A DNA stretch of 64,000 nucleotides from Motilibacter deserti (GCF_011250635.1 NZ_JAANNP010000004.1:62001-126000); one strand, 5' to 3'; positions 1-64,000 are shown, counted from the stretch's first letter. Numbers and translations: made by a program. Notes: generated by a model not told the origin, from the sequence alone.

Positions 1-167
1 GCAGAGAAGGAGTCAGAGCGCGCCCACAACCCGCGCCTCGTCGCCGACCGTCCGTCGCACGCCCGTCTTGACTTGAAGTAGCAACGTAACTCGTTGGCGC
101 TGCTGCTGGTGGCTCGACCAGGCTGAGGCGTCCTTCTGGTCGTGGCGGCTTGTCGGTGCGGAGGAGT

Positions 168-206
168 GCGTCAAGGGCGCGGAGCGGCGGAGCGCACCCT
201 TGACGC
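168..206. repeat. Inverted repeat (stem-loop) in integrative element
   Basis: Ten-base perfect arms GCGTCAAGGG (168-177) and CCCTTGACGC (197-206) enclose a 19-base G-rich spacer. It lies about 100 bases upstream of the HTH and Rep genes. It could be a terminator of the gene to the left or part of a rolling-circle origin; no nick site can be assigned from sequence. Confidence 0.45.
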
Positions 207-277
207 GCGAGGGAGCGCTGGCAGGCTGCAGCGACGGGAAGGGCGCTAGGGAAACGTCCCGCGCTCCGTCAGCCCCC

Positions 278-296
278 AGTCCTAGGCTCTGGGACT
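278..296. promoter_or_regulatory. Operator copy 1 (AGTCC-N9-GGACT) over HTH-gene promoter
   Basis: A 19-base palindrome AGTCC-N9-GGACT; its spacer contains TAGGCT (283-288), a good actinobacterial -10 (TANNNT). It sits directly before the HTH gene. The same architecture, with the same nine-base spacer, recurs at 773-791 before the Rep gene, suggesting one element-encoded regulator controls both. Confidence 0.55.
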
Positions 297-300
297 GGAG

Positions 301-735
301 GTGGTGCGCGTGGGAGACTTCCGAGCGCAGCGGATGCCCTCGCCTGAGGGGCGAGGCATCGCGCGCGGGCGCTGGCAGCAGGCGTGGGACGCGTACTCGC
401 GCGCGGTGGAGAAGGCCGCGGCCCCTGTGGTGGAGCCTCTGCTGCGGCCGATCACGAGCCGCATCGGGGCTGCCCGCGCGGAGGAGACGCTGGGCTTCTG
501 GCTGCTCTGGCACCTGGAGGGCGGCTTCGAGGGGCTCCAGCGGCTCGGGATGAGCCGGTCCGGCGTGTACCGGCGGGTGGCGGCCTTCCGCAAGCTGACC
601 GGCGTCCATCCCGACGAGTTCAAGCTGCCCGGCGTAACGCTCGATCTAGAGGCGTATGTCGCTGCCTCGGCCTCAACGGGGCCTCAGCAGGCGGAGCCGC
701 CGCCCATCGGGGACGAGCCAGACACCACGTCCTAG
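301..735 (+). CDS. Helix-turn-helix protein of integrative element
   Basis: A small protein of about 141-144 residues. The centre (about residues 70-100) reads GLQRLGMSRSGVYRRVAAF, a helix-turn-helix-like segment, followed by a conserved-looking PDEF stretch and a low-complexity Pro/Ala tail. Three in-frame GTG codons (301, 304, 310) could start it; 310 has the best spacing from GGAG at 297-300. It is the first visible gene of the element, followed by Rep. A palindromic operator overlies its own promoter, so autoregulation is an inference. I do not recognise the exact family. Confidence 0.6.
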   Translation: MVRVGDFRAQRMPSPEGRGIARGRWQQAWDAYSRAVEKAAAPVVEPLLRPITSRIGAARAEETLGFWLLWHLEGGFEGLQRLGMSRSGVYRRVAAFRKLTGVHPDEFKLPGVTLDLEAYVAASASTGPQQAEPPPIGDEPDTTS

Positions 736-741
736 TCGCAC

Positions 742-752
742 AGTCCGGGACT
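742..752. promoter_or_regulatory. Compressed AGTCC-N1-GGACT palindrome before Rep
   Basis: Eleven-base perfect palindrome AGTCCGGGACT, 21 bases left of the full 19-base operator at 773-791. It has the same half-sites with a one-base spacer. It may be an auxiliary binding site for the same regulator. Confidence 0.35.
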
Positions 753-772
753 AAGCGGGCACTTCGAGCTAT

Positions 773-791
773 AGTCCCACCTCGTGGGACT
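773..791. promoter_or_regulatory. Operator copy 2 (AGTCC-N9-GGACT) over Rep promoter/start
   Basis: The perfect palindrome AGTCCCACCTCGTGGGACT overlaps both a -10 element TATAGT (770-775) and the GTG start of Rep (784-786). The eight bases between -10 and GTG suggest a near-leaderless transcript. Protein binding here would block transcription; in RNA the hairpin would hide the start codon. Confidence 0.55.
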
Positions 792-1545
792 AGAGCAGCG
801 CCTGGCGGCGCCCGTTGGTGCGACGTGGGCGCTGTCGCTGTACCCGGAAGCGGCCGAGGGTGGCGGCTGCTTCGTTCCGTCGCGTCCGCCGGCCCGGAGA
901 ACGGGCCGACGAGGCGCGGCCGAGCATCCAGAGCGGGCGCGGACGGAGGCCGCGCGCCGCGCGCGGGCGGCGCTGCGCCGGTACTGCGCGGCGAACCGGC
1001 TGAACCGGCTGGGGACGTTGACCTATCGCGGCGCCGGGTGCCATGACCCGGCCCAGGCCCGCGCCGATGCCGCCGGCTTCTTTCGCGCTCTGCGCGACGG
1101 GCTCGGCGGCCGGCCGCTGCCGTATGTGTGGGTGCCCGAGTGGCACAAGTCCGGGCACGGGCTGCACCTGCACTTCGCGGTCGGCCGGTTCGTCCGCCGG
1201 TCGCTAATCGAGTCGTCATGGGGACGCGGTTTCGTTCACATCAAGCTCCTCGGCGACCTGCCCGTCGGTGCCGGGCCGCTGGGAGAGGCGCGCAGAGCGG
1301 CGGGCTACCTGTCCAAGTACGTCGCGAAGTCCTTCAGCGACGATGACCGGCCGGCGGGGCTGCACCGTTACGACGTAGCGCAGGGTTTCCAGCCCCGCAA
1401 GCAGCGGCTCACTGCCACCTCGTCCGCCGGCGTGCTCGCAGCCGCGTCCGCTGTGATGGGCTCTGCGCCGGAACGTATCTGGTCGTCGGCCGAGGTGGAG
1501 GACTGGCAGGGGCCGCCGGCGCTGTGGGCGCAGTGGGCGGCCTGA
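784..1545 (+). CDS. rep: Rolling-circle replication initiator (HUH endonuclease)
   Basis: A 253-residue protein with two hallmarks of HUH relaxases/replicases: His-hydrophobe-His in GLHLHFAVG (H128, H130), which binds the metal, and a YLSKY motif (Y175, K178) carrying the nicking tyrosine. Proteins of this size serve rolling-circle replication of actinomycete plasmids and excised integrative elements. No helicase domain is present, so it would use a host helicase. GTG 784 follows TATAGT by eight bases without a Shine-Dalgarno, inside the palindrome. The gene lies between the HTH gene and a small conserved gene, with the integrase beyond. Confidence 0.75.
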   Translation: MGLEQRLAAPVGATWALSLYPEAAEGGGCFVPSRPPARRTGRRGAAEHPERARTEAARRARAALRRYCAANRLNRLGTLTYRGAGCHDPAQARADAAGFFRALRDGLGGRPLPYVWVPEWHKSGHGLHLHFAVGRFVRRSLIESSWGRGFVHIKLLGDLPVGAGPLGEARRAAGYLSKYVAKSFSDDDRPAGLHRYDVAQGFQPRKQRLTATSSAGVLAAASAVMGSAPERIWSSAEVEDWQGPPALWAQWAA

Positions 1546-1551
1546 CCCGGC

Positions 1552-1899
1552 ATGGCGCGACGCGCGGGCAAGCGGTCTGCTGTCTCGATGGAGGACGTGC
1601 GGGCGTGGGTGGAGCGGTCGTGCGAGGAGCAGGGCCTGCCGGTGCATCTGGAGGACCCGGCGACGCTGGGCAAGGTGCAGGCGCTGCTGACCGGGACGGC
1701 GCCGAAGCCGCGGGCGCAAGCGCGCAGCGCGAGCACGCGGGCCGGGGCCGGCCGGTCAGACCCTCCACCTTGGGGTGATTCTGTTGATGTCCAGGGACTG
1801 GGCTCCGCGGGTGCCGGGGGCGATGATCGCGTGGTCGAGGACGGCGGCGACGATCGCGCGCTGCCGGTCCAGGTTCAGCTCGGCCCATTGGGCGCGTAG
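1552..1899 (+). CDS. Small conserved element protein, overlaps integrase 3' end
   Basis: Starts six bases after Rep. The first ~65 residues (VRAWVERSCEEQGLPVHLED then a Leu-rich LGKVQALLTG) look like a small protein commonly found beside Rep and integrase genes in actinomycete integrative elements; its function is unknown. The last ~48 residues lie antisense to the integrase 3' end and look non-native, so the gene may have lost its original stop. The convergent overlap is 144 bases. Confidence 0.5.
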   Translation: MARRAGKRSAVSMEDVRAWVERSCEEQGLPVHLEDPATLGKVQALLTGTAPKPRAQARSASTRAGAGRSDPPPWGDSVDVQGLGSAGAGGDDRVVEDGGDDRALPVQVQLGPLGA

Positions 1900-3156
1900 C
1901 TGCTGCCCGTTGCCGGCCCATTCGGCGGCGCGGCCACTCGCGGACGCCCGCGAAAGTCGGCGTTTGGCGTCGCTGATCCTCGCCTCGATCGGCTTGCGGG
2001 CGGTCATCCACTCGGCGGCGGTAATGGCCTTCGCCGCGTAGAGGCCGGCGAGCTCGTCCAGCTGTGCGGTGTCGGCCTCGATCGCTTCGGCGAGGGCTGC
2101 GCTGGCGGCGTCGGCGGTGGCCTCCTTGCGCAGCGAGCGGGCGAAGCCGGGGCTGTCCAGGCGCAGCAGCACGGCGTCGGCGATGAACTGCTCGAGCGGG
2201 TCGGCGGTGATGGTGATGCGGCCGCAGCCGGTGAAGTCGGCGCCGGTCTTGCAGACGTACCGGCGGACCCCGGCGCGCGGGTGCGACATCAACGTCGCGC
2301 CGCACAGCGAGCAGCGCAGCATTCCGGCGAGCAGGTATCGCCGGGCGGTGCGGCTGACACGGCGTGCGGGGTCGTCGAGCAAGGCGCGGATCCTGTCGGT
2401 CTGCTCCGGGGGGATGATCGGGGGCCACACGGCGGGGCCGACGATTGCTCCGCGTTGCTCGCGCTGCCCGCTGATCCGGCCGGAGCGCAGCAGCCCGCGC
2501 AGCGTCGGGGATCGCCACGCGCCTCCGGCGGACGTGGGGATTTCCTGGTCGTTGAGCCAGCGGGTAAGCGACGCGAGCGATTCCCCGGCCAGCAGCCGGG
2601 CCGCGAGGTCCTTGACGATCGCGGCCTCGTCCGGGCGCAGTGTCAGGCGGTCGCGCTCGTAGCCGAACGGGCGCGTCCCGCCGCCGTGCGCGGCGCCGGC
2701 CTGGGCCAGCTCGTCCATCTTGCGGCGCACGCGCCGCGACTTCGCCGCGCTCTCGTTTGCCGCCACAGCAGCCATGATCCGCGCGATCAGGAGGCCGTCA
2801 CCTGTACCGAGGTTCGTGTCTCCGTGTGCGGTCGCCACCGGCACGCGGGCGGCGTCGCAGACTGTCGCGAACTCTTCAAGCTCGATCGGTCGGCGGTGCA
2901 GCCGGTCCAGGTGGTACGCGATCACCATGTCGCGGGCGCCTGCCTCGATGTCGGTGAGCATGTCCCGGTAGCGGGGGCGGGCCTTGCCCGAGTACGCCGA
3001 GGTGTCGTTGTCGACGTACTCCTCGGCGACCTGCCAGCCACGGCCCGCCGCGAGGTTGCGGCAATCCTCCAGCTGTCGGGTGACGCCGAGGCCGGTGCCG
3101 TCACGGTCGTCGGAGATGCGGGCGTAGATGGCGGCGGCAAGCACGGGTCGGGGCAC
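1756..3156 (-). CDS. int: Large serine recombinase (integrase)
   Basis: A 466-residue site-specific recombinase. The N-terminal resolvase domain shows YARIS with catalytic Ser15 and the conserved HLDRLHRRP Arg motif (about 82-90). Next come the recombinase domain (~155-260) and a zinc ribbon with Cys282, Cys285, Cys302 and Cys311, then a helical coiled-coil-prone region and the family-typical end near VxWR-like TPRWRV. The length fits large serine integrases of phages and integrative elements. The start codon lies about 20-25 bases from the point where the host HNH gene remnant resumes, as expected for an integrase next to its attachment site. It appears intact. Confidence 0.93.
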   Translation of the reverse strand: MPRPVLAAAIYARISDDRDGTGLGVTRQLEDCRNLAAGRGWQVAEEYVDNDTSAYSGKARPRYRDMLTDIEAGARDMVIAYHLDRLHRRPIELEEFATVCDAARVPVATAHGDTNLGTGDGLLIARIMAAVAANESAAKSRRVRRKMDELAQAGAAHGGGTRPFGYERDRLTLRPDEAAIVKDLAARLLAGESLASLTRWLNDQEIPTSAGGAWRSPTLRGLLRSGRISGQREQRGAIVGPAVWPPIIPPEQTDRIRALLDDPARRVSRTARRYLLAGMLRCSLCGATLMSHPRAGVRRYVCKTGADFTGCGRITITADPLEQFIADAVLLRLDSPGFARSLRKEATADAASAALAEAIEADTAQLDELAGLYAAKAITAAEWMTARKPIEARISDAKRRLSRASASGRAAEWAGNGQQLRAQWAELNLDRQRAIVAAVLDHAIIAPGTRGAQSLDINRITPRWRV

Positions 3157-3184
3157 GAGGGCACACTAGCGACTGTTGAGGAAC
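3157..3184. other. Probable element-chromosome junction (att site)
   Basis: Between the integrase start (3156) and the first recognisable codons of the HNH remnant (3182). The in-frame reading of the HNH gene is open only back to 3170, where family-like sequence stops. The crossover core should lie within about 3165-3190. The partner junction is outside the window, so the core cannot be read directly. Confidence 0.5.
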
Positions 3185-3355
3185 CTCGTCCTGCTCTGCC
3201 ATCGGCATCACGCCCTCGTCCACGGCGACGGGTGGATCATCCAACCCGACCCCGAGCGGCCAGGGCTCTTCCGGCTCAGGCGGCCGGGCGGCGGCCCGAC
3301 CATCCGTTGCGAGCATCGAGTCGACCGGGATGTGGGTCGCAAGCTGCAGCTGTAG
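3182..3355 (+). pseudogene. 3' remnant of an HNH endonuclease (DUF222/13E12-type) gene
   Basis: Translation from 3182 gives NLVLLCHRHHALVHGDGW, then a Pro/Gly-rich tail, ending at TAG 3353-3355. The motif NLVLLC-x-HH-xLVH-xxGW is the C-terminal HNH signature of the DUF222-associated endonucleases that are multicopy in actinobacteria. The upstream part is missing and the integrase gene begins right next to it. The simplest reading is that the element integrated into this gene and split it. Such genes are dispensable multicopy targets, which would make a harmless insertion site. Confidence 0.75.
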
Positions 3356-3416
3356 TGGGCTTCAGCGAATTCCGCTGCCGTGGTAGCTGCACGGAGGCGT
3401 TTCCGCCGCGTTCGGT

Positions 3417-3436
3417 GCACGCGCTCTTGCGCGTGC
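3417..3436 (+). terminator. Hairpin after HNH remnant
   Basis: GCACGCGC, four-base loop TCTT, GCGCGTGC: a perfect 8-bp stem 62 bases after the remnant stop codon. No T-tract, as usual in very high-GC actinobacteria. Confidence 0.35.
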
Positions 3437-3605
3437 GCCGAGCTTGCCGTCGGTCCACGCAGCTCCGCCTCGGCGAGAGCACGACAAGGAACAGGGCCTA
3501 CGCGAACCACGCCGTGCACGGGCTGCCACGCGAGCGGGCAGTCGTGCCGCGGCCGGCCGCGCTGGCTATATGAGCTCCTCGACGACTCGGGACTGCGTGA
3601 CGTGT

Positions 3606-3680
3606 GAACCCCGAGCCCCGAACCCCGAGCCCCGAACCCTGAGCCCCGAGCCCTGAGCCCCGAGCCCCGAGCCCCGAGCC
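3606..3680. repeat. Heptad tandem repeat (CCCCGAG / CCCCGAA units)
   Basis: About ten tandem 7-base units of CCCCGAG, with CCCCGAA and CCCTGAG variants, in the gap between the HNH remnant and the DHB genes. It is not CRISPR-like because there are no spacers. It is likely to vary in length between strains through slippage. Confidence 0.8.
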
Positions 3681-3728
3681 AAGCGTTCCCGGAGCGCCCC
3701 ACGCCTGGTCCACGACCGGCGACCTCAG

Positions 3729-4382
3729 CTACCCCACCGCTGCGGTGCTTGCGGTCAGCTCCTCGAGCAGCCGGTCGGCGGACGTGACGACAGCGCACCG
3801 CTGCGCGGCGTACTCCAGCGCGCTGCGGTGGTGGTCGGCCGAGAAGTCCGCGAGCGCGTCGGCGACGAAGAACGCCTGGATGTCGCGCATGAAGGCTTCG
3901 TTCGCCGTTGCCAAGCAGCCGATGTGCGCGTACACGCCGGTGATGACGAGCTGGTCCCGCCCCGTCTCCGCGAGCAGGTCGGCCAGCTTAGTGCGCTGGA
4001 AGGCGCTGTAGCGCCACTTGGTGAGGAGCACGTCATCGGGCTCGGGCGCGAGAGGCTCGATGATCGCCGAGCCCTCGTCCCCCGGGATGCCGTCGCCCCA
4101 GAAGTCCTGTTGCAGCCCGCGCTGCTCACGCGTCTGGCCGCCGGGCTGCGCGCTATAGACGACGGGGATGCCGAGGGCGCGCGCTCCAGCGGCGAGGGCG
4201 CGGATGTGGGCGATCACGTCGGTCAGCGGCGAAGCACCCGGCTCGAAGGCGCCGAGGAAGTACCTCTGCATGTCGTGCACCAGCAGCACGGCTCGACGGG
4301 GGTCCGGACGCCAGTCGACGCGGTTCTGAGGCAGCGAATCAACCATCGGCAGCGGGTAGGGCGCGATGCGCGGCAGAGCCAT
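3729..4382 (-). CDS. entB: Isochorismatase (EntB/DhbB isochorismate lyase domain only)
   Basis: A 217-residue cysteine-hydrolase-fold protein hydrolysing isochorismate to 2,3-dihydro-2,3-dihydroxybenzoate plus pyruvate. The N-terminus LPQNRVDWRPDPRRAVLLVH matches EntB/DhbB, with the nucleophile-region Asp in LLVHDMQRYFL; the motifs LLTKWRYSAFQ and VITGVYAHIGCL are also family-typical. EntB is about 285 residues because it carries an aryl carrier domain; here that domain is absent and is supplied by a separate gene at 9714. Last gene of the leftward siderophore operon, 205 bases after entE, with AGGAAGAGG before its ATG. It may have its own promoter, but I see no iron box in that gap. Confidence 0.92.
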   Translation of the reverse strand: MALPRIAPYPLPMVDSLPQNRVDWRPDPRRAVLLVHDMQRYFLGAFEPGASPLTDVIAHIRALAAGARALGIPVVYSAQPGGQTREQRGLQQDFWGDGIPGDEGSAIIEPLAPEPDDVLLTKWRYSAFQRTKLADLLAETGRDQLVITGVYAHIGCLATANEAFMRDIQAFFVADALADFSADHHRSALEYAAQRCAVVTSADRLLEELTASTAAVG

Positions 4383-4587
4383 CGGGGGCCTCTTCCTGAG
4401 GGTTCGAGAAGGCGGATGTGCTGAAGTGCGCTGCAGGTGAGCTGTGATCTGAACTGCAGCGGGGATTGCGACCCTGGCCGTCGTCGGCTGTGCGATCAGG
4501 TTCGTCCGTGGGCTGACCAGAAACGTCGGCCAGGCTGTTGGCAGGCCGTCCGCGGACCTGGGACTAGGGTCGTCAGGGAATCTGTGA

Positions 4588-6231
4588 TCAGGGCCGCAAG
4601 GAGGCAGCGAGCGACTCGCGCAGCTGTTTGCGGCTGACCTTGCCTACGCCCGTCTGCGCGAAGGCGTCGACGAACTTCACCAGGTCCGGCACCTTGTAGG
4701 CGGCGAGCCCGCGTTCGCGCAGGAACTTCTTGAGCGCGGGGGCGCTGGGCGCCTCGCCACGAGGCACGACCACGGCGCAGCTGCGCTCGCCGAGATAAGC
4801 GTCGGGGACCGCGACGACCGCGGCGTCGTGCACCGCGGGATGGGCGAGCAGGTGGTTCTCGATCTCCTCGGCCGCGATCTTCTCGCCGCCGCGGTTGATC
4901 TGGTCCTTGTCCCGCCCCGTCACGACGAGGTAGCCCTCGGGGGTGACCCGGACGAGGTCTCCGGTGCGGTAGAACCCGTCCCTCGTGAAGGCCGAGCGGT
5001 TGTGCTCCTCAGCGCGGTAGTAGCCGCGGATGGTGTACGGCCCGCGCGTCAGCAGGTGGCCCACCTCTCCGGCGGGTACGTCCTGGTCCTCGTCGTCGAC
5101 GACCCGGACCTCGTCGTCGGGGGATATCGGCCGCCCTTGCGTCGCGAGGATGATGTCGTCCGGGTCGTGGAGCCGCGTGTAGTTGACGAGGCCCTCGGCC
5201 ATCCCGAAGACCTGCTGGAGTCCGCACCCGAGCGTCGGCCGCACCCGCCGCGCGACCTCCTCGCTGAGCTTGGAGCCGCCTACCTGCAGGACCTCCAGCG
5301 ACGACAGGTCGTGCTCGAGACGGGCGGCCGAGTCGAGCCACAGGAGCGCGAGGGGTGGGACGAGGGCCGTGATGGTGACCCGCTCGCGTTCGATCAGAGC
5401 CAGCGCGGTCGCCGGGCTCGGGTCCGGCGCGAGGACGACGGTGCCGCCGGCGTACAGCGTCCCGAGCACGCCGGGGGAGCTGAGCGGGAAGTTGTGCGCG
5501 ACGGGGAGCGCGGCGAGGTAGACGCTGGACGGGTCCAGCCCGCAGATCTTCGCACTCGCCCGGACGCTGTAGAGGTAGTCGTCGTGCGTCCGCGGGATGA
5601 GCTTCGGCACGCCGGTGCTGCCGCCGGACAACTGCAGGAAGGCAACATCGGAGGGAGCTGGATCGGCAAGCGGCCGCGGAGCGTCACGCAGGTCGTCGAT
5701 CGACGTGAAGCTTCCCGGGTCGTCGCCCACCACGAGCACGTGGCGCAAGGACGGGGCGGCGCCCTGCGCCTCGTAGCCGAGGGCTCGGTAGTCGAAGCCC
5801 GCGTGATGGCCCGGGACGATGTAGGCGACGGCCTCGGTGAACGAGCAGAAGTACGTGATCTCGCTGCTGCGATGGGCGGGAAGCGCGAACACCGGTAGCG
5901 CGCCGACGCGCCACAGCGCGAAGCAGACCTCGAAGAACTCCGCGACGTTCGGCAGTTGGAGCACCACGCGGTCCTGGGCGCGGATGCCGATCCGGTGCAG
6001 CCCGGCGGCCAGGCGGTCGGCGCGCTCGTCGAGCTCTGAGTACGTCCACCGCCGCTCGCCGTCCACGACCGCTACCCGGTCGGCGTAGCGCTCGGCGAGC
6101 TCGCGGAGCATGGAGCCGAACGTCTGCCCCGCCCAGTAGCCCACCTCGCGGTAGCGCCGGACGAACTCCTCGGGCCACGGGACGTAGCCCGGTAGCTCCT
6201 GCTGCTTCGCGCTCTTGGTGTCCGTGCTCAC
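4588..6231 (-). CDS. entE: 2,3-dihydroxybenzoate-AMP ligase (EntE/DhbE)
   Basis: A 547-residue stand-alone adenylation enzyme that activates 2,3-dihydroxybenzoate with ATP and loads it onto an aryl carrier protein. The start ([20 protein letters not shown]) and the core [20 protein letters not shown] (about 210-230), YRTGDLVRV and the C-terminal [12 protein letters not shown] with the catalytic Lys are typical of the EntE/DhbE/YbtE group. GTG start overlaps the entC stop (GTGA), giving translational coupling. The cognate carrier is probably the free protein at 9714-9974. Confidence 0.95.
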
Positions 6232-7418
6232 GCGGCACCGCCCAGGCCGAGCGCGTCGAGGAAGGTCCCGAACTTGGCGCTGGTCTCATCGAGCTCGTCC
6301 TGGGGGCGGGAGCCCGGGACGATGCCCGCCCCCGCGTACACCCGAACAGAGCTTCCGGAGACTTCGCCGCAGCGGATCGTGACGGCCCACTCGCCGTCAC
6401 CGGACGCGTCGCACCACCCGACCGTGCCGGAGTAGAACCCGCGGTCGAAGGGCTCGACCTGGGCGATGACGTCACGTGCCTTCGCGACGGGCGTGCCGCA
6501 GACGGCAGGGGTCGGGTGCAGGGCCAGGGCGAGGTCGAGCGAGGTGGTCTCGTCGCTCAGCAGTTCCCCTGAGATCTCGCTGCCGAGGTGCCACATCGTG
6601 GCGGTCTGCACGAGCGAGGGGCCTGCGACCGAGACGTGTCGGCACAGCGGGCGCAGCCCCTCGACGACCGCCTCGGCGACCACGGCGTGCTCGCGCAGGT
6701 TCTTCGCCGAGCGCAGCAGCTCCTCCGCTCGGCGGACGTCCTCCATAGGGTTCGCGCTGCGCGGCACCGAGCCGGCGAGCGGGTTCGCCCGGGCCACCCC
6801 GTCGATGCGCGACACGAGCAGCTCGGGGCTGGCCCCGACCAACGTTCGTGCCGGGGCGGGGGCGGCGGCCGGGAGCTCGACGGCGAAGGCGTAGCCGCGG
6901 GGGTCGCGGTACGCCAGCCGGGCGAGCAGGGCCGCGACGTCGACCGGAGCGGAGGTGCGTACGTCGAGGGCACGCGCCAGGACAACCTTCTCCACGTCAC
7001 CCGACGACATCCGCCCGAGAGCCGCGGCGACGCCGGCCTTGTAGTCCTCCGGCTCGGGCACCGGCCTCACGACGGCTTCCGCCGCGAAGGGTGCAGCGGG
7101 CCGCGGCACCGAGGGGCTGAGCGGTGCGCCCCACGTGGCGTGCACGGGGACGGACAGCGCGGCGCCGCGTCCGGGGTCGAAGGGCACCGCGCCGACCACG
7201 ATCGCCGGGTCGCCGGCGGCCGTCGCCTCCTCGAGCAGTCGGCGGACGGCGGCGCCGAGGTCGGCGGGCGGCGGCCCGGCCGGCAGCCGCGCGGACACCC
7301 CTTCGGCGAGCAAGGTGTGCCGCGGCGACGCGAAGAAGGCCGACGTCCCCGGCGCGTAGCCGGCGAGCAACTGCTGCGCCGGCAAGGACATGGCGGGGGT
7401 CTCCAGCTGTGCGGTCAC
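6228..7418 (-). CDS. entC: Isochorismate synthase (EntC/DhbC)
   Basis: A 396-residue chorismate-utilising enzyme converting chorismate to isochorismate, the first committed step to 2,3-DHB. The C-terminal signature [19 protein letters not shown] and the central [11 protein letters not shown] and [11 protein letters not shown] motifs are those of EntC/DhbC. GTG start with AGGAGAA upstream, 21 bases after entA. The DHB set here (A, C, E, B) is complete. Confidence 0.94.
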
Positions 7419-7439
7419 GAGTTCTCCTGGGAAAGTCTT

Positions 7440-8234
7440 TCAGGCGCGCAAGGTCGCGCCGCCGTCGACGTACAGGTCGTGCATGGTGATGTGGCGCGCG
7501 GCGTCGGAGACGAGGAAGAGGACCGCCTCCGCGACGTCCTCCGGGTCTGCGATGCGGCCGAGCGGGATGCCGACGCGGTACGTGCCGGGGTCGCCGGCGA
7601 TGACGGCGTCCGCGCCGTCGGGGCCGGACCACAGCCCGCGCTGCATGTCGGTGAGGGTCGAGCCCGGCGAGACGACGTTGCAGCGGATGCCGTGCGGCGC
7701 CAGCTCCAGGCCGAGGCACTTGGTGAACTGCGTCGCGGCCGCCTTGGACGCTGCGTACGCCGACATCGACATCCGGGGGACCCCGGCGGCGTTCGAGCCG
7801 ACGGTGACGATGCAGCCGCGCTGACGGGCCAGCATCCGCCGCGCCGCGGCACGCGAGGCGACGAACACGCCGGTCGCGTTCACGGCGAGGGTCGCGTCCC
7901 AGTCCTCGTCGGAGAGATCGACGACCGGGCCGGGCCGCAGGATGCCCGCGACGTTCACCAGCGTGTGGAGCGGGCCGAGGCGGCGCTCGACGTCGGCGAC
8001 GACGCCGTCGACCGCAGGCCGGTCGGTGACGTCGACGGAGTAGGGCAGCGACGGGGTGCCGCGGGCGCGGAGCGCCGCGGAGGTGTCCTCCGCGGCGCTC
8101 GCGTCGGCGTCGAGCACGGCGACGGACGCGCCCTCGCTGGCGAGGGCCGTGGCCACGGCAGCGCCGATGCCACGTCCCGCGCCCGTCACGAGGGCGACGG
8201 TCCCGTCGATGCCGGGACGTCCGAGGGGTGTCAC
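7440..8234 (-). CDS. entA: 2,3-dihydro-2,3-dihydroxybenzoate dehydrogenase (EntA/DhbA)
   Basis: A 264-residue classical SDR that oxidises dihydro-DHB to 2,3-DHB with NAD+. Visible: nucleotide-binding [15 protein letters not shown] near the N-terminus, the NVAGI motif, catalytic Ser and the YAASK tetrad, then [13 protein letters not shown], characteristic of EntA/DhbA. The GTG at 8234 was chosen because it overlaps the stop of the beta-propeller gene (GTGA) and sits behind GAGGAG. A longer open frame extends upstream but lies inside the propeller gene. Confidence 0.93.
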
Positions 8235-9517
8235 AGCCCCCCGATCTCCTCGAGGACCGCGGCCGGGGCGGGGGCGTCCGCAGCCTCGAGCTCGGCGACG
8301 GCGCGCTGGAGGTAGCGGGCGCCTTCGCGCGACGCGACCAGGTCGCCGGCCGCGGTCCAGTTGCCGCGGGCCAGAGCGCGCTCGAGGTCCTTGAGCGCCC
8401 TGTGCAGGTCGCGGTCGGACGTGGCGTACGGCTTCAGTGCGGCGAGCACGCGGGCAGCCGTGGACTTGTCGTCCGTGGCGGTCGCACCCGGCTTCACGAT
8501 CGCGACGGTGTCGTCGCCCTTGTTCGTCACGAAGACCTGGTCGTAGAGCGTGTCGACGGCCGGCGAGTTGGCCCGCGGCCCCACCGGCAGGGACCACTTG
8601 AGGTCACCGGTGGCGGTGTCGATCGCCCACAGCGCCCCGTCACCCTGGTTGGTGAAGTACGCCGTGTGCGTGCCCGCGTCGAGGTCGATGCCGAGGCCGC
8701 CGCTGTTGTTGCCGGCGTCCAGCGTCTTCACGACCTTCAGGGTCTTCGTGTCGAAGACCGTGATCGAGCCGTCGCTGTAGCCGGTGACGAAGCCGAGGCC
8801 GGTCTTCGGGTCGACGCTCACGTTCTGCGACGTCGCCGGCATCGGGATGACCTTCTTGATCTTCTTCGTCTTGCCGTCCACGACGGTGACGTCGCCGGCG
8901 AGGTGCACCACGTAGAAGTTCTTCGACGTCGGGTCGTACTCGACGTCCATCGCGTTCGCGCCGGCGCCGACCGGGATGAGCCCCTCGAGCGTGTTGGTCT
9001 CGCCGTCGATGACGGCCACCCGCTGGTTGTTGATCTCGGTGACGTAGAGCTTGTTGTTGCGGGTGTCGACCTCGAGCTGTCGGTTCTGCACGCCGAGCTC
9101 GATGGTCGCGACCTCGGTGTTCGTGTCGAGGTCGTAGACCGACACAGAGTTCTTGCGGGTGTTGCCGGTGTAGAGCGTGTTGGTCACCGGGTTGATCGCC
9201 AGTGCGTACGGCGCGGTGTCCGAGGACGGGATCGAGCCCGTCACCATGCCGGTCTTCGTGTCGACGACCTGGATCTGCGCGGTGTCGGTGTTCGTGCGGG
9301 TGCCGCCGCTCGCCACGTAGGTCTTGCCGGTGTAGGGGTTCGTCACGACCTCGTAGACGCCGAGGGCGACCTTGAAGCTGCCGGTCTTGGCCGGGCCGTC
9401 GGCGGCCGAGGCGGGGGACCCGGCGAGGCCGGTCACGGCGAGCGCGGCGCTCGCGGTGGCGACGGCCGCGATGCGGGCCGCGCCGGAAAGGCGGGAGCGC
9501 TGCTGGGAGAGCGACAT
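8231..9517 (-). CDS. Secreted YncE-like beta-propeller, first gene of DHB operon
   Basis: A 428-residue protein with a signal peptide (about 1-40, ending ASAAD). Seven or so YVTN-like blades follow, with repeated motifs such as [34 protein letters not shown] and [14 protein letters not shown] helical, Ala/Leu/Glu-rich tail of about 85 residues lies at the C-terminus. The fold resembles E. coli YncE, which is Fur-regulated; its biochemical role is unsettled. This gene is closest to the two iron boxes and is coupled by GTGA to entA, so it is probably co-expressed with siderophore synthesis under iron starvation. A role in handling the siderophore outside the membrane is inference. Confidence 0.85.
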
Positions 9518-9560
9518 GGAGGGGCCTCCGAGGGCATGAGGAATCGGTACGGCGCCGAGA

Positions 9561-9579
9561 GTAAGGCAAGCCTTACCTA
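9561..9579. promoter_or_regulatory. DtxR/IdeR-type iron box, leftward siderophore operon
   Basis: The 19-mer TAAGGCAAGCCTTACCTAA matches the actinobacterial iron box consensus (TTAGGTTAGGCTAACCTAA) at most positions and is largely palindromic. It lies 44 bases upstream of the propeller start. In the minus direction TACTCT follows it as a possible -10. Binding of Fe(II)-loaded DtxR/IdeR would repress the DHB operon. Confidence 0.8.
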
Positions 9580-9607
9580 AATCCGCAGGTCCCTGGCCGG
9601 TTCCCGC

Positions 9608-9626
9608 TAAGGTGAGGCTCGCCTAA
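9608..9626. promoter_or_regulatory. DtxR/IdeR-type iron box, rightward NRPS operon
   Basis: TAAGGTGAGGCTCGCCTAA matches the consensus at 15 of 19 positions. TAAGCT (9624-9629) at its right edge is a plausible -10 for the carrier-protein/NRPS operon, whose first ATG is at 9714. Together with the box at 9561 it makes a divergent iron-controlled promoter. Confidence 0.82.
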
Positions 9627-9713
9627 GCTACTGGGCCGTGGCCTGCGCGGTGCAACCGAGCCCCGACGCAGCGCGACATCCGCCCTTCCCTTCCGCCTCA
9701 GGAGAGCTCGACC

Positions 9714-9974
9714 ATGACGGACCGGACCGACTCGACGGGCACGCAGCCCCTGCGCACCGATGCCCTGCGCGCGGACGTGGCTGACATCCTCGGCGTGTCG
9801 CCCGCCGAGATCGGCGACGACGACGACCTCGTCGACGCCGGCCTGGACTCGGTGCGCCTGCTGGCGCTGCTCAACCGCTGGCAGGTCGCCGGGACGTCCG
9901 TCTCGTTCCTGGACCTGGCCGAGCGACCGACGGTCGCGGCGTGGGCGGGGCTGCTCGCTCCCGCGGGCGAGTGA
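9714..9974 (+). CDS. Free-standing aryl carrier protein
   Basis: An 86-residue carrier protein with phosphopantetheine site Ser in DAGLDSVRLLALLNRW (about residues 45-60), followed by VSFLDLAERPTVAAW. This is the pattern of the C-terminal aryl carrier domain of EntB (GLDS-VR, WxxxG, F..L...PT...W). It would carry DHB from the EntE-like ligase to the NRPS condensation domain. Strong AGGAGAG before ATG 9714; its stop overlaps the NRPS GTG start (GTGA). Confidence 0.9.
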   Translation: MTDRTDSTGTQPLRTDALRADVADILGVSPAEIGDDDDLVDAGLDSVRLLALLNRWQVAGTSVSFLDLAERPTVAAWAGLLAPAGE

Positions 9975-12900
9975 CGGCGACCGAGGCCGTACCCGCGGCC
10001 GTCTCTGGCCCCCGCGACGAGGCGCCCGCGAAGCGCCTGGCGTTGACCGGCGCCCAGCGGGGGGTGTGGTTCGCCCAGGCGATCGACCCGGCGAACCCGG
10101 TCTTCAACACCGGGGAGTACCTCGAGCTGCGCGGTGCCCTCGACCCGGCAGCACTTGTCGCTGCGGCCCAGCGCGCGGTCGTCGAGGCAGACGCCCTGCA
10201 CGTCCGCTTCGCCGAGGACGGGTCCGGGGTGCCGTGGCAGCACCGGGTCCTGCCCGAGGCCGGCGAGATGCCGGTCATCGACGTGTCCGCTGAGGCCGAC
10301 CCCCGCCAGGCGGCGGAGGACGCGATGCGCCGCGACCTGTGGCGGCCGCTCGACCTGTCGACGGACGCGATGTTCGCCAATGCGCTGTTCCGACTCGGTC
10401 CCGACCACTGGGCCTGGTACCACCGCTTCCACCACATCGTCATCGACTACTTCGGCATGTCGCTGCTCAGCCGGCGCGCCGCCGAGCTCTACTCGGCGCT
10501 CGTGGCCGACGCGGCGCCTGCCGCGTCCCGCTTCCGGCCGCTGGAGGAGCTCGTGGCCGAGGACGAGGCGTACGCCGCCTCTGCCCGGCACACGGACGAC
10601 CGCGCGTACTGGACGCGGCGGCTCGCCGGACGTCCGGCGCAGGTCGGCCTCGCCCTGGGGTCGGCCCCGACCTCGCACCGCTTCACCCGCAGCGTGGCCG
10701 AGCTGCCGCCGGGGCTGCTCGAGCGGCTCGAGGCGGCCGCGGCCCGGCTCGGCACGGTCTGGCCGCAGCTGGTCGCCGCCGCGGCCGGCGTGCTGGTCTC
10801 CCGCGTCACCGGCTGCTCCGACGTCGTGCTCGGCTGGCCGGTGATGGGCCGGATGGGGTCGGTCGCCATGCGCGTGCCGGCCATGGTCGTCAACGTCCCG
10901 CCGCTGCGGTTGACGGTGGACGACGGGCAGCCGCTGTCCGCGCTGCTCGCGCACGTCGCGGCGGAGTCCCGCGAGGTGGCACGCCACGGGCGCTACCGCT
11001 ACGAGGACCTGTCGCGCGACCTCGGTGTCGTCCCGGGAGGCCCCCGCCTGTTCGGGCCGCAGGTCAACGTCATGCCGTTCGAGCCGGACCTGCGCTTCGC
11101 GGGCATCGCGGCCGTGGCGCACAACCTCTCGGCCGGCCCGGTCGACGACCTCACCTTCAACGTCTATCTGCGCGGGCGCCACGAAGGCCTGCAGCTCGAG
11201 GTCGACGCGAACCCTGCGCTCTACTCGCCAGAGGCCGTGCGCGCGCACCAGCGCCGTCTCGTCCACCTGCTCGCGGCTCTCGCCGACGCCGACCCGGACA
11301 CGCTCGTCGGCGACCTGGACGCGCTGCCTCCGGACGAGCGCGACCTCGTGGTCCGCGGCTGGAACGACACGGCCCGGCCCGTGCCGGCGACGACGTTGCC
11401 GGAGCTCTTCGCGGCGCAGGCCGCGCGCACGCCCACGGCCCTCGCGCTCGTCCCCGACGGCGGGCGCGCCCTGACCTACGTCGAGCTGGACGAGCGGGCC
11501 TCCCGTCTCGCGACGGTGCTACGAGCCCACGGCGCCGGCCCGGGACGCGTCGTGGCCGTGGCGCTGGACCGCTCGGTCGACCTGGTCGTGAGCCTGTACG
11601 CCGCGCACAAGGCCGGCGCGGCGTATCTCCCGCTCGACCCCGACCACCCGGCCGACCGGCTCGCCTTCATGCTCGAGGACGCGGCCCCGGTGTGCGTGGT
11701 GTGCGACGAGGCCACGGCCGGGCGGCTGCCCGCGGGCATGGCGACAGTCCGCGCCGACGACGCAGCCGCCAAACCGTCGGAGGACGCCGCCGGCTCGCCC
11801 GCCGGCCCCGACGACCCGGCGTACGTGATCTACACCTCGGGCTCGACAGGACGGCCGAAGGGCGTCGTCGTGCCGCACCGCGGCATCGTCAACCGGCTGC
11901 TCTGGATGCAGGACGCCTACCGGCTCGGCCCGGACGACCGCGTCGTGCAGAAGACCCCGGCCGGCTTCGATGTGTCGGTGTGGGAGTTCTTCTGGCCGCT
12001 GCTGGCCGGTGCCACCCTGGTGCTCGCGCGTCCCGGCGGGCACCGCGACCCGGCGTACCTCGCCGACCTCTTCGTGCGTGCGCGGGTCACGACCGCGCAC
12101 TTCGTGCCTTCGATGCTGCAGGCCTTCCTCGACGAGCCGTCCGCCGCGGCCACCTGCGGGTCGCTGCGCCGTGTGGTCTGCAGCGGCGAGGCCCTGCCCG
12201 AGGCCGCCGTCCGGCGCTTCCACACGACGCTGCCGGGCGTCGAGCTGCACAACTTGTACGGCCCCACCGAGGCGTCGGTCGACGTGACCGCCTGGGCATG
12301 CCGGCCGGAGGCGCCAGCAGGCCCGGTGCCGATCGGCCGACCCGTCTGGAACACCCGCACGTACGTGCTGGACCAGCGCGGGCGCCCGGTGCCGGTCGGG
12401 GCGGTGGGGGAGCTGTATCTGGCCGGGGTGCAGGTCGCGGACGGCTACCTGAACCGGCCCGACCTCACGGCCGAGCGCTTCCTGCCCGACCCTTTCGTGC
12501 CCGGCGAGCGGATGTACCGCACCGGGGACCTGGCGCGCTGGCGGTTCGACGGGGCCCTGGACTACCTCGGCCGCAACGACGACCAGGTCAAGATCCGCGG
12601 CCAGCGCATCGAGCTCGGCGAGATCGAGTCGGTGCTGCAGGCTCACCCGTGCGTGTCGGCCGCCGCCGTGGTCGCCCGCGAGGACCGGCCGGGGGACCGC
12701 TACCTCGCGGCGTACGTCGTGCCGGCCGGCGACGTCGACGTCCCCGAGCTGCGCAAGCATCTCGCGAGGTCGCTGCCCGACGCCATGGTGCCCAGCGCGT
12801 TCGTCACCTTGGACGCGCTGCCGGTCACCGTCAACGGCAAGCTCGACCGCAAGGCCCTGCCGCAGCCCGTCCGGGACCAGAGCAACGGCGCTGACGTACC

Positions 12901-13972
12901 CAGAACGCCGATGCAGGAGATTCTCTGCGGCCTCTTCGCCGACGTCCTCGGCCTGGAGCGCGTCGGGCCCGACGACGGGTTCTTCGAGCTCGGCGGGCAC
13001 TCGTTGCTCGCCGCCCAGCTCGCCGCCCGAGTGCGCGCGGTGCTCGGCCGTGACGTACCCCTCGGCTCGGTGTTCGCCGCGCCGACCCCCCGGGGGCTCG
13101 CTCAGCTGGTCGAGCAGGGCCGGGACGGTGACGCCCTGGCGGGCCTGCTCCCGCTGCGCTCCGGAGGCTCGGCCCCGGCGCTCTTCTGCATCCACCCGGC
13201 GGGCGGGCTTGGCTGGTGCTACGCCGGCCTGCTCCAGGAGGTCCCGCGGGAGCACCCGGTCTACGCGGTTCAGGCGCGCGGCCTCGACGGCCGGGAGGCG
13301 CTCCCGGGCTCCCTGCAGGAGATGGCGGCGGACTACGTACGCCAGATCCAGGCCGTGCAGCCCACCGGGCCGTACCACCTGCTCGGCTGGTCCGTGGGAG
13401 GAGTGATCGCCCACGAGACCGCCGTCCGGCTGCAGCAGGCCGGCGAGCAGGTCGGCGTCCTCGCGCTGCTCGACGCATACCCGAGCGAGCAGTGGGCCAG
13501 CCTTCCGCCGCCGGACGAGTCCGACGCGCTGACCGCGCTGCTGCTGATGGCCGGCCTCGACCCGGCGACGGCGCCGCTCCCACAGCCCCTGCGCCGGGAG
13601 GACGTCATCGCGCACCTGCGCGCGAACGGCAGCGCGGTCGGCGGGCTGGACGCGAGCACGCTGGCCGCGGTCGTCGGGGTCGTGGCCAACAACGCCGCGC
13701 TGATGCGAGCGCACCGGCACAGCGGCTTCGCCGGTGACGCCCTCTTCGTCGCCGCAACCCAGCCGGTCGCCCGCCCGTTGTTCGCCGTCCCCGACGGCAC
13801 GCTCGACCGCGACGGCTGGGCGTCGCACATTTCGGGCGAACTACAACTCATGGAACTTGCGTGCACCCATCCCGAGCTCGTACGTCCCGATGTCCTGCGC
13901 GCCATCGCTTCCGTCGTCGCGCGGCGCCTGTCGCAGGCCCCGCAGCTGCTTCCCCCGAGGAGTGACCGATAG
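9971..13972 (+). CDS. entF: Single-module NRPS C-A-PCP-TE, serine-type (EntF-like)
   Basis: 1333 residues in EntF order. Condensation domain (~15-450): active-site motif at ~153 reads HHIVIDYFG, with Tyr where HHxxxDG has Gly. Adenylation domain (~460-970): TSGSTGRPKG near 621, and by alignment to the PheA positions a specificity code D-V-W-H-V-S-L-V-D-K. This differs from the EntF serine code (DVWHFSLVDK) at one place. Carrier domain: GGHSLL (Ser near 1010). Thioesterase: GWSVGG (Ser ~1140) with a late His in CTHPEL. The predicted product is a DHB-serine oligomer, probably the cyclic trimer. Starts at GTG 9971 overlapping the carrier-protein stop. No MbtH gene is nearby. Confidence 0.93.
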   Translation: MTATEAVPAAVSGPRDEAPAKRLALTGAQRGVWFAQAIDPANPVFNTGEYLELRGALDPAALVAAAQRAVVEADALHVRFAEDGSGVPWQHRVLPEAGEMPVIDVSAEADPRQAAEDAMRRDLWRPLDLSTDAMFANALFRLGPDHWAWYHRFHHIVIDYFGMSLLSRRAAELYSALVADAAPAASRFRPLEELVAEDEAYAASARHTDDRAYWTRRLAGRPAQVGLALGSAPTSHRFTRSVAELPPGLLERLEAAAARLGTVWPQLVAAAAGVLVSRVTGCSDVVLGWPVMGRMGSVAMRVPAMVVNVPPLRLTVDDGQPLSALLAHVAAESREVARHGRYRYEDLSRDLGVVPGGPRLFGPQVNVMPFEPDLRFAGIAAVAHNLSAGPVDDLTFNVYLRGRHEGLQLEVDANPALYSPEAVRAHQRRLVHLLAALADADPDTLVGDLDALPPDERDLVVRGWNDTARPVPATTLPELFAAQAARTPTALALVPDGGRALTYVELDERASRLATVLRAHGAGPGRVVAVALDRSVDLVVSLYAAHKAGAAYLPLDPDHPADRLAFMLEDAAPVCVVCDEATAGRLPAGMATVRADDAAAKPSEDAAGSPAGPDDPAYVIYTSGSTGRPKGVVVPHRGIVNRLLWMQDAYRLGPDDRVVQKTPAGFDVSVWEFFWPLLAGATLVLARPGGHRDPAYLADLFVRARVTTAHFVPSMLQAFLDEPSAAATCGSLRRVVCSGEALPEAAVRRFHTTLPGVELHNLYGPTEASVDVTAWACRPEAPAGPVPIGRPVWNTRTYVLDQRGRPVPVGAVGELYLAGVQVADGYLNRPDLTAERFLPDPFVPGERMYRTGDLARWRFDGALDYLGRNDDQVKIRGQRIELGEIESVLQAHPCVSAAAVVAREDRPGDRYLAAYVVPAGDVDVPELRKHLARSLPDAMVPSAFVTLDALPVTVNGKLDRKALPQPVRDQSNGADVPRTPMQEILCGLFADVLGLERVGPDDGFFELGGHSLLAAQLAARVRAVLGRDVPLGSVFAAPTPRGLAQLVEQGRDGDALAGLLPLRSGGSAPALFCIHPAGGLGWCYAGLLQEVPREHPVYAVQARGLDGREALPGSLQEMAADYVRQIQAVQPTGPYHLLGWSVGGVIAHETAVRLQQAGEQVGVLALLDAYPSEQWASLPPPDESDALTALLLMAGLDPATAPLPQPLRREDVIAHLRANGSAVGGLDASTLAAVVGVVANNAALMRAHRHSGFAGDALFVAATQPVARPLFAVPDGTLDRDGWASHISGELQLMELACTHPELVRPDVLRAIASVVARRLSQAPQLLPPRSDR

Positions 13973-16900
13973 TGAGCCCCACCCGATCCCACCGCGCGGC
14001 GCGGCCGCGGCGACGCGGGCTCGTCCTGGCCGGCCGTCGCCCGCGTCTGCTGGCCGCGCTCCTCGGAGCCCTCGTCCTGGCGACGGGCAGTGCCGTGGCC
14101 GGGGGAGCGGCGATCGCGGCGGACGCAGGCCCTGAGGTCAAGACCACGAACGTCAGCGTCCCCGCGGGCGGCACCGTCTCGTTCACCGGCTCCGGCCTGG
14201 CTGCAGGTGCGCGGGTCGCCATCAAGCTCGACAGCGACACGCAGCTGAAGAACCCGGACGAGATGTCCGACGGCCGGTGGGTGGCCGACGCGAACGGCAC
14301 GCTGCAGGGGAAGGTCGCGATCCCCGGCACGACGACGATCGGCGCGCACTGGCTGCAGTTCCTGGCCGCCGGCGGCGTCAGCATCCGGCAGGAGTTCACG
14401 GTCGCCTCCGTGAGCCTCGGCTTCGCCTACGCCGGCACGGAGCAGTCGTTCACCGGGAGCGGCTTCCTTCCCGGCACGCGGGTCACCGTGAAGCTCGACA
14501 CCAATCCCATCCTCCCGAACCCGGCCGAGCCCGACGCGAAGTTCGTCGTCGACCAGGACGGCAAGCTCACCGGGACGGTCACGGTCCCCGCCGGGACGGC
14601 CCGCGGCACGCACACCCTGCAGTTCCTGGCCACCGGCGTCAGCATCAAGAGCCCGGAGTTCGCAGTCGTGGGCCTCACCCTGCCGACGGCGGCGGTCACC
14701 TCTGGCACGCCCATGACCTTCAGTGCGGCGGGCCTCCCGGCCGCGCGCAGCATCACCGTGAAGCTGGACGACAAGACGACTCTGACCAACCTCGCGACGA
14801 CCGACGGCACCTTCGTGACAGCCGCCGACGGGTCACTGACCGGCACGGTCACCGTCCCGGCCGGGACGACCGCGGGAGCCCACCGGGTCCGGCTGCTGTC
14901 CAACCCGGGAGTGAGCGTCCGGAGCGCGGAGTTCAGCGTGCAGGCAGCTCCGGTCGCAGCGACCGTGGCCCTGGGGGCCACCAGCGTGCAAGCCGGAAGC
15001 GGGATACCGGTGTCCGGAACAGGGTTCCCGGGCGGGGCGAAGATCACGGTGAAGCTCGACGACGACGCGATCCTCACGACGTTCCCGGCCGGCGCGGACG
15101 GGACGTTCTCCACGACGGTAACGCTGCCGGCCGGGACCGCCGTGGGCTCGCACTCGCTGCGCTTCCTGGCGGGGCCGCCGGCGACCAGCGTCAAGAGCGA
15201 GAGCTTCACCGTGACGGCCGTGCCGACGACGCCCCCGCCGGCGTCGGTCCTGCTGGGCGCCTCGTCGGTGCAGGCGGGCAGCGCGATCCCGGTCTCCGGC
15301 ACGGGCTTCCCCAGCGGGGCTACGGTCACGGTCAAGCTCGACGACGACGCGATCCTGACGACGTTCCCTGCCGGCGCTGACGGAGCCTTCGCGACGACCG
15401 TGACGGTGCCGGCTGACGCCGCCGCGGGCTCGCACTGGCTGCGGTTCCTGGCGGGGCCGCCGGCAACCAGCGTCAAGAGCGAGAGCTTCACCGTGACGGC
15501 CGTGCCCGTGGTGCGTGACCCCGAGGTGTCGCTCGGCGCGACGTCGGTCCAGGCCGGCTCGACGATCTCCTTCAGCGCGACGGCCTTCCCGGCCGGGCAG
15601 ACGCTGAGCATCAAGCTCGACGACGTGAACCCGGTGCTGGGGACCTTCACGATCGGCGCGGACGGCTCGGCCTCCGGCGCTGTGACGATCCCCGCCTCGA
15701 CGGCGGGCGGCTCGCACTGGCTGCGCTTCCTGGCGGCGAACCCGTCGACGAGCGTGAAGTCCGGGAGCTTCACGGTCACCGCTGCCCCGCAGCCCGATCC
15801 CACGGCGTCCGCGTCACCGACCGCGACCGCGTCACCGATCGCGTCCGCCTCGCCGTCGGCCACTCCTGCCGCGGCCTCTGCCACCCTGGGCAAGACCTCC
15901 GTGGCCGCGGGAGGCGAGCTGACCTTCAGCGTCAGCCGTTTCCCCGCCGGCCAGACCCTGACGGTCAAGCTCGACGACAACGCGATCCTGAAGACGTTCG
16001 CCATCGGCGCGAACGGCTCCGTGAACGGCTCGGTGACCGTGCCGGCCGGGACGAAGGCGGGAGCGCACTGGCTCCGCTTCCTGGCCGCGAACCCGTCGAC
16101 CAGCGTGAAGTCCGAGAACTTCACCGTCACCGCAGCCGGAAGCTCGTCGGCTTCCCCGGCACCGAGCGCGTCCTCCTCCACGCCGGCCGACTCCGGGGGC
16201 GCAGCCAAGGCGACGCTGAAGGCGACCTCGGTCAGGGCGGGCAGCGCTCTCTCCTTCAGCGCCACCGGCTTCCCGGCCGGCAAGACCCTGACGGTCAAGC
16301 TCGACGACGCGCACATCCTGAAGACGTTCAAGGTCGGGACGGATGGGTCGGTGAACGGCTCGGTGACCCTCCCGAAGGCGACCAGGAACGGCGCGCACTG
16401 GCTGCGCTTCCTCGCGCCGGACCCCCCGACGAGCGTCAAGTCCGTCAACTTCACGGTGACGGGCAGCACGGCGTCCTCCGGGGCGTCGGGCTCGGGCTCC
16501 GGGTCATCCGGCGGGTCGGGGGGCGGCTCTTCCGGTTCCGGCTCTGTGGGCTCGAGCGGCTCGTCGGGGTCGGGCGGAAGCTCTGGCGGCACCACCTCGG
16601 GTGGCGCGGCGACAGGCTCTGCGTCCAGCGGCAGCGACCCGAGCACCGGCGCGAAGGCGACGCTTAGCGGCTCCTCCGTCGCACCGGGCGGCACGGTCTC
16701 GTTCACGGGGACCGGCTTCCCGGCCGGCGAGCAGCTGACGATCAAGCTCGATGACCAGGACATCCTGCAGCAGTTCTCGATCAGCTCGTCCGGGAGCGTC
16801 TCGGGCACTGTCACCGTGCCGGCCGCTACGCCGGCGGGGGCGCACTGGCTGCGCTTCCTCGCGCCCAACCCGCCGACCACCCTGAAGGCCGGGTTCACCG

Positions 16901-17469
16901 TCGTGGCGGCTGCAGGCGCGAGCGGGTCGACGGGCTCCACGGCGACCGGCACGGGCACTGGCACTGGCACCGCGACAGGTGCCACTGCGTCGGCAACGGG
17001 CGCGAGCGCGAGCGCCGGCGGGGCCACGGTCACGCTCGGCGCGTCGCTCGCGGCGGCGGGCGGTGAGCTGCCGTTCACCGGCTCGGGCTTCCCCGCGTCG
17101 GCGGACGTGACGGTGACGATCGACGACAAGGACGTGCTGACGACGTTGGCCACGGACGCGGCCGGCTCGCTCGCCGGGTCCGTGATCCTCCCGCTCGACA
17201 CCCCGATCGGCAACCACTGGCTCACGTTCGCGGCGACCGGGCTGACGGCCGAGCTGAAGGTCGACTTCGTCACCAGCGCGTCGCCCAGCCCGGCCACGCT
17301 GGTGGCGGACACGATCGCGGCCGCGGCGTTGAACGGCGCGGAGGACGACGACCTGCCGCCGTGGGGCGTACTGCTCGCGGCCATCGCCGGTGCGGCGCTG
17401 CTCGGCGGCGCGGCCGGTGGCGGCGGCATTGCACTGATGCTGCAGCGCAGGGGGCTCGCCACCGCCTGA
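13972..17469 (+). CDS. Membrane-anchored surface protein with ten Ig-like repeats, in the NRPS operon
   Basis: 1165 residues; GTG start overlaps the NRPS TAG stop, so it is translationally coupled to siderophore synthesis. It has an Arg-rich N-region and a signal peptide (about 23-48). About ten repeats of 85-95 residues follow, each with VxAGGxxxFxGxGFPAG, an acidic VKLDDxxIL strand motif and a GAHWLRFLA motif, ending FTVTA. Ser/Gly/Thr-rich linkers separate the later repeats. One C-terminal TM helix (~1129-1155) ends in QRR; there is no LPXTG sortase motif. Repeats 4-8 are most alike, pointing to recent duplication. It is not a NEAT or HtaA domain that I recognise. A role as an outer-surface siderophore relay or scaffold is inferred from context only. 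Confidence 0.85.
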   Translation: MSPTRSHRAARPRRRGLVLAGRRPRLLAALLGALVLATGSAVAGGAAIAADAGPEVKTTNVSVPAGGTVSFTGSGLAAGARVAIKLDSDTQLKNPDEMSDGRWVADANGTLQGKVAIPGTTTIGAHWLQFLAAGGVSIRQEFTVASVSLGFAYAGTEQSFTGSGFLPGTRVTVKLDTNPILPNPAEPDAKFVVDQDGKLTGTVTVPAGTARGTHTLQFLATGVSIKSPEFAVVGLTLPTAAVTSGTPMTFSAAGLPAARSITVKLDDKTTLTNLATTDGTFVTAADGSLTGTVTVPAGTTAGAHRVRLLSNPGVSVRSAEFSVQAAPVAATVALGATSVQAGSGIPVSGTGFPGGAKITVKLDDDAILTTFPAGADGTFSTTVTLPAGTAVGSHSLRFLAGPPATSVKSESFTVTAVPTTPPPASVLLGASSVQAGSAIPVSGTGFPSGATVTVKLDDDAILTTFPAGADGAFATTVTVPADAAAGSHWLRFLAGPPATSVKSESFTVTAVPVVRDPEVSLGATSVQAGSTISFSATAFPAGQTLSIKLDDVNPVLGTFTIGADGSASGAVTIPASTAGGSHWLRFLAANPSTSVKSGSFTVTAAPQPDPTASASPTATASPIASASPSATPAAASATLGKTSVAAGGELTFSVSRFPAGQTLTVKLDDNAILKTFAIGANGSVNGSVTVPAGTKAGAHWLRFLAANPSTSVKSENFTVTAAGSSSASPAPSASSSTPADSGGAAKATLKATSVRAGSALSFSATGFPAGKTLTVKLDDAHILKTFKVGTDGSVNGSVTLPKATRNGAHWLRFLAPDPPTSVKSVNFTVTGSTASSGASGSGSGSSGGSGGGSSGSGSVGSSGSSGSGGSSGGTTSGGAATGSASSGSDPSTGAKATLSGSSVAPGGTVSFTGTGFPAGEQLTIKLDDQDILQQFSISSSGSVSGTVTVPAATPAGAHWLRFLAPNPPTTLKAGFTVVAAAGASGSTGSTATGTGTGTGTATGATASATGASASAGGATVTLGASLAAAGGELPFTGSGFPASADVTVTIDDKDVLTTLATDAAGSLAGSVILPLDTPIGNHWLTFAATGLTAELKVDFVTSASPSPATLVADTIAAAALNGAEDDDLPPWGVLLAAIAGAALLGGAAGGGGIALMLQRRGLATA

Positions 17470-17815
17470 CGCGGCCACCGCGGGCCGTGCGCGAGGGGTA
17501 CGTCCTTGGCCGCCGCGGGAGGCCCGCGCCCCGGAACTACCCGGGACGAGGTCGAGGCCCGTCGTCGGACAAGTGAGTGTCGGCGACGGGCCTCGTCGGC
17601 GTCTGCGGCCGTACGTCGAGGCCATGCTTCTGTTGTGCTACCGGCCACAGGAGGCGCCGCGCTCCCGCTGGCGTCCAGAGGCACGAGCCTCGTGCACCGG
17701 CCACGGCCGGCGGCAGGTGCCGGCTCGCCGAGTGGCCGAGGCAGGGCCGCGTACGAGTGAAGCCCCGGGACGCCTGGCGTCCCGGGGCTCCCCCCTCCCT
17801 GATGACTCCGTGCTG
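17470..17815. other. Intergenic region between convergent genes
   Basis: 346 bases with no credible gene. It contains the strong terminator-like palindrome at 17761-17789 serving the two converging transcripts. Confidence 0.6.
17761..17789. terminator. Bidirectional hairpin terminator
   Basis: Perfect 13-bp arms (AGCCCCGGGACGC / GCGTCCCGGGGCT) with a CTG loop, followed by CCCCCC rather than a T-tract. It sits between the convergent surface-protein and dehydrogenase genes. Confidence 0.75.
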
Positions 17816-19741
17816 CTACTTGCGGTAGACCTCGTAGACCTCGCCGAGGTTGTTCGAGACGACGTAGAGGTTGCCGTTCGGGCCGGTCCGGATGTCGGTG
17901 GCGACCCCGAAGTCCTGGCCGAACAGGAGCGACTCGCTCTCGGTGATGCCGTACTTCTCGGCGTTGTCCGCCACCTTGTCGTGCAGCCGCTTGTCGGTCG
18001 ACGAGATGCCGGTACGTCGGCTGTTGATGTCGATCTTGAAGATCTGGCCGCCGAGCAGCAGGTTGCGGGCCGCGCCGACGAACAGGTCACCGTCGTAGGC
18101 GCTGCCGAGCGCGTTCCCGTCCTGGAAGCCGAGCCCGATCGGCGCCAGCTCGTACTTCCAGCTCAGCGCCGGGTCCTGGTAGTGCGAGAGGACGCGACCG
18201 TTGACGGCCGACAGCTGGCCGCGGATCTCGCCGGCCGGAAGGGCGGCGGTGTGGACGTTGACGTACGCCCGGCCCTGCTTGAGCCGACGGAGCAGCTCCG
18301 CCATGGAGCCGTCGAAGCCCGGGGCGCGGGCGATGACGTCGGCGGGCGTGATGCGGCCCTCCGCGACCTTGGTCTCGGCGCCGACGGTCACACCCGCCGG
18401 GTTGTTGAACAGGTTCACGGCGATGGGGCCGTTCTGCCCCGGCCCGCCGAGGTGGATGTGTGCCATGCGGGCGTTGGTGATGTTCGCGAGCTCGAGCCGG
18501 TACTTCAGCGAGCCGTCGCTCAGAAGCACGAACGTGGCTTCGCCCGTAGCCGCGGAGGAGTTGACCGGCACTTCCCGGGAGCCGCTGAGGTCGGCCTTGA
18601 AGGTGCTGCCGCCGACCGTGACCTTGTACATGCGCTCCAGTGCAAGCTCCGGCGAGGACTGGGCGTTGTTGACGTTCGCCGGGTCCCAACGCGTCTGCTG
18701 GATGCCGGCGAAGGGAGCCGTCGACTCGATGGTGCGGTACTGGGCCTGCCTCGCGAGGGGGCCCATGGTCTGGACCCAGCCGAGGTTGGACCCGGCTGGC
18801 ACCCGGTTGATCTCGCTGAAGCTGTCGTCGCCGTTCTGGGAGTCCCAGAGGTCGCCGCTGATCGGGTCGAAGGCGAAGCCGAAGGCGTTGCGGACGCCGT
18901 AGGCGAAGACCTTCTGCCAGTTCGCGCCCACCTCGCCCCCGCGCTCGGTGCCCGCGGCGAAGAACGGGTTGTCGGCTGGGGCGGAGCCGTCGTCGTTGAG
19001 CCGCAGGATCGCGCCGCTCAGGTGCGCGTTGTCGGGCTCCGGCCCGCCGTACTGGTCGTCCGGCTGGTTGCCGACGGGGATGGCCGGGCACGGGAGCGCC
19101 GTGACGCAGCCGGGGCCGTCGGCGAGGTTCTGCAGCTGGCCGCGGCGGCCCTGGTCGCCGAGCTCGATGTAGAGCTTGCCGTCCGGCCCGAAGGCGATCT
19201 TGCCGCCGTTGTGGTTGCCGCGCTCGACGACCTGGCCGGCGGCGTTGACGTTGGTGGGGTCGTTCTGCCGCGAGCGGGTCGCGATGATGGCGCGGTCCAT
19301 CGTGAGCGTCGACCCGTTCCAGACGAAGCGGTCGACCCGGTTGCCCAGCATCGGGACCTCGGTGGGCACGGTCGAGTCAGCGCCGGTGGTGCTCTGCGTC
19401 CAGAACAGGTAGACCCAGGGAGTCGCCGGGAACTGCGGATGGAGCGCCATACCGAGCAGGCCCCGCTCGGAGTTCGAGTTCACCGCGAGGTCGAGCACCG
19501 TGGAGACGACGCCGTTGTTCACGCGCTGGACGCGGCCCGTTGCCTTCTCGGTGACGAGCATGTCGTTCGCGCCGAGGAACGCGAGGCTCGTCGGAGCCTG
19601 CAAACCGCTGGCGGCGGTGCGCACCGCGAGGTTCGGGTCCAGGACCGTCGGCGACGCGGCATATCCGGCTTGCGTGGGCGGTAGCACTGCGGCCGCCAGC
19701 GGAAGCACGGCGACGGCGATGAGCGCCTTCTTGCGGGTCAT
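17816..19741 (-). CDS. Secreted glucose/sorbosone dehydrogenase-like propeller with inserted CHRD domain
   Basis: 641 residues with a signal peptide (1-29, ending AGYAA). The body is a PQQ-dependent sugar dehydrogenase-type propeller: LAFLGANDMLVTEKATGRV, RGLLGMALHP, GNHNGGKIAFGPDGKLYIELGD, FAYGVRNAFGFAFDP. A CHRD domain (about 374-515, with FKADLSGSREVP, MAHIHLGGPGQNGPI and GEIRGQL) is inserted before the last blades, which resume at SHYQDPALSWKYELAPIG. ATG 19741 was chosen for its AAGGAGAGG. The CHRD insert suggests surface attachment or metal/oxygen chemistry, but substrate and cofactor are unknown. There is no iron box before it. Confidence 0.8.
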   Translation of the reverse strand: MTRKKALIAVAVLPLAAAVLPPTQAGYAASPTVLDPNLAVRTAASGLQAPTSLAFLGANDMLVTEKATGRVQRVNNGVVSTVLDLAVNSNSERGLLGMALHPQFPATPWVYLFWTQSTTGADSTVPTEVPMLGNRVDRFVWNGSTLTMDRAIIATRSRQNDPTNVNAAGQVVERGNHNGGKIAFGPDGKLYIELGDQGRRGQLQNLADGPGCVTALPCPAIPVGNQPDDQYGGPEPDNAHLSGAILRLNDDGSAPADNPFFAAGTERGGEVGANWQKVFAYGVRNAFGFAFDPISGDLWDSQNGDDSFSEINRVPAGSNLGWVQTMGPLARQAQYRTIESTAPFAGIQQTRWDPANVNNAQSSPELALERMYKVTVGGSTFKADLSGSREVPVNSSAATGEATFVLLSDGSLKYRLELANITNARMAHIHLGGPGQNGPIAVNLFNNPAGVTVGAETKVAEGRITPADVIARAPGFDGSMAELLRRLKQGRAYVNVHTAALPAGEIRGQLSAVNGRVLSHYQDPALSWKYELAPIGLGFQDGNALGSAYDGDLFVGAARNLLLGGQIFKIDINSRRTGISSTDKRLHDKVADNAEKYGITESESLLFGQDFGVATDIRTGPNGNLYVVSNNLGEVYEVYRK

Positions 19742-19991
19742 TGCCTCTCCTTCCCTCGCCGCGGCGAGGATGGAGCGCGAGGGGAATGCGTGGATCGGCT
19801 CGTGGGCTCGCGCTGACGGCCGAGCGCCATTCGGTCCTTCCCCCCGACGCACGACTGAGGACATGGGCGGGCGCCGCGCGCAATTGACGTCGCACCCCGT
19901 CGACACAGGGAAGCGCCGCACCGGCGACAACGCTCGCAATGCCTTACACGGCCGGGTGCGGCCGGTGGTTCAACCGGGGGAGAAGAATTCG
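19742..19991. other. Intergenic region before importer ATPase stop
   Basis: About 250 bases holding the promoter region of the dehydrogenase-like gene and the 3' end of the importer operon. I see no iron box and no clear terminator. Confidence 0.4.
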
Positions 19992-20827
<836 letters not shown>

Positions 20828-20831
<4 letters not shown>

Positions 20832-21913
20832 GACCGGCCCTTCCGCCACTCGGACGCGAGCAGCCACATGAGGTAGAGGCCGCCGACGGCCCCGGTGAGG
20901 ACGCCGACCGGCAGGGCGGTGGCGAGCAGGTGCTGGGCGACCAGGTCGGCCAGGGCCAGCACGAGGCCGCCCATGAGGACGGCGGGGAGCAGCCCGGCGC
21001 CCTGGCCCCGGGTGAGCCGGCGGGCGATCTGCGGCGCGGCCAGAGCGACGAAGCGGATCGGCCCGGCCGAGGCGACGGCCACCGCCGTCGCGGCGACGGC
21101 GAGGACGAGCAGCCCCAGCCGCGCGCGCTCGACCGAGATCCCCAAGGCCTTCGCCGCGTCGTCGCCCATCTCGAGCATCCGCAGCTTGCGTGAGAGCACG
21201 ATGCCGACGGGAAGCAGCACGGCGAACGCGACGGCGATCGGGCGTACGTGCTCCCAGCCCCGGCCGTTCAGGCTCCCCACGAGCCACACCTGCGCGCTCA
21301 GCGCGCGGTCCACCGAGGACCGGGTCAGCAGGAAGCTGTTGACCGAGACCAGGGCGGAGCTGACCCCGATCCCGATGAGGATCAGCCGGTAGCTCTGCAC
21401 GCCGCGCGAGTAGGACAGCAGGTAGATGACCGCCGCGGTCAGCAGGCCGCCCACGACCGCCCCGCCGGCCGTCCCCGCCGTCCCGGCGCCGAGGAAGAGG
21501 ATCGCGACCAGGCCGCCCATCGCGGCCCCGTTGTCGAAGCCGACCACGTCGGGGCTGCCCAGCGGGTTGCGCGACAGGCTCTGGAAGACGTAGCCGGCCA
21601 GGCCGAGGCAGCCCCCGACCATGAGCGCGGTCAGGACACGGGGCAGGCGCAGCGTCTCGACGATGAACTCGGTGGCCGACGTGCCGCCACCCAGCAAGGT
21701 CCGGACGACGTCGCCGACCGGGAGGGGGTAGTCGCCGGTCGTGATGCTCCACACGGCGACGACCACGACGAGCGCGGCCAGCGCCAGCCCGACGAGCACG
21801 GGGCGCAGCGTCCAGCGCAGGGAGAGCGCGCCCCCGGCCAGCGAGAGCACGCGCCACGGCAGCGGGGCCGCCCGGCCGGTCTCGGGGGCACGGCTCGGCA
21901 GGGTCGACGTCAC
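20828..21913 (-). CDS. fepG: Ferric-siderophore ABC transporter permease (FepG-type)
   Basis: 361-residue FecCD-family permease with about ten hydrophobic helices. Signatures include LRLPRVLTALMVGGCLGLAGYVFQSLSRNPLGSPDVVGFDNG and RFVALAAPQIARRL. GTG 21913 was chosen because it overlaps the stop of the upstream permease; the longer open frame lies inside that gene. It forms the channel with the partner permease. Confidence 0.93.
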
Positions 21914-23007
21914 AGCTGGGCGACCTTCCGTCGGCGGACGACCGCGACGAACACGGGGGCGCCGATGAGTGCGGTGATGAACGCGGCCTGCAGCTCGCCC
22001 GGCCGGGCGACGACGCGCCCGATCACGTCCGCGGTCAGCAGCAGGACGGGGGCGAGGACCATCGACCACGGCAGGACCCACCGCTGGTCCGGGCCGACGA
22101 AGGCACGGGCGACGTGCGGGACGGTGAGCCCGACGAAGGCGATGGGGCCGACGGCGGCGGTCGCGGCCCCGCAGAGCAGCAGGATGGCGAGCGCGGACCA
22201 GGCCCGGGTACGTCCTACGTGCGCTCCGAGCGCTCGCCCCGTGTCCTCGCCCAGGGCGAGCGCGTTCAGCGAGCGCGCCAGGGCCAGCGCGATGACGGCG
22301 CCGAGCGCGAGGAAGGGCCCGACCTGCGTAAGCGTCGACATGTCGTGCCCGGAGAGCGCACCGACCTGCCAGAAGCGCATGGCGTCGAACGTGCCCGGGT
22401 CGCTGAGGCTGAGCGCCTGGGTGAACGCGCCCAGGGCCGCGGACACCGCCGTGCCTGCGAGGGCGAGCCGGATCGGCGTCGCCCCGCTCCGCCCCGTCGC
22501 ACCCAGCCCGTAGACGACGACCGAGGTGACGGCCGCGCCGGCGAGGGCCGGCCAGACGTACTGCGCGGGGTCGGTGAAGCCGAAGATGCTGATGGCTACG
22601 GCCGCCGCCGCGGCGGCGCCCGCGTTGACGCCGAGGATGCCGGGGTCGGCGAGCGGGTTGCGGGTGACCGCCTGCATGAGCGCCCCGGCGAGGCCGAGCG
22701 CGGCCCCGACGGCGAGCCCGATCAGGGTGCGTGGGACGCGCAGGTCGTGCACGACGGTCGACGCCGTGGAGTCGTCGGGGTGGAGCAGCACGTCGAGGAC
22801 CGTTCCGAGGGACAGCGCCCGCGACCCGACGGCGATGCTCAGCAGGGACACGGCCGCGAGCAGCACGAGCGCGAGCACGAGCCCGCCGGTCCGGGCCCAC
22901 GGCCCGCCGCGCGGCACCGGCCCGGCCGCCCGCGTGGCGGTGCTCCCGCTGCCGTCATCGCCGCCGACACCGGGCGACGCGATCGCCATCGGCTCGGTCC
23001 GCGACAT
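21910..23007 (-). CDS. fepD: Ferric-siderophore ABC transporter permease (FepD-type)
   Basis: 365-residue FecCD-family permease and first gene of the importer operon. Signatures: LRVPRTLIGLAVGAALGLAG, MQAVTRNPLADPGILGVNAGA, IAFVGLTVPHVAR. The ATG (23005-23007) has no Shine-Dalgarno; TAGCCT lies exactly seven bases upstream within an iron box, so the mRNA is probably leaderless and iron-repressed. No periplasmic-binding-type lipoprotein gene accompanies it. Confidence 0.93.
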   Translation of the reverse strand: MSRTEPMAIASPGVGGDDGSGSTATRAAGPVPRGGPWARTGGLVLALVLLAAVSLLSIAVGSRALSLGTVLDVLLHPDDSTASTVVHDLRVPRTLIGLAVGAALGLAGALMQAVTRNPLADPGILGVNAGAAAAAAVAISIFGFTDPAQYVWPALAGAAVTSVVVYGLGATGRSGATPIRLALAGTAVSAALGAFTQALSLSDPGTFDAMRFWQVGALSGHDMSTLTQVGPFLALGAVIALALARSLNALALGEDTGRALGAHVGRTRAWSALAILLLCGAATAAVGPIAFVGLTVPHVARAFVGPDQRWVLPWSMVLAPVLLLTADVIGRVVARPGELQAAFITALIGAPVFVAVVRRRKVAQL

Positions 23008-23026
23008 GGCGCTTAGGCTAACCTAA
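23008..23026. promoter_or_regulatory. Iron box overlapping leaderless promoter of importer operon
   Basis: On the plus strand GGCGCTTAGGCTAACCTAA matches the iron-box consensus at 15 of 19 positions, with a perfect TTAGGCTAACCTAA core (23013-23026). On the minus strand the core contains -10 TAGCCT, seven bases before ATG 23007. Repressor bound here would cover the -10 and transcription start. Confidence 0.85.
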
Positions 23027-23093
23027 CCAGCTCGGAGCGCTCGGTGCGCCGCGCCCCGGACGCGGTGCGGTGTCGGACGGCGCTGCGCGAACG

Positions 23094-23099
23094 TACGCT
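23094..23099 (+). promoter_or_regulatory. -10 element of leaderless AlkB-like gene
   Basis: TACGCT (TANNNT) six bases before ATG 23106, with no Shine-Dalgarno. Confidence 0.5.
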
Positions 23100-23105
23100 C
23101 GCCGT

Positions 23106-23816
23106 ATGGCGTCTGTCCCCGAGGCGTCCCCGCTCGCCTACCAGGGCTCGCTGTTCGACGGCGGCCCGAGCGCGCCCGACGAATCCTTCACGGGGCTGCG
23201 GCGGATCGACCTCGACGACCGCAGCTGGGTCGACTACTGCCCGGGCTGGCTGCGCGGGTCCGACGAGCTCTTCGCCGAGCTGGTCGGGACCGGGCGCTTC
23301 GCCCAGCGCACCGTCCACGTCTACGACAACACGGTCCTGGAGCCGCGGCTGACCGCGGGCTGGTCGACCGCGGTCGACGACGAGGGGGCCGACGCCGTTC
23401 CCGCCGCGCTGCGAGCGGTCTCCAAGTCGCTGTCCGCGAGATACGGCGTGGTGTTCGACCGGGTCTGGGTGAACCTCTACCGCGACGGTCGGGACTCGGT
23501 CGCCTGGCACGGCGACCGCAACAAGAACACGCACCGCAACCCGCTCGTGGTGACGGTGTCGATCGGGGCGCGCCGCCGCTTCCTCCTGCGTCCGCGTGGC
23601 GGGAAGACCGCGCTCGAGCTGCGGCCGGGGGCAGGGGACCTCGTGGTCATGGGCGGTGCCTGCCAGCACGAGTGGGAGCACACGGTGCCGAAGGAGGCGC
23701 GGGCGCCCGGCCCGCGGATGAGCATCACCCTGCGCCACACCGCGCACCTGGACGCACCGGGCGTGGCCACCGAGCCGCTGCCTACCTACTGGGCGCCCCC
23801 GCCGACGGCCGACTGA
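23106..23816 (+). CDS. alkB: AlkB-family 2-oxoglutarate/Fe(II) dioxygenase
   Basis: 236 residues. The iron site is HGD (in VAWHGDRNK) and a distal His in QHEWEHTVPK; the 2-oxoglutarate-binding Arg is in PGPRMSITLR; WVNLYRDGRDSVAWH matches the AlkB nucleotide-recognition region. It would repair alkylated bases by oxidative dealkylation. ATG 23106 was preferred over an upstream in-frame start because of the leaderless -10. It is divergent from the iron importer and shares that short promoter region. Confidence 0.9.
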   Translation: MASVPEASPLAYQGSLFDGGPSAPDESFTGLRRIDLDDRSWVDYCPGWLRGSDELFAELVGTGRFAQRTVHVYDNTVLEPRLTAGWSTAVDDEGADAVPAALRAVSKSLSARYGVVFDRVWVNLYRDGRDSVAWHGDRNKNTHRNPLVVTVSIGARRRFLLRPRGGKTALELRPGAGDLVVMGGACQHEWEHTVPKEARAPGPRMSITLRHTAHLDAPGVATEPLPTYWAPPPTAD

Positions 23817-23851
23817 CCCCGGCCGCGGCGGGCTCCCGCGGAACCGCCGGT

Positions 23852-23857
23852 TAGCCT
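23852..23857 (+). promoter_or_regulatory. -10 element before leader ORF of TSUP gene
   Basis: TAGCCT, seven bases before GTG 23865 of the nine-codon leader ORF. Confidence 0.5.
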
Positions 23858-23864
23858 TCGGGGC

Positions 23865-23894
23865 GTGTCGACGCGCCTGCCCGGTCCTGCGTGA
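23865..23894 (+). CDS. Nine-codon leaderless leader ORF coupled to TSUP gene
   Basis: GTG 23865 stands exactly seven bases after TAGCCT, the geometry of leaderless actinobacterial mRNAs. It encodes VSTRLPGPA, and its TGA (23892-23894) overlaps the GTG of the transporter (GTGA). Ribosomes finishing the leader could restart on the transporter. No Cys run is present, so it is unlike the cysteine-sensing leader peptides of mycobacterial sulfur genes. Confidence 0.45.
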   Translation: MSTRLPGPA

Positions 23895-24643
23895 CGCCCG
23901 AGCAAGCGGTCGCCGTCCTCCTGTCCGGGGTCGCCGCCGGCGGCATCAACACCCTCGTCGGGTCCGGCACCCTGGTCACGTTCCCCACGCTGCTGGGGAT
24001 CGGCCTGGCCCCCGTGACCGCCAACGCGACGAACACCATCGGCCTCGTGCTGGGCTCCGTGAGCGGCGCCTGGGGCTATCGCCGGGAGCTGGCCGGCCAG
24101 CGCGCCCGGCTGGTCCGGCTCGGCCTGATGTCCGCCCTCGGCGGGCTGGCCGGCGGCGTCCTGCTGCTGACGCTGCCGTCGGACACCTTCGAGGCGGTCG
24201 TGCCGGTGCTCGTCGCGATCGCGTGCGTCCTCGTGCTGCTGCAGCCGGTCCTCGCGCGCCGCACGGCGGCGCGGGAGCACCAGACCCCGGCGCACGGTGG
24301 CCCGTGGCTGGCGGGCGGCGTGTGGGTCACCGGCGTCTACGGCGGCTACTTCGGCGCCGCGCAGGGCGTGCTGCTGCTCGGGCTCATGGGCTCGCTGCTC
24401 GACGAGGGGCTGCACCGGATCAACGCGGCCAAGAACGTGCTCGCCGCGATCGTGAACGGCATCGCCGCCGTGCTCTTCGCGTTCGCCGCGCCTGTCGAGT
24501 GGAAGGTCGTGCCGCTGCTCGCCGGCGGAGCCCTCGTCGGCGGCGCGCTTGCGGGCCGCTACGGCCGCCGGATCCCGACGACCGTCCTGCGCTGGCTGAT
24601 CGTCGCCGTCGGCGTCGTCGCGATCGTGCAGCTCGTCCTTTGA
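23891..24643 (+). CDS. TSUP (TauE/SafE) family membrane transporter
   Basis: 250 residues with about seven to eight hydrophobic helices. The two internal-repeat signatures are GGINTLVGSGTLVTFPTLLGIGL (near the N-terminus) and TGVYGGYFGAAQGVLLLGLMG (~150). This family exports sulfite, sulfoacetate or other organosulfur anions; the substrate is not predictable here. GTG 23891 has no Shine-Dalgarno and overlaps the leader ORF stop. Confidence 0.9.
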   Translation: MTPEQAVAVLLSGVAAGGINTLVGSGTLVTFPTLLGIGLAPVTANATNTIGLVLGSVSGAWGYRRELAGQRARLVRLGLMSALGGLAGGVLLLTLPSDTFEAVVPVLVAIACVLVLLQPVLARRTAAREHQTPAHGGPWLAGGVWVTGVYGGYFGAAQGVLLLGLMGSLLDEGLHRINAAKNVLAAIVNGIAAVLFAFAAPVEWKVVPLLAGGALVGGALAGRYGRRIPTTVLRWLIVAVGVVAIVQLVL

Positions 24644-24812
24644 CCCCTGTCGCTCGTCGCCTGACGTACGTTGAAGCTGCCCGTCGAGCAACGAGGGGGT
24701 GTAGAGCTCAACGCATCGCGGCGACTGCTGCGGCACATCGTGCCGTTTCGATTCCATTGCCAGTGCACTGTGAACATTAGACTGCTGACGGTCATGCGCC
24801 CCCGGTGTAGAA

Positions 24813-25301
24813 CTACCCGAATACTCCCGCCTTTATGCGCTTATCTGCGCTCTTGTAATCCCTGTTCGAGGTGGGTTCCGCAATCGAGGCCAACGCTTGG
24901 TACTCGGCGGCTAGTCTGCGAGTGATTTCCTCTAGGGCTTGTATGGAGGAGGCAAACTGCGCCAGGGCAATTTCAAGTGCAATCTTATGCCGCAAGGCGG
25001 TCATCTCGCCCGCAACCTTCCGGTAAGCGGCCGGCTTACGATCCGCGCCCATCAGATTCGCCGTGGCGGCCATAATGCTCGCCAAGGCTGCGACACCACC
25101 CAGCCACTTTGGTGCTCCGACTGCGACGGCGAACGCAGACGCTGCCGACACGCAGGCCGGCCAGAAGATCAAGTATCGCGCCTGTCGCTCTAGGCGCTTG
25201 CTTGCCTCGTAATAGGCCTGCGCGGAATAGAGTGCTTCGACTCTCACGCGCTCAAGTTCCTTCATGAGAGCGTCGGTCTGTGTCGTGCTCGGGGTGGTCA
25301 T
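24813..25301 (-). CDS. SLATT-domain two-TM protein, partner of reverse transcriptase
   Basis: 162 residues. An N-terminal helix with YSAQAYYEASKRLERQARY precedes two adjacent TM segments (about 43-62 and 65-85, linked by GAPKW), then a long helical tail rich in Lys/Glu/Ala with RKVAGEMTALRHKIAL. This layout fits the SLATT (SMODS and SLOG associating two-TM effector) superfamily, proposed to form membrane pores in phage-defence systems, some families of which are linked to reverse transcriptases. It starts four bases after the RT stop. Base composition is clearly lower GC than the flanks, suggesting transfer. Confidence 0.75.
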   Translation of the reverse strand: MTTPSTTQTDALMKELERVRVEALYSAQAYYEASKRLERQARYLIFWPACVSAASAFAVAVGAPKWLGGVAALASIMAATANLMGADRKPAAYRKVAGEMTALRHKIALEIALAQFASSIQALEEITRRLAAEYQALASIAEPTSNRDYKSADKRIKAGVFG

Positions 25302-25305
25302 GGAA

Positions 25306-26832
25306 TCACTCTCTTGTGATGGGCAGTTTGGGTGAGCGGAGAAGTAGCTCGCTTGTCATTCGAAGCTCTTGAGTATTTCGAGAAGGGTGCTCCAGCCATG
25401 AGCGCGTAGTGCCCCCCGATTCATAGGATGCTACAAGGAGGGCCCTGCGCAACTTGGGGTCATTCTCGCTTTTCAGCATAGTTCGAAGTAGTGCGGCATC
25501 GCCTGGGCGTGCGTTCAAACCGGCAAACCGTGCCGCGTACTCGCGAACGAAGCCCGGCCGATTCCGGTCCTCCAGAATCCTCCAGACAATAGTCGCGAGA
25601 TGTTGCGTTCGGCCTCTGTCTACGCTGAGCAAAAGCCTCAGGACATGCATCTCTGCGTACGGGTAGTCCGCGAGGCGGTTCTCCTCGAGCAGTCGCTGAC
25701 ATAGAAGTAGAACCCGCTGATCCTCGTCTACAAACACGCCGAGGTATGTGACTGCTTCCCGCGCCGCTTGCGGGACGGCATCGAAGTTGTGAAGCAGCCA
25801 GGTTAACGCCAGCGGGTCAGCTCGTTGTTTGAATAGGTTGAGACAGAACCGCAGGTCGCGATCGTCCACCTCTCTGGGATCAGAAGTAGCTCGATGAAAC
25901 AGGTTCGACAGCGCTTCGTCGGTGCCACTAAAGCCCACGTGAAGGCCGTATTTGATAGCGTCTTTCTCTGCCTCCTCGAACTGCCCTAGTGCTTCCGCGG
26001 GAGCGACTATGCGCGTCTTGCTGCCAGCCAGATGCAGCTTTCGACCACGCAGGATCTGCGTGATCTGGATGAGTTCTCGGCGCAAGCTGTTCCAATTGTC
26101 CCCGAAGATGTAGAGGTCGTCAGAGTACCGAAGAAAGTTCAGGCCGCGGTTCTGAAGGTACCGGTCGACGGGCAGGAGATAGGCATTTGCAAGAATTCCG
26201 GAAGCGTCTGAGCCCTGCGGAAGACCCCACACTTGGTTGTCTTCGCCGAATCTGTCGAGAAAGGCTCGGAGGACCTTCATGACTGATGCATGCCCTGTAA
26301 GCTCCGACACCTCCTCGCAGAGCATCCGTACGTCAACGTGCTCATAGAACGAGCTGATGTCCGTTTTAGCGAGCATTAAGTGAGGCGAGGACCTTGCAAT
26401 AGTCCTTCCGCGGCGTTGCATGGCAACCCAAGAGCGCACCGAAGATAGGAGCTGACTTCTTTTCGTGCTCCACCGGTAACTGTAGACCGATCGAGGGATG
26501 TAATCATCAATGCGTGGTTGGAGAGCGAAGACGCAGGCCTCGTAAGTGATCCGGTCAATCGCATTCATCCGTGCGAGCGGTCTTACCGTGAGCAAGTCCT
26601 TGGGGAGATCGACGATCTCAACTTGCTGAGGGGTGTAGTGCCCGTTGTCAATCGCGACGAGCAGTCGTTCGCGTGCGGTGAGCCAAAAGCCCACAAGGTC
26701 GCGGTGAGAGATTGGGTCAGGAATTGCCTCGCCGGCTTGCGCACGTCGATTCGTCAAGCGTCCGAAGGCTGCGTTCAGGTGTGGGCGCAGACCGTATCTG
26801 TCGTCAGCTAGAGTTCGCGGCACAAGTTGCAT
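25306..26832 (-). CDS. Abi/UG-like defence reverse transcriptase
   Basis: About 508 residues if started at ATG 26832; in-frame GTG/TTG codons extend it to 26895, and no start has a good Shine-Dalgarno. The RT core is complete: Asp in LAKTDISSFYEHVD (~158), GLPQGSDASGILANAYL, the catalytic FLRYSDDLYIF (Asp 238/239) and GRKLHLAGSKTRIV. After ~290 the protein becomes a string of amphipathic helices, like the alpha-repeat tail of Abi-type and 'unknown group' RTs. There is no maturase X, endonuclease or CRISPR domain, so it is neither a group II intron nor a retron of the usual kind. It is operonic with the SLATT protein. One line counted at 25381 has 35 G/C of 60, against 48 of 60 at 36001. Confidence 0.85.
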   Translation of the reverse strand: MQLVPRTLADDRYGLRPHLNAAFGRLTNRRAQAGEAIPDPISHRDLVGFWLTARERLLVAIDNGHYTPQQVEIVDLPKDLLTVRPLARMNAIDRITYEACVFALQPRIDDYIPRSVYSYRWSTKRSQLLSSVRSWVAMQRRGRTIARSSPHLMLAKTDISSFYEHVDVRMLCEEVSELTGHASVMKVLRAFLDRFGEDNQVWGLPQGSDASGILANAYLLPVDRYLQNRGLNFLRYSDDLYIFGDNWNSLRRELIQITQILRGRKLHLAGSKTRIVAPAEALGQFEEAEKDAIKYGLHVGFSGTDEALSNLFHRATSDPREVDDRDLRFCLNLFKQRADPLALTWLLHNFDAVPQAAREAVTYLGVFVDEDQRVLLLCQRLLEENRLADYPYAEMHVLRLLLSVDRGRTQHLATIVWRILEDRNRPGFVREYAARFAGLNARPGDAALLRTMLKSENDPKLRRALLVASYESGGTTRSWLEHPSRNTQELRMTSELLLRSPKLPITRE

Positions 26833-27129
26833 GCTTGCACATGCCGCTCTGGCACGCCCCCGGTTCACCTCTACGTGGGTGAGAGGGTAGAGCAATCGCT
26901 CGAGAGGAGCGCGTACGCCTTGCTCCAGCGTCCGCCGGGGACTGACGGCTACAAAGAAGAATGCCGTAGTCAGGCAAGTTCGACCCGTCCCCCACTAGCT
27001 CCCTCCATAGGAACGGCTGACGAACGAGCCGGCGTTGAGGCAGACCCTACCTTGCGGGGCTGCTAGATGTTGCATGCTCCGGGCTCATCCGAGGAGTCTG
27101 GGTTCCGCTCGCGCCGCTGTGTTGAGTGG
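26833..27129. other. Non-coding stretch upstream of the reverse transcriptase
   Basis: About 230-300 bases (depending on the RT start) with no credible gene. It contains an imperfect hairpin CTGACGGC (26942-26949) with GCC-GTA-GTCAG (26963-26973) and another around 27041-27064 (GCAG-A-CCC with GGGGCTGC). Several defence RTs use an adjacent structured RNA as template; this is the natural place for one, but nothing proves it. Confidence 0.35.
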
Positions 27130-27948
27130 TCAGGGCAGCTCAATCACCTCGACCCGCGCCCCCGCCGCCGGGAAGCCGAACGCCTCGGCCGCGCTGCGTC
27201 CGCGCAGCAGCAGCTCGTACCACCGCACCTCGCCGGCGCGGCCGGCCCATCCGCTGCTGCCCGGCGCGAAGGACATCTCCCCGGCGGGCACGTCGAACGT
27301 CCCGTCGCTCACGGTCGCGAGCAGCCGGCGCCCGCCGATCGCGACGGCGACGCTGGTGCCGGAGGGCGCCGGAGCCGCGCTCCACGTGGTCTTGAGGTTG
27401 CCGTAGCCGTCGACGTACGCGACGACGCTCTCCGGCGGCGCCGGGATCGACGCCCGGTCCACGGAACGCGTGCCGAGCGTCGCGTCCCTCGCCAGCAGCC
27501 GGGGGAGGAGGGCGGGGAAGGCGTCGCGGGAACGGAACTGCGAGCCCGAGGGCGGCACCTCGACCGCGACGAGCTCGTCGGCCTCATCACGCAGGAAGGA
27601 GAAGGCGTACGTCGAGTTCGCGCCGACGACGAGCGACCCGTCCGGCATCCGGGCGGCCACGAGCCCCTCGCCGTCGTTGTCCTCGCGCGGCGCGTCGAGG
27701 TCGAACCGTGGTGCGACGTTGGAGTAGACGAGCCGGTCCGCCGGCCCCTCGGTGAGCGCCAGCTGCGCCGAGCAGAACCCGGCGGAGAGGGTGTCGAACG
27801 GCGGCACCGGGGTGTAGACGACGTCGGCGTCCGGCAGGTGGACGGCCAGCCGCTGCCTGACCTCGGCGAACGCGAGGTCGCCCTGCCCGTAGTCGGCGAT
27901 GAGGTGGACGATCACGAGGACGTTCTTCCCCGCAGAGAGCGCCGGCAC
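27130..27948 (-). CDS. SAM hydrolase / SAM hydroxide adenosyltransferase-like (DUF62)
   Basis: 272 residues resembling the family that splits S-adenosylmethionine to adenosine and methionine with water. It has an early Asp in LIADYGQGD and a C-terminal-domain motif AYVDGYGNLKTTW, like the family's D-x-FGN-x-TN. The C-terminal half forms the expected small beta domain ending GARVEVIEL. Sequence is divergent from well-known DUF62 proteins, so another SAM-halogenase-fold activity is possible. GTG 27948 is the only convenient start; a slightly later one cannot be excluded. Confidence 0.65.
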   Translation of the reverse strand: MPALSAGKNVLVIVHLIADYGQGDLAFAEVRQRLAVHLPDADVVYTPVPPFDTLSAGFCSAQLALTEGPADRLVYSNVAPRFDLDAPREDNDGEGLVAARMPDGSLVVGANSTYAFSFLRDEADELVAVEVPPSGSQFRSRDAFPALLPRLLARDATLGTRSVDRASIPAPPESVVAYVDGYGNLKTTWSAAPAPSGTSVAVAIGGRRLLATVSDGTFDVPAGEMSFAPGSSGWAGRAGEVRWYELLLRGRSAAEAFGFPAAGARVEVIELP

Positions 27949-27995
27949 CGCGGGGTGAACGCCTCGGCCGGGACGGCAGGCCGCAGAATCGCCCG

Positions 27996-28823
27996 GTGGA
28001 CGAGGATGCGGTCGCAGTCGAGCACGTGACGAGCGCGGACGACCCGCGCCTGCAGGACTACATCGGGCTGACCGATGTGGCCCTGCGGCGCAAGCGGGAG
28101 CCGGCCGAGGGGCTCTTCATGGCTGAGGGGGAGAAGGTCATCCTCCGGGCAGTACGCGCCGGCTACCGCGTCCGCTCGGCGTTGCTGGAGGAGCGGTGGC
28201 TGCCCGGCATCGCGCCCGCCCTCGCCGCCGCCGGCGCTCCGGCGTACGTCGCCGACCCGGCCCTGCTCCGCGAGCTGACCGGGTACGAGGTCCACCGCGG
28301 CGCCCTGGCGGCGATGCAGCGCCTGCCGCTACCGAGCCCTGCCGAGCTGCTCGCGTCGTCGACGCGTGTGGCGGTGCTCGAGGACGTCGTCGATCACACG
28401 AACCTCGGTGCGGTCTTCCGGGCGGCGGCTGCCCTCGGCATCGAGGGGGTGCTGCTGACCCCGCGCTGTGCGGACCCGCTCTACCGACGCTCGGTCAAGG
28501 TGTCGATGGGCGCCGTCTTCGCCGTGCCGTACGCCCGCTTCGAGCGATGGCCGGACTGCTATTCAGAGATCCGTGACGCAGGGTTCCGGCTTCTGGCGAT
28601 GACCCCGGCCCCGGACGCGGTCGCCCTGCCCGAGCTGCCCCACGGCGAGCGCGACGCGCTGCTGCTGGGGACCGAGGGGGACGGCCTGACCCGGCGCGCG
28701 CTCGAGATGTCCGACGTGCGCGTCCGGATCCCGATGGACGCCGGGATCGACTCCCTGAACGTCGCCGCGGCTGCCGCGGTGACGTTCTACGCGGTGCGTT
28801 ACGGGAGCGGGAGCGCGCGCTAA
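27996..28823 (+). CDS. SpoU/TrmH-family RNA 2'-O-methyltransferase
   Basis: 275 residues. An N-terminal substrate-binding domain (RLQDYIGLTDVALRRKREP, AEGEKVILRAV) precedes the SPOUT knot with motif 1 HTNLGAVFRAAAA, motif 2 LLGTEGDGLT and motif 3 IPMDAGIDSLNVAAAAAV. It methylates a ribose in rRNA or tRNA; the exact target is unknown. GTG 27996 follows CAGAAT by six bases, possibly leaderless. Confidence 0.92.
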   Translation: MDEDAVAVEHVTSADDPRLQDYIGLTDVALRRKREPAEGLFMAEGEKVILRAVRAGYRVRSALLEERWLPGIAPALAAAGAPAYVADPALLRELTGYEVHRGALAAMQRLPLPSPAELLASSTRVAVLEDVVDHTNLGAVFRAAAALGIEGVLLTPRCADPLYRRSVKVSMGAVFAVPYARFERWPDCYSEIRDAGFRLLAMTPAPDAVALPELPHGERDALLLGTEGDGLTRRALEMSDVRVRIPMDAGIDSLNVAAAAAVTFYAVRYGSGSAR

Positions 28824-28830
28824 CTGGTCG

Positions 28831-29073
28831 TCAGAGGTCGACCGCGCGGACGACGGCCCAGACGACGAAGAGCGCGGCGACCAGGACGCCGATCGCGATC
28901 ACCGAGACCAGGCCGAACCGCGACCAGAACGACTCGTGCGGCAGGTCCGGCTGGTGGTACGTCTGCCCGCCCGCCCAGCTCTCGCTGCCCTCGGCCGGCG
29001 GCGTCTCGCCGGGAGGCACCCCGCCGCCTGGCTCCAGGCCGGGGATGTTGTTCGAGCGCGGGTCGGTCGTCAT
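28831..29073 (-). CDS. Small single-TM protein, DUF6480-like
   Basis: 80 residues. The N-terminal motif NNIPGLEPGGGVPPGETPPAE is the signature of a small family widespread in streptomycetes and relatives. A C-terminal TM helix (about 52-76) follows. Function unknown. ATG 29073 was chosen because the motif begins seven codons later; a longer in-frame extension is antisense to the neighbour. Confidence 0.85.
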   Translation of the reverse strand: MTTDPRSNNIPGLEPGGGVPPGETPPAEGSESWAGGQTYHQPDLPHESFWSRFGLVSVIAIGVLVAALFVVWAVVRAVDL

Positions 29074-29176
29074 GATGCACCGGCTACCCGGAGGGGTGGC
29101 CGCCAAACGGGCGGGTAACCCGTGCGGGCTGTCCGAGACCGGGTTCCGGGCGCTGTGGAGACTGGAGGGCCGAGAG

Positions 29177-29701
29177 ATGGCGACTGGGCAGAGGGCGGAC
29201 GAGGACGCGCTGCGCGAGGCGCGTGGCGAGACACGGGCGCAGCAGCTGGACCGCAACCTCAGCGAGATGGTGCAGGAGCTGCGCGTGGCCCAGACGGGCG
29301 TCCAGTTCCTCTTCGCCGCGGTGCTCGCGATCCCGTTCCAGCAGCGGTTCGACGACCTGACGGGATTCCAGGAGCGGGTCTACGTCGTCACGCTCGTGCT
29401 GACCCTGTTCGCCACGACCATGCTCGTGGCGCCGGCGAGCTTCCACCGCACCGTCTTCCGGCGGGGCCTCAAGGACGAGCTCGTGACCGCGGCCGACCGG
29501 ATGTTCCAGCTCGGACTGGTCGCGCTCGCGCTGGCCATGACGTCCGCGGTCCTGCTCGTCCTGGACGTCGTCCTCGAGTCCGGATGGATCGTGGGCGGCC
29601 TGGTCTCGCTGGCGGCGGCGTGGTTCGTCGCCTTCTGGTACGCCTGGCCCATCGCCGTGCGGGTCCGCCGCGGCCGGGCGAGCGCCTCCGCCTACGACTG
29701 A
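29177..29701 (+). CDS. Four-TM membrane protein, DUF6328-like
   Basis: 174 residues. A charged N-terminal helix (RNLSEMVQELRVAQTGVQFL) is followed by hydrophobic segments around 45-60, 67-90, 110-130 and 135-155. This is the layout of the actinobacterial DUF6328 family, of unknown function. ATG 29177 has GGAGGG seven bases upstream. Confidence 0.8.
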   Translation: MATGQRADEDALREARGETRAQQLDRNLSEMVQELRVAQTGVQFLFAAVLAIPFQQRFDDLTGFQERVYVVTLVLTLFATTMLVAPASFHRTVFRRGLKDELVTAADRMFQLGLVALALAMTSAVLLVLDVVLESGWIVGGLVSLAAAWFVAFWYAWPIAVRVRRGRASASAYD

Positions 29702-29717
29702 GCGGCCGCCCCGGGGG

Positions 29718-30740
29718 TCAGCGTCGCGGCGCGAGCACCGGCGTCGTCCAGCCGGTGCCGTCGGCGAGCGCGTCGATCAGCGAGGTGAGCGTCTCCTCGG
29801 CCGTGTGCCGCGGGGCCCAGCCGAGCTCGGCCTTGGCTCTCGCCGTCGACATGAGCGGGACGTACCGCGCCATGTCGAGCCAGCCGCCGTCGGTGGGCTG
29901 CAGGTGGGCGCGCCAGCTGAGCTCGGTGCCGGCGCGTAGGAGCGGGAACGGGACCGGGACCCTGCGCGCCCGCAGTGAGCGGGCGATGGTCCCGGGGTCG
30001 ATCGGCTCGTCGGCCGCGATGTTGAAGGCCCCCCCAGCCCGGCGCTGCAGGATGCGGACGATGGCGTCCGCGAGGTCGTCGGCGTGCACGACGTTCGCGA
30101 CAACCCCGTCGGGGAGCGGGAGCACCGGGAGAGCGGCACGGGCCGCGCGCGCCAGCGGGGCCAGCCGGCCGAGGAAGTAGCGCCCGATCTCGGAGCCGGC
30201 TCCCGGCTGCAGCACCAGGCCGGGGCGCAGCCGGGCCACGACCGGGACGGGGCCGGCACCCTCGTACGCGTCCAGCATCCGCTCGACGGCCGCCTTGTGC
30301 CGGCTGTAGTGCGAGCTGCGGATGCCGGTCGTCGGCCACGACTCGTCCACGACGGGCTTCGCCGGGGCGGGGGAGTAGGCGCCGATCGAGGACGCGACGA
30401 CCAGGTGGGCGGCGCCGGCGGCGCGGGCCGCGTCGATCACCCGCCGGGTGCCGTCCAGGTTGACCTGCGCGAGATACGCCTGGTCGCGGTTGGGCTGGAT
30501 CGCCCAGGCGAGGTGGACCACGGCGTCGGCACCGGCGAACGCGGCTCCCAGGGCGTCGGCCGAGCCCGGCTCGGCGATGTCAACCGACGACCACGAGATG
30601 TCGGTGGCCGTAGCGGCGCTCGGCGCCTCCGGGGGGCGGCGGGCGATGCCGCCGACCTCCCAGTCCGGTTGCGCCGAGCGCAGCGCGCGCAGGAGGGCGC
30701 TGCCGACGTTGCCGGTGGCGCCCGTGACGGCGACTCGCAT
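29718..30740 (-). CDS. NAD-dependent epimerase/dehydratase (extended SDR)
   Basis: 340 residues. Rossmann motif VTGATGNVGSALLRAL at the N-terminus; active site SSIGAYSP and YSRHK (Tyr/Lys), then a substrate domain. Members act on NDP-sugars or other small carbonyls. It is convergent with the DUF6328-like gene and not in the heptose operon, although it lies about 400 bases from it. It is not obviously HldD. Confidence 0.88.
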   Translation of the reverse strand: MRVAVTGATGNVGSALLRALRSAQPDWEVGGIARRPPEAPSAATATDISWSSVDIAEPGSADALGAAFAGADAVVHLAWAIQPNRDQAYLAQVNLDGTRRVIDAARAAGAAHLVVASSIGAYSPAPAKPVVDESWPTTGIRSSHYSRHKAAVERMLDAYEGAGPVPVVARLRPGLVLQPGAGSEIGRYFLGRLAPLARAARAALPVLPLPDGVVANVVHADDLADAIVRILQRRAGGAFNIAADEPIDPGTIARSLRARRVPVPFPLLRAGTELSWRAHLQPTDGGWLDMARYVPLMSTARAKAELGWAPRHTAEETLTSLIDALADGTGWTTPVLAPRR

Positions 30741-30748
30741 CGCGCTGC

Positions 30749-30976
30749 TCAGCCCGCGTCGCGCGCCCGCGCCCCGGAGCGCAGCCGGGCGGGGTCGACC
30801 TCGCGCTCCGGGTGACGGCGGAGGTACTCGGCCTCGAGGGCCTGCGTGCGCTCCGTGTGGGCCTCCAGCGCGTCGTCGGACCCGTGCCGGAGCGTCTCCG
30901 TACGGGTCTCGTGCAGGTGGGCGAGCTCGCGCAGCAGGTCCTGCTCGTCGAGCTGGTCGGCGGGAACCCCGGCCAT
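30749..30976 (-). CDS. Small helical protein, DUF6158-like
   Basis: 75 residues, highly charged: QLDEQDLLRELAHLHETRTE, then LEAHTERTQALEAEYLRRHPE. This matches a small actinobacterial family of unknown function. AAGGAG lies seven bases before ATG 30976. It is just upstream of the epimerase gene (8-base gap) and probably co-transcribed with it. Confidence 0.8.
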   Translation of the reverse strand: MAGVPADQLDEQDLLRELAHLHETRTETLRHGSDDALEAHTERTQALEAEYLRRHPEREVDPARLRSGARARDAG

Positions 30977-31156
30977 GGCTCTCTCCTTCGTGCCGTTCGG
31001 CGATCGACTCCCGGCCTACCCGCGATGCCCGTCGGTCACGCCGCGATCTTGCGGGCGGCCCGGACCCCGGGGGGACTAGCCCGTACGGGTCACGTGCAGG
31101 GGGTCCTCGTAGGAGACACGAGGGGGTCAGTAGCTGCCAACCTCAGATCTTCCGCT

Positions 31157-31162
31157 TAGAGT
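31157..31162 (+). promoter_or_regulatory. -10 element of leaderless heptose operon
   Basis: TAGAGT, six bases before GTG 31169 of the first heptose gene, with no Shine-Dalgarno. Confidence 0.55.
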
Positions 31163-31168
31163 CCGGGC

Positions 31169-31792
31169 GTGAGCTCTCCGCGTGCCGTCCTCAGCGACGG
31201 TGGCAGCGCGCCCAGCGGGCGTCCCCTGCCGCCGCCCGAGGTCGTCCTGTTCGACCGGGACGGCACGCTGGTCGTCGACGTCCCCTACAACGGCGACCCC
31301 GCGCTGGTGCAGCCGGTGCGCGGCGCGCGCGAGGCACTGGACCGGCTGCGGGCCCGCGGCGTGCGGATCGGGATGGTCACGAACCAGAGCGGCATCGCCC
31401 GCGGCATGATCACCCGGGATCAGGCCGACGCCGTCAACGCGCGCGTCCTGGAGCTGCTCGGCCCCTTCGACGACGTCCAGGTCTGCCCGCACGGGCCGGG
31501 CGACGGCTGCGCGTGCCGCAAGCCAGCGCCCGGCATGGTCCTCGCGGCCGCCGACCGGCTGGGCGTCGCGCCGGCCCGCGTGGCCGTCGTCGGGGACATC
31601 GGCGCCGACGTGGGCGCCGCGCGTGCCGCCGGTGCCCGCGGCGTGCTCGTGCCGACGCCCGTCACGCTTGCCGCCGAGGTCGACGCCGCGGACGAGGTCG
31701 CCGACGACATCGGCGCGGCCGTCGCCCTGCTGCTGGGTGGAGACGACCCCGGCGCGTCCGCGCAGGCCCGTCCCTCGCTGGACCGGCGTTGA
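31169..31792 (+). CDS. gmhB: GmhB-like heptose bisphosphate phosphatase (HAD-IIIA)
   Basis: 207 residues. HAD motif I FDRDGTL (nucleophile Asp plus acid Asp), motif II TNQSG, motif III Lys in CRKPAPGM, motif IV GDIGADV. The zinc loop CPHGPGDGCACRKP (Cys-x-His ... Cys-x-Cys) is diagnostic for GmhB and histidinol-phosphatase relatives. It would remove the 7-phosphate from D-glycero-D-manno-heptose 1,7-bisphosphate. First of eight tightly packed genes; GTG start overlapped by no Shine-Dalgarno but by a leaderless -10. Confidence 0.9.
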   Translation: MSSPRAVLSDGGSAPSGRPLPPPEVVLFDRDGTLVVDVPYNGDPALVQPVRGAREALDRLRARGVRIGMVTNQSGIARGMITRDQADAVNARVLELLGPFDDVQVCPHGPGDGCACRKPAPGMVLAAADRLGVAPARVAVVGDIGADVGAARAAGARGVLVPTPVTLAAEVDAADEVADDIGAAVALLLGGDDPGASAQARPSLDRR

Positions 31793-32916
31793 GCGCCCCT
31801 CGGGACACGTACCCGACTTCGACGCCCCGCCCCACCGCGCTCCAGCCCGCTCCTGAGGACCGTGCGCCGACGGCGCAGCGGTCGGGCAAGCGGGTCCTCT
31901 GCGTCCGGCTCGACAGCGCCGGCGACATGCTCGTCACGGGCCCGGCGATCCGAGCCGTCGCGGCCGGTGCCGCCGAGGTCGTCGTGCTGGCCGGTCCGGA
32001 GGGCGAGGCGGCCGCCCGCCTGCTCCCCGGGGTCGACGAGGTCGTCACGTGGCGCTGTCCCTGGATCGTCGGCAGCCCGCCCGCCGTCGACCCGGCCTCC
32101 GTCGCCGACGTCGTGTCCCGCATCCGGTCGCTCGCCGTCGACGAGGCCGTCGTCTTCACGTCCTTCCACCAGTCCGCGCTGCCCACGGCCCTCGTGCTGC
32201 GGCTCGCCGGCGTGCCGCGTGTCGCCGCCACGAGCACCGACTATCCGGGGTCGCTGCTCGACGTACGGCACCTGGTCGACGAGTCCGTGGACGTCCCCGA
32301 GCCCGAGCGGCACCTCGCGCTCGCTGCCGCCGCGGGCTACCAGCTGCCCGCGGGTGACGACGGCAGGCTCGCGGTGCGGCGCCCGCTGGCCGCCCTGCCC
32401 GACGACGTGGCCGCGGCCGCCGACGTGCCCTACGTCGTGCTGCACCCGGGCGCGTCCGTGCCGGCCCGCGCCTGGACGCCGTTACGATGCGCGGAAGCGG
32501 TCGAGACGCTGGCCGCCCGTGGCTGGCGGGTGCTGGTCACCGGATCGCCGGGCGAGCGCACGCTGACCGCCCAGGTGGCCGGCAGCTCCGGGGTCGACCT
32601 GGGCGGGCGGACGACCTTGGCCCAGGCCGCGACGCTGCTCGCCGGAGCCGCCGCCGTCGTGGTGGGCAACACCGGCCCGGCGCACCTGGCCGCGGCGGTC
32701 GGCACCCCGGTGGTGTCGCTGTTCGCGCCGACCGTCCCCGCGGTCCGGTGGGCGCCGTACGCCGTCCCGACCGTCCTGCTCGGAGACCAGGCGGCAGCGT
32801 GCGCGGGCTCGAGGGCCCGCGAGTGCCCGGTGCCCGGCCATCCGTGCCTGGCCACGGTGACGGCGGACGACGTCGCCGCCGCAGTCGACAAGCTAGTAGG
32901 AGGCGCACCACTGTGA
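31789..32916 (+). CDS. Glycosyltransferase family 9 (heptosyltransferase-like) 1
   Basis: 375 residues. N-terminal RVLCVRLDSAGDMLVTGPAIRAV is the GT9 start; the donor-binding half has YVVLHPGASVPARAW, WRVLVTGSPGE and VVVGNTGPAHLAAAVGTPVVSLFAP, and a Cys-rich end ACAGSRARECPVPGHPC as in WaaF-like enzymes. It transfers ADP-heptose to a glycan. TTG 31789 is the likely start (TTGA overlap with the phosphatase); there is a ~30-residue disordered leader before the domain. Confidence 0.88.
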   Translation: MSAPRDTYPTSTPRPTALQPAPEDRAPTAQRSGKRVLCVRLDSAGDMLVTGPAIRAVAAGAAEVVVLAGPEGEAAARLLPGVDEVVTWRCPWIVGSPPAVDPASVADVVSRIRSLAVDEAVVFTSFHQSALPTALVLRLAGVPRVAATSTDYPGSLLDVRHLVDESVDVPEPERHLALAAAAGYQLPAGDDGRLAVRRPLAALPDDVAAAADVPYVVLHPGASVPARAWTPLRCAEAVETLAARGWRVLVTGSPGERTLTAQVAGSSGVDLGGRTTLAQAATLLAGAAAVVVGNTGPAHLAAAVGTPVVSLFAPTVPAVRWAPYAVPTVLLGDQAAACAGSRARECPVPGHPCLATVTADDVAAAVDKLVGGAPL

Positions 32917-32926
32917 GGGGCTCGGC

Positions 32927-33892
32927 GTGAGGGTGCTGCTCTGGCACGTGCACGGGTCCTGGACGACGTCGTTCGTCCAGGGCGGGCACGACTACCTGCT
33001 TCCGGTCGTCCCGGACCGGGGGGCGGACGGCGGTGGCCGTGCACGCACGTGGGACTGGCCGGCGAACGCCCGGGAGGTGACGCCCGAGCAGCTGCGCGAC
33101 GAGCAGGTCGACGTCGTCGTGCTGCAGCGCCCGCGTGACCTCGAGCTCGTGCGCGAGTGGCTCGGCCGTGAGCCGGGGGTGGACCTGCCGGCGGTCTTCG
33201 TCGAGCACAACACGCCCAAGGGCGAGGTGCCGATGACCCGCCATCCGCTGGCCGACCGCGACGACATCCCGGTCGCCCACGTGACCTACTTCAACGAGCT
33301 CTTCTGGGACAGCGGGCGGGCCCCGACGGTCGTCGTCGAGCACGGGGTCGTCGACCCGGGGGAGCTCTACACCGGCGAGCTCGCGCGCGCCGGCATCGCC
33401 ATCAACGAGCCGGTCCGTCGCGGGCGTGTCACGGGCAGTGACCTGTTGCCGCGATTCGCCGAGGTGGCGCCGCTCGATGTCTTCGGGATGCGTCTCGCCG
33501 GGTTGCACGAGAAGTTCGGGCTCGACCCGTCGCGCGTCACGCTGCACGAGGACCCGCCGCAGGCCGCCATGCACGCGGAGCTGGCCCGCCGCCGCGTCTA
33601 CGTGCATCCGTTGCGGTGGACCTCGCTGGGGCTCTCCCTCATCGAGGCGATGCATCTCGGCATGCCCGTGGTGGTACTCGCTTCTACAGAAGCCGTCGAG
33701 GCGGTGCCTGAAGAAGCCGGATGCCTCAGCACACGGGTGGACGTGCTGACCGAAGCGGTGCGCCGGTTCCTGTCGGACCCGGACGCCGCACGTCTGGCCG
33801 GAAAGGCTGCTCGGGCTTACGCGCTCGAGCGCTACGGGCTCGGTCGCTTCCTCAGCGACTGGGACCGCTTGTTGAGAGAGGTGGTGCGATGA
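32927..33892 (+). CDS. Glycosyltransferase (GT4-like, GT-B fold)
   Basis: 321 residues. N-terminal VLLWHVHGSWTTSFVQGGHD and FVEHNTPKGEVPMTRHP resemble GT-B enzymes. The C-terminal donor site RRRVYVHPLRWTSLGLSLIEAMHLGMPVVVL contains the E-x7-E-like segment of GT4. GTG 32927 is 10 bases after the GT9 gene; ATGA overlap with the next gene. Acceptor and sugar are unknown. Confidence 0.85.
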   Translation: MRVLLWHVHGSWTTSFVQGGHDYLLPVVPDRGADGGGRARTWDWPANAREVTPEQLRDEQVDVVVLQRPRDLELVREWLGREPGVDLPAVFVEHNTPKGEVPMTRHPLADRDDIPVAHVTYFNELFWDSGRAPTVVVEHGVVDPGELYTGELARAGIAINEPVRRGRVTGSDLLPRFAEVAPLDVFGMRLAGLHEKFGLDPSRVTLHEDPPQAAMHAELARRRVYVHPLRWTSLGLSLIEAMHLGMPVVVLASTEAVEAVPEEAGCLSTRVDVLTEAVRRFLSDPDAARLAGKAARAYALERYGLGRFLSDWDRLLREVVR

Positions 33893-35172
33893 AGATCGCC
33901 ATGGTCTCCGAGCACGCCAGCCCGCTGGCGAGCATCGGGGGCGTCGACTCCGGTGGGCAGAACGTCCACGTCGCGGCACTGGCAGCTGCCCTCGCGCGCC
34001 GCGGCCACGAGGTGACGGTCTACACGCGCCGTGACTCTCCCGCGCTCCCGGACCGGGTGGAGGTGTTCGACGGGTACGCCGTCGAGCACCTGGCCGCCGG
34101 CCCGCCGGCCGAGATCCCCAAGGACGACCTCCTGCCGCACATGAGCGAGCTGGCCTCCGGGCTGGCCGCGCGCTTCGCGGTGGACCGTCCCGACGTGGTG
34201 CACGGGCACTTCTGGATGAGCGGGCTCGCTGCTCTGCTCGCCGCCCAGGGCACGGGCGTACCGGTCGTGCAGACCTTCCACGCCCTCGGCACGGTCAAGC
34301 GGCGCCACCAGGGCGCGGCCGACACGAGCCCGGAGGACCGGGTCCGGGTCGAGCGGGCGGTGTGCCACGACGCGTCGCGCATCATCGCCACCTGCAGCGA
34401 CGAGGTGTTCGAGCTCGTACGCATGGGCGCCCGCCGCACCTCGGTGTCGGTCGTCCCGTGCGGGGTCGACGTCGACCACTTCACACCCACCGGCCCGACG
34501 ATGGAGCTGCCGACGGCGGGCATGCAGTACCGCCTGCTCGTGGTCGGGCGCCTCGTCGCCCGCAAGGGCGTCGACGACGTCATCCGCGCGCTGGCCTCGC
34601 TGCGCAACACCGAGCTGATCGTCGCCGGTGGTCCTGAGCCGGGCGACCTCGACTCCGATCCCGAGGTCCGCCGGCTGCGCGAGGTCGCCGCCGGGCACGG
34701 GGTCGCGGACCGCGTCCTCTTCCTCGGCCGCGTGGGCCGCCCGCAGATGCCCGCGCTGCTGCGCTCGGCCGACCTGCTCGTGACCGTGCCGTGGTACGAG
34801 CCGTTCGGCATCGTGCCGCTGGAGGCGATGGCGTGCGGGCTGCCGGTCGTGGCGAGCGCCGTCGGCGGGCTGCAGGACACCGTCGTCGACGGGACGACGG
34901 GGGCGCTCGTGCCGCCGCACCGCCCGGACGTGCTCGCCCAGATGCTGCGCCACCTGCTCGCGGACCCGATGCGCCGGGAGGGCTACGGCCTCGCGGGCAT
35001 CGACCGGGCGCGGGCGCGCTACAACTGGGACCGCATCGCGCTCGACACCGAGGCGGTCTACGCCGACGTCGTGCGCGGTGCTCCCGCGCAGGCCCGCGCC
35101 GCCGGCGTCGAGGACGACGAGGACCTCGAGATCGACCTGCTCGCCGACAGCCCGCGGGAGGCCGTCCGATGA
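33889..35172 (+). CDS. Glycosyltransferase family 4 (MshA/sucrose-phosphate-synthase-like)
   Basis: 427 residues. N-terminal SIGGVDSGGQNVHVAALAAAL is the GGQ-V acceptor loop of MshA-like GT4 enzymes. Other motifs are HGHFWMSG, VPCGVDVDHF, LLVVGRLVARKGVDDVIRAL and the donor motif EPFGIVPLEAMACGLPVVASAVGG. An acidic tail (EDDEDLEIDLLADSP) follows the domain. ATG overlaps the previous stop. Given its neighbours it probably builds the same heptose-containing glycan, not mycothiol. Confidence 0.9.
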   Translation: MKIAMVSEHASPLASIGGVDSGGQNVHVAALAAALARRGHEVTVYTRRDSPALPDRVEVFDGYAVEHLAAGPPAEIPKDDLLPHMSELASGLAARFAVDRPDVVHGHFWMSGLAALLAAQGTGVPVVQTFHALGTVKRRHQGAADTSPEDRVRVERAVCHDASRIIATCSDEVFELVRMGARRTSVSVVPCGVDVDHFTPTGPTMELPTAGMQYRLLVVGRLVARKGVDDVIRALASLRNTELIVAGGPEPGDLDSDPEVRRLREVAAGHGVADRVLFLGRVGRPQMPALLRSADLLVTVPWYEPFGIVPLEAMACGLPVVASAVGGLQDTVVDGTTGALVPPHRPDVLAQMLRHLLADPMRREGYGLAGIDRARARYNWDRIALDTEAVYADVVRGAPAQARAAGVEDDEDLEIDLLADSPREAVR

Positions 35173-35807
35173 CCGGCTGCACCCCGACCGGAGGCGCTCA
35201 CCTTCGCGTCCTCGCCGAGGCGCTCGACGGCTTCGCCGCCGAGGCCGAGACGGTCGAGCGCTGGGGCCGCCAGCTCGCCGACGTCCTGGTGTCCGGGGGC
35301 CGGCTGCTCGCGCTCGGCAACGGCGGCAGCGCAGCGCAGGCCCAGCACCTCACGGCGGAGCTGGTCGGCAGGTACCGCGACGACCGGTCGCCCTACAGCG
35401 CGATCGCGCTGCACGCGGAGACCTCCACGCTCACGGCCCTGCTCAACGACTACCCGGTGGAGGAGGTGTTCGCCCGCCAGGTGGAGGCCCACGGCCGCCC
35501 CGGCGACGTGCTCGTCGCCATGTCCACCAGCGGGCGGAGCCCCAACGTGATCGCCGCCGTCCGCCGGGCGCGCGCCGCCGGGCTGACGACGTGGGCCTTC
35601 ACCGGGCCGCGGCCCAACCCGCTGGCGGCCGAGGCCGACGAGGCGCTCGCCGTCGAGGCGCCCTTCACCGCCACCGTGCAGGAGCTCCACCTCGTCGGGC
35701 TGCACATGCTCTGCGCCGCGTTCGACGCCGCGCTCGGCGTGATCGACCTCGAGGCCGACCGGATAGAGCTCCCGGCGCCGCCGCTGACCCCCGCGGCCAC
35801 CGCGTGA
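35169..35807 (+). CDS. gmhA: GmhA-like sedoheptulose-7-phosphate isomerase (SIS domain)
   Basis: 212 residues with a single SIS domain: LLALGNGGSAAQAQHLTAELVGRY (phosphosugar loop) and VLVAMSTSGRSPNVIAAV. The pair NGGSAAQAQH and AMSTSGRSPN is the GmhA pattern; ATVQELHLVGLHMLC near the end supplies the active-site His region. It converts sedoheptulose 7-phosphate to D-glycero-D-manno-heptose 7-phosphate. ATG overlaps the preceding stop. Confidence 0.92.
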   Translation: MTGCTPTGGAHLRVLAEALDGFAAEAETVERWGRQLADVLVSGGRLLALGNGGSAAQAQHLTAELVGRYRDDRSPYSAIALHAETSTLTALLNDYPVEEVFARQVEAHGRPGDVLVAMSTSGRSPNVIAAVRRARAAGLTTWAFTGPRPNPLAAEADEALAVEAPFTATVQELHLVGLHMLCAAFDAALGVIDLEADRIELPAPPLTPAATA

Positions 35808-37240
35808 GCGGGCCGCTCGTCGTCGTCGGCGACGCGCTGCTCGACGTCGACGTCCTCGGCGCCGTCGAGCGCGTGGCGCCGGACGCCCCTGTGCCGGTGC
35901 TCGACGTGGCCGAGGAGCGGCCGCGCCCCGGCGGCGCAGCGCTCGCGGCGCTGCTCGCCGCGCAGGACGGCCGGGAGGTCGTGCTCGTCGCGCCGCTGGC
36001 GGACGATGCCGCGGCGGCCCGCCTGCGCGAGCTCCTCGCACCCCACCTGCGGGTCGTGCCCGTGCCGTGGGGCGGCAGCACGCCGGTGAAGACCCGGGTC
36101 CGCTCGGCGGGCCAGTCCCTCGTCCGGCTCGACACCGGCGGTGCGGACGGCCCGGTCGGTGACCCCGGGCCGGAGGTCGCGCGGGTGCTGGAGTCGGCGT
36201 CGGCGGTGCTCGTCGCCGACTACGGCCGCGGGGCCACCTCCTCGCCCGCGCTGCGCACGCTGCTGGCCCGGGCCGCCGCGCGCGTGCCGCTGGTCTGGGA
36301 CCCGCACCCGCGCGGGGCCTCCCCGGTCCCGGGCGCGCGGCTCTGCACGCCGAACGGCTCGGAGGCGGCACGCGCCGCGGTCGAGTTCGGGGTGCCCGCG
36401 GACGTCGAGGGCACGGTCGCCGCGGCGAGCCGGCGGGGCGAGGCGCTCGCCCGTGGCTGGGGCGCTGCCGCGGTGTCGGTGACGCTCGGCGCGCGCGGCG
36501 CGCTGCTCTCGTTCGGCGAGGGAGCTCCGCTCGTCGTTCCCGCTCCCTTCGTGCCGTGCGCCGACCCGTGCGGGGCCGGCGACCGTTTCGCGGCGGCCGC
36601 CGCCGGGCTGCTCGCCGACGGCGCCCTGCCCAGCGAGGCCGTCACGGGTGCGGTCGCCGCGGCGTCGGCCTTCGTCGCCGCGGGCGGCGCTTCGGCCGTA
36701 CGCGTCGGCGCGGCCGCCCCGCCGGCATCCGTCGCCGGCACCGGCTCGGACCGCGTCGCCGACGTCATCGCGGCGACACGGGCGGCGGGCGGCACGGTCG
36801 TCGCGACCGGAGGCTGCTTCGACCTGCTGCACGCCGGGCACGTGGCGACGCTCGAGGCCGCTCGCGCCCTCGGCGACTGCCTCGTCGTCTGCCTCAACAG
36901 CGACGACTCGGTGCGCCGGCTCAAGGGCCCGGAGCGGCCGCTGCAGCCGCAGGACGACCGTCGCCGCGTGCTCGAGGCGCTGGCCTGTGTCGACGCCGTG
37001 GTCGTGTTCGACGAGGACACCCCCGAGGCCGCCCTCGCCGGGCTCCGTCCCGACGTCTGGGCCAAAGGCGGCGACTACGCCGGAACCGAGCTTCCCGAAT
37101 CCAAGCTCGTGCAGTCCTGGGGAGGCGCAGCCGTCGTGCTGCCCTACCTCGACGGGCGGTCCACCACCGCACTCGTCCGGACCGCCCGTGACCGCGGTGC
37201 TGCACTACCGAACAGCAACTCCCGATTCATAGATGCCTGA
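35804..37240 (+). CDS. hldE: HldE-like bifunctional heptose-7-P kinase / heptose-1-P adenylyltransferase
   Basis: 478 residues. The N-terminal PfkB-type kinase (~1-305) shows VVGDALLDVDVLG, RPGGAALAA, the ADYGRG segment and the catalytic loop DPCGAGDRFAAAAAG. The C-terminal nucleotidyltransferase (~320-478) shows VVATGGCFDLLHAGHV with the HxGH-type LHAGH, LNSDDSVRRLKGPERPL and WAKGGDY. Both halves match HldE, making ADP-D-glycero-beta-D-manno-heptose together with GmhA and GmhB. GTG 35804 overlaps the gmhA stop. No HldD epimerase is evident, so the D,D-heptose form is the predicted donor. Confidence 0.93.
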   Translation: MSGPLVVVGDALLDVDVLGAVERVAPDAPVPVLDVAEERPRPGGAALAALLAAQDGREVVLVAPLADDAAAARLRELLAPHLRVVPVPWGGSTPVKTRVRSAGQSLVRLDTGGADGPVGDPGPEVARVLESASAVLVADYGRGATSSPALRTLLARAAARVPLVWDPHPRGASPVPGARLCTPNGSEAARAAVEFGVPADVEGTVAAASRRGEALARGWGAAAVSVTLGARGALLSFGEGAPLVVPAPFVPCADPCGAGDRFAAAAAGLLADGALPSEAVTGAVAAASAFVAAGGASAVRVGAAAPPASVAGTGSDRVADVIAATRAAGGTVVATGGCFDLLHAGHVATLEAARALGDCLVVCLNSDDSVRRLKGPERPLQPQDDRRRVLEALACVDAVVVFDEDTPEAALAGLRPDVWAKGGDYAGTELPESKLVQSWGGAAVVLPYLDGRSTTALVRTARDRGAALPNSNSRFIDA

Positions 37241-37265
37241 TTCGCTGATGTCCAAAGGAGACAGC

Positions 37266-37955
37266 ATGAGCAACCCCGTCGGCCGCGTCCTGGTGACCGG
37301 CGGCTCGTCAGGCCTCGGAGCGGCAGTCGTCGAGGCCGTGCAGGCCGACGGCGGCACCGCCTACGTCCTCGACCGGGTCGCGCCCGAGGCCGAGGTCGAG
37401 CACGAGATCGTCGACATCGCCGACACCCGGGCCGCCGAGGCCGCGGTCCGCAAGGTCGCCGAGCGGGCCGGTGGCCTCGACGCCGTCGTCACCGCCGCCG
37501 GCATCGACCGATGCGGGCGGCTCGAGGACGTCGCCGCCGAGGAGTGGGAGCGGGTGATCGCCGTCAACCTGCTCGGCACGGCGGCCGTCGTCCGCGCCGC
37601 CCTGCCCGCGCTGCTCGACAGCCACGGCAAGGTCGTGACCGTCGCGTCCACGCTGGGCCTGCGCGCGCTGTCGGACGCCACGGCGTACTCCGCCTCGAAG
37701 TTCGGCGTGGTGGGCTTCACCCGCGCGCTCAACGCGGAGACCCAGGGGCGCATCGGCGTCACGCTGCTCATCCCCGGTGGCATGCAGACGCACTTCTTCG
37801 ACGACCGCGACCCGCAGTACAAGCCCGGCCCCGACGCCAAGCTCAACCGGCCGCAGGACGTGGCCCAGACGGTGCTGTTCGCGCTCAAGCAGCCGCAGGG
37901 GTGCGAGGTGCGCGAGCTGCTCGTCGCGGCCAGCGTCGAGAGCTCTTGGCCGTAA
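37266..37955 (+). CDS. Classical short-chain dehydrogenase/reductase in heptose operon
   Basis: 229 residues. VLVTGGSSGLGAAVVEAV, NLLGTAAVV, then Ser and YSASK active site, and LLIPGGMQTHFF. ATG 37266 was chosen for the strong AAAGGAG six bases upstream. Too short and of the wrong SDR subfamily for HldD. It may oxidise or reduce a sugar or lipid intermediate of the glycan. Confidence 0.88.
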   Translation: MSNPVGRVLVTGGSSGLGAAVVEAVQADGGTAYVLDRVAPEAEVEHEIVDIADTRAAEAAVRKVAERAGGLDAVVTAAGIDRCGRLEDVAAEEWERVIAVNLLGTAAVVRAALPALLDSHGKVVTVASTLGLRALSDATAYSASKFGVVGFTRALNAETQGRIGVTLLIPGGMQTHFFDDRDPQYKPGPDAKLNRPQDVAQTVLFALKQPQGCEVRELLVAASVESSWP

Positions 37956-38935
37956 TCGAGCCTTCGGCAGAGTCGGCTCCGCCCGGCACCCCGCGGCCGA
38001 GCGCGCTCGTCCTGCGCGCGCTCGGCCTCGGGGACCTGCTGACTGCCGTCCCCGCGCTGCGGGGGCTGCGCCGGGCGCTGCCCGGACACCGCCTCGTGCT
38101 GGCCACGCCTGACGCGCTCGCGCCGGTCGCCCTGCTGTCGGGGGCGGTCGACGCGACCACCGACGCGCGCGGGCTCGACGGGCCGCTTGCCTGGGACGGC
38201 CCGCCGCCCGCGGTGGCGGTCAACCTGCACGGCAGCGGCCCGCAGAGCCACCAGCTGCTCGCGTCCCTGCGCCCCGGGCGGCTCCTGGCCTTCGCCAACA
38301 CCGCTGCGGGCGTCGAGGGGCCGGCGTGGGAGCCGGCAGAGCACGAGCGGGTGCGCTGGTGCCGCCTCGTGGCGTCGCAGCTGGAACCGTGCGAGCCTGA
38401 TGACCTCGTGCTCGCGCGACCGGATGCCGGGTCCCCGGCCCCCGGAGCAGTCGTCGTGCACCCCGGCGCGGCGTACGCGAGCCGGCGCTGGCCGGTGGAG
38501 CGCTTCGCGGAGGTCGCCGCCACGCTGCGAGCTGCGGGCCACCGGATCGTGGTGACCGGGTCCGCGGGGGAGCGTGGCCTCGCCGAGCGGCTCGCGGCCG
38601 GCGCGGGCCTTCCCGCCGACGACGTCCTCGCCGGGAGCACCTCCCTGCTCGAGCTCGCGGCCCTGGTGGCCGACGCCGCCCTCGTCGTCTCGGGGGACAC
38701 CGGCATCGCCCACCTCGCGTTCGCGTACGAGCGCCCGAGCGTCACCGTCTTTGGCCCGGCGCCGCCGGCCCGCTGGGGACCGCCTCCGCCCGGGCGTCAC
38801 GTCGTGGTGTGGCACGGGGACCCGGACGACCCGTGGCGCGAGGGCGACGTCTTCGGAGCCAGCCCGGTCCCCGAGCTGCTCGACGTTGCCGTGCCCGAGG
38901 TCCTGGACGCGGCGAAGCGCGCGCTGCGCGCCTGA
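37946..38935 (+). CDS. Glycosyltransferase family 9 (heptosyltransferase-like) 2
   Basis: 329 residues. ALVLRALGLGDLLTAVPALRGLRRALPGHRLVLAT is the GT9 N-terminal signature. VVVHPGAAYASRRWPVERFAEVA, IVVTGSAGERGLAERLA and LVVSGDTGIAHLAFAYERPSVTVFGP follow. TTG 37946 starts it, overlapping the SDR by ten bases. Last gene of the operon. A second GT9 suggests at least two heptose (or related) residues are added. Confidence 0.88.
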   Translation: MAVIEPSAESAPPGTPRPSALVLRALGLGDLLTAVPALRGLRRALPGHRLVLATPDALAPVALLSGAVDATTDARGLDGPLAWDGPPPAVAVNLHGSGPQSHQLLASLRPGRLLAFANTAAGVEGPAWEPAEHERVRWCRLVASQLEPCEPDDLVLARPDAGSPAPGAVVVHPGAAYASRRWPVERFAEVAATLRAAGHRIVVTGSAGERGLAERLAAGAGLPADDVLAGSTSLLELAALVADAALVVSGDTGIAHLAFAYERPSVTVFGPAPPARWGPPPPGRHVVVWHGDPDDPWREGDVFGASPVPELLDVAVPEVLDAAKRALRA

Positions 38936-38989
38936 TCATCGCGGCCCCGTCCCGGCATGCCGGGGCTGAGCGGAGGGTACCGGCAGCCC

Positions 38990-39574
38990 ATGAGCAGTCG
39001 AGTTCCCCTGGACGCCCTTTTCGCCGGCTACCTGCACGACCTCGCGGAGCTAGCCGAGCTCGCCCGCGACGAGCACGCAGAAGGCCTGCGCGGAGCCCGC
39101 GCGCTGGTCGGCAAGCTGGTGCTCGAGGCGCTCCGCGTCAGCGTCGACGAGAGGCACTTCCTGCTCCCGGTGGTGCAGGAGGCCTTGGCGGACGGGGCCG
39201 ACCGGTCCCGGGGCATCGTGGCCGACCTCGACGAGCTGGAGGCGAAGGTCGTCGCGCTCGAGGGGCTGGACCCCACGACACCGGCCGCTGGCGCCGCGCT
39301 CGAGGAGCTGACCGAGACCGTCGTGGCCTTGGCGCGCGAGCAGCGCGCCGGCGTGCTTCCGGCCCTCGCCGAGGCGGTCGACGACCGCGAGCTGGTGGCG
39401 CTCGCCGCTCCTGCGAGCCCGACGCAGCAGGCAGGGACGACGCACTCGCACCCCAAGCTCCCGCCGCAGTACGACCTGCAGCAGTGGCCGACGCGCGGCC
39501 TCGCCCGCGTGACGCGCGAAGCGCTCGAGCACGAAGCGCGCATCCGCGAAGCCGACTTCTCCTCCACCTCCTGA
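38990..39574 (+). CDS. Hemerythrin-HHE-like four-helix protein
   Basis: 194 residues, mostly helical: HDLAELAELARDEHAEGL, LRVSVDERHFLLPVVQEAL, then two further amphipathic helices and a disordered tail with HSHPKLPPQYDLQQWPTRG. The His/Glu spacing in DERHFLLPVV resembles HHE proteins, but the ligand set is incomplete to my eye, so diiron binding is uncertain. ATG 38990 is preceded by GGAGGG. Confidence 0.55.
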   Translation: MSSRVPLDALFAGYLHDLAELAELARDEHAEGLRGARALVGKLVLEALRVSVDERHFLLPVVQEALADGADRSRGIVADLDELEAKVVALEGLDPTTPAAGAALEELTETVVALAREQRAGVLPALAEAVDDRELVALAAPASPTQQAGTTHSHPKLPPQYDLQQWPTRGLARVTREALEHEARIREADFSSTS

Positions 39575-39592
39575 CGCCACCCACTCTTGCGC

Positions 39593-39663
39593 TGATCATG
39601 CACATGTGGCGAGTTGTCCCCAGGCGTTGTGGCTGTGGACAACTCGCCACATGTGCATGATCA
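39593..39663. repeat. Long perfect palindrome (27-bp arms, 17-base loop)
   Basis: Arms 39593-39619 and 39637-39663 are exact reverse complements (left arm begins TGATCATGCACATGTGGCGA), with a 17-base loop. It starts 18 bases after the hemerythrin-like stop. Far longer and more AT-rich than the usual terminators here, it looks like a dispersed palindromic repeat or MITE-like element. I found no second copy in this window. Confidence 0.85.
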
Positions 39664-39784
39664 CGGGGGAGGGGAGGGCGGACGACGCCGGAGCACGTCA
39701 CGGTAGGCGACCGCTGGTCCGCGACGACGCCCCGCGTCGACACAGTGCCGTGTCAGCAGCCATTCCCCGGCAGAGGACGCCTCA

Positions 39785-40627
39785 TCAGCGGGCCAAGGGG
39801 TAGTCGGTCACGGTGACCGAGACGGTCACCTCGGTCCGCTCGCCCAGTGCCTGGGTACGCCGCTCGAGCTCGGCGGCGTCGAGGTGGCGTGCGCTCGGGC
39901 CGGCCGCCACGAGCGCGGCCGCCTCGGGCCGGGTGAGCGCCACCGCGTACTCGACCAGCTCGTCCGCACCGGCCCGGAACCCCGGTCCGAGCGCGGCGTC
40001 GACGCGCCGGCGCTTGTCGCCGGCGACGGTGAGCAGCCCGAGGGCGTCGACGAGCTCGTGCAGGTGGCTCGGGGTCGGCGCCGCGACCACGACCGCACCG
40101 CGCTGGTCGAGGACGCGCGCGAGCTCGGGGCCGTTGCGCGGGGCGAAGACGTTGAGCACGACCGCGGCCGTGGCGTCCTGCAGGGGCAGCCGCTGCCAGG
40201 CGTCGCAGGCAACGGCGCCGATCCGTGGGTGGGCCCGGGCGGCGCGGCGCAGCGCTGGCTTGGACGCGTCCAGCGCGACGCCGGCGCGGCCCGGAAGGGC
40301 GTCGAGGACGTCGGCGAGGTACCACCCCGTGCCGGCGCCGAGGTCCAGGAGGCAGCCGGGGACTCCATCCGCCGACGAGGCCGCGTGGGCCGTGACCGCG
40401 GCCCGCAGCCGATCGAAGTGCCCTGCCGCGAGGAACGCGTCGCGCGACGCCACCATCTGCGCGCTGTCCCCGGTCTCCAGCCGACCGGCCGCCGGCAGCA
40501 GCGTGACGTACCCCTGCCGTGCCACGTCGAAGGAATGGCCGTTCGCGCACCGCACGACGACGTCCCGGAGCTCGAGCGGCTGGGTGCAGGACGGGCAGGA
40601 CAGGTAGGGGACCGCGTCGGCGAGCAC
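39785..40627 (-). CDS. rlmA: 23S rRNA (guanine-N1)-methyltransferase, RlmA family
   Basis: 280 residues. The N-terminal zinc finger CPSCTQPLELRDVVVRCANGH is the RlmA/TlrB hallmark, followed by FDVARQGYVTLLP. The methyltransferase core has LLDLGAGTGWYLADVL and LNVFAPRNGPELARVL. It methylates G745/G748 in helix 35 of 23S rRNA; TlrB members give macrolide resistance. GTG 40627 follows TAGCCT by five bases, probably leaderless. Confidence 0.93.
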   Translation of the reverse strand: MLADAVPYLSCPSCTQPLELRDVVVRCANGHSFDVARQGYVTLLPAAGRLETGDSAQMVASRDAFLAAGHFDRLRAAVTAHAASSADGVPGCLLDLGAGTGWYLADVLDALPGRAGVALDASKPALRRAARAHPRIGAVACDAWQRLPLQDATAAVVLNVFAPRNGPELARVLDQRGAVVVAAPTPSHLHELVDALGLLTVAGDKRRRVDAALGPGFRAGADELVEYAVALTRPEAAALVAAGPSARHLDAAELERRTQALGERTEVTVSVTVTDYPLAR

Positions 40628-40632
40628 GCTCG

Positions 40633-40638
40633 AGGCTA
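40633..40638 (-). promoter_or_regulatory. -10 element of leaderless rlmA gene
   Basis: On the minus strand TAGCCT lies five bases before GTG 40627. Confidence 0.4.
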
Positions 40639-40673
40639 GCCCGCCCCGGTCCTCATCGCGTCGGTTAGACAGG

Positions 40674-40712
40674 CCGAAGGGCCGTTCCCTGAAGCAGGAA
40701 ACGGCCCTTCGG
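40674..40712 (-). terminator. Strong hairpin terminator after SRPBCC gene
   Basis: CCGAAGGGCCGTTCC pairs with GGAAACGGCCCTTCGG (one-base bulge), about 15 bp, 21 bases past the stop at 40733. Confidence 0.75.
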
Positions 40713-40732
40713 ATGCTGCGGTCGCCGACGGA

Positions 40733-41200
40733 TCAGGCGGTGGGCGGAGCCTCGACGTTGCCGCGCCAGGCGCCCGTCTCGTTGCCGCCACGGCTCTCGA
40801 TGAACCGCTTGAACCGCTCGAGGTCGCCCTTCACGCGGCGCTCGACGAAGCCGAGCTTGTCGCCCACCTGCTCGACGAAGCCCTCGGGCGAGTAGTCCAT
40901 CTGGACCATGATCCGCGTCGTGTTGGGGTCGATGCGGTGGAAGGTGACGACGCCGGCCTGGGTGGTGCCGTCGACGGACTTCCACGCCACGCGCTCGTCC
41001 GGGTGCTGCTCGGTGATCTCGGCGTCGAACTCGCGCTTCTGGCCGGCGATCTCGGTCACCCAGTGCGTCATCGTGTCGCTGACCTGGTCGATCCGCTCGA
41101 CACCCTCCATGAACTGGGGGAACGTCTCGAACTGCGTCCACTGGTTGTAGACGGCCGAGACCGGGACCTCGACGTCGATCGACTGCTCGACGGTGCTCAT
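40733..41200 (-). CDS. SRPBCC (START-like) family protein
   Basis: 155 residues. EVPVSAVYNQWTQFETFPQFMEGVERI is the N-terminal signature of the polyketide-cyclase/START-like group; DERVAWKSVDGTTQAGVVTFHRI continues the helix-grip fold. Binds hydrophobic ligands; role unknown. GAGGAG before ATG 41200. Confidence 0.88.
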   Translation of the reverse strand: MSTVEQSIDVEVPVSAVYNQWTQFETFPQFMEGVERIDQVSDTMTHWVTEIAGQKREFDAEITEQHPDERVAWKSVDGTTQAGVVTFHRIDPNTTRIMVQMDYSPEGFVEQVGDKLGFVERRVKGDLERFKRFIESRGGNETGAWRGNVEAPPTA

Positions 41201-41353
41201 GCGAAATGCTCCTCGGGTCGCTTGGGGTCGATCACCAGCATTCCCAGGGGCAAGGCGCCCGAAAACCGCGTCAGGCCTGGTTCAAGCCCGAGGTGCAGAG
41301 GCGTCCGCGAGCCCTCGTTCCCCGACGTTCGCAACCGGGACGCTCGATCCGGC

Positions 41354-42796
41354 TCAGGACGCCGAGCCCGGCGACCCGAGGTGGACGACCTTCGTCGTCG
41401 TCATCTCGTCGAGCAGCTCGGGCCCGTAGCCGAAGCCCGCCCCGCTGGCCCCTCGCGGCTGCGCGGCGCCACCCGGAGCGCCGCCGAACACCGCGTTGAC
41501 CTTGACGGTGCCCACCGGCAGCTCGCGCCAGGCCCGCTGGGCGTGCTCGACGTCCGCGGTGAGCACGGTGGCCGCGAGCCCGTACTCGGACTCGGCGCTG
41601 GCCGCCAGGCCCTCCTCGAACGAGGAGACGACCTGCACCGGTGCCACCGGCCCGAAGGTCTCCTCCCGCATGACGAGCATGTCCGGGGTGCAGTCGGCGA
41701 GGACCGTGGCCGGGTAGAAGGCGCCAGGCCCGTCGGGGACCTCTCCACCGCAGAGCAGCCGCGCCCCGGTCTTGACGGCGTCCTCGACGTGCCGGTGGAC
41801 GTCGTCGCGTGCCCGCCTATCGACGAGCGGGCCGAGCTGGGTCGCCGGGTCGGTGCCCGGGCCGAGCCGGAGGCTCTGGGCGCGGTCCACGAGCGCGGCG
41901 AGGAAGGCGTCGGCGATGTCGGCGTGGACGTAGACCCGCTCTACCGACGTGCAGATCTGGCCCGCGTTCGCGAACGCGCCCAGCGCCGCCTGTGCGGCGG
42001 CCCATCGGGGGTCGACGCCCGCGTCGACGAGCAGCGGGTCCTTGCCGCCGTTCTCGAGCAGCGCCTTCGCGCCCGTACGCGCTGTGGCGGCCGCGATCGA
42101 CCGGCCGGCGCGGGTGGAGCCGACGTGCGCCACGAGGTCCACGTCGTCGGCTCCGGCGAGCTCGGCGCCCGTCGAGCCGTCGCCGCAGACGACGCCGAGC
42201 ACGCCGGCCGGCAGGTCCTCGGCCAGCAGCTGCGCGAGCCGGACGAGGGTGTGCGGGGAGCGCTCGCTGGGCTTGAGCACGACGACGTTGCCGGCGACGA
42301 GCGCGGCGCCGAGCAGGCCGCAGGCGACCGCGACCGGGTCGTTCCACGGCACGATTGCCGCGACGACGCCCCGCGGCTGCGGCAGCATGAGGTCGCTGGC
42401 GCCCCAGCCGCCCTGCAGCGCCTTCCCGCGATGCAGCGGCCCGAGCTCGGCGTACTGCGCGAGCGTCCCGGCTCCGGCCAGCACGCCGCCGCGGGCGTCC
42501 CCGAGCGGCTTGCCCATCTCGCGCGTGGTCAGCTCGGCGAGCTCGTCGGCGGCGGCGCGGACCCGTGCCGCCGCGCCGGCGAGCCACGCGCCGCGCTCGG
42601 CGGGGGCGGTCCGTGCCCACGCGTCGCGCGCCGTGAGCGCCGCGTCGAGCGCCGCGCGCACCTCCGGCCCCTCCGCGACGGGGACGGTCCCGACGAGCTC
42701 GTCGGTGGCGGGGTCGAGGACGTCGAACGTACGGGTGCCCGCCGCTCCCCACGTACCGTCGATCAGGTGCTGCGCCTGGGGAGAGGTGCTGGCCAC
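41354..42796 (-). CDS. NAD(P)-dependent aldehyde dehydrogenase
   Basis: 480 residues. VVAAIVPWNDPVAVACGLLGAALVAGNVVVLKPSE (cofactor and Asn regions), the LLENGGKDP region near the Glu, catalytic Cys in NAGQICTSVERVY, and EETFGPVAPV. It resembles betaine/gamma-aminobutyraldehyde dehydrogenases. The usual LELGGK reads LLENGGK. GTG 42796 with GGAGG upstream. Confidence 0.9.
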   Translation of the reverse strand: MASTSPQAQHLIDGTWGAAGTRTFDVLDPATDELVGTVPVAEGPEVRAALDAALTARDAWARTAPAERGAWLAGAAARVRAAADELAELTTREMGKPLGDARGGVLAGAGTLAQYAELGPLHRGKALQGGWGASDLMLPQPRGVVAAIVPWNDPVAVACGLLGAALVAGNVVVLKPSERSPHTLVRLAQLLAEDLPAGVLGVVCGDGSTGAELAGADDVDLVAHVGSTRAGRSIAAATARTGAKALLENGGKDPLLVDAGVDPRWAAAQAALGAFANAGQICTSVERVYVHADIADAFLAALVDRAQSLRLGPGTDPATQLGPLVDRRARDDVHRHVEDAVKTGARLLCGGEVPDGPGAFYPATVLADCTPDMLVMREETFGPVAPVQVVSSFEEGLAASAESEYGLAATVLTADVEHAQRAWRELPVGTVKVNAVFGGAPGGAAQPRGASGAGFGYGPELLDEMTTTKVVHLGSPGSAS

Positions 42797-42981
42797 GCGG
42801 TGCCTCCAGTTCTGCCGTGGACGACGGGCGTCGTGCGCGCCGACCCCGCCGTCGGGTGCCGCTGATGCAATCACAGTGGCCCGGTGACCGCCGCGCGCCC
42901 GGCGGCCCGGCGCGCCGTGCGACTGGCCCGAAGATCCGCGAGCACGTTCCGCCGGGCGCACCGTGGGGAATCACGGCGGGC

Positions 42982-43911
42982 ATGGCATGGGCACTCGGAT
43001 CGATGGTCGGACGGGCTTCGGGGCTTCCCGGGCCGCTGCAGAGCGCGCTGGAGCGCGGGATGCGCGCGATCGAGGACGCCTCCCTGCTGGACAGGGTGAA
43101 CGGCCCGCTCGCGGAGGCGGTGCGCAAGGTGGCGGAGAAGCAGCCGCGGATCGCCGACGTGCTGCACGGCGTGCCCGTGGGGCACCCGCTGCACCCCGCG
43201 ATGGTCCTGGTGCCGGTGGGGACCTGGACCTCGGCGGCCGTGCTCGACCTCGTGCCCCGGACCGGGCCGGCGGTCCCCGTCCTCATCGCGACCGGCGTCC
43301 TGTCGGCCGGTCCCGCCGCCGCGGCCGGGCTCGTCGACTGGGCGGAGCTGCACCCGCAGCAGCAGCGCGTCGGGCTCGTCCACGCCGTCTCCAACACCGC
43401 CGGGCTCGCGCTCTACACGGCGAGCCTCGTGGCGCGGCTGCGCGGGCACGGGGCGACGGGGCGAGCGCTGTCGTACGCCGGCTTCGGCGCCGTCATGGCC
43501 GGCGGCTTCCTCGGCGGCCACCTGTCCTATCGGCAGGCCGCCGGGGCCAACCACGTCGAGGACGTCCCGCACATCGTGCCGCCGGGCTGGCACGACCTCT
43601 GCGCCATCGACGACCTGCCGGAGGGGCGGCCGGTCCGCCGGCTCGTGGGGGAGGCGCCTGTCGTCGCCGTGCGCCGGGGCAAGGCGATCGACGTGCTGGC
43701 CGACAAGTGCTCGCACCTGTCGGGCCCGCTGCACGAGGGCCGCGTGCACGACGTGGACGGCGAGGCCTGCATCACGTGCCCCTGGCACGGCAGCACCTTC
43801 CGGCTGGACGACGGTGACGTCGTCGCCGGGCCGGCCACCGCGCCGCAGCCGTCGTTCGACGTACGCGTGGACGCCGGCCGCGTCCAGGTCCGGCTCCCCG
43901 GCGCCGGGTGA
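42982..43911 (+). CDS. DUF2231-type membrane domain fused to Rieske [2Fe-2S] domain
   Basis: 309 residues. An N-terminal helical region is followed by a DUF2231-like membrane part with HGVPVGHPLHPAMVLVPVGTWTSAAVLD and about four TM helices (~75-195). A C-terminal Rieske domain has CSHLSGPLHEG and CPWHGSTF (Cys-x-His and Cys-x2-His ligands). It is probably a membrane electron carrier or oxygenase partner. ATG 42982 was chosen; ATG 42865 is an alternative. Its stop overlaps the start of the kinase gene (GTGA). Confidence 0.82.
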   Translation: MAWALGSMVGRASGLPGPLQSALERGMRAIEDASLLDRVNGPLAEAVRKVAEKQPRIADVLHGVPVGHPLHPAMVLVPVGTWTSAAVLDLVPRTGPAVPVLIATGVLSAGPAAAAGLVDWAELHPQQQRVGLVHAVSNTAGLALYTASLVARLRGHGATGRALSYAGFGAVMAGGFLGGHLSYRQAAGANHVEDVPHIVPPGWHDLCAIDDLPEGRPVRRLVGEAPVVAVRRGKAIDVLADKCSHLSGPLHEGRVHDVDGEACITCPWHGSTFRLDDGDVVAGPATAPQPSFDVRVDAGRVQVRLPGAG

Positions 43912-45428
43912 GCAGCCTCGCGTCGCCGCTGCCCGACCGCTACACGCTGCTCGAGGTCCTCGGCAGCGGAGGGGGCGGAACCGTCTGGGCGGGCCGGGAC
44001 GAGCTGCTCGGCCGGCGGGTCGCGCTCAAGCAGCTGCGCTTCCCCGATGCGGCCACCGGCGAGCCCGGCACCGGGTACGCGCGAGCCCTCGCGGAGGCGC
44101 AGGCCGCCGCGCGCGTCCGCAGCCCGAACGTCGTCACGGTCTTCGACGTCCTCGAGCCCGCGCCCGGCGAGATCTGGCTGGTCCTGGAGCTGCTCGAGGG
44201 CCGGAGCCTGCAGCAGCGGGTCCGCGACGACGGGCCGCTCGGCGGGCAGCAGGCGGCCGGAGTCGGCGTGCAGCTGCTCGACGCGCTCGCCGCCGTCCAT
44301 GCGGTCGATGTCGTGCACAGGGACGTCAAGCCGGCGAACGTCATGCTGCTCGAGGACGGCCGAGTGGTGCTGACCGACTTCGGCATCGCGCTCGGCCCGG
44401 GCCGAGCGGCGCTCACGGCGACCGGCACGATCGTGGGGTCGGCGGCGTACCTCGCTCCCGAGCGCGCCCGGGGGCACGCCGCGACGTCGGGCAGCGACCT
44501 GTGGGCGCTCGGCGCCACCCTCTACTTCGCGGCGGAGGGACGCCCCGCCTTCTCCGGCGCGACCGAGATCGACACCCTGCACGCCGTCCTCGCCGCGGCG
44601 CCCGCACCCATGACGGGCTCAGACCTAGGACCCGTCGTGCACGCCCTGCTGGACGCCGACCCGGCTCGTCGGCCCGCGCTGCCCGAGGCCAGGTCGGCCC
44701 TGCTGCCCCTCGCGGCCGGCGCCGCCGTCGCGCCCAGTCCCGAGGCCGGGCTCGGCGCAGCAGCGGACGACGCGCCGACCACCGTCACGCCGGTGCTGCC
44801 CGAACGCGCCCTGCCCGCCGCGCGACGTCCACGGCGACTGCGGTGGGCTCTGGCGGCGGCCGTGCCCCTCGTCGCGGTCGCGGCGCTCACGGCCACGGGG
44901 CTGGTCGTGGGGGAACCGGGTACGCCGGCCGTCGCCGGCACCACCCCGGAGCCGCGGCCGACCTCCAGCCGGCCGCAAGCCTCGCAGTCGGCTTCGGCGT
45001 CGCCGGAGGGACGGACCGTCCAGGCCGTGCCGGCTGCAGTGGCGAGCACGACGCCCGCGAGCCGCCCCTCGACGGCCCGTACGCCGGACGCCCGGCGGCC
45101 CTCCAGCGCGCCCGTCGGCAGCGGTACCAACCCGCCCGCGGCCGCGCCGGGCCCTAGCGCAGCAGGAGGCGCGGCCGCGGCAGGCGGCAAGGCCGACGCG
45201 GCGGCTAGGAAGGCCGAGAAGGCCCGCGAGCGCGCCGTCCGAGCGGCGGAGAAGGCCGCCGAGCGCGCCGCGAAGGCCGCGGAGCGCGCCGCGAAGGAGC
45301 GGGAGAAGGCCCGGGAGAAGGCGCGCGAAAAGGACGCCGAGAAGCCCGGCAAGGGCGGCGGCAACGGCGGCGGTGGCAGGAGCGTGGGCTCCGGGGGCGC
45401 GAAAGGGGGCGGCGGGAAGAAGGGGTGA
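43908..45428 (+). CDS. Transmembrane Ser/Thr protein kinase (PknB-like)
   Basis: 506 residues. Kinase domain (~10-260): LGSGGGGTVWAG loop, VALKQL Lys, VVHRDVKPANVML catalytic loop (~136), DFGIALGPG (DFG), APERARG. A single TM helix (~311-333) leads to an exported tail that is Pro/Ser/Thr-rich, then an unusual Ala/Lys/Glu/Arg heptad stretch (AEKAAERAAKAAERAAKERE) and a Gly-rich Lys end. There are no PASTA repeats. GTG 43908 couples it to the Rieske protein. Confidence 0.92.
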   Translation: MSSLASPLPDRYTLLEVLGSGGGGTVWAGRDELLGRRVALKQLRFPDAATGEPGTGYARALAEAQAAARVRSPNVVTVFDVLEPAPGEIWLVLELLEGRSLQQRVRDDGPLGGQQAAGVGVQLLDALAAVHAVDVVHRDVKPANVMLLEDGRVVLTDFGIALGPGRAALTATGTIVGSAAYLAPERARGHAATSGSDLWALGATLYFAAEGRPAFSGATEIDTLHAVLAAAPAPMTGSDLGPVVHALLDADPARRPALPEARSALLPLAAGAAVAPSPEAGLGAAADDAPTTVTPVLPERALPAARRPRRLRWALAAAVPLVAVAALTATGLVVGEPGTPAVAGTTPEPRPTSSRPQASQSASASPEGRTVQAVPAAVASTTPASRPSTARTPDARRPSSAPVGSGTNPPAAAPGPSAAGGAAAAGGKADAAARKAEKARERAVRAAEKAAERAAKAAERAAKEREKAREKAREKDAEKPGKGGGNGGGGRSVGSGGAKGGGGKKG

Positions 45429-45490
45429 GCCCCGCCGCATCCTCCGCACTGCGCCGGGCTGAAAGCCCCGGAGCTGGGTAGGCCGGACTT

Positions 45491-45520
45491 CGCGATCACT
45501 GCCGATCGCTCGCGATCACT
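45491..45520. repeat. Direct repeat CGCGATCACT at 20-base period
   Basis: CGCGATCACT occurs at 45491-45500 and 45511-45520, two helical turns apart, with GCCGATCGCT between. It lies about 40-70 bases upstream of the SRPBCC gene at 45559 and could be a tandem regulator site. Confidence 0.35.
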
Positions 45521-45558
45521 CGAGGCCGGGCCACGGTCAAGACGACAGGAGGCGGCGC

Positions 45559-45975
45559 ATGGCGTCCAACCAGGAGTTCGAAGCGACCCGCGGCATGCCT
45601 GCACCCCGCGAGGTCGTCTACGAAGTGGCGTCGGACCCCGCACTCGTGCACCGCTGGGTGCCTTCCCTCGACGAGGTGTCCTCGACGGGGCCGGACGTCG
45701 TGCACGTCCACGGCAACGTGGGCGGCCAGGAGGTCGACGCCGAGGGGCTCTACCGGGCGCGGCCGGAGCAGTTCCGGGTGGAGTGGGGCAGCCGCGGGGC
45801 CGACGCGTACGCCGGCTGGCTGCAGGTGCACGACAGCGGCGCCGGCTCCAGCGACGTCACCCTGCACCTGAGCTTCTTCGAGGCGGAGGCCCCGGCCGGG
45901 CTGCAGGAGCTGCTCGACGGCTCGTTGGACGCACTCGCCGCCGAGGTGCAGACGCGGGCGGGCGACGCTTCGTGA
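45559..45975 (+). CDS. SRPBCC family protein
   Basis: 138 residues with the START-like pattern MPAPREVVYEVASDPALVHRWVP, then FRVEWGSRGADAYAGWLQV, and a C-terminal helix. GGAGG before ATG 45559. Its stop overlaps the GTG of the DUF1990 gene, so the two are coupled. Confidence 0.82.
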   Translation: MASNQEFEATRGMPAPREVVYEVASDPALVHRWVPSLDEVSSTGPDVVHVHGNVGGQEVDAEGLYRARPEQFRVEWGSRGADAYAGWLQVHDSGAGSSDVTLHLSFFEAEAPAGLQELLDGSLDALAAEVQTRAGDAS

Positions 45976-46568
45976 GCGGCGCGGGCCGTCGCCCGCGGAC
46001 CTTGGTCCTGCGCGCTCCCACCGAGCGCTCGCTCGTGGACCTCAGCGAGCGGGAGGCCGGGCGGGAGCTGACGTACGAGCCGGTCGGGCTCAGCCTCGAG
46101 CCAGGACCGGTGCCGGCCGGCTGGAACGAGTCGGTGGCCGAGGCCGAGCTCGGCCGGGGCGACGAGGCCTGGGAGGCGGCTCGTCGCGGGCTCGACACCT
46201 GGGCGGCTCACCGGGCGGCCGGGATCACGGTTGCCCCGCCGTCGCCGGCTCTCGAGGAGGGCACCGTGGTCGCCATCGCGGTCCGGCTCCGGGTCGCGGC
46301 GATCGTCGCGACCTGCCGGATCGTGCGCGTGGTCGACGAGCCGGACTGCTACGGGTTCGCGTACGGCACGCTGCCGCTGCACCCCGAGCAGGGCGAGGAG
46401 AGCTTCCTCGTCCGGCGCGCCGCCGACGGCAACGTGACCTTCCGGGCGCGCTCGGTGGCGCGCCCGGTCCAGCCGCTGGCCCGGCTCGCGCCGCCGGTCG
46501 CCCGGCTTCTGATCGCGGCCTACACGCGGCTCTACGCCCGTGGGATGCGCGACTACGTCCGCCGCTGA
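45972..46568 (+). CDS. DUF1990 (UPF0548) family protein
   Basis: 198 residues. LTYEPVGLSLEPGPVPAGW, GDEAWEAARRGLDTWAAH, VVDEPDCYGFAYGTLPLHPEQGEESFLV and FRARSVARPVQPLARLAPPVAR are the conserved blocks of DUF1990. Function unknown; the fold is also helix-grip-like. GTG 45972 in a GTGA overlap. Confidence 0.88.
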   Translation: MSGAGRRPRTLVLRAPTERSLVDLSEREAGRELTYEPVGLSLEPGPVPAGWNESVAEAELGRGDEAWEAARRGLDTWAAHRAAGITVAPPSPALEEGTVVAIAVRLRVAAIVATCRIVRVVDEPDCYGFAYGTLPLHPEQGEESFLVRRAADGNVTFRARSVARPVQPLARLAPPVARLLIAAYTRLYARGMRDYVRR

Positions 46569-46581
46569 GCGGCGCCGCTTC

Positions 46582-47124
46582 TCAGCCGGCGCTCTCGGCC
46601 AGGTCCGACGGGCGCAGCCGGTAGGCCTGCAGGACCAGGTCGTAGTACTTGTCCGTCTCGCCCACCCACTGCATGCCGATGCGGGTGGCGACGGCCGTCG
46701 CCCGCTCGTTGCCGGGGCGGACGACGGCGAACACCTCGTCGGTCGCCTGGGAGAAGGCCCAGCCCGCGAGGCCCCGGGCCGCCTCCGTGGCGTAGCCGTG
46801 GCCCCAGAAGCCGGGCGCGAGCTGCCACCCGATCTCGACGTCCTCGTTGTGCGGCGGGAGGGGCCGCAGCTCCATCCCGCCGATCACGAGCCCGTCCTCG
46901 AGCCGGACGAGCGCCCAGCGTCCGAAGGGCGGATCGAGCTTGGGCTGCTCGGCGGCCCAGCGCTCGAGGTGCGCGCGCATCTCATCGGCGTCCGTCGGAC
47001 GCGTGAGGGCAGGGGTGAGCCAACGCGCCACGTTCGCGTCGCCGAAGACGGCGAGGGCAGCGTCGGCGTCCTCAGGCTCCCAGTCACGGAGCAGCAGGCG
47101 ATCGGTCGTCAGCAGGTGCGCCAC
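46582..47124 (-). CDS. GNAT N-acetyltransferase (RimJ/RimL-like)
   Basis: 180 residues. TDRLLLRDWEPEDADAALAVF start; IGWQLAPGFWGHGYATEAARGLAGWAF (acetyl-CoA loop) and NERATAVATRIGMQWVGE complete the fold. GTG 47124 follows TAGGGT by seven bases, so leaderless. Confidence 0.92.
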   Translation of the reverse strand: MAHLLTTDRLLLRDWEPEDADAALAVFGDANVARWLTPALTRPTDADEMRAHLERWAAEQPKLDPPFGRWALVRLEDGLVIGGMELRPLPPHNEDVEIGWQLAPGFWGHGYATEAARGLAGWAFSQATDEVFAVVRPGNERATAVATRIGMQWVGETDKYYDLVLQAYRLRPSDLAESAG

Positions 47125-47131
47125 GAGGGGG

Positions 47132-47137
47132 ACCCTA
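47132..47137 (-). promoter_or_regulatory. -10 element of leaderless GNAT gene
   Basis: On the minus strand TAGGGT lies seven bases before GTG 47124. Confidence 0.5.
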
Positions 47138-47162
47138 GCGATCGTTGCCCCGGGTCGGTGCA

Positions 47163-47192
47163 GCCCCCGCCGGACAAGTGCCCGACGGGGGC
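47163..47192 (-). terminator. Hairpin downstream of aldo/keto reductase
   Basis: GCCCCCG and CGGGGGC arms with a partly paired middle, about 95 bases after the AKR stop. Confidence 0.35.
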
Positions 47193-47286
47193 GTGTACGC
47201 GCTGCGGCGCGAGCGCGCTGGCCCCGTTCCCGGCGCCGCTGCCGAGCCCTTCGAGAGCGCTCGGACGAGGGTCCCGGCGGCTCCGC

Positions 47287-48318
47287 TCAGCCGTGCGAGG
47301 ACTCCCCGCGCCAGAGGTCGATGCCGCTGTCGGTGGCGTGCTGGTCGATCTCGGCCAGCTCCTCCGGCGTGAAGTCCAGCCGGTCCAGCGCCGCGACGTT
47401 GTCCTCGAGCTGGCGGACGCTGCTCGCCCCCACGAGAGCCGAGGTGACGCGGGGGTCGCGCAGCGCCCACGCGATCGCCAGCTGGGCGAGCGACTGCCCG
47501 CGCCGCTGGGCGATCTCGTTCAGCGCGCGGACCCGGGCGAGGTTCTCCTCGGTCAGCATGTCGTTCGACAGCGAGCTGCCGCCCTGGGCCGCCCGCGACC
47601 CCTCCGGCACGCCGCCGAGGTACTTGTCGGTCAACAGCCCCTGCGCGAGCGGGGAGAACACGATGGCGCCGGACCCGGCCTCGGCGAGGGTGTCGAGCAG
47701 CCCGTGCTCGATCCAGCGGTTGAGCATGGAGTACGACGGCTGGTGGATCAGCAGCGGAGTGCCGAGCTCGCGCAGGATCTCTGCTGCGCGACGGGTCCGC
47801 TCGGGGGAGTAGGACGAGATGCCGACGTAGAGCGCCTTGCCCTGGCGCACGGCCGTGTCGAGCGCCCCCATCGTCTCCTCGAGCGGGGTCTCGGGGTCGG
47901 GCCGGTGGGAGTAGAAGACGTCGACGTAGTCGACGCCCATGCGCTGCAGGCTCTGGTCCAGGCTGGCCAGGAGGTACTTGCGCGAGCCGAACTCGCCGTA
48001 CGGGCCGGGCCACATGTCCCAGCCGGCCTTGGTGGAGATGACGAGCTCGTCGCGGTACGGGCGGAAGTCCTTCGCGAGGATCGTCCCGAAGTTCTCCTCC
48101 GCGGAGCCGTACGGCGGGCCGTAGTTGTTGGCCAGGTCGAAGTGCGTGACACCGAGGTCGAAGGCGCGGCGCAGGATTGCCCGCTGGGTCTCCAGCGGCC
48201 GGTCGCCGCCGAAGTTCTGCCACAGCCCGAGCGAGAGGGCGGGGAGCTTGAGGCCGCTGCGGCCGGTCCGCCGGTAGGGCATGCGGTCGTAGCGGTCGCC
48301 AGCTGCGACGTAGGTCAT
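47287..48318 (-). CDS. Aldo/keto reductase (YghZ-like)
   Basis: 343 residues. MPYRRTGRSGLKLPALSLGLW start; catalytic Asp/Tyr in THFDLANNYGPPYGSAEENFG; DYVDVFYSHRPDPETPLEETM; SPLAQGLLTDKYLGGVP. Closest to the E. coli YghZ/Kv-beta-like group acting on methylglyoxal and similar carbonyls with NADPH. Confidence 0.92.
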   Translation of the reverse strand: MTYVAAGDRYDRMPYRRTGRSGLKLPALSLGLWQNFGGDRPLETQRAILRRAFDLGVTHFDLANNYGPPYGSAEENFGTILAKDFRPYRDELVISTKAGWDMWPGPYGEFGSRKYLLASLDQSLQRMGVDYVDVFYSHRPDPETPLEETMGALDTAVRQGKALYVGISSYSPERTRRAAEILRELGTPLLIHQPSYSMLNRWIEHGLLDTLAEAGSGAIVFSPLAQGLLTDKYLGGVPEGSRAAQGGSSLSNDMLTEENLARVRALNEIAQRRGQSLAQLAIAWALRDPRVTSALVGASSVRQLEDNVAALDRLDFTPEELAEIDQHATDSGIDLWRGESSHG

Positions 48319-48404
48319 GGGGGAGCTCCCGGACGGGTCGAGGGACCACCGCCGGTACGCGGCGGCGCGGCCCCCGTTCTACCCGAGCCCGGCCCCGGGA
48401 CGCC

Positions 48405-48439
48405 GAGAGGCCCGGCGACGGGCTGTCGCCGGGCCTCTC
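48405..48439 (-). terminator. Hairpin terminator after S15 peptidase gene
   Basis: Perfect 15-bp arms GAGAGGCCCGGCGAC / GTCGCCGGGCCTCTC with GGGCT loop, eleven bases beyond the stop at 48450. Confidence 0.8.
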
Positions 48440-48449
48440 GGGTGCGTGC

Positions 48450-51107
48450 TCAGGCGGTGCGCGGAATCTGGTCCAGCAGCGCGCGGGCGTCGCGGACGAG
48501 CAGCGCGCGCGCCGCAGCGTCATCGACGCGGCGCTCGGCGTGCTCGACGTACTGCTGCAGATAGCGCGCGGCCTTGACCGTGTTGCCCTCGGCCAGCGCC
48601 TCAACGGCGCCGTCGAGCCGGTTGCGCAGGTTGGTCGCAGCACCCTGGGAGATGACGCCGGCCGCGAGGTAGCGGTCGGCCAGGGCCTGCATGTCCGTGG
48701 TCGACGTGGTCACGGTGAAGGCGACCGTGGCGACCGTGGTGTTGCCGGCCCGGTCCTTCGCGGTGACGACGAGGCTGTGGGAGCCCAGCGCGAGAGTCGA
48801 CAGGTCGACGGCCGCACCGTTGGCGACCGGGGCGCCGTCCAGGGTCGCGGTGGAGGTGTCGGCCCCGGAAGTGGCGTCGCTGACCGTCCACGACAACGTG
48901 CGGGTCGTGGAGTCGCCGTAGCTGCCGCCGTTGAGGACGCCCGTCGGCGTGACCGTCGGCGCCGTCGCGTCCCGTCGCACGGTCACGGACTCGGTCCCGC
49001 TGCCGAGCAGGTTCGTCACCGTGCACGCGAGGGTGAAGGTGCCGTCCTGCGTGATCGTCGTGTCGCTGCAGCCCGTCGTCGACGTCGGCGCGCCGCCGTC
49101 GGAGACCGCCCAGTCGACGCCGACGTTGCCGACGTACCAGCCGTTGGCGCCGGTGGGCGCGGCCGGGTCGAGGGCGACGGTGGCCGTGGGGGCGGTGACG
49201 CCGGTGGAGGTGGCGAACGCCGTGGCGCCGCCGACGATCGGGATCGTGATGCTGCTCGCGGAGGTGTCGAGCGTGAGCTCGGTGCCCGGCGCCGGCCGGA
49301 TGGTGAACTCACGGTCGCTGGAGTAGACCGCGATGCCGAGCTGCTGGCCCTTGGAGAAGACCCAGTCGAGCGGCTGCGCGTCCCACGTCACGGAGTACTG
49401 CCGGCCCGGGACGAGCGGGGCGCCTTTGCCGTAGAGGTCCCCGGCGTTCTGCGGGTCCACCCAGCCGCGAGTGACGATCCGCTTGACCGTGCCGTTGGGG
49501 TTGTAGTCCAGCAGAGCGAAGGAGAGGTTCGCAGCGGGCTTGCTGAACGACACCTTCAGCGCGGCGGTCGTGGTGCCGCTCATGCGGACGTCAGCCGTCA
49601 GCGGCGCGGTCTTGTAGACGGTGCGGTTGGCCGAGGTCGGCAGGGTCGAGGTGTTCGCGAGCGTCGCCAGTGTCTTGGTGGCGTCGTCGACGATCGTCTC
49701 CGTCGTGCCGGCCGCGGTCGGCAGCAGGCCGAGCGAGCCCGCGGTGCCGTCGGCGCTCTTGCCGAGCGAGAGCGTCACCGGGGAGGCGTTCGGCGCCGGC
49801 CAGTCCGGATGGGGCTGCGGGTTGGCCGCGGTCCCGCCCTGCGGGACGATCCACGCCTTCGGCAGGCTCTCGACGCCGTTCTGCTGGTCGTAGAGGTAGC
49901 GGGTGAACCAGCGGTTCAGCATCACGTCCGGCGGCGCGCCGCCGTGGCCGCCCTGGTGCAGGTAGATCTGGTGCGGGACGCCGTTTGCCTTGAGCCCCTC
50001 GTAGAACTGGGCGGCGTGCTTGGTCTGCACGTTCCAGTCGTTGAGGCCGTGCGCGACGATCGTCGCAGCCTTGACCTTGGAAATGTCGTTCATGTAGTTG
50101 CGTTCGTCCCAGAACGCGCTGTAGTCACCCGTCGCACGGTCCTGCTGGGCCACCAATGCGTCGATCACCGGACGGCAGATCGCGCGGTCGGCGCGTGAGT
50201 AGACGTAGTCGGCGAGGACGTCGAGGTCCTCGCCCTGGTAGCCGCCGGGAGCGCGGACCGTGCCGTTGGCCCGGTAGTAGTCGTACCAGCTGGAGATCGC
50301 CGAGATCGGGACGATCGCCTCGAGCCCCTTCACGCCGGTGGTGGCGACGGCCTGGGGCAGCGTGCCGTTGTAGGACGTGCCGATCATCGCGGTCCTGCCG
50401 GTGGTCCAGTCCGCGGTGACGGTGTCCGTGCCGGTGCGGGAGGTGTAGCCGACGGCGTTGCCGTTGAGCCAGTCAACGGCCGCCTTGGCCCCGAGCGTCT
50501 CGTTGCGGCCACCGGAGGTCGGACAGCCGTCCGAGTAGCCGGTGCCCACGGACTCGGCGTGCACCACCGCGTAGCCGCGGGGGAGCCAGACGTTCTCGAA
50601 CGTGTCGGAGATGTTGGGGCTGCGGTTGGGGGCCACCCAGTTGCGGTTCCAGTCGCCCTTGGTCGCGGGAGGGAAGCCGATCTCGTGGTCGACACCCCAG
50701 TTCGTGACGGCCGACCCGCCTGAGTAGTACGGGCTCACCTCGTAGATGACCGGCACCTTGAGCCCGTCCGTGACGGTCTCCTTCGGCCGCGTCACGTCGA
50801 CGTGGATGCGGTCCTTCTTGCCGTCGAAGTCGCTGTCGACCTCGGACTCGACCCAGAGCTCCTGGGTCACCCAGTCGGCGCGGTTCGTGGAAAAGACCGC
50901 TTGGGACAGGCCGTCGACGAAGGTCGGCACGGCGGGCGCCGGTGCCGGCGCGGCCGAGGCCTGCGACGCGAGCGGCGCCGCGGCGACCGGCGAGACGACC
51001 GCGAGGGCGAAGGCCGTGAGGGTGGCGGCCCGCCTTCCGCGGGGTGAGCTCCGAGGCCCGCGTCGCGGGATGGGCGACGGGGTGTCCGGGGACAGGGGGG
51101 CAGGCAT
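48450..51107 (-). CDS. Secreted X-Pro dipeptidyl-peptidase (S15/CocE) with C-terminal helical domain
   Basis: 885 residues. An Arg-rich N-region and signal peptide (about 20-50) precede the alpha/beta-hydrolase core. This holds WTTGRTAMIGTSYNGTLPQ (nucleophile Ser in GTSYNG), a DWNVQTKHAAQFYEGL region (Asp) and HQGGHG (His). A C-terminal beta domain (~480-640) is typical of S15/CocE enzymes. After that come a bacterial Ig-like segment (~650-800) and a ~75-residue helical end (ALADRYLAAGVISQGAATNL...) resembling FIMAH-type domains. GGAGGT before ATG 51107. Confidence 0.9.
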   Translation of the reverse strand: MPAPLSPDTPSPIPRRGPRSSPRGRRAATLTAFALAVVSPVAAAPLASQASAAPAPAPAVPTFVDGLSQAVFSTNRADWVTQELWVESEVDSDFDGKKDRIHVDVTRPKETVTDGLKVPVIYEVSPYYSGGSAVTNWGVDHEIGFPPATKGDWNRNWVAPNRSPNISDTFENVWLPRGYAVVHAESVGTGYSDGCPTSGGRNETLGAKAAVDWLNGNAVGYTSRTGTDTVTADWTTGRTAMIGTSYNGTLPQAVATTGVKGLEAIVPISAISSWYDYYRANGTVRAPGGYQGEDLDVLADYVYSRADRAICRPVIDALVAQQDRATGDYSAFWDERNYMNDISKVKAATIVAHGLNDWNVQTKHAAQFYEGLKANGVPHQIYLHQGGHGGAPPDVMLNRWFTRYLYDQQNGVESLPKAWIVPQGGTAANPQPHPDWPAPNASPVTLSLGKSADGTAGSLGLLPTAAGTTETIVDDATKTLATLANTSTLPTSANRTVYKTAPLTADVRMSGTTTAALKVSFSKPAANLSFALLDYNPNGTVKRIVTRGWVDPQNAGDLYGKGAPLVPGRQYSVTWDAQPLDWVFSKGQQLGIAVYSSDREFTIRPAPGTELTLDTSASSITIPIVGGATAFATSTGVTAPTATVALDPAAPTGANGWYVGNVGVDWAVSDGGAPTSTTGCSDTTITQDGTFTLACTVTNLLGSGTESVTVRRDATAPTVTPTGVLNGGSYGDSTTRTLSWTVSDATSGADTSTATLDGAPVANGAAVDLSTLALGSHSLVVTAKDRAGNTTVATVAFTVTTSTTDMQALADRYLAAGVISQGAATNLRNRLDGAVEALAEGNTVKAARYLQQYVEHAERRVDDAAARALLVRDARALLDQIPRTA

Positions 51108-51211
51108 CCAGCGACCTCCAGGGCACGTCTATCTGACGAATTCCCGGAAGCTACGGCTGGGATAGGACGCTGTCTCTACACAACTGTCGGAGACGAGCCG
51201 GCCCCGCTCCG

Positions 51212-51721
51212 TCAGCTGTTGGAGCCCATTGGGCACCCCGTGTCGACGCCGGCCCGCTCCAGGCCGGCCAGGACCGCCTCGCTGATGGCCTGCAGCTGCG
51301 AGACCTGCTCGGGGGTGAGCTGGTCGATCAGGTGGGTGCGTACGGCCTCGACGTGCCCGGGCGCCGCCTCCACGAGCGCGGCGAAGCCGTCGTCGGTCAG
51401 CTCGGCGAAGGCTCCGCGGCGGTCCTCCGCGCAGTTGGCCCGCTGCACCCACCCGGCCTCCTCCAGCCGGGCCACCGCGTGGGAGAGCCGGCTGCGCGAC
51501 GATCGCGTCCGCTCGGCGAGCTCGCTCATCCGGAGCCGGCGCTCGGGCGTCTCCGACAGCGTCACGAGGATCTCGTAGTACGCGTGCGGCATGCCCGAGT
51601 CGCGCTGCAGCTGGGCCTCGAGGTGCTCGGCGAGCAAGCGCGTGGCCTGCAGGTAGGCCCGCCACGCCCGCTGCTCGTCGTCGGAGAGCCATCGGGGAGC
51701 GCGTGTCGCCGTCTCGGCCAT
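51212..51721 (-). CDS. MarR-family transcriptional regulator
   Basis: 169 residues. Winged helix: LRMSELAERTRSSRSRLSHAVARLEEAGWVQRANCAEDRRGAFAELTDDG (~70-120), flanked by dimerisation helices. ATG 51721 was chosen because TACGAT lies exactly seven bases upstream (leaderless); ATG 51730 is inside that promoter. It may regulate the neighbouring peptidase or hydrolase. Confidence 0.9.
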   Translation of the reverse strand: MAETATRAPRWLSDDEQRAWRAYLQATRLLAEHLEAQLQRDSGMPHAYYEILVTLSETPERRLRMSELAERTRSSRSRLSHAVARLEEAGWVQRANCAEDRRGAFAELTDDGFAALVEAAPGHVEAVRTHLIDQLTPEQVSQLQAISEAVLAGLERAGVDTGCPMGSNS

Positions 51722-51728
51722 AGTGTCC

Positions 51729-51734
51729 ATCGTA
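51729..51734 (-). promoter_or_regulatory. -10 element of leaderless marR gene
   Basis: TACGAT on the minus strand, seven bases before ATG 51721. Confidence 0.5.
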
Positions 51735-51937
51735 GCCGTTGATTGAGCGTTCAGCCACCGTTCGGTCGGGCAGCTGTGGGACGCGCCCGTCGAAAGATCC
51801 CCGATGTGAACACGCACGTCACCTGCCGGCAACAGGGATCGGGGAGCCTCCTCCTGTCGGGTCGCAGCAGGCCCGGCCGGAAGGCCGGCTCCGCCGGCCC
51901 GAGCAGCGGACGCGGCGACGTACGGAGGGAGCAGCTC

Positions 51938-52036
51938 GTGGAGACGACGACGGAGCGCGCGGACGAGGTGTCGGGCGGCTACGGCTCGAGCTCGTACGAC
52001 GGCATGCTGGCCAACCCGCGGCGGGTCCGGCTCTGA
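51938..52036 (+). CDS. Candidate 32-residue small protein
   Basis: GTG 51938 has a textbook GGAGGGA seven bases upstream and encodes 32 residues ending GGYGSSSYDGMLANPRRVRL. The N-terminal third is acidic (ETTTERADEV). Nothing longer is plausible in the gap between the MarR gene and the convergent hydrolase. It could be a small regulatory protein or a ribosomal-peptide precursor, but no modifying enzyme is adjacent. Confidence 0.35.
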   Translation: METTTERADEVSGGYGSSSYDGMLANPRRVRL

Positions 52037-52059
52037 CCGGACGCCCGGGCCGGGCCGGC

Positions 52060-52875
52060 TCAGCTGGCCGCCACCCGGGCGAGCACGGCGCGGGCCACGT
52101 CCTCCCCGTTCACCTCGGGGAGCCAGTGCCCTGCGTCCAGCTCGACGAAGGAGTAAGCGCCCCGCACGTGGCGAGCGGTGAGCTCCGCTGCCGTGCGGCC
52201 CAGCGCGAAGTCGTGCCGGCCCCAGACGTAGGTCGTGGGCACGCGTGACGGCCCCAGCGGTGGGCGCCAGGAGAACGGGATCCCGCGGTACCAGTTGAGC
52301 GCGCCGGTGGCGACGCCCTCCTGCTCCGCGAGGGCCACGTAGCGCCGCACGTGCTCCTCGGGCAGGCCGGACGAGCGGAGCGTGCGGGCGAGCGTGCCTC
52401 GGAGCACCAGCTCGGGGATCGCCGGCAGCTGGAAGAAGCCCATGTACCACGAGCGCAGCGCCTGCCCGCTGCGGACGGCCGACGCCGCCATCGCGGCCGG
52501 GTGCGGCGTGGACAGGACGGTCAGCGACGCGACCCGGCCGGGGTGCTGCGCCCCCAGCGTCCACGCCGGCCCCGCACCCCAGTCGTGCCCCACGACGTGG
52601 GCACGGGAGGCGCCCGCGGCGTCGAGCAGCGCGAGCACGTCCGCCGTGGTCTCACCGACCCGGTACGCCCGCCGCCCCCGCGGCTGTGCCGTCGGCGCGT
52701 AGCCGCGCTGCGTCGGCACCAACGTGCGCAGGCCGGCGGCGTGCAGGTGCGGGACGACGGTGTCGAAGGCGCCGGCGTCCTGGGGGAAGCCGTGCAGCAG
52801 CACGACGACCGCCCCGTCCGGCGGCCCCTCGTCGCGCACGGGGAAGGTCAGGCCGGCGCGCGAGAAGGTGTGCAT
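52060..52875 (-). CDS. Alpha/beta hydrolase (epoxide-hydrolase/haloalkane-dehalogenase-like)
   Basis: 271 residues. VVLLHGFPQDAGAFD (oxyanion HGFP), catalytic Asp in VVGHDWGAGPAW, late Asp in WGRHDFALG and His in LDAGHWLP. The nucleophile elbow G-H-D-W-G places it with epoxide hydrolases and dehalogenases, not esterases. ATG 52875 follows TACGAT by five bases. Confidence 0.9.
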   Translation of the reverse strand: MHTFSRAGLTFPVRDEGPPDGAVVVLLHGFPQDAGAFDTVVPHLHAAGLRTLVPTQRGYAPTAQPRGRRAYRVGETTADVLALLDAAGASRAHVVGHDWGAGPAWTLGAQHPGRVASLTVLSTPHPAAMAASAVRSGQALRSWYMGFFQLPAIPELVLRGTLARTLRSSGLPEEHVRRYVALAEQEGVATGALNWYRGIPFSWRPPLGPSRVPTTYVWGRHDFALGRTAAELTARHVRGAYSFVELDAGHWLPEVNGEDVARAVLARVAAS

Positions 52876-53102
52876 GCCGCATCGTAGGCCGACGAACGAG
52901 CCTCCTCCTCTGCCCACGAAGGGAGTGGCCGACGCGCCGACACGTCCCGAAATTCCGGTCGCCGGGCTTCCGGTGCACCAGAATGCGTCCTGCCGCACCC
53001 GGGCGACGACGGTCGGGCGGGCGTCCGCGCGCCGCAGCGGCGGCGTACCGGAGAAGGTGTGGGCTGCCCGGCACGGGCACGAGCAGAGCGAGGGGAACAG
53101 CC

Positions 53103-53384
53103 GTGATCCGCCGTCAGCGCACTGGGGAGCATGAGTCCGTCAAGGTCACCTTCGTGATCGACGAGGCGGCCCACGAGGGCCCGGTCTCCGTGGTCGGCGA
53201 CTTCAACGACTGGAAGCCCGGCGCCCACCTGCTGCGCCGGCGCAGCAACGGGACGCGCAGCGTCGCGGTGACGCTGCCGGCCGGCCAGCCCGTCCGCTTC
53301 CGCTACCTCGGTGACGGCGGCCGCTGGTTCGACGACTCCGACGTGGACCACCTCGACGGGCACGGCGGGCTGATCACGCTCTGA
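53103..53384 (+). CDS. Isoamylase N-terminal/CBM48-like small protein
   Basis: 93 residues: VKVTFVIDEAAHEGPVSVVGDFNDWKPGAHLLRRR then VRFRYLGDGGRWFDD. The GDFNDW motif is the glycogen-binding CBM48/early-set signature, here as a free-standing domain. GTG 53103 after GAGGGGA. Possibly a glycogen-associated adaptor; function not established. Confidence 0.85.
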   Translation: MIRRQRTGEHESVKVTFVIDEAAHEGPVSVVGDFNDWKPGAHLLRRRSNGTRSVAVTLPAGQPVRFRYLGDGGRWFDDSDVDHLDGHGGLITL

Positions 53385-53481
53385 CCCGCGCGCCGCGGCA
53401 GGACCCGACTAGGCTCGGCAGCCAATTCCTACGGGGCGGCTTCCTGGCCCTGGAGTCCAGCGCCCTCGACGCGGAGGCACG

Positions 53482-54591
53482 ATGACCGAGCAGCTGCTGG
53501 AGACCGTGGCCCGGGTGGCCGAGCCCGACGAGGCCGTCTCCATCGACGAGCTGCGCCTCGCGGCGCGCAACTCCGGGCTCCCGCTGGAGGCGCTGCGCTA
53601 CGACGTGACGCCCCTCGGCATGCACTACCTGCTCGTGCACTACGACATCCCGCACGTCGACGCAGGAGCCTGGACGCTGCGGGTGTCGGGAGCCGTGGAG
53701 CGCGAGCTCGCCATCTCCCTAGAGGAGCTGCGCAGCCGTGAGCGCGTCACGACACGGGTGACGCTGGAGTGCGCGGGCAACGGGCGCGCCCGGCTGCTGC
53801 CCCGGCCGGTCAGCCAGCCGTGGCTCGAGGAGGCCGTCGGCACCGCGGAGTGGACGGGTACGCCCCTCGCGCCGCTGCTGGCCGAGGCGGGGCTGCTGCC
53901 GTCCGCCGTGGACGTCGCGTTCACCGGGCATGACCACGGCATGGAGCGCGGCGTCGAGCAGGACTACGCGCGGGGCCTGTCGGTGGCCGACGCCACCGCG
54001 CCCGAGCTGCTGCTCGCGTACGAGATGAACGGCGTCCCGCTGCCGCCGCAGCACGGGGCGCCGGTCCGGCTCGTGGCTCCGGGGTGGTACGGCATGGCCT
54101 CGGTCAAGTGGCTGCGCGAGATCACCGTGCTGGAGGAGCCGTTCGACGGGTTCCAGAACACCGTGGCCTACCGGCTCAAGCAGTCCGCGGACGAGCCGGG
54201 CGAGCCGGTGACCCGGATCCGGCCGCGCGCCCTGCTGCAGCCGCCCGGCTTTCCCGACTTCATGACGCGGACCCGCCTGGTGGACACCGGCCGCCACGTC
54301 CTCACCGGGCGGGCCTGGTCGGGGATGGCCCCGGTGTCGGGCGTCGAGGTCAGCACGGACGGCGGCGCCACCTGGGCCGCTGCCTCGCTCGGGCCCTCCG
54401 CCGGTCGATGGGCCTGGCGCTCGTGGTCCTACGAGTGGGAGGCGGCCGAGCCGGGGGCGGCCGTGCTCTGCTGCCGCGCGACGGACGAGGCCGGCAACGT
54501 CCAGCCGGTGGAGCAGCCGTGGAACCGGCAGGGCATGGCGAGCAACCTCGTCCAGCGGGTGCCGGTCGTGGTGCGCGCTCCCCAGACCTGA
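53482..54591 (+). CDS. Sulfite-oxidase-like molybdopterin enzyme
   Basis: 369 residues. The Mo-domain (~40-240) has the cofactor Cys in VTLECAGNGRARL and VRLVAPGWYGMASVKWL; the C-terminal Ig-like dimerisation domain has VSGVEVSTDGGATWAAA and WSYEWEAAEPG. No heme domain and no twin-arginine signal, so probably cytoplasmic and acting on sulfite or a related oxo-substrate. GGAGG before ATG 53482. Confidence 0.92.
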   Translation: MTEQLLETVARVAEPDEAVSIDELRLAARNSGLPLEALRYDVTPLGMHYLLVHYDIPHVDAGAWTLRVSGAVERELAISLEELRSRERVTTRVTLECAGNGRARLLPRPVSQPWLEEAVGTAEWTGTPLAPLLAEAGLLPSAVDVAFTGHDHGMERGVEQDYARGLSVADATAPELLLAYEMNGVPLPPQHGAPVRLVAPGWYGMASVKWLREITVLEEPFDGFQNTVAYRLKQSADEPGEPVTRIRPRALLQPPGFPDFMTRTRLVDTGRHVLTGRAWSGMAPVSGVEVSTDGGATWAAASLGPSAGRWAWRSWSYEWEAAEPGAAVLCCRATDEAGNVQPVEQPWNRQGMASNLVQRVPVVVRAPQT

Positions 54592-54593
54592 CC

Positions 54594-55259
54594 TTGGCCG
54601 TCGGGCACGGCCTCGCGGCGCTCCTGCCGCCCGGTGTGGTCGTTGTCGAGGCGTACGACGACAGCGAGCCGGCGCCGCTGTTCCCCGCCGAGGAGGCCCT
54701 CGTCGCCCGCGCCGTGGCCGGGCGCCGCGCCGAGTTCGCGACCGGCCGGCGCTGCGCCCGCGACGCGCTGCGGCGTCTCGGCCTCCCGGCGGCGCCGATC
54801 CTGTCCGGGCCGCGGCGCGAGCCGGTGTGGCCCGAGGGGGTGGTCGGCAGCATCACCCACTGCGCCGGCTACCGCGCGGCGGTGGTGGCCCTGGCCCGCG
54901 ACGTCGCCGCGCTGGGGATCGACGCCGAGCCCGACGAGCCGCTGCCCGCCGGGGTGCTCGACGTGGTCGCGCGGCCGGCCGAGCGCGACCGGCTCGAAGA
55001 GCTCGCCCGCGGACGTCCTGACGGCAACTGGGACCGGGTTCTCTTCAGTGCCAAGGAGTCGGTGTTCAAGGCGTGGTACCCGCTGACCGGAGCCCCGCTC
55101 GAGTTCGACGAGGGCGACGTCGTGCTGAGCTGCGACGACGGCACGTTCGCCGTGGCCCCGCTTCCGCGTACGCCGGTGCCCGGCGCGCCGCGCACGCTCG
55201 CCGGCAGGTGGGGAGCGGTCGGCGGCCTCGTGCGCACCGCCGTCGTGCTGCCGGCCTAG
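54594..55259 (+). CDS. entD: 4'-phosphopantetheinyl transferase (EntD/Sfp type)
   Basis: 221 residues. Signatures: EFATGRRCARDALRRLG, VGSITHCAGYRAAVVAL, LGIDAEPDEPL (Mg-binding Asp/Glu) and the catalytic FSAKESVFKAWYP. This is the EntD-like branch that primes siderophore carrier proteins with coenzyme A. It lies 40 kb from the siderophore genes but is the only PPTase in the window. TTG 54594 is the likely start, two bases after the sulfite-oxidase-like stop. Confidence 0.9.
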   Translation: MAVGHGLAALLPPGVVVVEAYDDSEPAPLFPAEEALVARAVAGRRAEFATGRRCARDALRRLGLPAAPILSGPRREPVWPEGVVGSITHCAGYRAAVVALARDVAALGIDAEPDEPLPAGVLDVVARPAERDRLEELARGRPDGNWDRVLFSAKESVFKAWYPLTGAPLEFDEGDVVLSCDDGTFAVAPLPRTPVPGAPRTLAGRWGAVGGLVRTAVVLPA

Positions 55260-55359
55260 CCGTCCTCCGTGCCACGCAGCCCGCTTCTGGCGCGGCCGGG
55301 CGTCGCCGTCCTCATCCGGCGAGGGCGTCGGGCGCGGTGGAGGTGGGTACGCCAGCGGC

Positions 55360-56097
55360 GTGATCGATTCGGGATGGCCGCGGCGCCTGTGGCTGGCGCG
55401 GCACGGCGAGAGCATCGGCAACGTCGCGGACCGCGCCGCGCGCGCGGCCGGGGCACCTCGCCTCGACCTCTCCACCCGGGACCCCGACGTGCCGCTCACC
55501 GACACCGGCCGGGCGCAGGCGCAGGGGCTCGGGGAATGGCTCTCGCGGCAGGCGGAGCCGCCGACCGTCGTGCTCTGCTCCCCGTACGCGCGGGCGAGCT
55601 CGACCGCGGAGATCGCGCTGCGCGCGGCCGGCCTGGAGCTGCCGCTCGTGCACGACGAGCGGCTGCGCGAGCGCGACCTCGGCGTCCTCGACGGGCTCAC
55701 CGGCACGGGCATCCGGGAGGCGCTGCCGGAGGAGGCCGCGCGCCGGGACCACCTCGGCAAGTTCTACTACCGGCCGGCGGGCGGGGAGTCCTGGTGCGAT
55801 GTGGCGCTGCGCGTGCGCAGCCTGCTCGCTGATCTGCGCTCCGACTCGGCCGGGCAGGACGTCCTCGTCGTCGCCCACGAGGCCGTCGTGATGGTTTTCC
55901 GCTTCGTGATCGAGGGCCTCGGCGAGCAGGAGGTCCTGGCGATCCAGAAGAACGACACCCTGGCCAACGCCGCGGTGACGACCTACGAGCTCAAGGACGG
56001 CGCGCTCGCGCTGCGGACCTACAACGAGACCACGCACTTGGAGGCGCAGGGCGCGCCCGTGACCGACGAGCCCGACGTTCCGGCCCGCGATGTCTGA
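55360..56097 (+). CDS. Histidine phosphatase family protein (phosphoglycerate mutase-like)
   Basis: 245 residues. LWLARHGESIGN (phospho-His), PLTDTGRAQAQGLGEWL, SPYARASSTAEIAL, LRERDLGVLDGL and VVAHEAVVMVFR (second His). Its 3' end overlaps the NAD(P)H-hydrate dehydratase gene by eight bases. Confidence 0.92.
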   Translation: MIDSGWPRRLWLARHGESIGNVADRAARAAGAPRLDLSTRDPDVPLTDTGRAQAQGLGEWLSRQAEPPTVVLCSPYARASSTAEIALRAAGLELPLVHDERLRERDLGVLDGLTGTGIREALPEEAARRDHLGKFYYRPAGGESWCDVALRVRSLLADLRSDSAGQDVLVVAHEAVVMVFRFVIEGLGEQEVLAIQKNDTLANAAVTTYELKDGALALRTYNETTHLEAQGAPVTDEPDVPARDV

Positions 56098-56968
56098 CGC
56101 CGTCGTCGTCACCTCCGGGGTGCTGCGCGAGTGGCCGCTGCCGGCGCCGGGGGAGGACAAGGAGTCGCGCGGGCGGACGCTCATCGTCGGCGGCAGCACC
56201 CGGACGCCGGGGGCCGTGCTGCTGGCCGCCGAGGCCGCGCTGCGCTGCGGTGCCGGCAAGCTCCAGGTGGCGACCGTCGCCTCGCTGGCCCCGCACCTCG
56301 CGGTGGCGCTGCCGGAGGCGCTCGTCCTGCCGCTGCCCGAGACCGCCGGCGGCGGGATCGCTCCGCACGCGGCCGACGCGGTCCTCGAGCTGGCCGCGGA
56401 CGCCGCAGCGGTCCTGCTCGGCCCCGGCATGGTCGGCGAGGACGACACTGTGGACCTCGTCGGCCGGGTGCTCGCGCAGGCCCCGTGCAGCGTCGTGCTG
56501 GACGCGCTCGCGGTCGCGGTGGTCGAGGAGGGCCGGCCCGGGCTGCAGGACACGGCGGAGCGGGCCGTGCTCACGCCCAACAACACCGAGCTCGCCCTCA
56601 TGCTGGGGGCGGACCGTGAGCGGGTCGACCGCGACGTACGCGGGGCCGCGCTCGAGGCCGCCCGCAGGACCTCGGCCGTCGTGACCAGTGGTGGGTCGGA
56701 GTCCTGGACCGCCCATCCGGACGGGCGCACGTGGCGCGACGAGAGCGGCGGCAGCGGCCTCGGGGTCTCCGGCTCCGGTGACGTGCACGCCGGCGTCGTC
56801 GTCGGGCTGGCCGCCCGCGGGGCGGGCCCCGCCCAGGCGGCGGTCTGGGGCGCGCACCTGCACAAGCGCGCGGGGGACCGGCTCGCCGCGTCGATCGGGA
56901 AGCTCGGCTTCCTCGCCCGCGAGCTCCCGGCGGAGATCCCGCGGGTGCTCGCCGAGATCGAGGTCTGA
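56090..56968 (+). CDS. nnrD: ADP-dependent NAD(P)H-hydrate dehydratase (NnrD/CARKD)
   Basis: 292 residues. ESRGRTLIVGGSTRTPGAVLLAAEAALRCGAGKL, LLGPGMVGEDDT, VLTPNNTELALML and GLGVSGSGDVHAGVVVGLAARG (nucleotide-binding GSGDV-G). It repairs hydrated NAD(P)H using ADP. It lacks the fused epimerase domain (NnrE). Confidence 0.92.
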   Translation: MSDAVVVTSGVLREWPLPAPGEDKESRGRTLIVGGSTRTPGAVLLAAEAALRCGAGKLQVATVASLAPHLAVALPEALVLPLPETAGGGIAPHAADAVLELAADAAAVLLGPGMVGEDDTVDLVGRVLAQAPCSVVLDALAVAVVEEGRPGLQDTAERAVLTPNNTELALMLGADRERVDRDVRGAALEAARRTSAVVTSGGSESWTAHPDGRTWRDESGGSGLGVSGSGDVHAGVVVGLAARGAGPAQAAVWGAHLHKRAGDRLAASIGKLGFLARELPAEIPRVLAEIEV

Positions 56969-57065
56969 GCCCAGGCGCTTGCTGTTCACCCGCCGCCGAG
57001 GGGAGGTCACGTATCCGGGCGAACAGGGCTTCCCATGCCCGCAGCGCCCTGATTCACTACGTCGG

Positions 57066-58553
57066 GTGCGCTTCGGAATCGATCTCCGTGCCCTGCCCGT
57101 CGCCGTCGCCGCCGTCGCTCTGGCCGCCTCGCCAGCCGCGGCCGCGCCGGCGGGAGCTGGCACGCGCGATGCGGGGGCCCTCACCCGCGCCGCGATGGCC
57201 GCGACCGTCGACCTCTTCCCGATCCCCACGGCCGACAGCAACCCCCAGGAGATCGTGGTCGGACCGGACGGGAACCTGTGGTTCACCGAGCGGCAGGGCC
57301 ACCGGCTCGGCGTGGTGAACCCGGGGACCGGGCAGATCAGCGAGATCCCGTACGCGTACGAGCCCGACGACCTGGACGAGGACTACGGCCCCGACGACAT
57401 CGTCAGCTCCGGCGGCTACCTGTGGTTCAGCCATGACGTCGGCCGCGCCATCTCGCGCATCGCCCCCGGCGGGCAGATCGCGCTGGTCGACTCCGGACGC
57501 GACAACGACGGCGTCACGGAGGACCTCGCCGCTGCCGCCGACGGGGGAGTGTGGCAGACCGACTCGATCGGGGAAGAGGTCCGCAGGATCAACGGCGCCG
57601 CCACGCAACTGCAGCGCTATCCCGCGGACTACGACGACGGCCCGCTCGTCGCCGTCGGGGACGGGTCGGTCTGGTACGGCGACAGCTGGCGCTATCTCAA
57701 GCACCTGACGCCCGGCGGGCAGCAGGTCAACATCCCTGTCCCCGAGCGGGGTGCCGAGCGGATGAACTCGCTGGCCATCGACGGCAAGGGCCGGGTGTGG
57801 TGGGCGCAGTACGCCCAGGGCGGCATGACCTATCCCGCGCGCGGCGGGACGGTCGGCTACCTCGATGGCACGACCCCCCGCAGCATCAGCTTCGACGGCG
57901 ACTACCTCCCGCACGCGATGGAGCGCGGCCCCGACGGGCTCGTCTACTTCGCGGTCGAGGTCGAGATCAACGACTCGAAGACCGGGATGCTCGTCCGCGC
58001 GAACGCCGACGGGTCGCTCGCCTACGCCTCGTTCGGCAGCTACAAGATCGAGGACTTCACGTTCGCGCCCGACGGCGCACTGTGGTTCCTCGACAGGGGG
58101 GCCAACACCGTCGGCCGCGTCGCCACGGCACAGCTGGCGTACGCCGGCACGCCGCAGCAGGCTGCCGCCCCGCCGACGACACCGCAGCCCCCGGCCCCGC
58201 CGACGCCTCCCGCGCCGCCAATCGTCACCCCGGCTCCGACGAAGGCGCCGAAGCTTGCCCTGTGCGGGCTGAAGGCACGGGGCAGCTGCCGGACGACGGT
58301 GACCAGGAGCGCGGTCCGGGTCGAGCTCACGCTGGACCGGCGGGCGACCGTCACGCTGCGCGCCGCGCCGGTGCGCGGCGCGAAGACCGGGGCGTACAAG
58401 AAGATCTCGGCTCGCACCCTCGCGAAGGGGGAGCGCGCACTGACGTGGAACAAGCGGATCGCCGGCAAGGCGGTGAAGGGCCGCTACCGGGTCTCCGTCA
58501 CCGCGTCGGCGGGCGGGAGGTCCGTGACCAGGACGATGCTCGTCACCCTCTGA
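57066..58553 (+). CDS. Secreted Vgb-like (virginiamycin B lyase family) propeller
   Basis: 495 residues. Signal peptide (1-27, ASPAAAAPAG). Propeller blades follow with NPQEIVVGPDGNLWFTERQGHRLGVV, GGYLWFSHDVGRAISRI and FTFAPDGALWFLDRGANTVGRV. Then comes a Pro-rich linker (~375-400) and a C-terminal beta domain with ALCGLKARGSCRTTVTRSAV. The fold matches streptogramin lyases but the catalytic His residues are not evident, so antibiotic lyase activity is doubtful. Confidence 0.82.
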   Translation: MRFGIDLRALPVAVAAVALAASPAAAAPAGAGTRDAGALTRAAMAATVDLFPIPTADSNPQEIVVGPDGNLWFTERQGHRLGVVNPGTGQISEIPYAYEPDDLDEDYGPDDIVSSGGYLWFSHDVGRAISRIAPGGQIALVDSGRDNDGVTEDLAAAADGGVWQTDSIGEEVRRINGAATQLQRYPADYDDGPLVAVGDGSVWYGDSWRYLKHLTPGGQQVNIPVPERGAERMNSLAIDGKGRVWWAQYAQGGMTYPARGGTVGYLDGTTPRSISFDGDYLPHAMERGPDGLVYFAVEVEINDSKTGMLVRANADGSLAYASFGSYKIEDFTFAPDGALWFLDRGANTVGRVATAQLAYAGTPQQAAAPPTTPQPPAPPTPPAPPIVTPAPTKAPKLALCGLKARGSCRTTVTRSAVRVELTLDRRATVTLRAAPVRGAKTGAYKKISARTLAKGERALTWNKRIAGKAVKGRYRVSVTASAGGRSVTRTMLVTL

Positions 58554-58677
58554 GTGAAACGGCGCAGCACAGATCAGCGAAGCAGCGATCTGCGGCCGGC
58601 CAGCCGGCTCGTCCGGCGCTCGTTCCCGCCCCGCCCGCCCACCGGTGGGGTGCTCGCCCCGACGTGAGGGGGTGCAC

Positions 58678-59010
58678 GTGGACGCACTACGTCCGGCAGT
58701 GCTGGCAATCGTCTTCCTGCTCGAGCTCGTCGCGCTCGCTTGCGTCGCGCGGTGGGGCTGGTGGGTGGGGAAGGGCGGGCTCGCCGGGTCTGCGGTTGCC
58801 GCCGTATCCGTCGTGGCCTGGGCGGTGGTCTGGGGCGCGTTCCTGTCCCCGCGCGCGCGGGTGCCGTTGCCGCCGGGCGGCACGGTCTTCGCCCGCGCCG
58901 CCATGGTGGCCCTCGCGGCGGTCGGCGGCGCGGTCGCGGGCTGGGAGATGCTCGCCGTGGCACTCGTCCTCGGCTGGGTGGCGACGGTCGCCGTCGACGC
59001 TGCGCTGTGA
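58678..59010 (+). CDS. Small membrane protein, DUF2568/YrdB-like
   Basis: 110 residues, four TM helices (about 7-25, 35-55, 68-88, 90-108) with VFLLELVALACVARWGWWVG and WGAFLSPRARVPLPPG, the family motif between helices 2 and 3. Function unknown. GTG 58678 with GAGGGGG upstream; GTG 58672 is in frame. Confidence 0.85.
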   Translation: MDALRPAVLAIVFLLELVALACVARWGWWVGKGGLAGSAVAAVSVVAWAVVWGAFLSPRARVPLPPGGTVFARAAMVALAAVGGAVAGWEMLAVALVLGWVATVAVDAAL

Positions 59011-59134
59011 CCGGCGAGCGCGCGACTTCCGCGCGCTTCCGCCGGTCCTCGCGCAGGCAGGCGATCGTGCCCGGATCGTGACCTGCCCCGCGTTGACCGC
59101 CCGCTGGCCCGCGCAGAAACTGGCGGCCGTCGCC

Positions 59135-59148
59135 TGTTAGCGCTCACA
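59135..59148. promoter_or_regulatory. LacI-type operator before the GH43-like gene
   Basis: TGTTAGCGCTCACA is a near-perfect palindrome with central GCGC, one base from TGTTAGCGCTAACA, the form seen for many LacI-family sugar regulators. It ends 20 bases before ATG 59169. Sugar-induced expression of the secreted enzyme is the inference. Confidence 0.6.
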
Positions 59149-59168
59149 CAAGGTCCGGAGGAGAGTCG

Positions 59169-61853
59169 ATGCAACGTCGCTCGAGAACACCCTTCCCGGG
59201 ACGCGGCCGCGCGGGCGCGCGGCTCGGCGCCCTGGTGTCCGCGGTCTCGCTGTCCCTGCTCGCGGGAACCGTGGCGACCGGGCCGACCGCCGCGCAGGCC
59301 GCCGACGTGACCGAGGGGCTCCTGCTGCACTACGAGCTGGAGGGCGACACGGGCGGGGTCGCGCTCGACGTGTCGGGCAACGGGCGCAACGGGACGCTCA
59401 ACGGCACTGCGGTCGAGACGCCGGGGCAGGGGCTCGCGTTCAACGGCTCCAACACGTACGTCCGGCTGCCGAACAACGTCATGGCGGGGCTCTCGTCGAT
59501 CTCGGTCGCGGCCGACGTCTTCATCAACACCGGGCAGGCCACGCCGTACTTCATCTGGGGCTTGGGCAACTCCAGCGGGTCCAACGGCAACGGCTACCTG
59601 TTCACGACGGGCAACGACTACCGCACGACGATCGCGACCGGCAACTGGACGACCGAGCAGAACACCCGTCCTTCCCCGAGCCGCAACCTGACCCGCGGGG
59701 TGTGGAAGCACGTTGCGTACACCCTGGCAGGCGGCGTGGGCGTGGTCTACGAGAACGGCGTGGAGGTCGGCCGCAACAGCGCGGTCACCATCACCCCGGG
59801 GCAGATCGGCAACGGCGTCACGACCGCCAACTACATCGGCCGCTCGCTCTACTCCGGGGACCGCTACTTCAACGGCCGCGTCCGCGACTTCCGCGTCTAC
59901 AGCCGCGCGCTGGCCTCCTCCGAGGTGGCGCAGCTCGCCAGCACCGTGACCTCGCAGGCCGTCGTGCTCGACAAGGCGTCGCTCGACCTCGGCCCGGTGT
60001 GGGACCTGGAGGGCGACCTGACACTGCCGACGAGCGGGGCCAACGGCTCGACGATCTCCTGGTCGACGAGCAACGCCGGCGTCATCACCAGCGAGGGCCG
60101 CGTGACCCGGCCCGCGGTCGGGGCGGGCAGCGTCCGTGCGGTCCTGACCGCGACGATCACGAGCGGCGGCGTCTCGGACACCAAGGAGTTCGAGGTCCGC
60201 GTGCTCGCGGAGTTCAGCGATGCGGAGAAGGCCAAGCGTGACGCCGAGGCCCTGTTCGTCAACAACGCGGACGACGTCCGCGGCAACCTGACGTTGCCCA
60301 CTTCGGGGAAGTACGGTTCCACGATCTCGTGGTCCTCCGAGTCCCCGGGCGTCGTCAGCACCTCCGGCGTCGTGAACCGCCCCGCCGCGAGGGACGAGGA
60401 GGTGACGCTCACCGCGACCATCACGAACGGCGCGGCGACGGTGGCGAAGCGGGTTCCCGCGCTCGTGCGCAAGCGCCCCGCAGCCGCGCCGCTCAAGGGC
60501 TACGCCTTCCCCTACTTCACCGGCGAGGGCACCGCCAATGGTGAGCAGATCTACTTCGCGGTGAGCCAGGGCAACGACCCGCTGCACTGGCGCGAGCTCA
60601 ACGGCGGCCAGCCGGTGATCACGTCGGACCAGGGCGAGAAGGGACTGCGCGACCCGTTCATCATCCGCTCGCCCGAGGGCGACAAGTTCTACATGATCGC
60701 CACCGACCTCAAGATCTACGGCAACGGCGACTGGACGCGCGCGCAGGCGCAGGGCAGCCGCTACATCGAGGTCTGGGAGTCGACCGACCTGGTGAACTGG
60801 TCCAAGCAGCGGCACGTCCTCGTGTCGCCGAAGGAGGCCGGCAACACGTGGGCTCCCGAGGCGTACTACGACGACGCCCTCGGCGCGTACGTCGTCTTCT
60901 GGGCGTCGAAGGTCTACGCCGCCAACGACCCGAACCACACCGGCAGCCAGTACCAGAAGATGATGTACGCGACGACGCGCGACTTCCACACCTTCACCGA
61001 GCCGAAGGTCTGGTACGACCCGGGCTACGCCGTCATCGACTCGACCGTCATCAAGAACGGCGACACGTACTACCGCTTCACGAAGGACGAGCGCGGCCGC
61101 TCCGCATCGGCGCCCTGCGGCAAGTTCCCGTTCCAGCAGAAGGCCGGCTCCGTGCTCTCGACGAGCTGGACGATGATCAAGACGTGCATCGGCCAGGGCC
61201 AGGTCAGCCAGGCCGAGGGTCCGACGGTCTTCAAGTCGAACACCGAGGACAAGTGGTACCTCTTCATCGACGAGAACGGTGGTCGCGGCTACGTGCCGTT
61301 CGAGACCACTGACCTCGAGTCCGGCAACTGGACGCTCTCGACGAACTACCAGCTGCCGGCCCGGCCGCGGCACGGGACGGTGCTGCCCGTCACGCAGGCG
61401 GAGTACGACCGGCTCTCGGCCATGGCCCCGCAGGCCTGCACCGCGTCGTTCTCCGGACGGGTGAACGGCCCGCTGCAGCTCACGTCCGGTGTGACCTGCC
61501 TGAGCGGCGCCGACATCCGCGGCGCCGTCACGGTCGGCGCGGGCGCGTCGTTGGTCGCCAACGGGAGCAGCATCCGCGGGTCGCTCACGACGTCCGGTGC
61601 GAAGTCGGTCGCGCTCACCGACACGGCCGTGAACGGCACCGTGACCACGACCGGCACGACGAGGCTGCTTCGCATCGTCGACGCCGAGGTCTCCGGGCAG
61701 GTGCGGGTCGACGGGACGACCAGCGCCGTGCCGGCCGACCTCTCCGGTACGGCCGTGAAGGGGAAGCTCTACTGCACCGGCAACGCGGCCGCGCCGACGC
61801 TGGCCGGCACCTCGGCCACGGGCCACGGCTACGGGCAGTGCGCCGCGGTCTGA
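59169..61853 (+). CDS. Secreted LamG + Ig-like + GH43-type glycosidase
   Basis: 894 residues. Signal peptide (about 18-42). LamG/concanavalin domain (~50-255): LLLHYELEGDTGGVALDVSGNGRNG, FNGSNTYVRLP, DFRVYSRALASSEV. Two atrophied Ig-like domains (~265-435): GDLTLPTSGANGSTISWSTS and its repeat GNLTLPTSGKYGSTISWSSE. A five-bladed GH43-like domain (~440-750) has RDPFIIRSPEGDKFYMIATD, NTWAPEAYYDDALGAYVVFWAS and AEGPTVFKSNTEDKWYLFID (Asp/Asp/Glu candidates). The end (~755-894) is a Cys-paired beta repeat. Likely acts on arabinan- or xylan-type polymers outside the cell. GGAGGAG before ATG 59169. Confidence 0.88.
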   Translation: MQRRSRTPFPGRGRAGARLGALVSAVSLSLLAGTVATGPTAAQAADVTEGLLLHYELEGDTGGVALDVSGNGRNGTLNGTAVETPGQGLAFNGSNTYVRLPNNVMAGLSSISVAADVFINTGQATPYFIWGLGNSSGSNGNGYLFTTGNDYRTTIATGNWTTEQNTRPSPSRNLTRGVWKHVAYTLAGGVGVVYENGVEVGRNSAVTITPGQIGNGVTTANYIGRSLYSGDRYFNGRVRDFRVYSRALASSEVAQLASTVTSQAVVLDKASLDLGPVWDLEGDLTLPTSGANGSTISWSTSNAGVITSEGRVTRPAVGAGSVRAVLTATITSGGVSDTKEFEVRVLAEFSDAEKAKRDAEALFVNNADDVRGNLTLPTSGKYGSTISWSSESPGVVSTSGVVNRPAARDEEVTLTATITNGAATVAKRVPALVRKRPAAAPLKGYAFPYFTGEGTANGEQIYFAVSQGNDPLHWRELNGGQPVITSDQGEKGLRDPFIIRSPEGDKFYMIATDLKIYGNGDWTRAQAQGSRYIEVWESTDLVNWSKQRHVLVSPKEAGNTWAPEAYYDDALGAYVVFWASKVYAANDPNHTGSQYQKMMYATTRDFHTFTEPKVWYDPGYAVIDSTVIKNGDTYYRFTKDERGRSASAPCGKFPFQQKAGSVLSTSWTMIKTCIGQGQVSQAEGPTVFKSNTEDKWYLFIDENGGRGYVPFETTDLESGNWTLSTNYQLPARPRHGTVLPVTQAEYDRLSAMAPQACTASFSGRVNGPLQLTSGVTCLSGADIRGAVTVGAGASLVANGSSIRGSLTTSGAKSVALTDTAVNGTVTTTGTTRLLRIVDAEVSGQVRVDGTTSAVPADLSGTAVKGKLYCTGNAAAPTLAGTSATGHGYGQCAAV

Positions 61854-61867
61854 CCGGCGGAGCAGTT

Positions 61868-61902
61868 CGCGGGCCCGTTGGCCGTCTGGCCGCGGGCCCG
61901 CG
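61868..61902 (+). terminator. Hairpin after GH43-like gene
   Basis: Arms CGCGGGCCCG (61868-61877) and CGGGCCCGCG (61893-61902), 15 bases past the stop. Confidence 0.6.
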
Positions 61903-61943
61903 CGTCGCGGGCGCGAGCCCTGCACGCGCAGTGGTCAACGCGG

Positions 61944-61949
61944 TAGCGT
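61944..61949 (+). promoter_or_regulatory. -10 element of leaderless terC gene
   Basis: TAGCGT, six bases before ATG 61956, with no Shine-Dalgarno. Confidence 0.5.
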
Positions 61950-61955
61950 CCCGTC

Positions 61956-62969
61956 ATGGAGGTCACCACGGCGGCGTGGGCTGCCACAGTCGGTCTCGTC
62001 CTCGCGCTGCTCGCGCTGGACCTCGCGGTGGGCGCGCTCCGCCCGCACCACGTGGGCTTCGCCGAGGCGACCGCCTGGTCGGTGTTCTACATCGGCGTCG
62101 CCGTCGCCTTCGGCGTGGTGCTCGGCGCGGTGGCCGGCTGGGACTACGGCACCGAGTACTTCGCCGGCTACCTGGTCGAGAAGAGCCTGTCGGTCGACAA
62201 CCTGTTCGTCTTCGTCATCATCATGACGACGTTCGCGGTGCCCGACCGGCACCAGCAGAAGGTGCTGACGTTCGGCATCGTGCTGGCGCTCGTCATGCGC
62301 GTCATCTTCATCCTGGCGGGAGCGGCTCTGCTCGAGCTGTTCTCGTTCATGTTCCTGCTCTTCGGCCTGCTGCTCGTGTGGACCGCCGTGCAGCTCTACC
62401 GGCACCGCGACGAGGACCCGGAGATCGAGGAGAACGCCCTCGTGCGCGGCGTCAAACGCGTGCTGCCCACGACCACGGAGTACGACGAGGGCCGCCTGGT
62501 CACCCGGATCGACGGCAAGCGCGCGGTCACGCCGCTGTTCGTCGTCCTCGTCGCGATCGGCAGCACCGACCTGCTGTTCGCCCTCGACTCGATCCCCGCG
62601 GTGTTCGGCGTCACGCAGGAGACGTTCATCGTCTTCGCGGCGAACGCGTTCGCCCTCCTCGGGCTGCGCGCCCTCTTCTTCCTCGTGCAGGGGCTGCTCG
62701 ACCGGCTGGTCTACCTGTCGACGGGGCTGGCGCTCGTGCTCGCCCTGATCGGCGTGAAGCTCATCCTGCACTGGGGCCACACGGTGAACGACGACGTACC
62801 CGAGATCCCCACCGTGACGTCCCTCGGGATCATCGCGGTGATCCTGGCGGTGACGACGGTCGCGAGCCTGCTGAAGGTACGCCGCGACCCGACGGCGCGA
62901 GCGCACGCCGGGTCCGTGCGGGGGCACTCGGAGCGGCCGGCGGACGAGGCCGGCGCCGGCAGGCCCTGA
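61956..62969 (+). CDS. TerC/Alx family integral membrane protein
   Basis: 337 residues, nine or so TM helices. GYLVEKSLSVDNLFVFVIIMTTFAVP and the second acidic motif GSTDLLFALDSIPAVFGVTQETFIVFAANAFALLGLRALFFL are the TerC signatures (Asp residues inside TM segments). The family is linked to Mn(II) export/homeostasis and tellurite resistance. No yybP-ykoY type riboswitch can sit upstream because the gene appears leaderless. Confidence 0.93.
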   Translation: MEVTTAAWAATVGLVLALLALDLAVGALRPHHVGFAEATAWSVFYIGVAVAFGVVLGAVAGWDYGTEYFAGYLVEKSLSVDNLFVFVIIMTTFAVPDRHQQKVLTFGIVLALVMRVIFILAGAALLELFSFMFLLFGLLLVWTAVQLYRHRDEDPEIEENALVRGVKRVLPTTTEYDEGRLVTRIDGKRAVTPLFVVLVAIGSTDLLFALDSIPAVFGVTQETFIVFAANAFALLGLRALFFLVQGLLDRLVYLSTGLALVLALIGVKLILHWGHTVNDDVPEIPTVTSLGIIAVILAVTTVASLLKVRRDPTARAHAGSVRGHSERPADEAGAGRP

Positions 62970-63087
62970 CGCCGAGCGAGGCGAACCGGGGCACCTCGGG
63001 TGCCGCCACCCGCGCTTCACCCGCGCCTCGCACTGCGTTCATCCGGCGTGCACCTCGCGCCGCCATCGCTGCGCTACGAATCCGCGC

Positions 63088-64000
63088 ATGACTTTCCCGC
63101 GTCGGGCCACGACGCTCTCCCTGCCGCTGACCGTGCTCGCGCTCGGCGCGGCCTGCCTCGCCGCCTTCCCGACCCACGCCGCGACCGCGGCCTCCGCACC
63201 TGCGGCGACGCTGCGCGCGCTCGGCACGTTCACCGGCAGCGGTGCCGAGATCGGCGCCTACGACCCAACCACCCGGCGCCTGTTCGTGACCGACCTCGCG
63301 GACCAGGAGGTCGACATCCTCGACATCTCCGACCCGGCCTCGCCGGAGCTGGTCCGCAGCGTGGACCTGTCGGAGTTCGGCGGCGACGTGACCAGCGTCG
63401 CCGTCGCCGGCGGCGTGGTGGCCGCGGCGGTCAAGAGCGACTCGCAGCAGCTGCCCGGGTCGGTCGTCTTCTTCACTCCGGACGGCCGCCGGCTCGGCGA
63501 CGTGCGGGTCGGCGCCGGCCCCGACAGCCTCGCGTTCACCAAGAACGGCAAGCGCCTGGTCGTCGCCAACGAGGGCGAGCCGGACGGTTACTGCGCCGGA
63601 GGGGTCGACCCCGAGGGGTCGATCAGCGTGATCGACCTGAAGAACGGCCCGGCCCGAGCGGTCGTGCGGACCGCGGGCTTCGGCGCGTTCGCACGCGGGG
63701 GCCTCGACCCCGCCGTACGCATCTCCGGCCCAGGGGCGACGGTCGCCCAGGACCTCGAGCCCGAGTACGTCTCCATCGCCCCGAACGGCCAGCAGGCCTT
63801 CGTGACGCTGCAGGAGAACAACGCGGTCGCCACGGTCGACATCGCTCAGGCGAAGGTGACGAGCATCGTCGCCCTGGGCTACGCCGACCACTCCACGGCG
63901 GGCAACGGGATCGACCCGAGCGACCGCGACGGCGGCATCTCGCTCCGGCAGGTGCCGGTCAAGGGTATGTACATGCCGGACGGCGTCGCGTCCTGGACCG
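63088..64000 (+). CDS. Secreted choice-of-anchor-I type propeller (5' part, runs off the window)
   Basis: ATG 63088; 304 codons are visible without a stop. Signal peptide (1-31, FPTHAATAAS). Beta-propeller strands follow: GAEIGAYDPTTRRLFVTDLADQEVDILDISDPASPELVRSVDLS, VGAGPDSLAFTKNGKRLVVANEGEPDGYC, DLEPEYVSIAPNGQQAFVTLQENNAVATVDI. This is the start of the large esterase/phosphatase-like 'choice-of-anchor I' family, often induced by phosphate limitation. The C-terminal part is not in the window. Confidence 0.82.
   Translation, partial: MTFPRRATTLSLPLTVLALGAACLAAFPTHAATAASAPAATLRALGTFTGSGAEIGAYDPTTRRLFVTDLADQEVDILDISDPASPELVRSVDLSEFGGDVTSVAVAGGVVAAAVKSDSQQLPGSVVFFTPDGRRLGDVRVGAGPDSLAFTKNGKRLVVANEGEPDGYCAGGVDPEGSISVIDLKNGPARAVVRTAGFGAFARGGLDPAVRISGPGATVAQDLEPEYVSIAPNGQQAFVTLQENNAVATVDIAQAKVTSIVALGYADHSTAGNGIDPSDRDGGISLRQVPVKGMYMPDGVASWT

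Follow-up and report, generated by a model that had tools for sequence, protein, structure and literature searches.

The window analyzed here, a stretch of 64,000 nucleotides of Motilibacter deserti, combines Ig-like repeats of the KLDD...HWLRFL type, a YncE-like propeller, an iron box, and a catecholate siderophore locus, which together make up the module described in this article. Judging from its sequence, the repeat protein is a membrane-anchored stalk. Considered for functional linkage alone, the Ig protein and the propeller very probably serve catecholate iron acquisition. The best explanation for the whole, and one that is slightly favored, is that an iron-regulated Ig stalk and a secreted propeller act in the uptake half of an enterobactin-type cycle. 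Relatives in other actinobacteria lie beside a propeller or are fused to one, again in an iron locus of this kind; hence, the pair looks like an undescribed iron-capture device. No description of it was found in the literature searched, which excluded most subscription journals and preprints.

Apart from the membrane lipoprotein, little is known about how large ferric siderophores cross the thick Gram-positive wall. A conserved, iron-controlled stalk with its propeller, for which a natural fusion exists in an uptake locus, is a concrete and testable candidate for this step. If this is true, the Fur-regulated and long-uncharacterized YncE propellers would gain a role in siderophore handling.

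Organization of the siderophore locus

The locus consists of two divergent operons (Table 1). The plus operon comprises the aryl carrier protein (ArCP), the EntF-like synthetase, and the Ig protein, and the minus operon the propeller followed by entA, entC, entE, and the isochorismatase. The genes of an enterobactin-type pathway are kept together, with entA, entC, entE, isochorismatase, ArCP, and a single-module C-A-T-TE synthetase. The specificity signature of the adenylation domain, read by eye from motif anchors, is DVWHVSLVDK, which we take to be a serine-type code. With this signature, the siderophore of the cluster is likely of the enterobactin type (DHB-serine). No match to a Streptomyces Fes, as a Fes/IroE-type esterase, was found within the window.

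The genes of the plus operon are tightly packed. The GTG start of the synthetase overlaps the stop of the ArCP, and the last base of the synthetase stop codon TAG (13970–13972) doubles as the G of the GTG start of the Ig protein, with a Shine-Dalgarno sequence GAGGAG 9 nt 5' of it. A sister species of the same genus (G783) has kept the whole locus, including an Ig protein of ten repeats with 65% identity. The overlap between the synthetase and the Ig gene persists there with another stop (CCGTGA), from which the coupling is taken as conserved and not accidental. An earlier note made on this DNA had described this overlap correctly but had called the Ig protein translationally fused into the operon; the frames do overlap by 1 nt, whereas the proteins are not fused, and the term is slightly overstated.

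The importer operon, FecCD-FecCD-FepC, lies further downstream on the minus strand. No substrate-binding protein was recognized within the window, importer genes included, which agrees with the earlier remark that the importer locus has no visible substrate-binding lipoprotein. A gene lying between those of the Ig protein and the importer encodes a secreted protein that resembles glucose/sorbosone dehydrogenases and has a CHRD domain inserted (GSDH-CHRD); it is 92% identical in the sister species. Its counterpart was not found in the Streptomyces loci described below, and it is hence left out of the module.

Table 1 Features of the siderophore locus, with positions counted from the first letter of the window.
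Feature	Position	Strand	Remarks
Isochorismatase, equivalent of the EntB N-terminal domain	3729..4382	-	
EntE-like DHB-AMP ligase	4588..6231	-	
EntC-like isochorismate synthase	6228..7418	-	
EntA-like 2,3-dihydro-DHB dehydrogenase	7440..8234	-	
Secreted YncE-like 7-bladed β-propeller with C-terminal helical domain	8231..9517	-	YncE E 2e-29
DtxR/IdeR-type iron box	9562..9580	.	1 mismatch to TWAGGTWAGSCTWACCTWA
Second iron box	9608..9626	.	3 mismatches to TWAGGTWAGSCTWACCTWA
Free-standing ArCP, equivalent of the EntB C-terminal domain	9714..9974	+	First gene of the plus operon
EntF-like NRPS (C-A-T-TE)	9971..13972	+	NF007605 EntF E 5e-278, below equivalog cut-off
Ig-like repeat surface protein	13972..17469	+	ORF, repeat HMM, one-repeat model
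GSDH-CHRD protein	17816-19741	-	
FepC-type ATPase	19992..20831	-	
FecCD-type siderophore permease 2	20828..21913	-	
FecCD-type siderophore permease 1	21910..23007	-	Partial iron box 23008-23026

Architecture of the Ig-repeat protein

The Ig protein has 1165 amino acids. It starts with a hydrophobic signal segment (aa ~25–45), which is followed by ten Ig-like repeats bearing the KLDD and HWLRFLA motifs (aa 55–1107), joined by Ser/Gly/Pro-rich linkers. Near the C terminus, a further hydrophobic stretch (aa ~1130–1150), assigned as transmembrane (TM) segment, precedes a basic tail. The ten-repeat, membrane-anchored protein that had been postulated from the sequence is thus found in all its parts. 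The protein does not contain any Cys. Its repeats are 31–82% identical pairwise, and each of them scores between 3e-31 and 5e-42 with a repeat HMM that was trained on the same ten repeats.

A structure prediction of one repeat, which the earlier note had suggested as a check, was made with the ten repeats as alignment and yields an all-β Ig-like sandwich with a pLDDT of 94.9. The nearest solved folds are macroglobulin-type (MG) domains and intimin. Pfam matches to GEVED and MG2 are fold-level only and carry no functional meaning, and a PDB sequence search returned matches mostly to the Gly/Ser linkers; both were discarded. A search of a plasmid collection gave no match.

The protein had been claimed not to be a known siderophore enzyme, receptor, NEAT protein, or HtaA protein, and the profile searches bear this out. 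Its Pfam matches include neither a NEAT domain nor PF04213 (HtaA/CR domain), and a Peripla_BP_2 match and a lipobox Cys are both absent. The C terminus ends with the TM segment and basic tail instead of an LPXTG sortase motif.

The repeats match the GxPGS-type Ig-like domain profile NCBIfam NF058592 (E 1e-17). This is a generic Ig profile with no stated function, and many unrelated surface proteins contain Ig domains that share the broad fold, whereas the KLDD/HWLR signature is confined to the window, Streptomyces, and fusion group. The motifs K-x-D-D and H-W-L-R, each on a strand of its own, are, L32 aside, invariant in 36 of 36 repeats from Streptomyces clusters. The repeats of the window genus retain D33 and H64 in 20/20 cases, K31 and D34 in 17/20, W65 in 16/20, and R67 in 15/20. 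In the related Ig domains encoded near HtaA-like proteins, DD, H, and R are retained, whereas neither K nor W is; the generic ones of sortase-type wall proteins keep H and partly R, the full signature being absent. An obvious Fe(III) ligand site is not present in the repeats (no Cys, one Tyr). Measured by this conservation, the repeated surface exceeds the needs of a plain spacer.

Iron boxes

Both iron boxes of the siderophore locus sit between the divergent operons, and a mean of 0.00 such boxes is expected in shuffled sequence versus the two observed. A third, half-matching box lies upstream of the FecCD-FecCD-FepC operon. The sister species has comparable boxes. Iron control of the operon that contains the Ig protein, which had been proposed before, is supported by these predicted sites.

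The YncE-like propeller

The propeller gene opens the divergent DHB operon, and its stop overlaps the start of entA. To our knowledge, E. coli YncE has no settled function. This 7-bladed protein is Sec-secreted and Fur-regulated; it occurs in supernatants and is over-expressed when fur is mutated (PMC5120174). The window propeller resembles it by profile and by fold (model pLDDT 73; E. coli YncE as top PDB match) and likewise lies under iron boxes. It differs in reaching 102 bits against the YncE equivalog NF052280 with its cut-off of 400, in an extra C-terminal helical domain, and in its association with an Ig stalk and enterobactin-type genes. Since the score is far below the equivalog cut-off while the fold is alike, the protein is referred to as YncE-like only. 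The helical domain comprises about 80 aa (8231–8480, minus strand) and is absent from the Streptomyces propellers; a stretch similar to it, with 38% identity, occurs at G000:C184:6598-6789.

Identity between the window propeller and those of the Streptomyces clusters is 21–28%, which is scarcely above that of unrelated YncE-like proteins. In a tree, it groups with the Streptomyces cluster propellers versus other YncE-like proteins with support of 97/88, the tree having long branches and few outgroups. Reciprocal best hits in Streptomyces are ambiguous, as another YncE-like protein beats the expected partner in some genomes. Hence, the window propeller is regarded as the same kind of partner, and orthology is not claimed. 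Propellers of the same subfamily encoded elsewhere in Streptomyces genomes mostly have iron boxes; these were absent from the unrelated YncE-like propellers that were checked.

Linkage to enterobactin-type clusters in Streptomyces

A contig scan with the whole Ig protein found two relatives only, both from Streptomyces and both by an EntF-type cluster with a propeller next door. A query of two repeats against 394 Streptomyces genomes gave eight strong matches (E < 1e-24), followed by a gap to E 1e-10. The weaker matches (frames of 170–260 aa) were excluded, those inspected being mostly generic single-domain, sortase-type wall proteins. With EntE as query, a DHB cluster was detected in 161 of the same 394 genomes. 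Each of the eight strong matches belongs to an enterobactin-type cluster and is no more than 10 kb away from EntE; for a gene placed at random, the rough chance of this is far below 1e-15, whereby related genomes are not independent. Homologues lying mostly away from siderophore genes, the outcome named by the earlier note as speaking against its proposal, were looked for and did not occur.

The Ig-positive Streptomyces loci all have one gene order: (entC)-E-B-ArCP-EntF, then Fes in opposite orientation, and after it the genes of the Ig protein and the propeller. These clusters contain EntE (65–67% identical to that of the window), isochorismatase, ArCP (51–60% identical to that of the window), a full-length EntF (52–53%), and in every case a Fes esterase (68–100%), with the propeller following the Ig gene. 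Fes and the Ig gene diverge, and the latter stands outside the synthetase operon under its own iron box. In nine of nine Ig-positive loci, the intergenic region that precedes the Ig gene contains such a box (0–2 mismatches), and most of these loci have another one upstream of the propeller. Altogether, 17 iron boxes were observed in these loci versus 0 in shuffles.

For a census of clusters, about 80 of the best EntE neighborhoods were classed by tblastn, an EntF-type cluster being defined by a full-length synthetase with 52–53% identity over about 1300 aa. Among the roughly 25 EntF-type clusters obtained, 8 contain the Ig protein and the propeller, 7 the propeller only, which directly adjoins Fes or EntF, and 10 neither of them nearby. 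The sampled DHB clusters of other types have neither the Ig protein nor the propeller. The Ig protein never occurs without the propeller (8/15 vs 0/10, P about 0.006 if clusters are independent). By these numbers, the propeller is a partner more often than the Ig protein, which is a further accessory. As 17 of the roughly 25 clusters do without the Ig protein and 10 without a nearby propeller, neither is essential; by its gene distribution, the Ig protein is thus an accessory component.

Relatives beyond Streptomyces and the natural fusion

Close relatives are rare elsewhere. In 395 genomes of Actinomycetes from 138 genera, strong matches are confined to the window, its sister species, and one Streptomyces; among 397 genomes across the phylum, they are the window and one Streptomyces. 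Within the window's own family, three further genomes lack the Ig protein. Intermediate matches outside Streptomyces (1e-13 to 1e-7) include two genera of family f8, in which the nearest relatives outside Streptomyces and the window genus are found.

These relatives are fused to a YncE-type propeller within a catecholate-uptake locus. One Ig-propeller fusion protein of 833 aa each is encoded at L178:10432-12933 and L179:9735-12236 (genomes G1089 and G963, both of one f8 genus). The N-terminal domain reads VKLDD...GEHWLRFL and matches the repeat HMM with 4e-17 and 6e-17, and aa 343–625 form a propeller of the YncE type (4e-21), for which identities with the propellers of the Streptomyces clusters reach 39%. 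The fusion gene is divergent within a locus of enterochelin esterase (Fes), FecCD, a siderophore-type substrate-binding protein (SBP), and iron boxes; no NRPS or synthetase was seen within the 17 kb covered. A fused pair that stands beside SBP, FecCD, and Fes without a synthetase indicates that the pair belongs with uptake and not with synthesis. Together with the linkage in Streptomyces clusters, this fusion backs the earlier proposal that the Ig protein and the propeller at 8231 form an iron-acquisition module.

The two fusion loci encode in addition a second TM-anchored Ig-type protein (L178:7017-9311 and L179:6335-8188, both on the minus strand), whose start overlaps the stop of the siderophore-type binding protein in L178. 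In the other f8 genus, a TM-anchored protein with one related Ig domain and an unrecognized N-terminal domain (L152:1339-2499, minus strand; similar in L155, L156, L158, and L160) is encoded directly after a heme-type ABC ATPase, near a weakly HtaA-like protein.

Comparison with known systems

HtaA/ChtA heme acquisition of actinobacteria, encoded beside HmuTUV, likewise places a secreted, TM-anchored surface protein by an ABC iron importer, and in family f8, a related Ig domain with DD and R kept is part of a TM-anchored protein after a heme-type ATPase. However, the window protein has ten Ig repeats in place of an HtaA domain and is linked to a catecholate synthetase and not to a heme importer. 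The Isd/NEAT proteins of Firmicutes capture their ligand at the surface and hand it over through the thick wall. The likeness is a conceptual analogy, limited to capture and handover across the wall; the window protein has neither NEAT domain nor sortase motif, and its putative ligand is another one.

The ens enterobactin cluster of Streptomyces varsoviensis contains a free-standing isochorismatase, a carrier protein, a single-module C-A-PCP-TE serine synthetase, and a Fes-type esterase, and its biosynthetic logic is the same as that of the window cluster (PMC10188961). In contrast, the text of the paper names no Ig-repeat or propeller protein; the adjacent ensU1-U9 are given therein as of unknown function (PMC10188961).

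Proposed mechanism and alternative explanations

Under low iron, a DtxR/IdeR-type repressor would leave the boxes at 9562 and 9608. The synthetase and the stalk would then be co-translated from the plus operon, and the propeller and DHB enzymes produced from the minus operon. The stalk, anchored by its C-terminal TM segment, may span the wall and contact the propeller, and both would jointly capture the ferric catecholate at the cell surface and hand it to the FecCD/FepC importer. This scheme builds on features read from the DNA, namely the operon overlap, the iron boxes, the secretion signal and TM segment, the repeat fold, the cluster linkage, the propeller pairing, and the fusion; wall spanning, contact between stalk and propeller, ligand binding, and relay are what they suggest. 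Capture or relay of a ferric catecholate as the specific mechanism has about even chances. A stricter version, a Gram-positive relay in which a multi-site stalk with one KLDD/HWLR site per repeat binds or passes ferric enterobactin with the YncE-type propeller, is put forward tentatively and may well prove too specific.

The main rival is a pure docking stalk, by which the Ig repeats merely hold the propeller or another partner, and ligand binding or hydrolysis of the trilactone is left to the propeller. The repeat number varies like that of a spacer (10 in the window genus, 4 in Streptomyces, 1–3 in the fusions), and so do the Ser/Gly/Pro-rich linkers fit one; the constant company of the propeller, up to fusion with it in L178 and L179, is equally in keeping with docking. 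Among propeller proteins of this general kind there are lactonases. The window propeller passes the Pfam Lactonase cut-off (24.7 vs 21.7), and no Fes was seen in the window. However, the invariance of K, D, D, H, W, and R throughout the Streptomyces repeats is not shared by generic Ig spacers, and the Streptomyces loci have Fes beside the propeller, so that hydrolysis is already covered there. Pure docking is hence judged unlikely, though it deserves more weight than the following two explanations.

An iron-regulated adhesin or cell-envelope protein, which would mediate attachment or cell–cell contact in iron starvation with no direct handling of the siderophore, is suggested by the layout of Ig repeats with a TM anchor, typical of adhesins, by intimin and MG domains as nearest folds, and by generic relatives among sortase-type wall proteins. 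It is improbable, as an adhesin would need neither the confinement of its close homologues to DHB-serine clusters and a catecholate-uptake locus nor the tight linkage to, and fusion with, a propeller. Even less probable is an aid in release or export, by which the pair would move new siderophore outward through the wall and not back in. The overlap of the window Ig gene with the synthetase gene itself would suit this role, but the fused pair has SBP, FecCD, and Fes for neighbors and no synthetase in the stretch covered, and the Streptomyces Ig gene, divergent from Fes and with its own iron box, is not part of the synthetase operon.

Other genes of the window

Beside the siderophore operon, a replication-associated protein (REP_ORF2-G2P) and a large serine recombinase are encoded at 784–3156, which is possibly the edge of an integrated mobile element. 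At 24813–26895 on the minus strand, a reverse transcriptase of the UG23 group (PADLOC RT_UG23, E 5e-183) adjoins a SLATT-type protein with two TM segments (RTasSLATT, E 2e-46). The GC3 of this pair is below that of its surroundings, and the pair is a candidate for a DRT-type anti-phage system.
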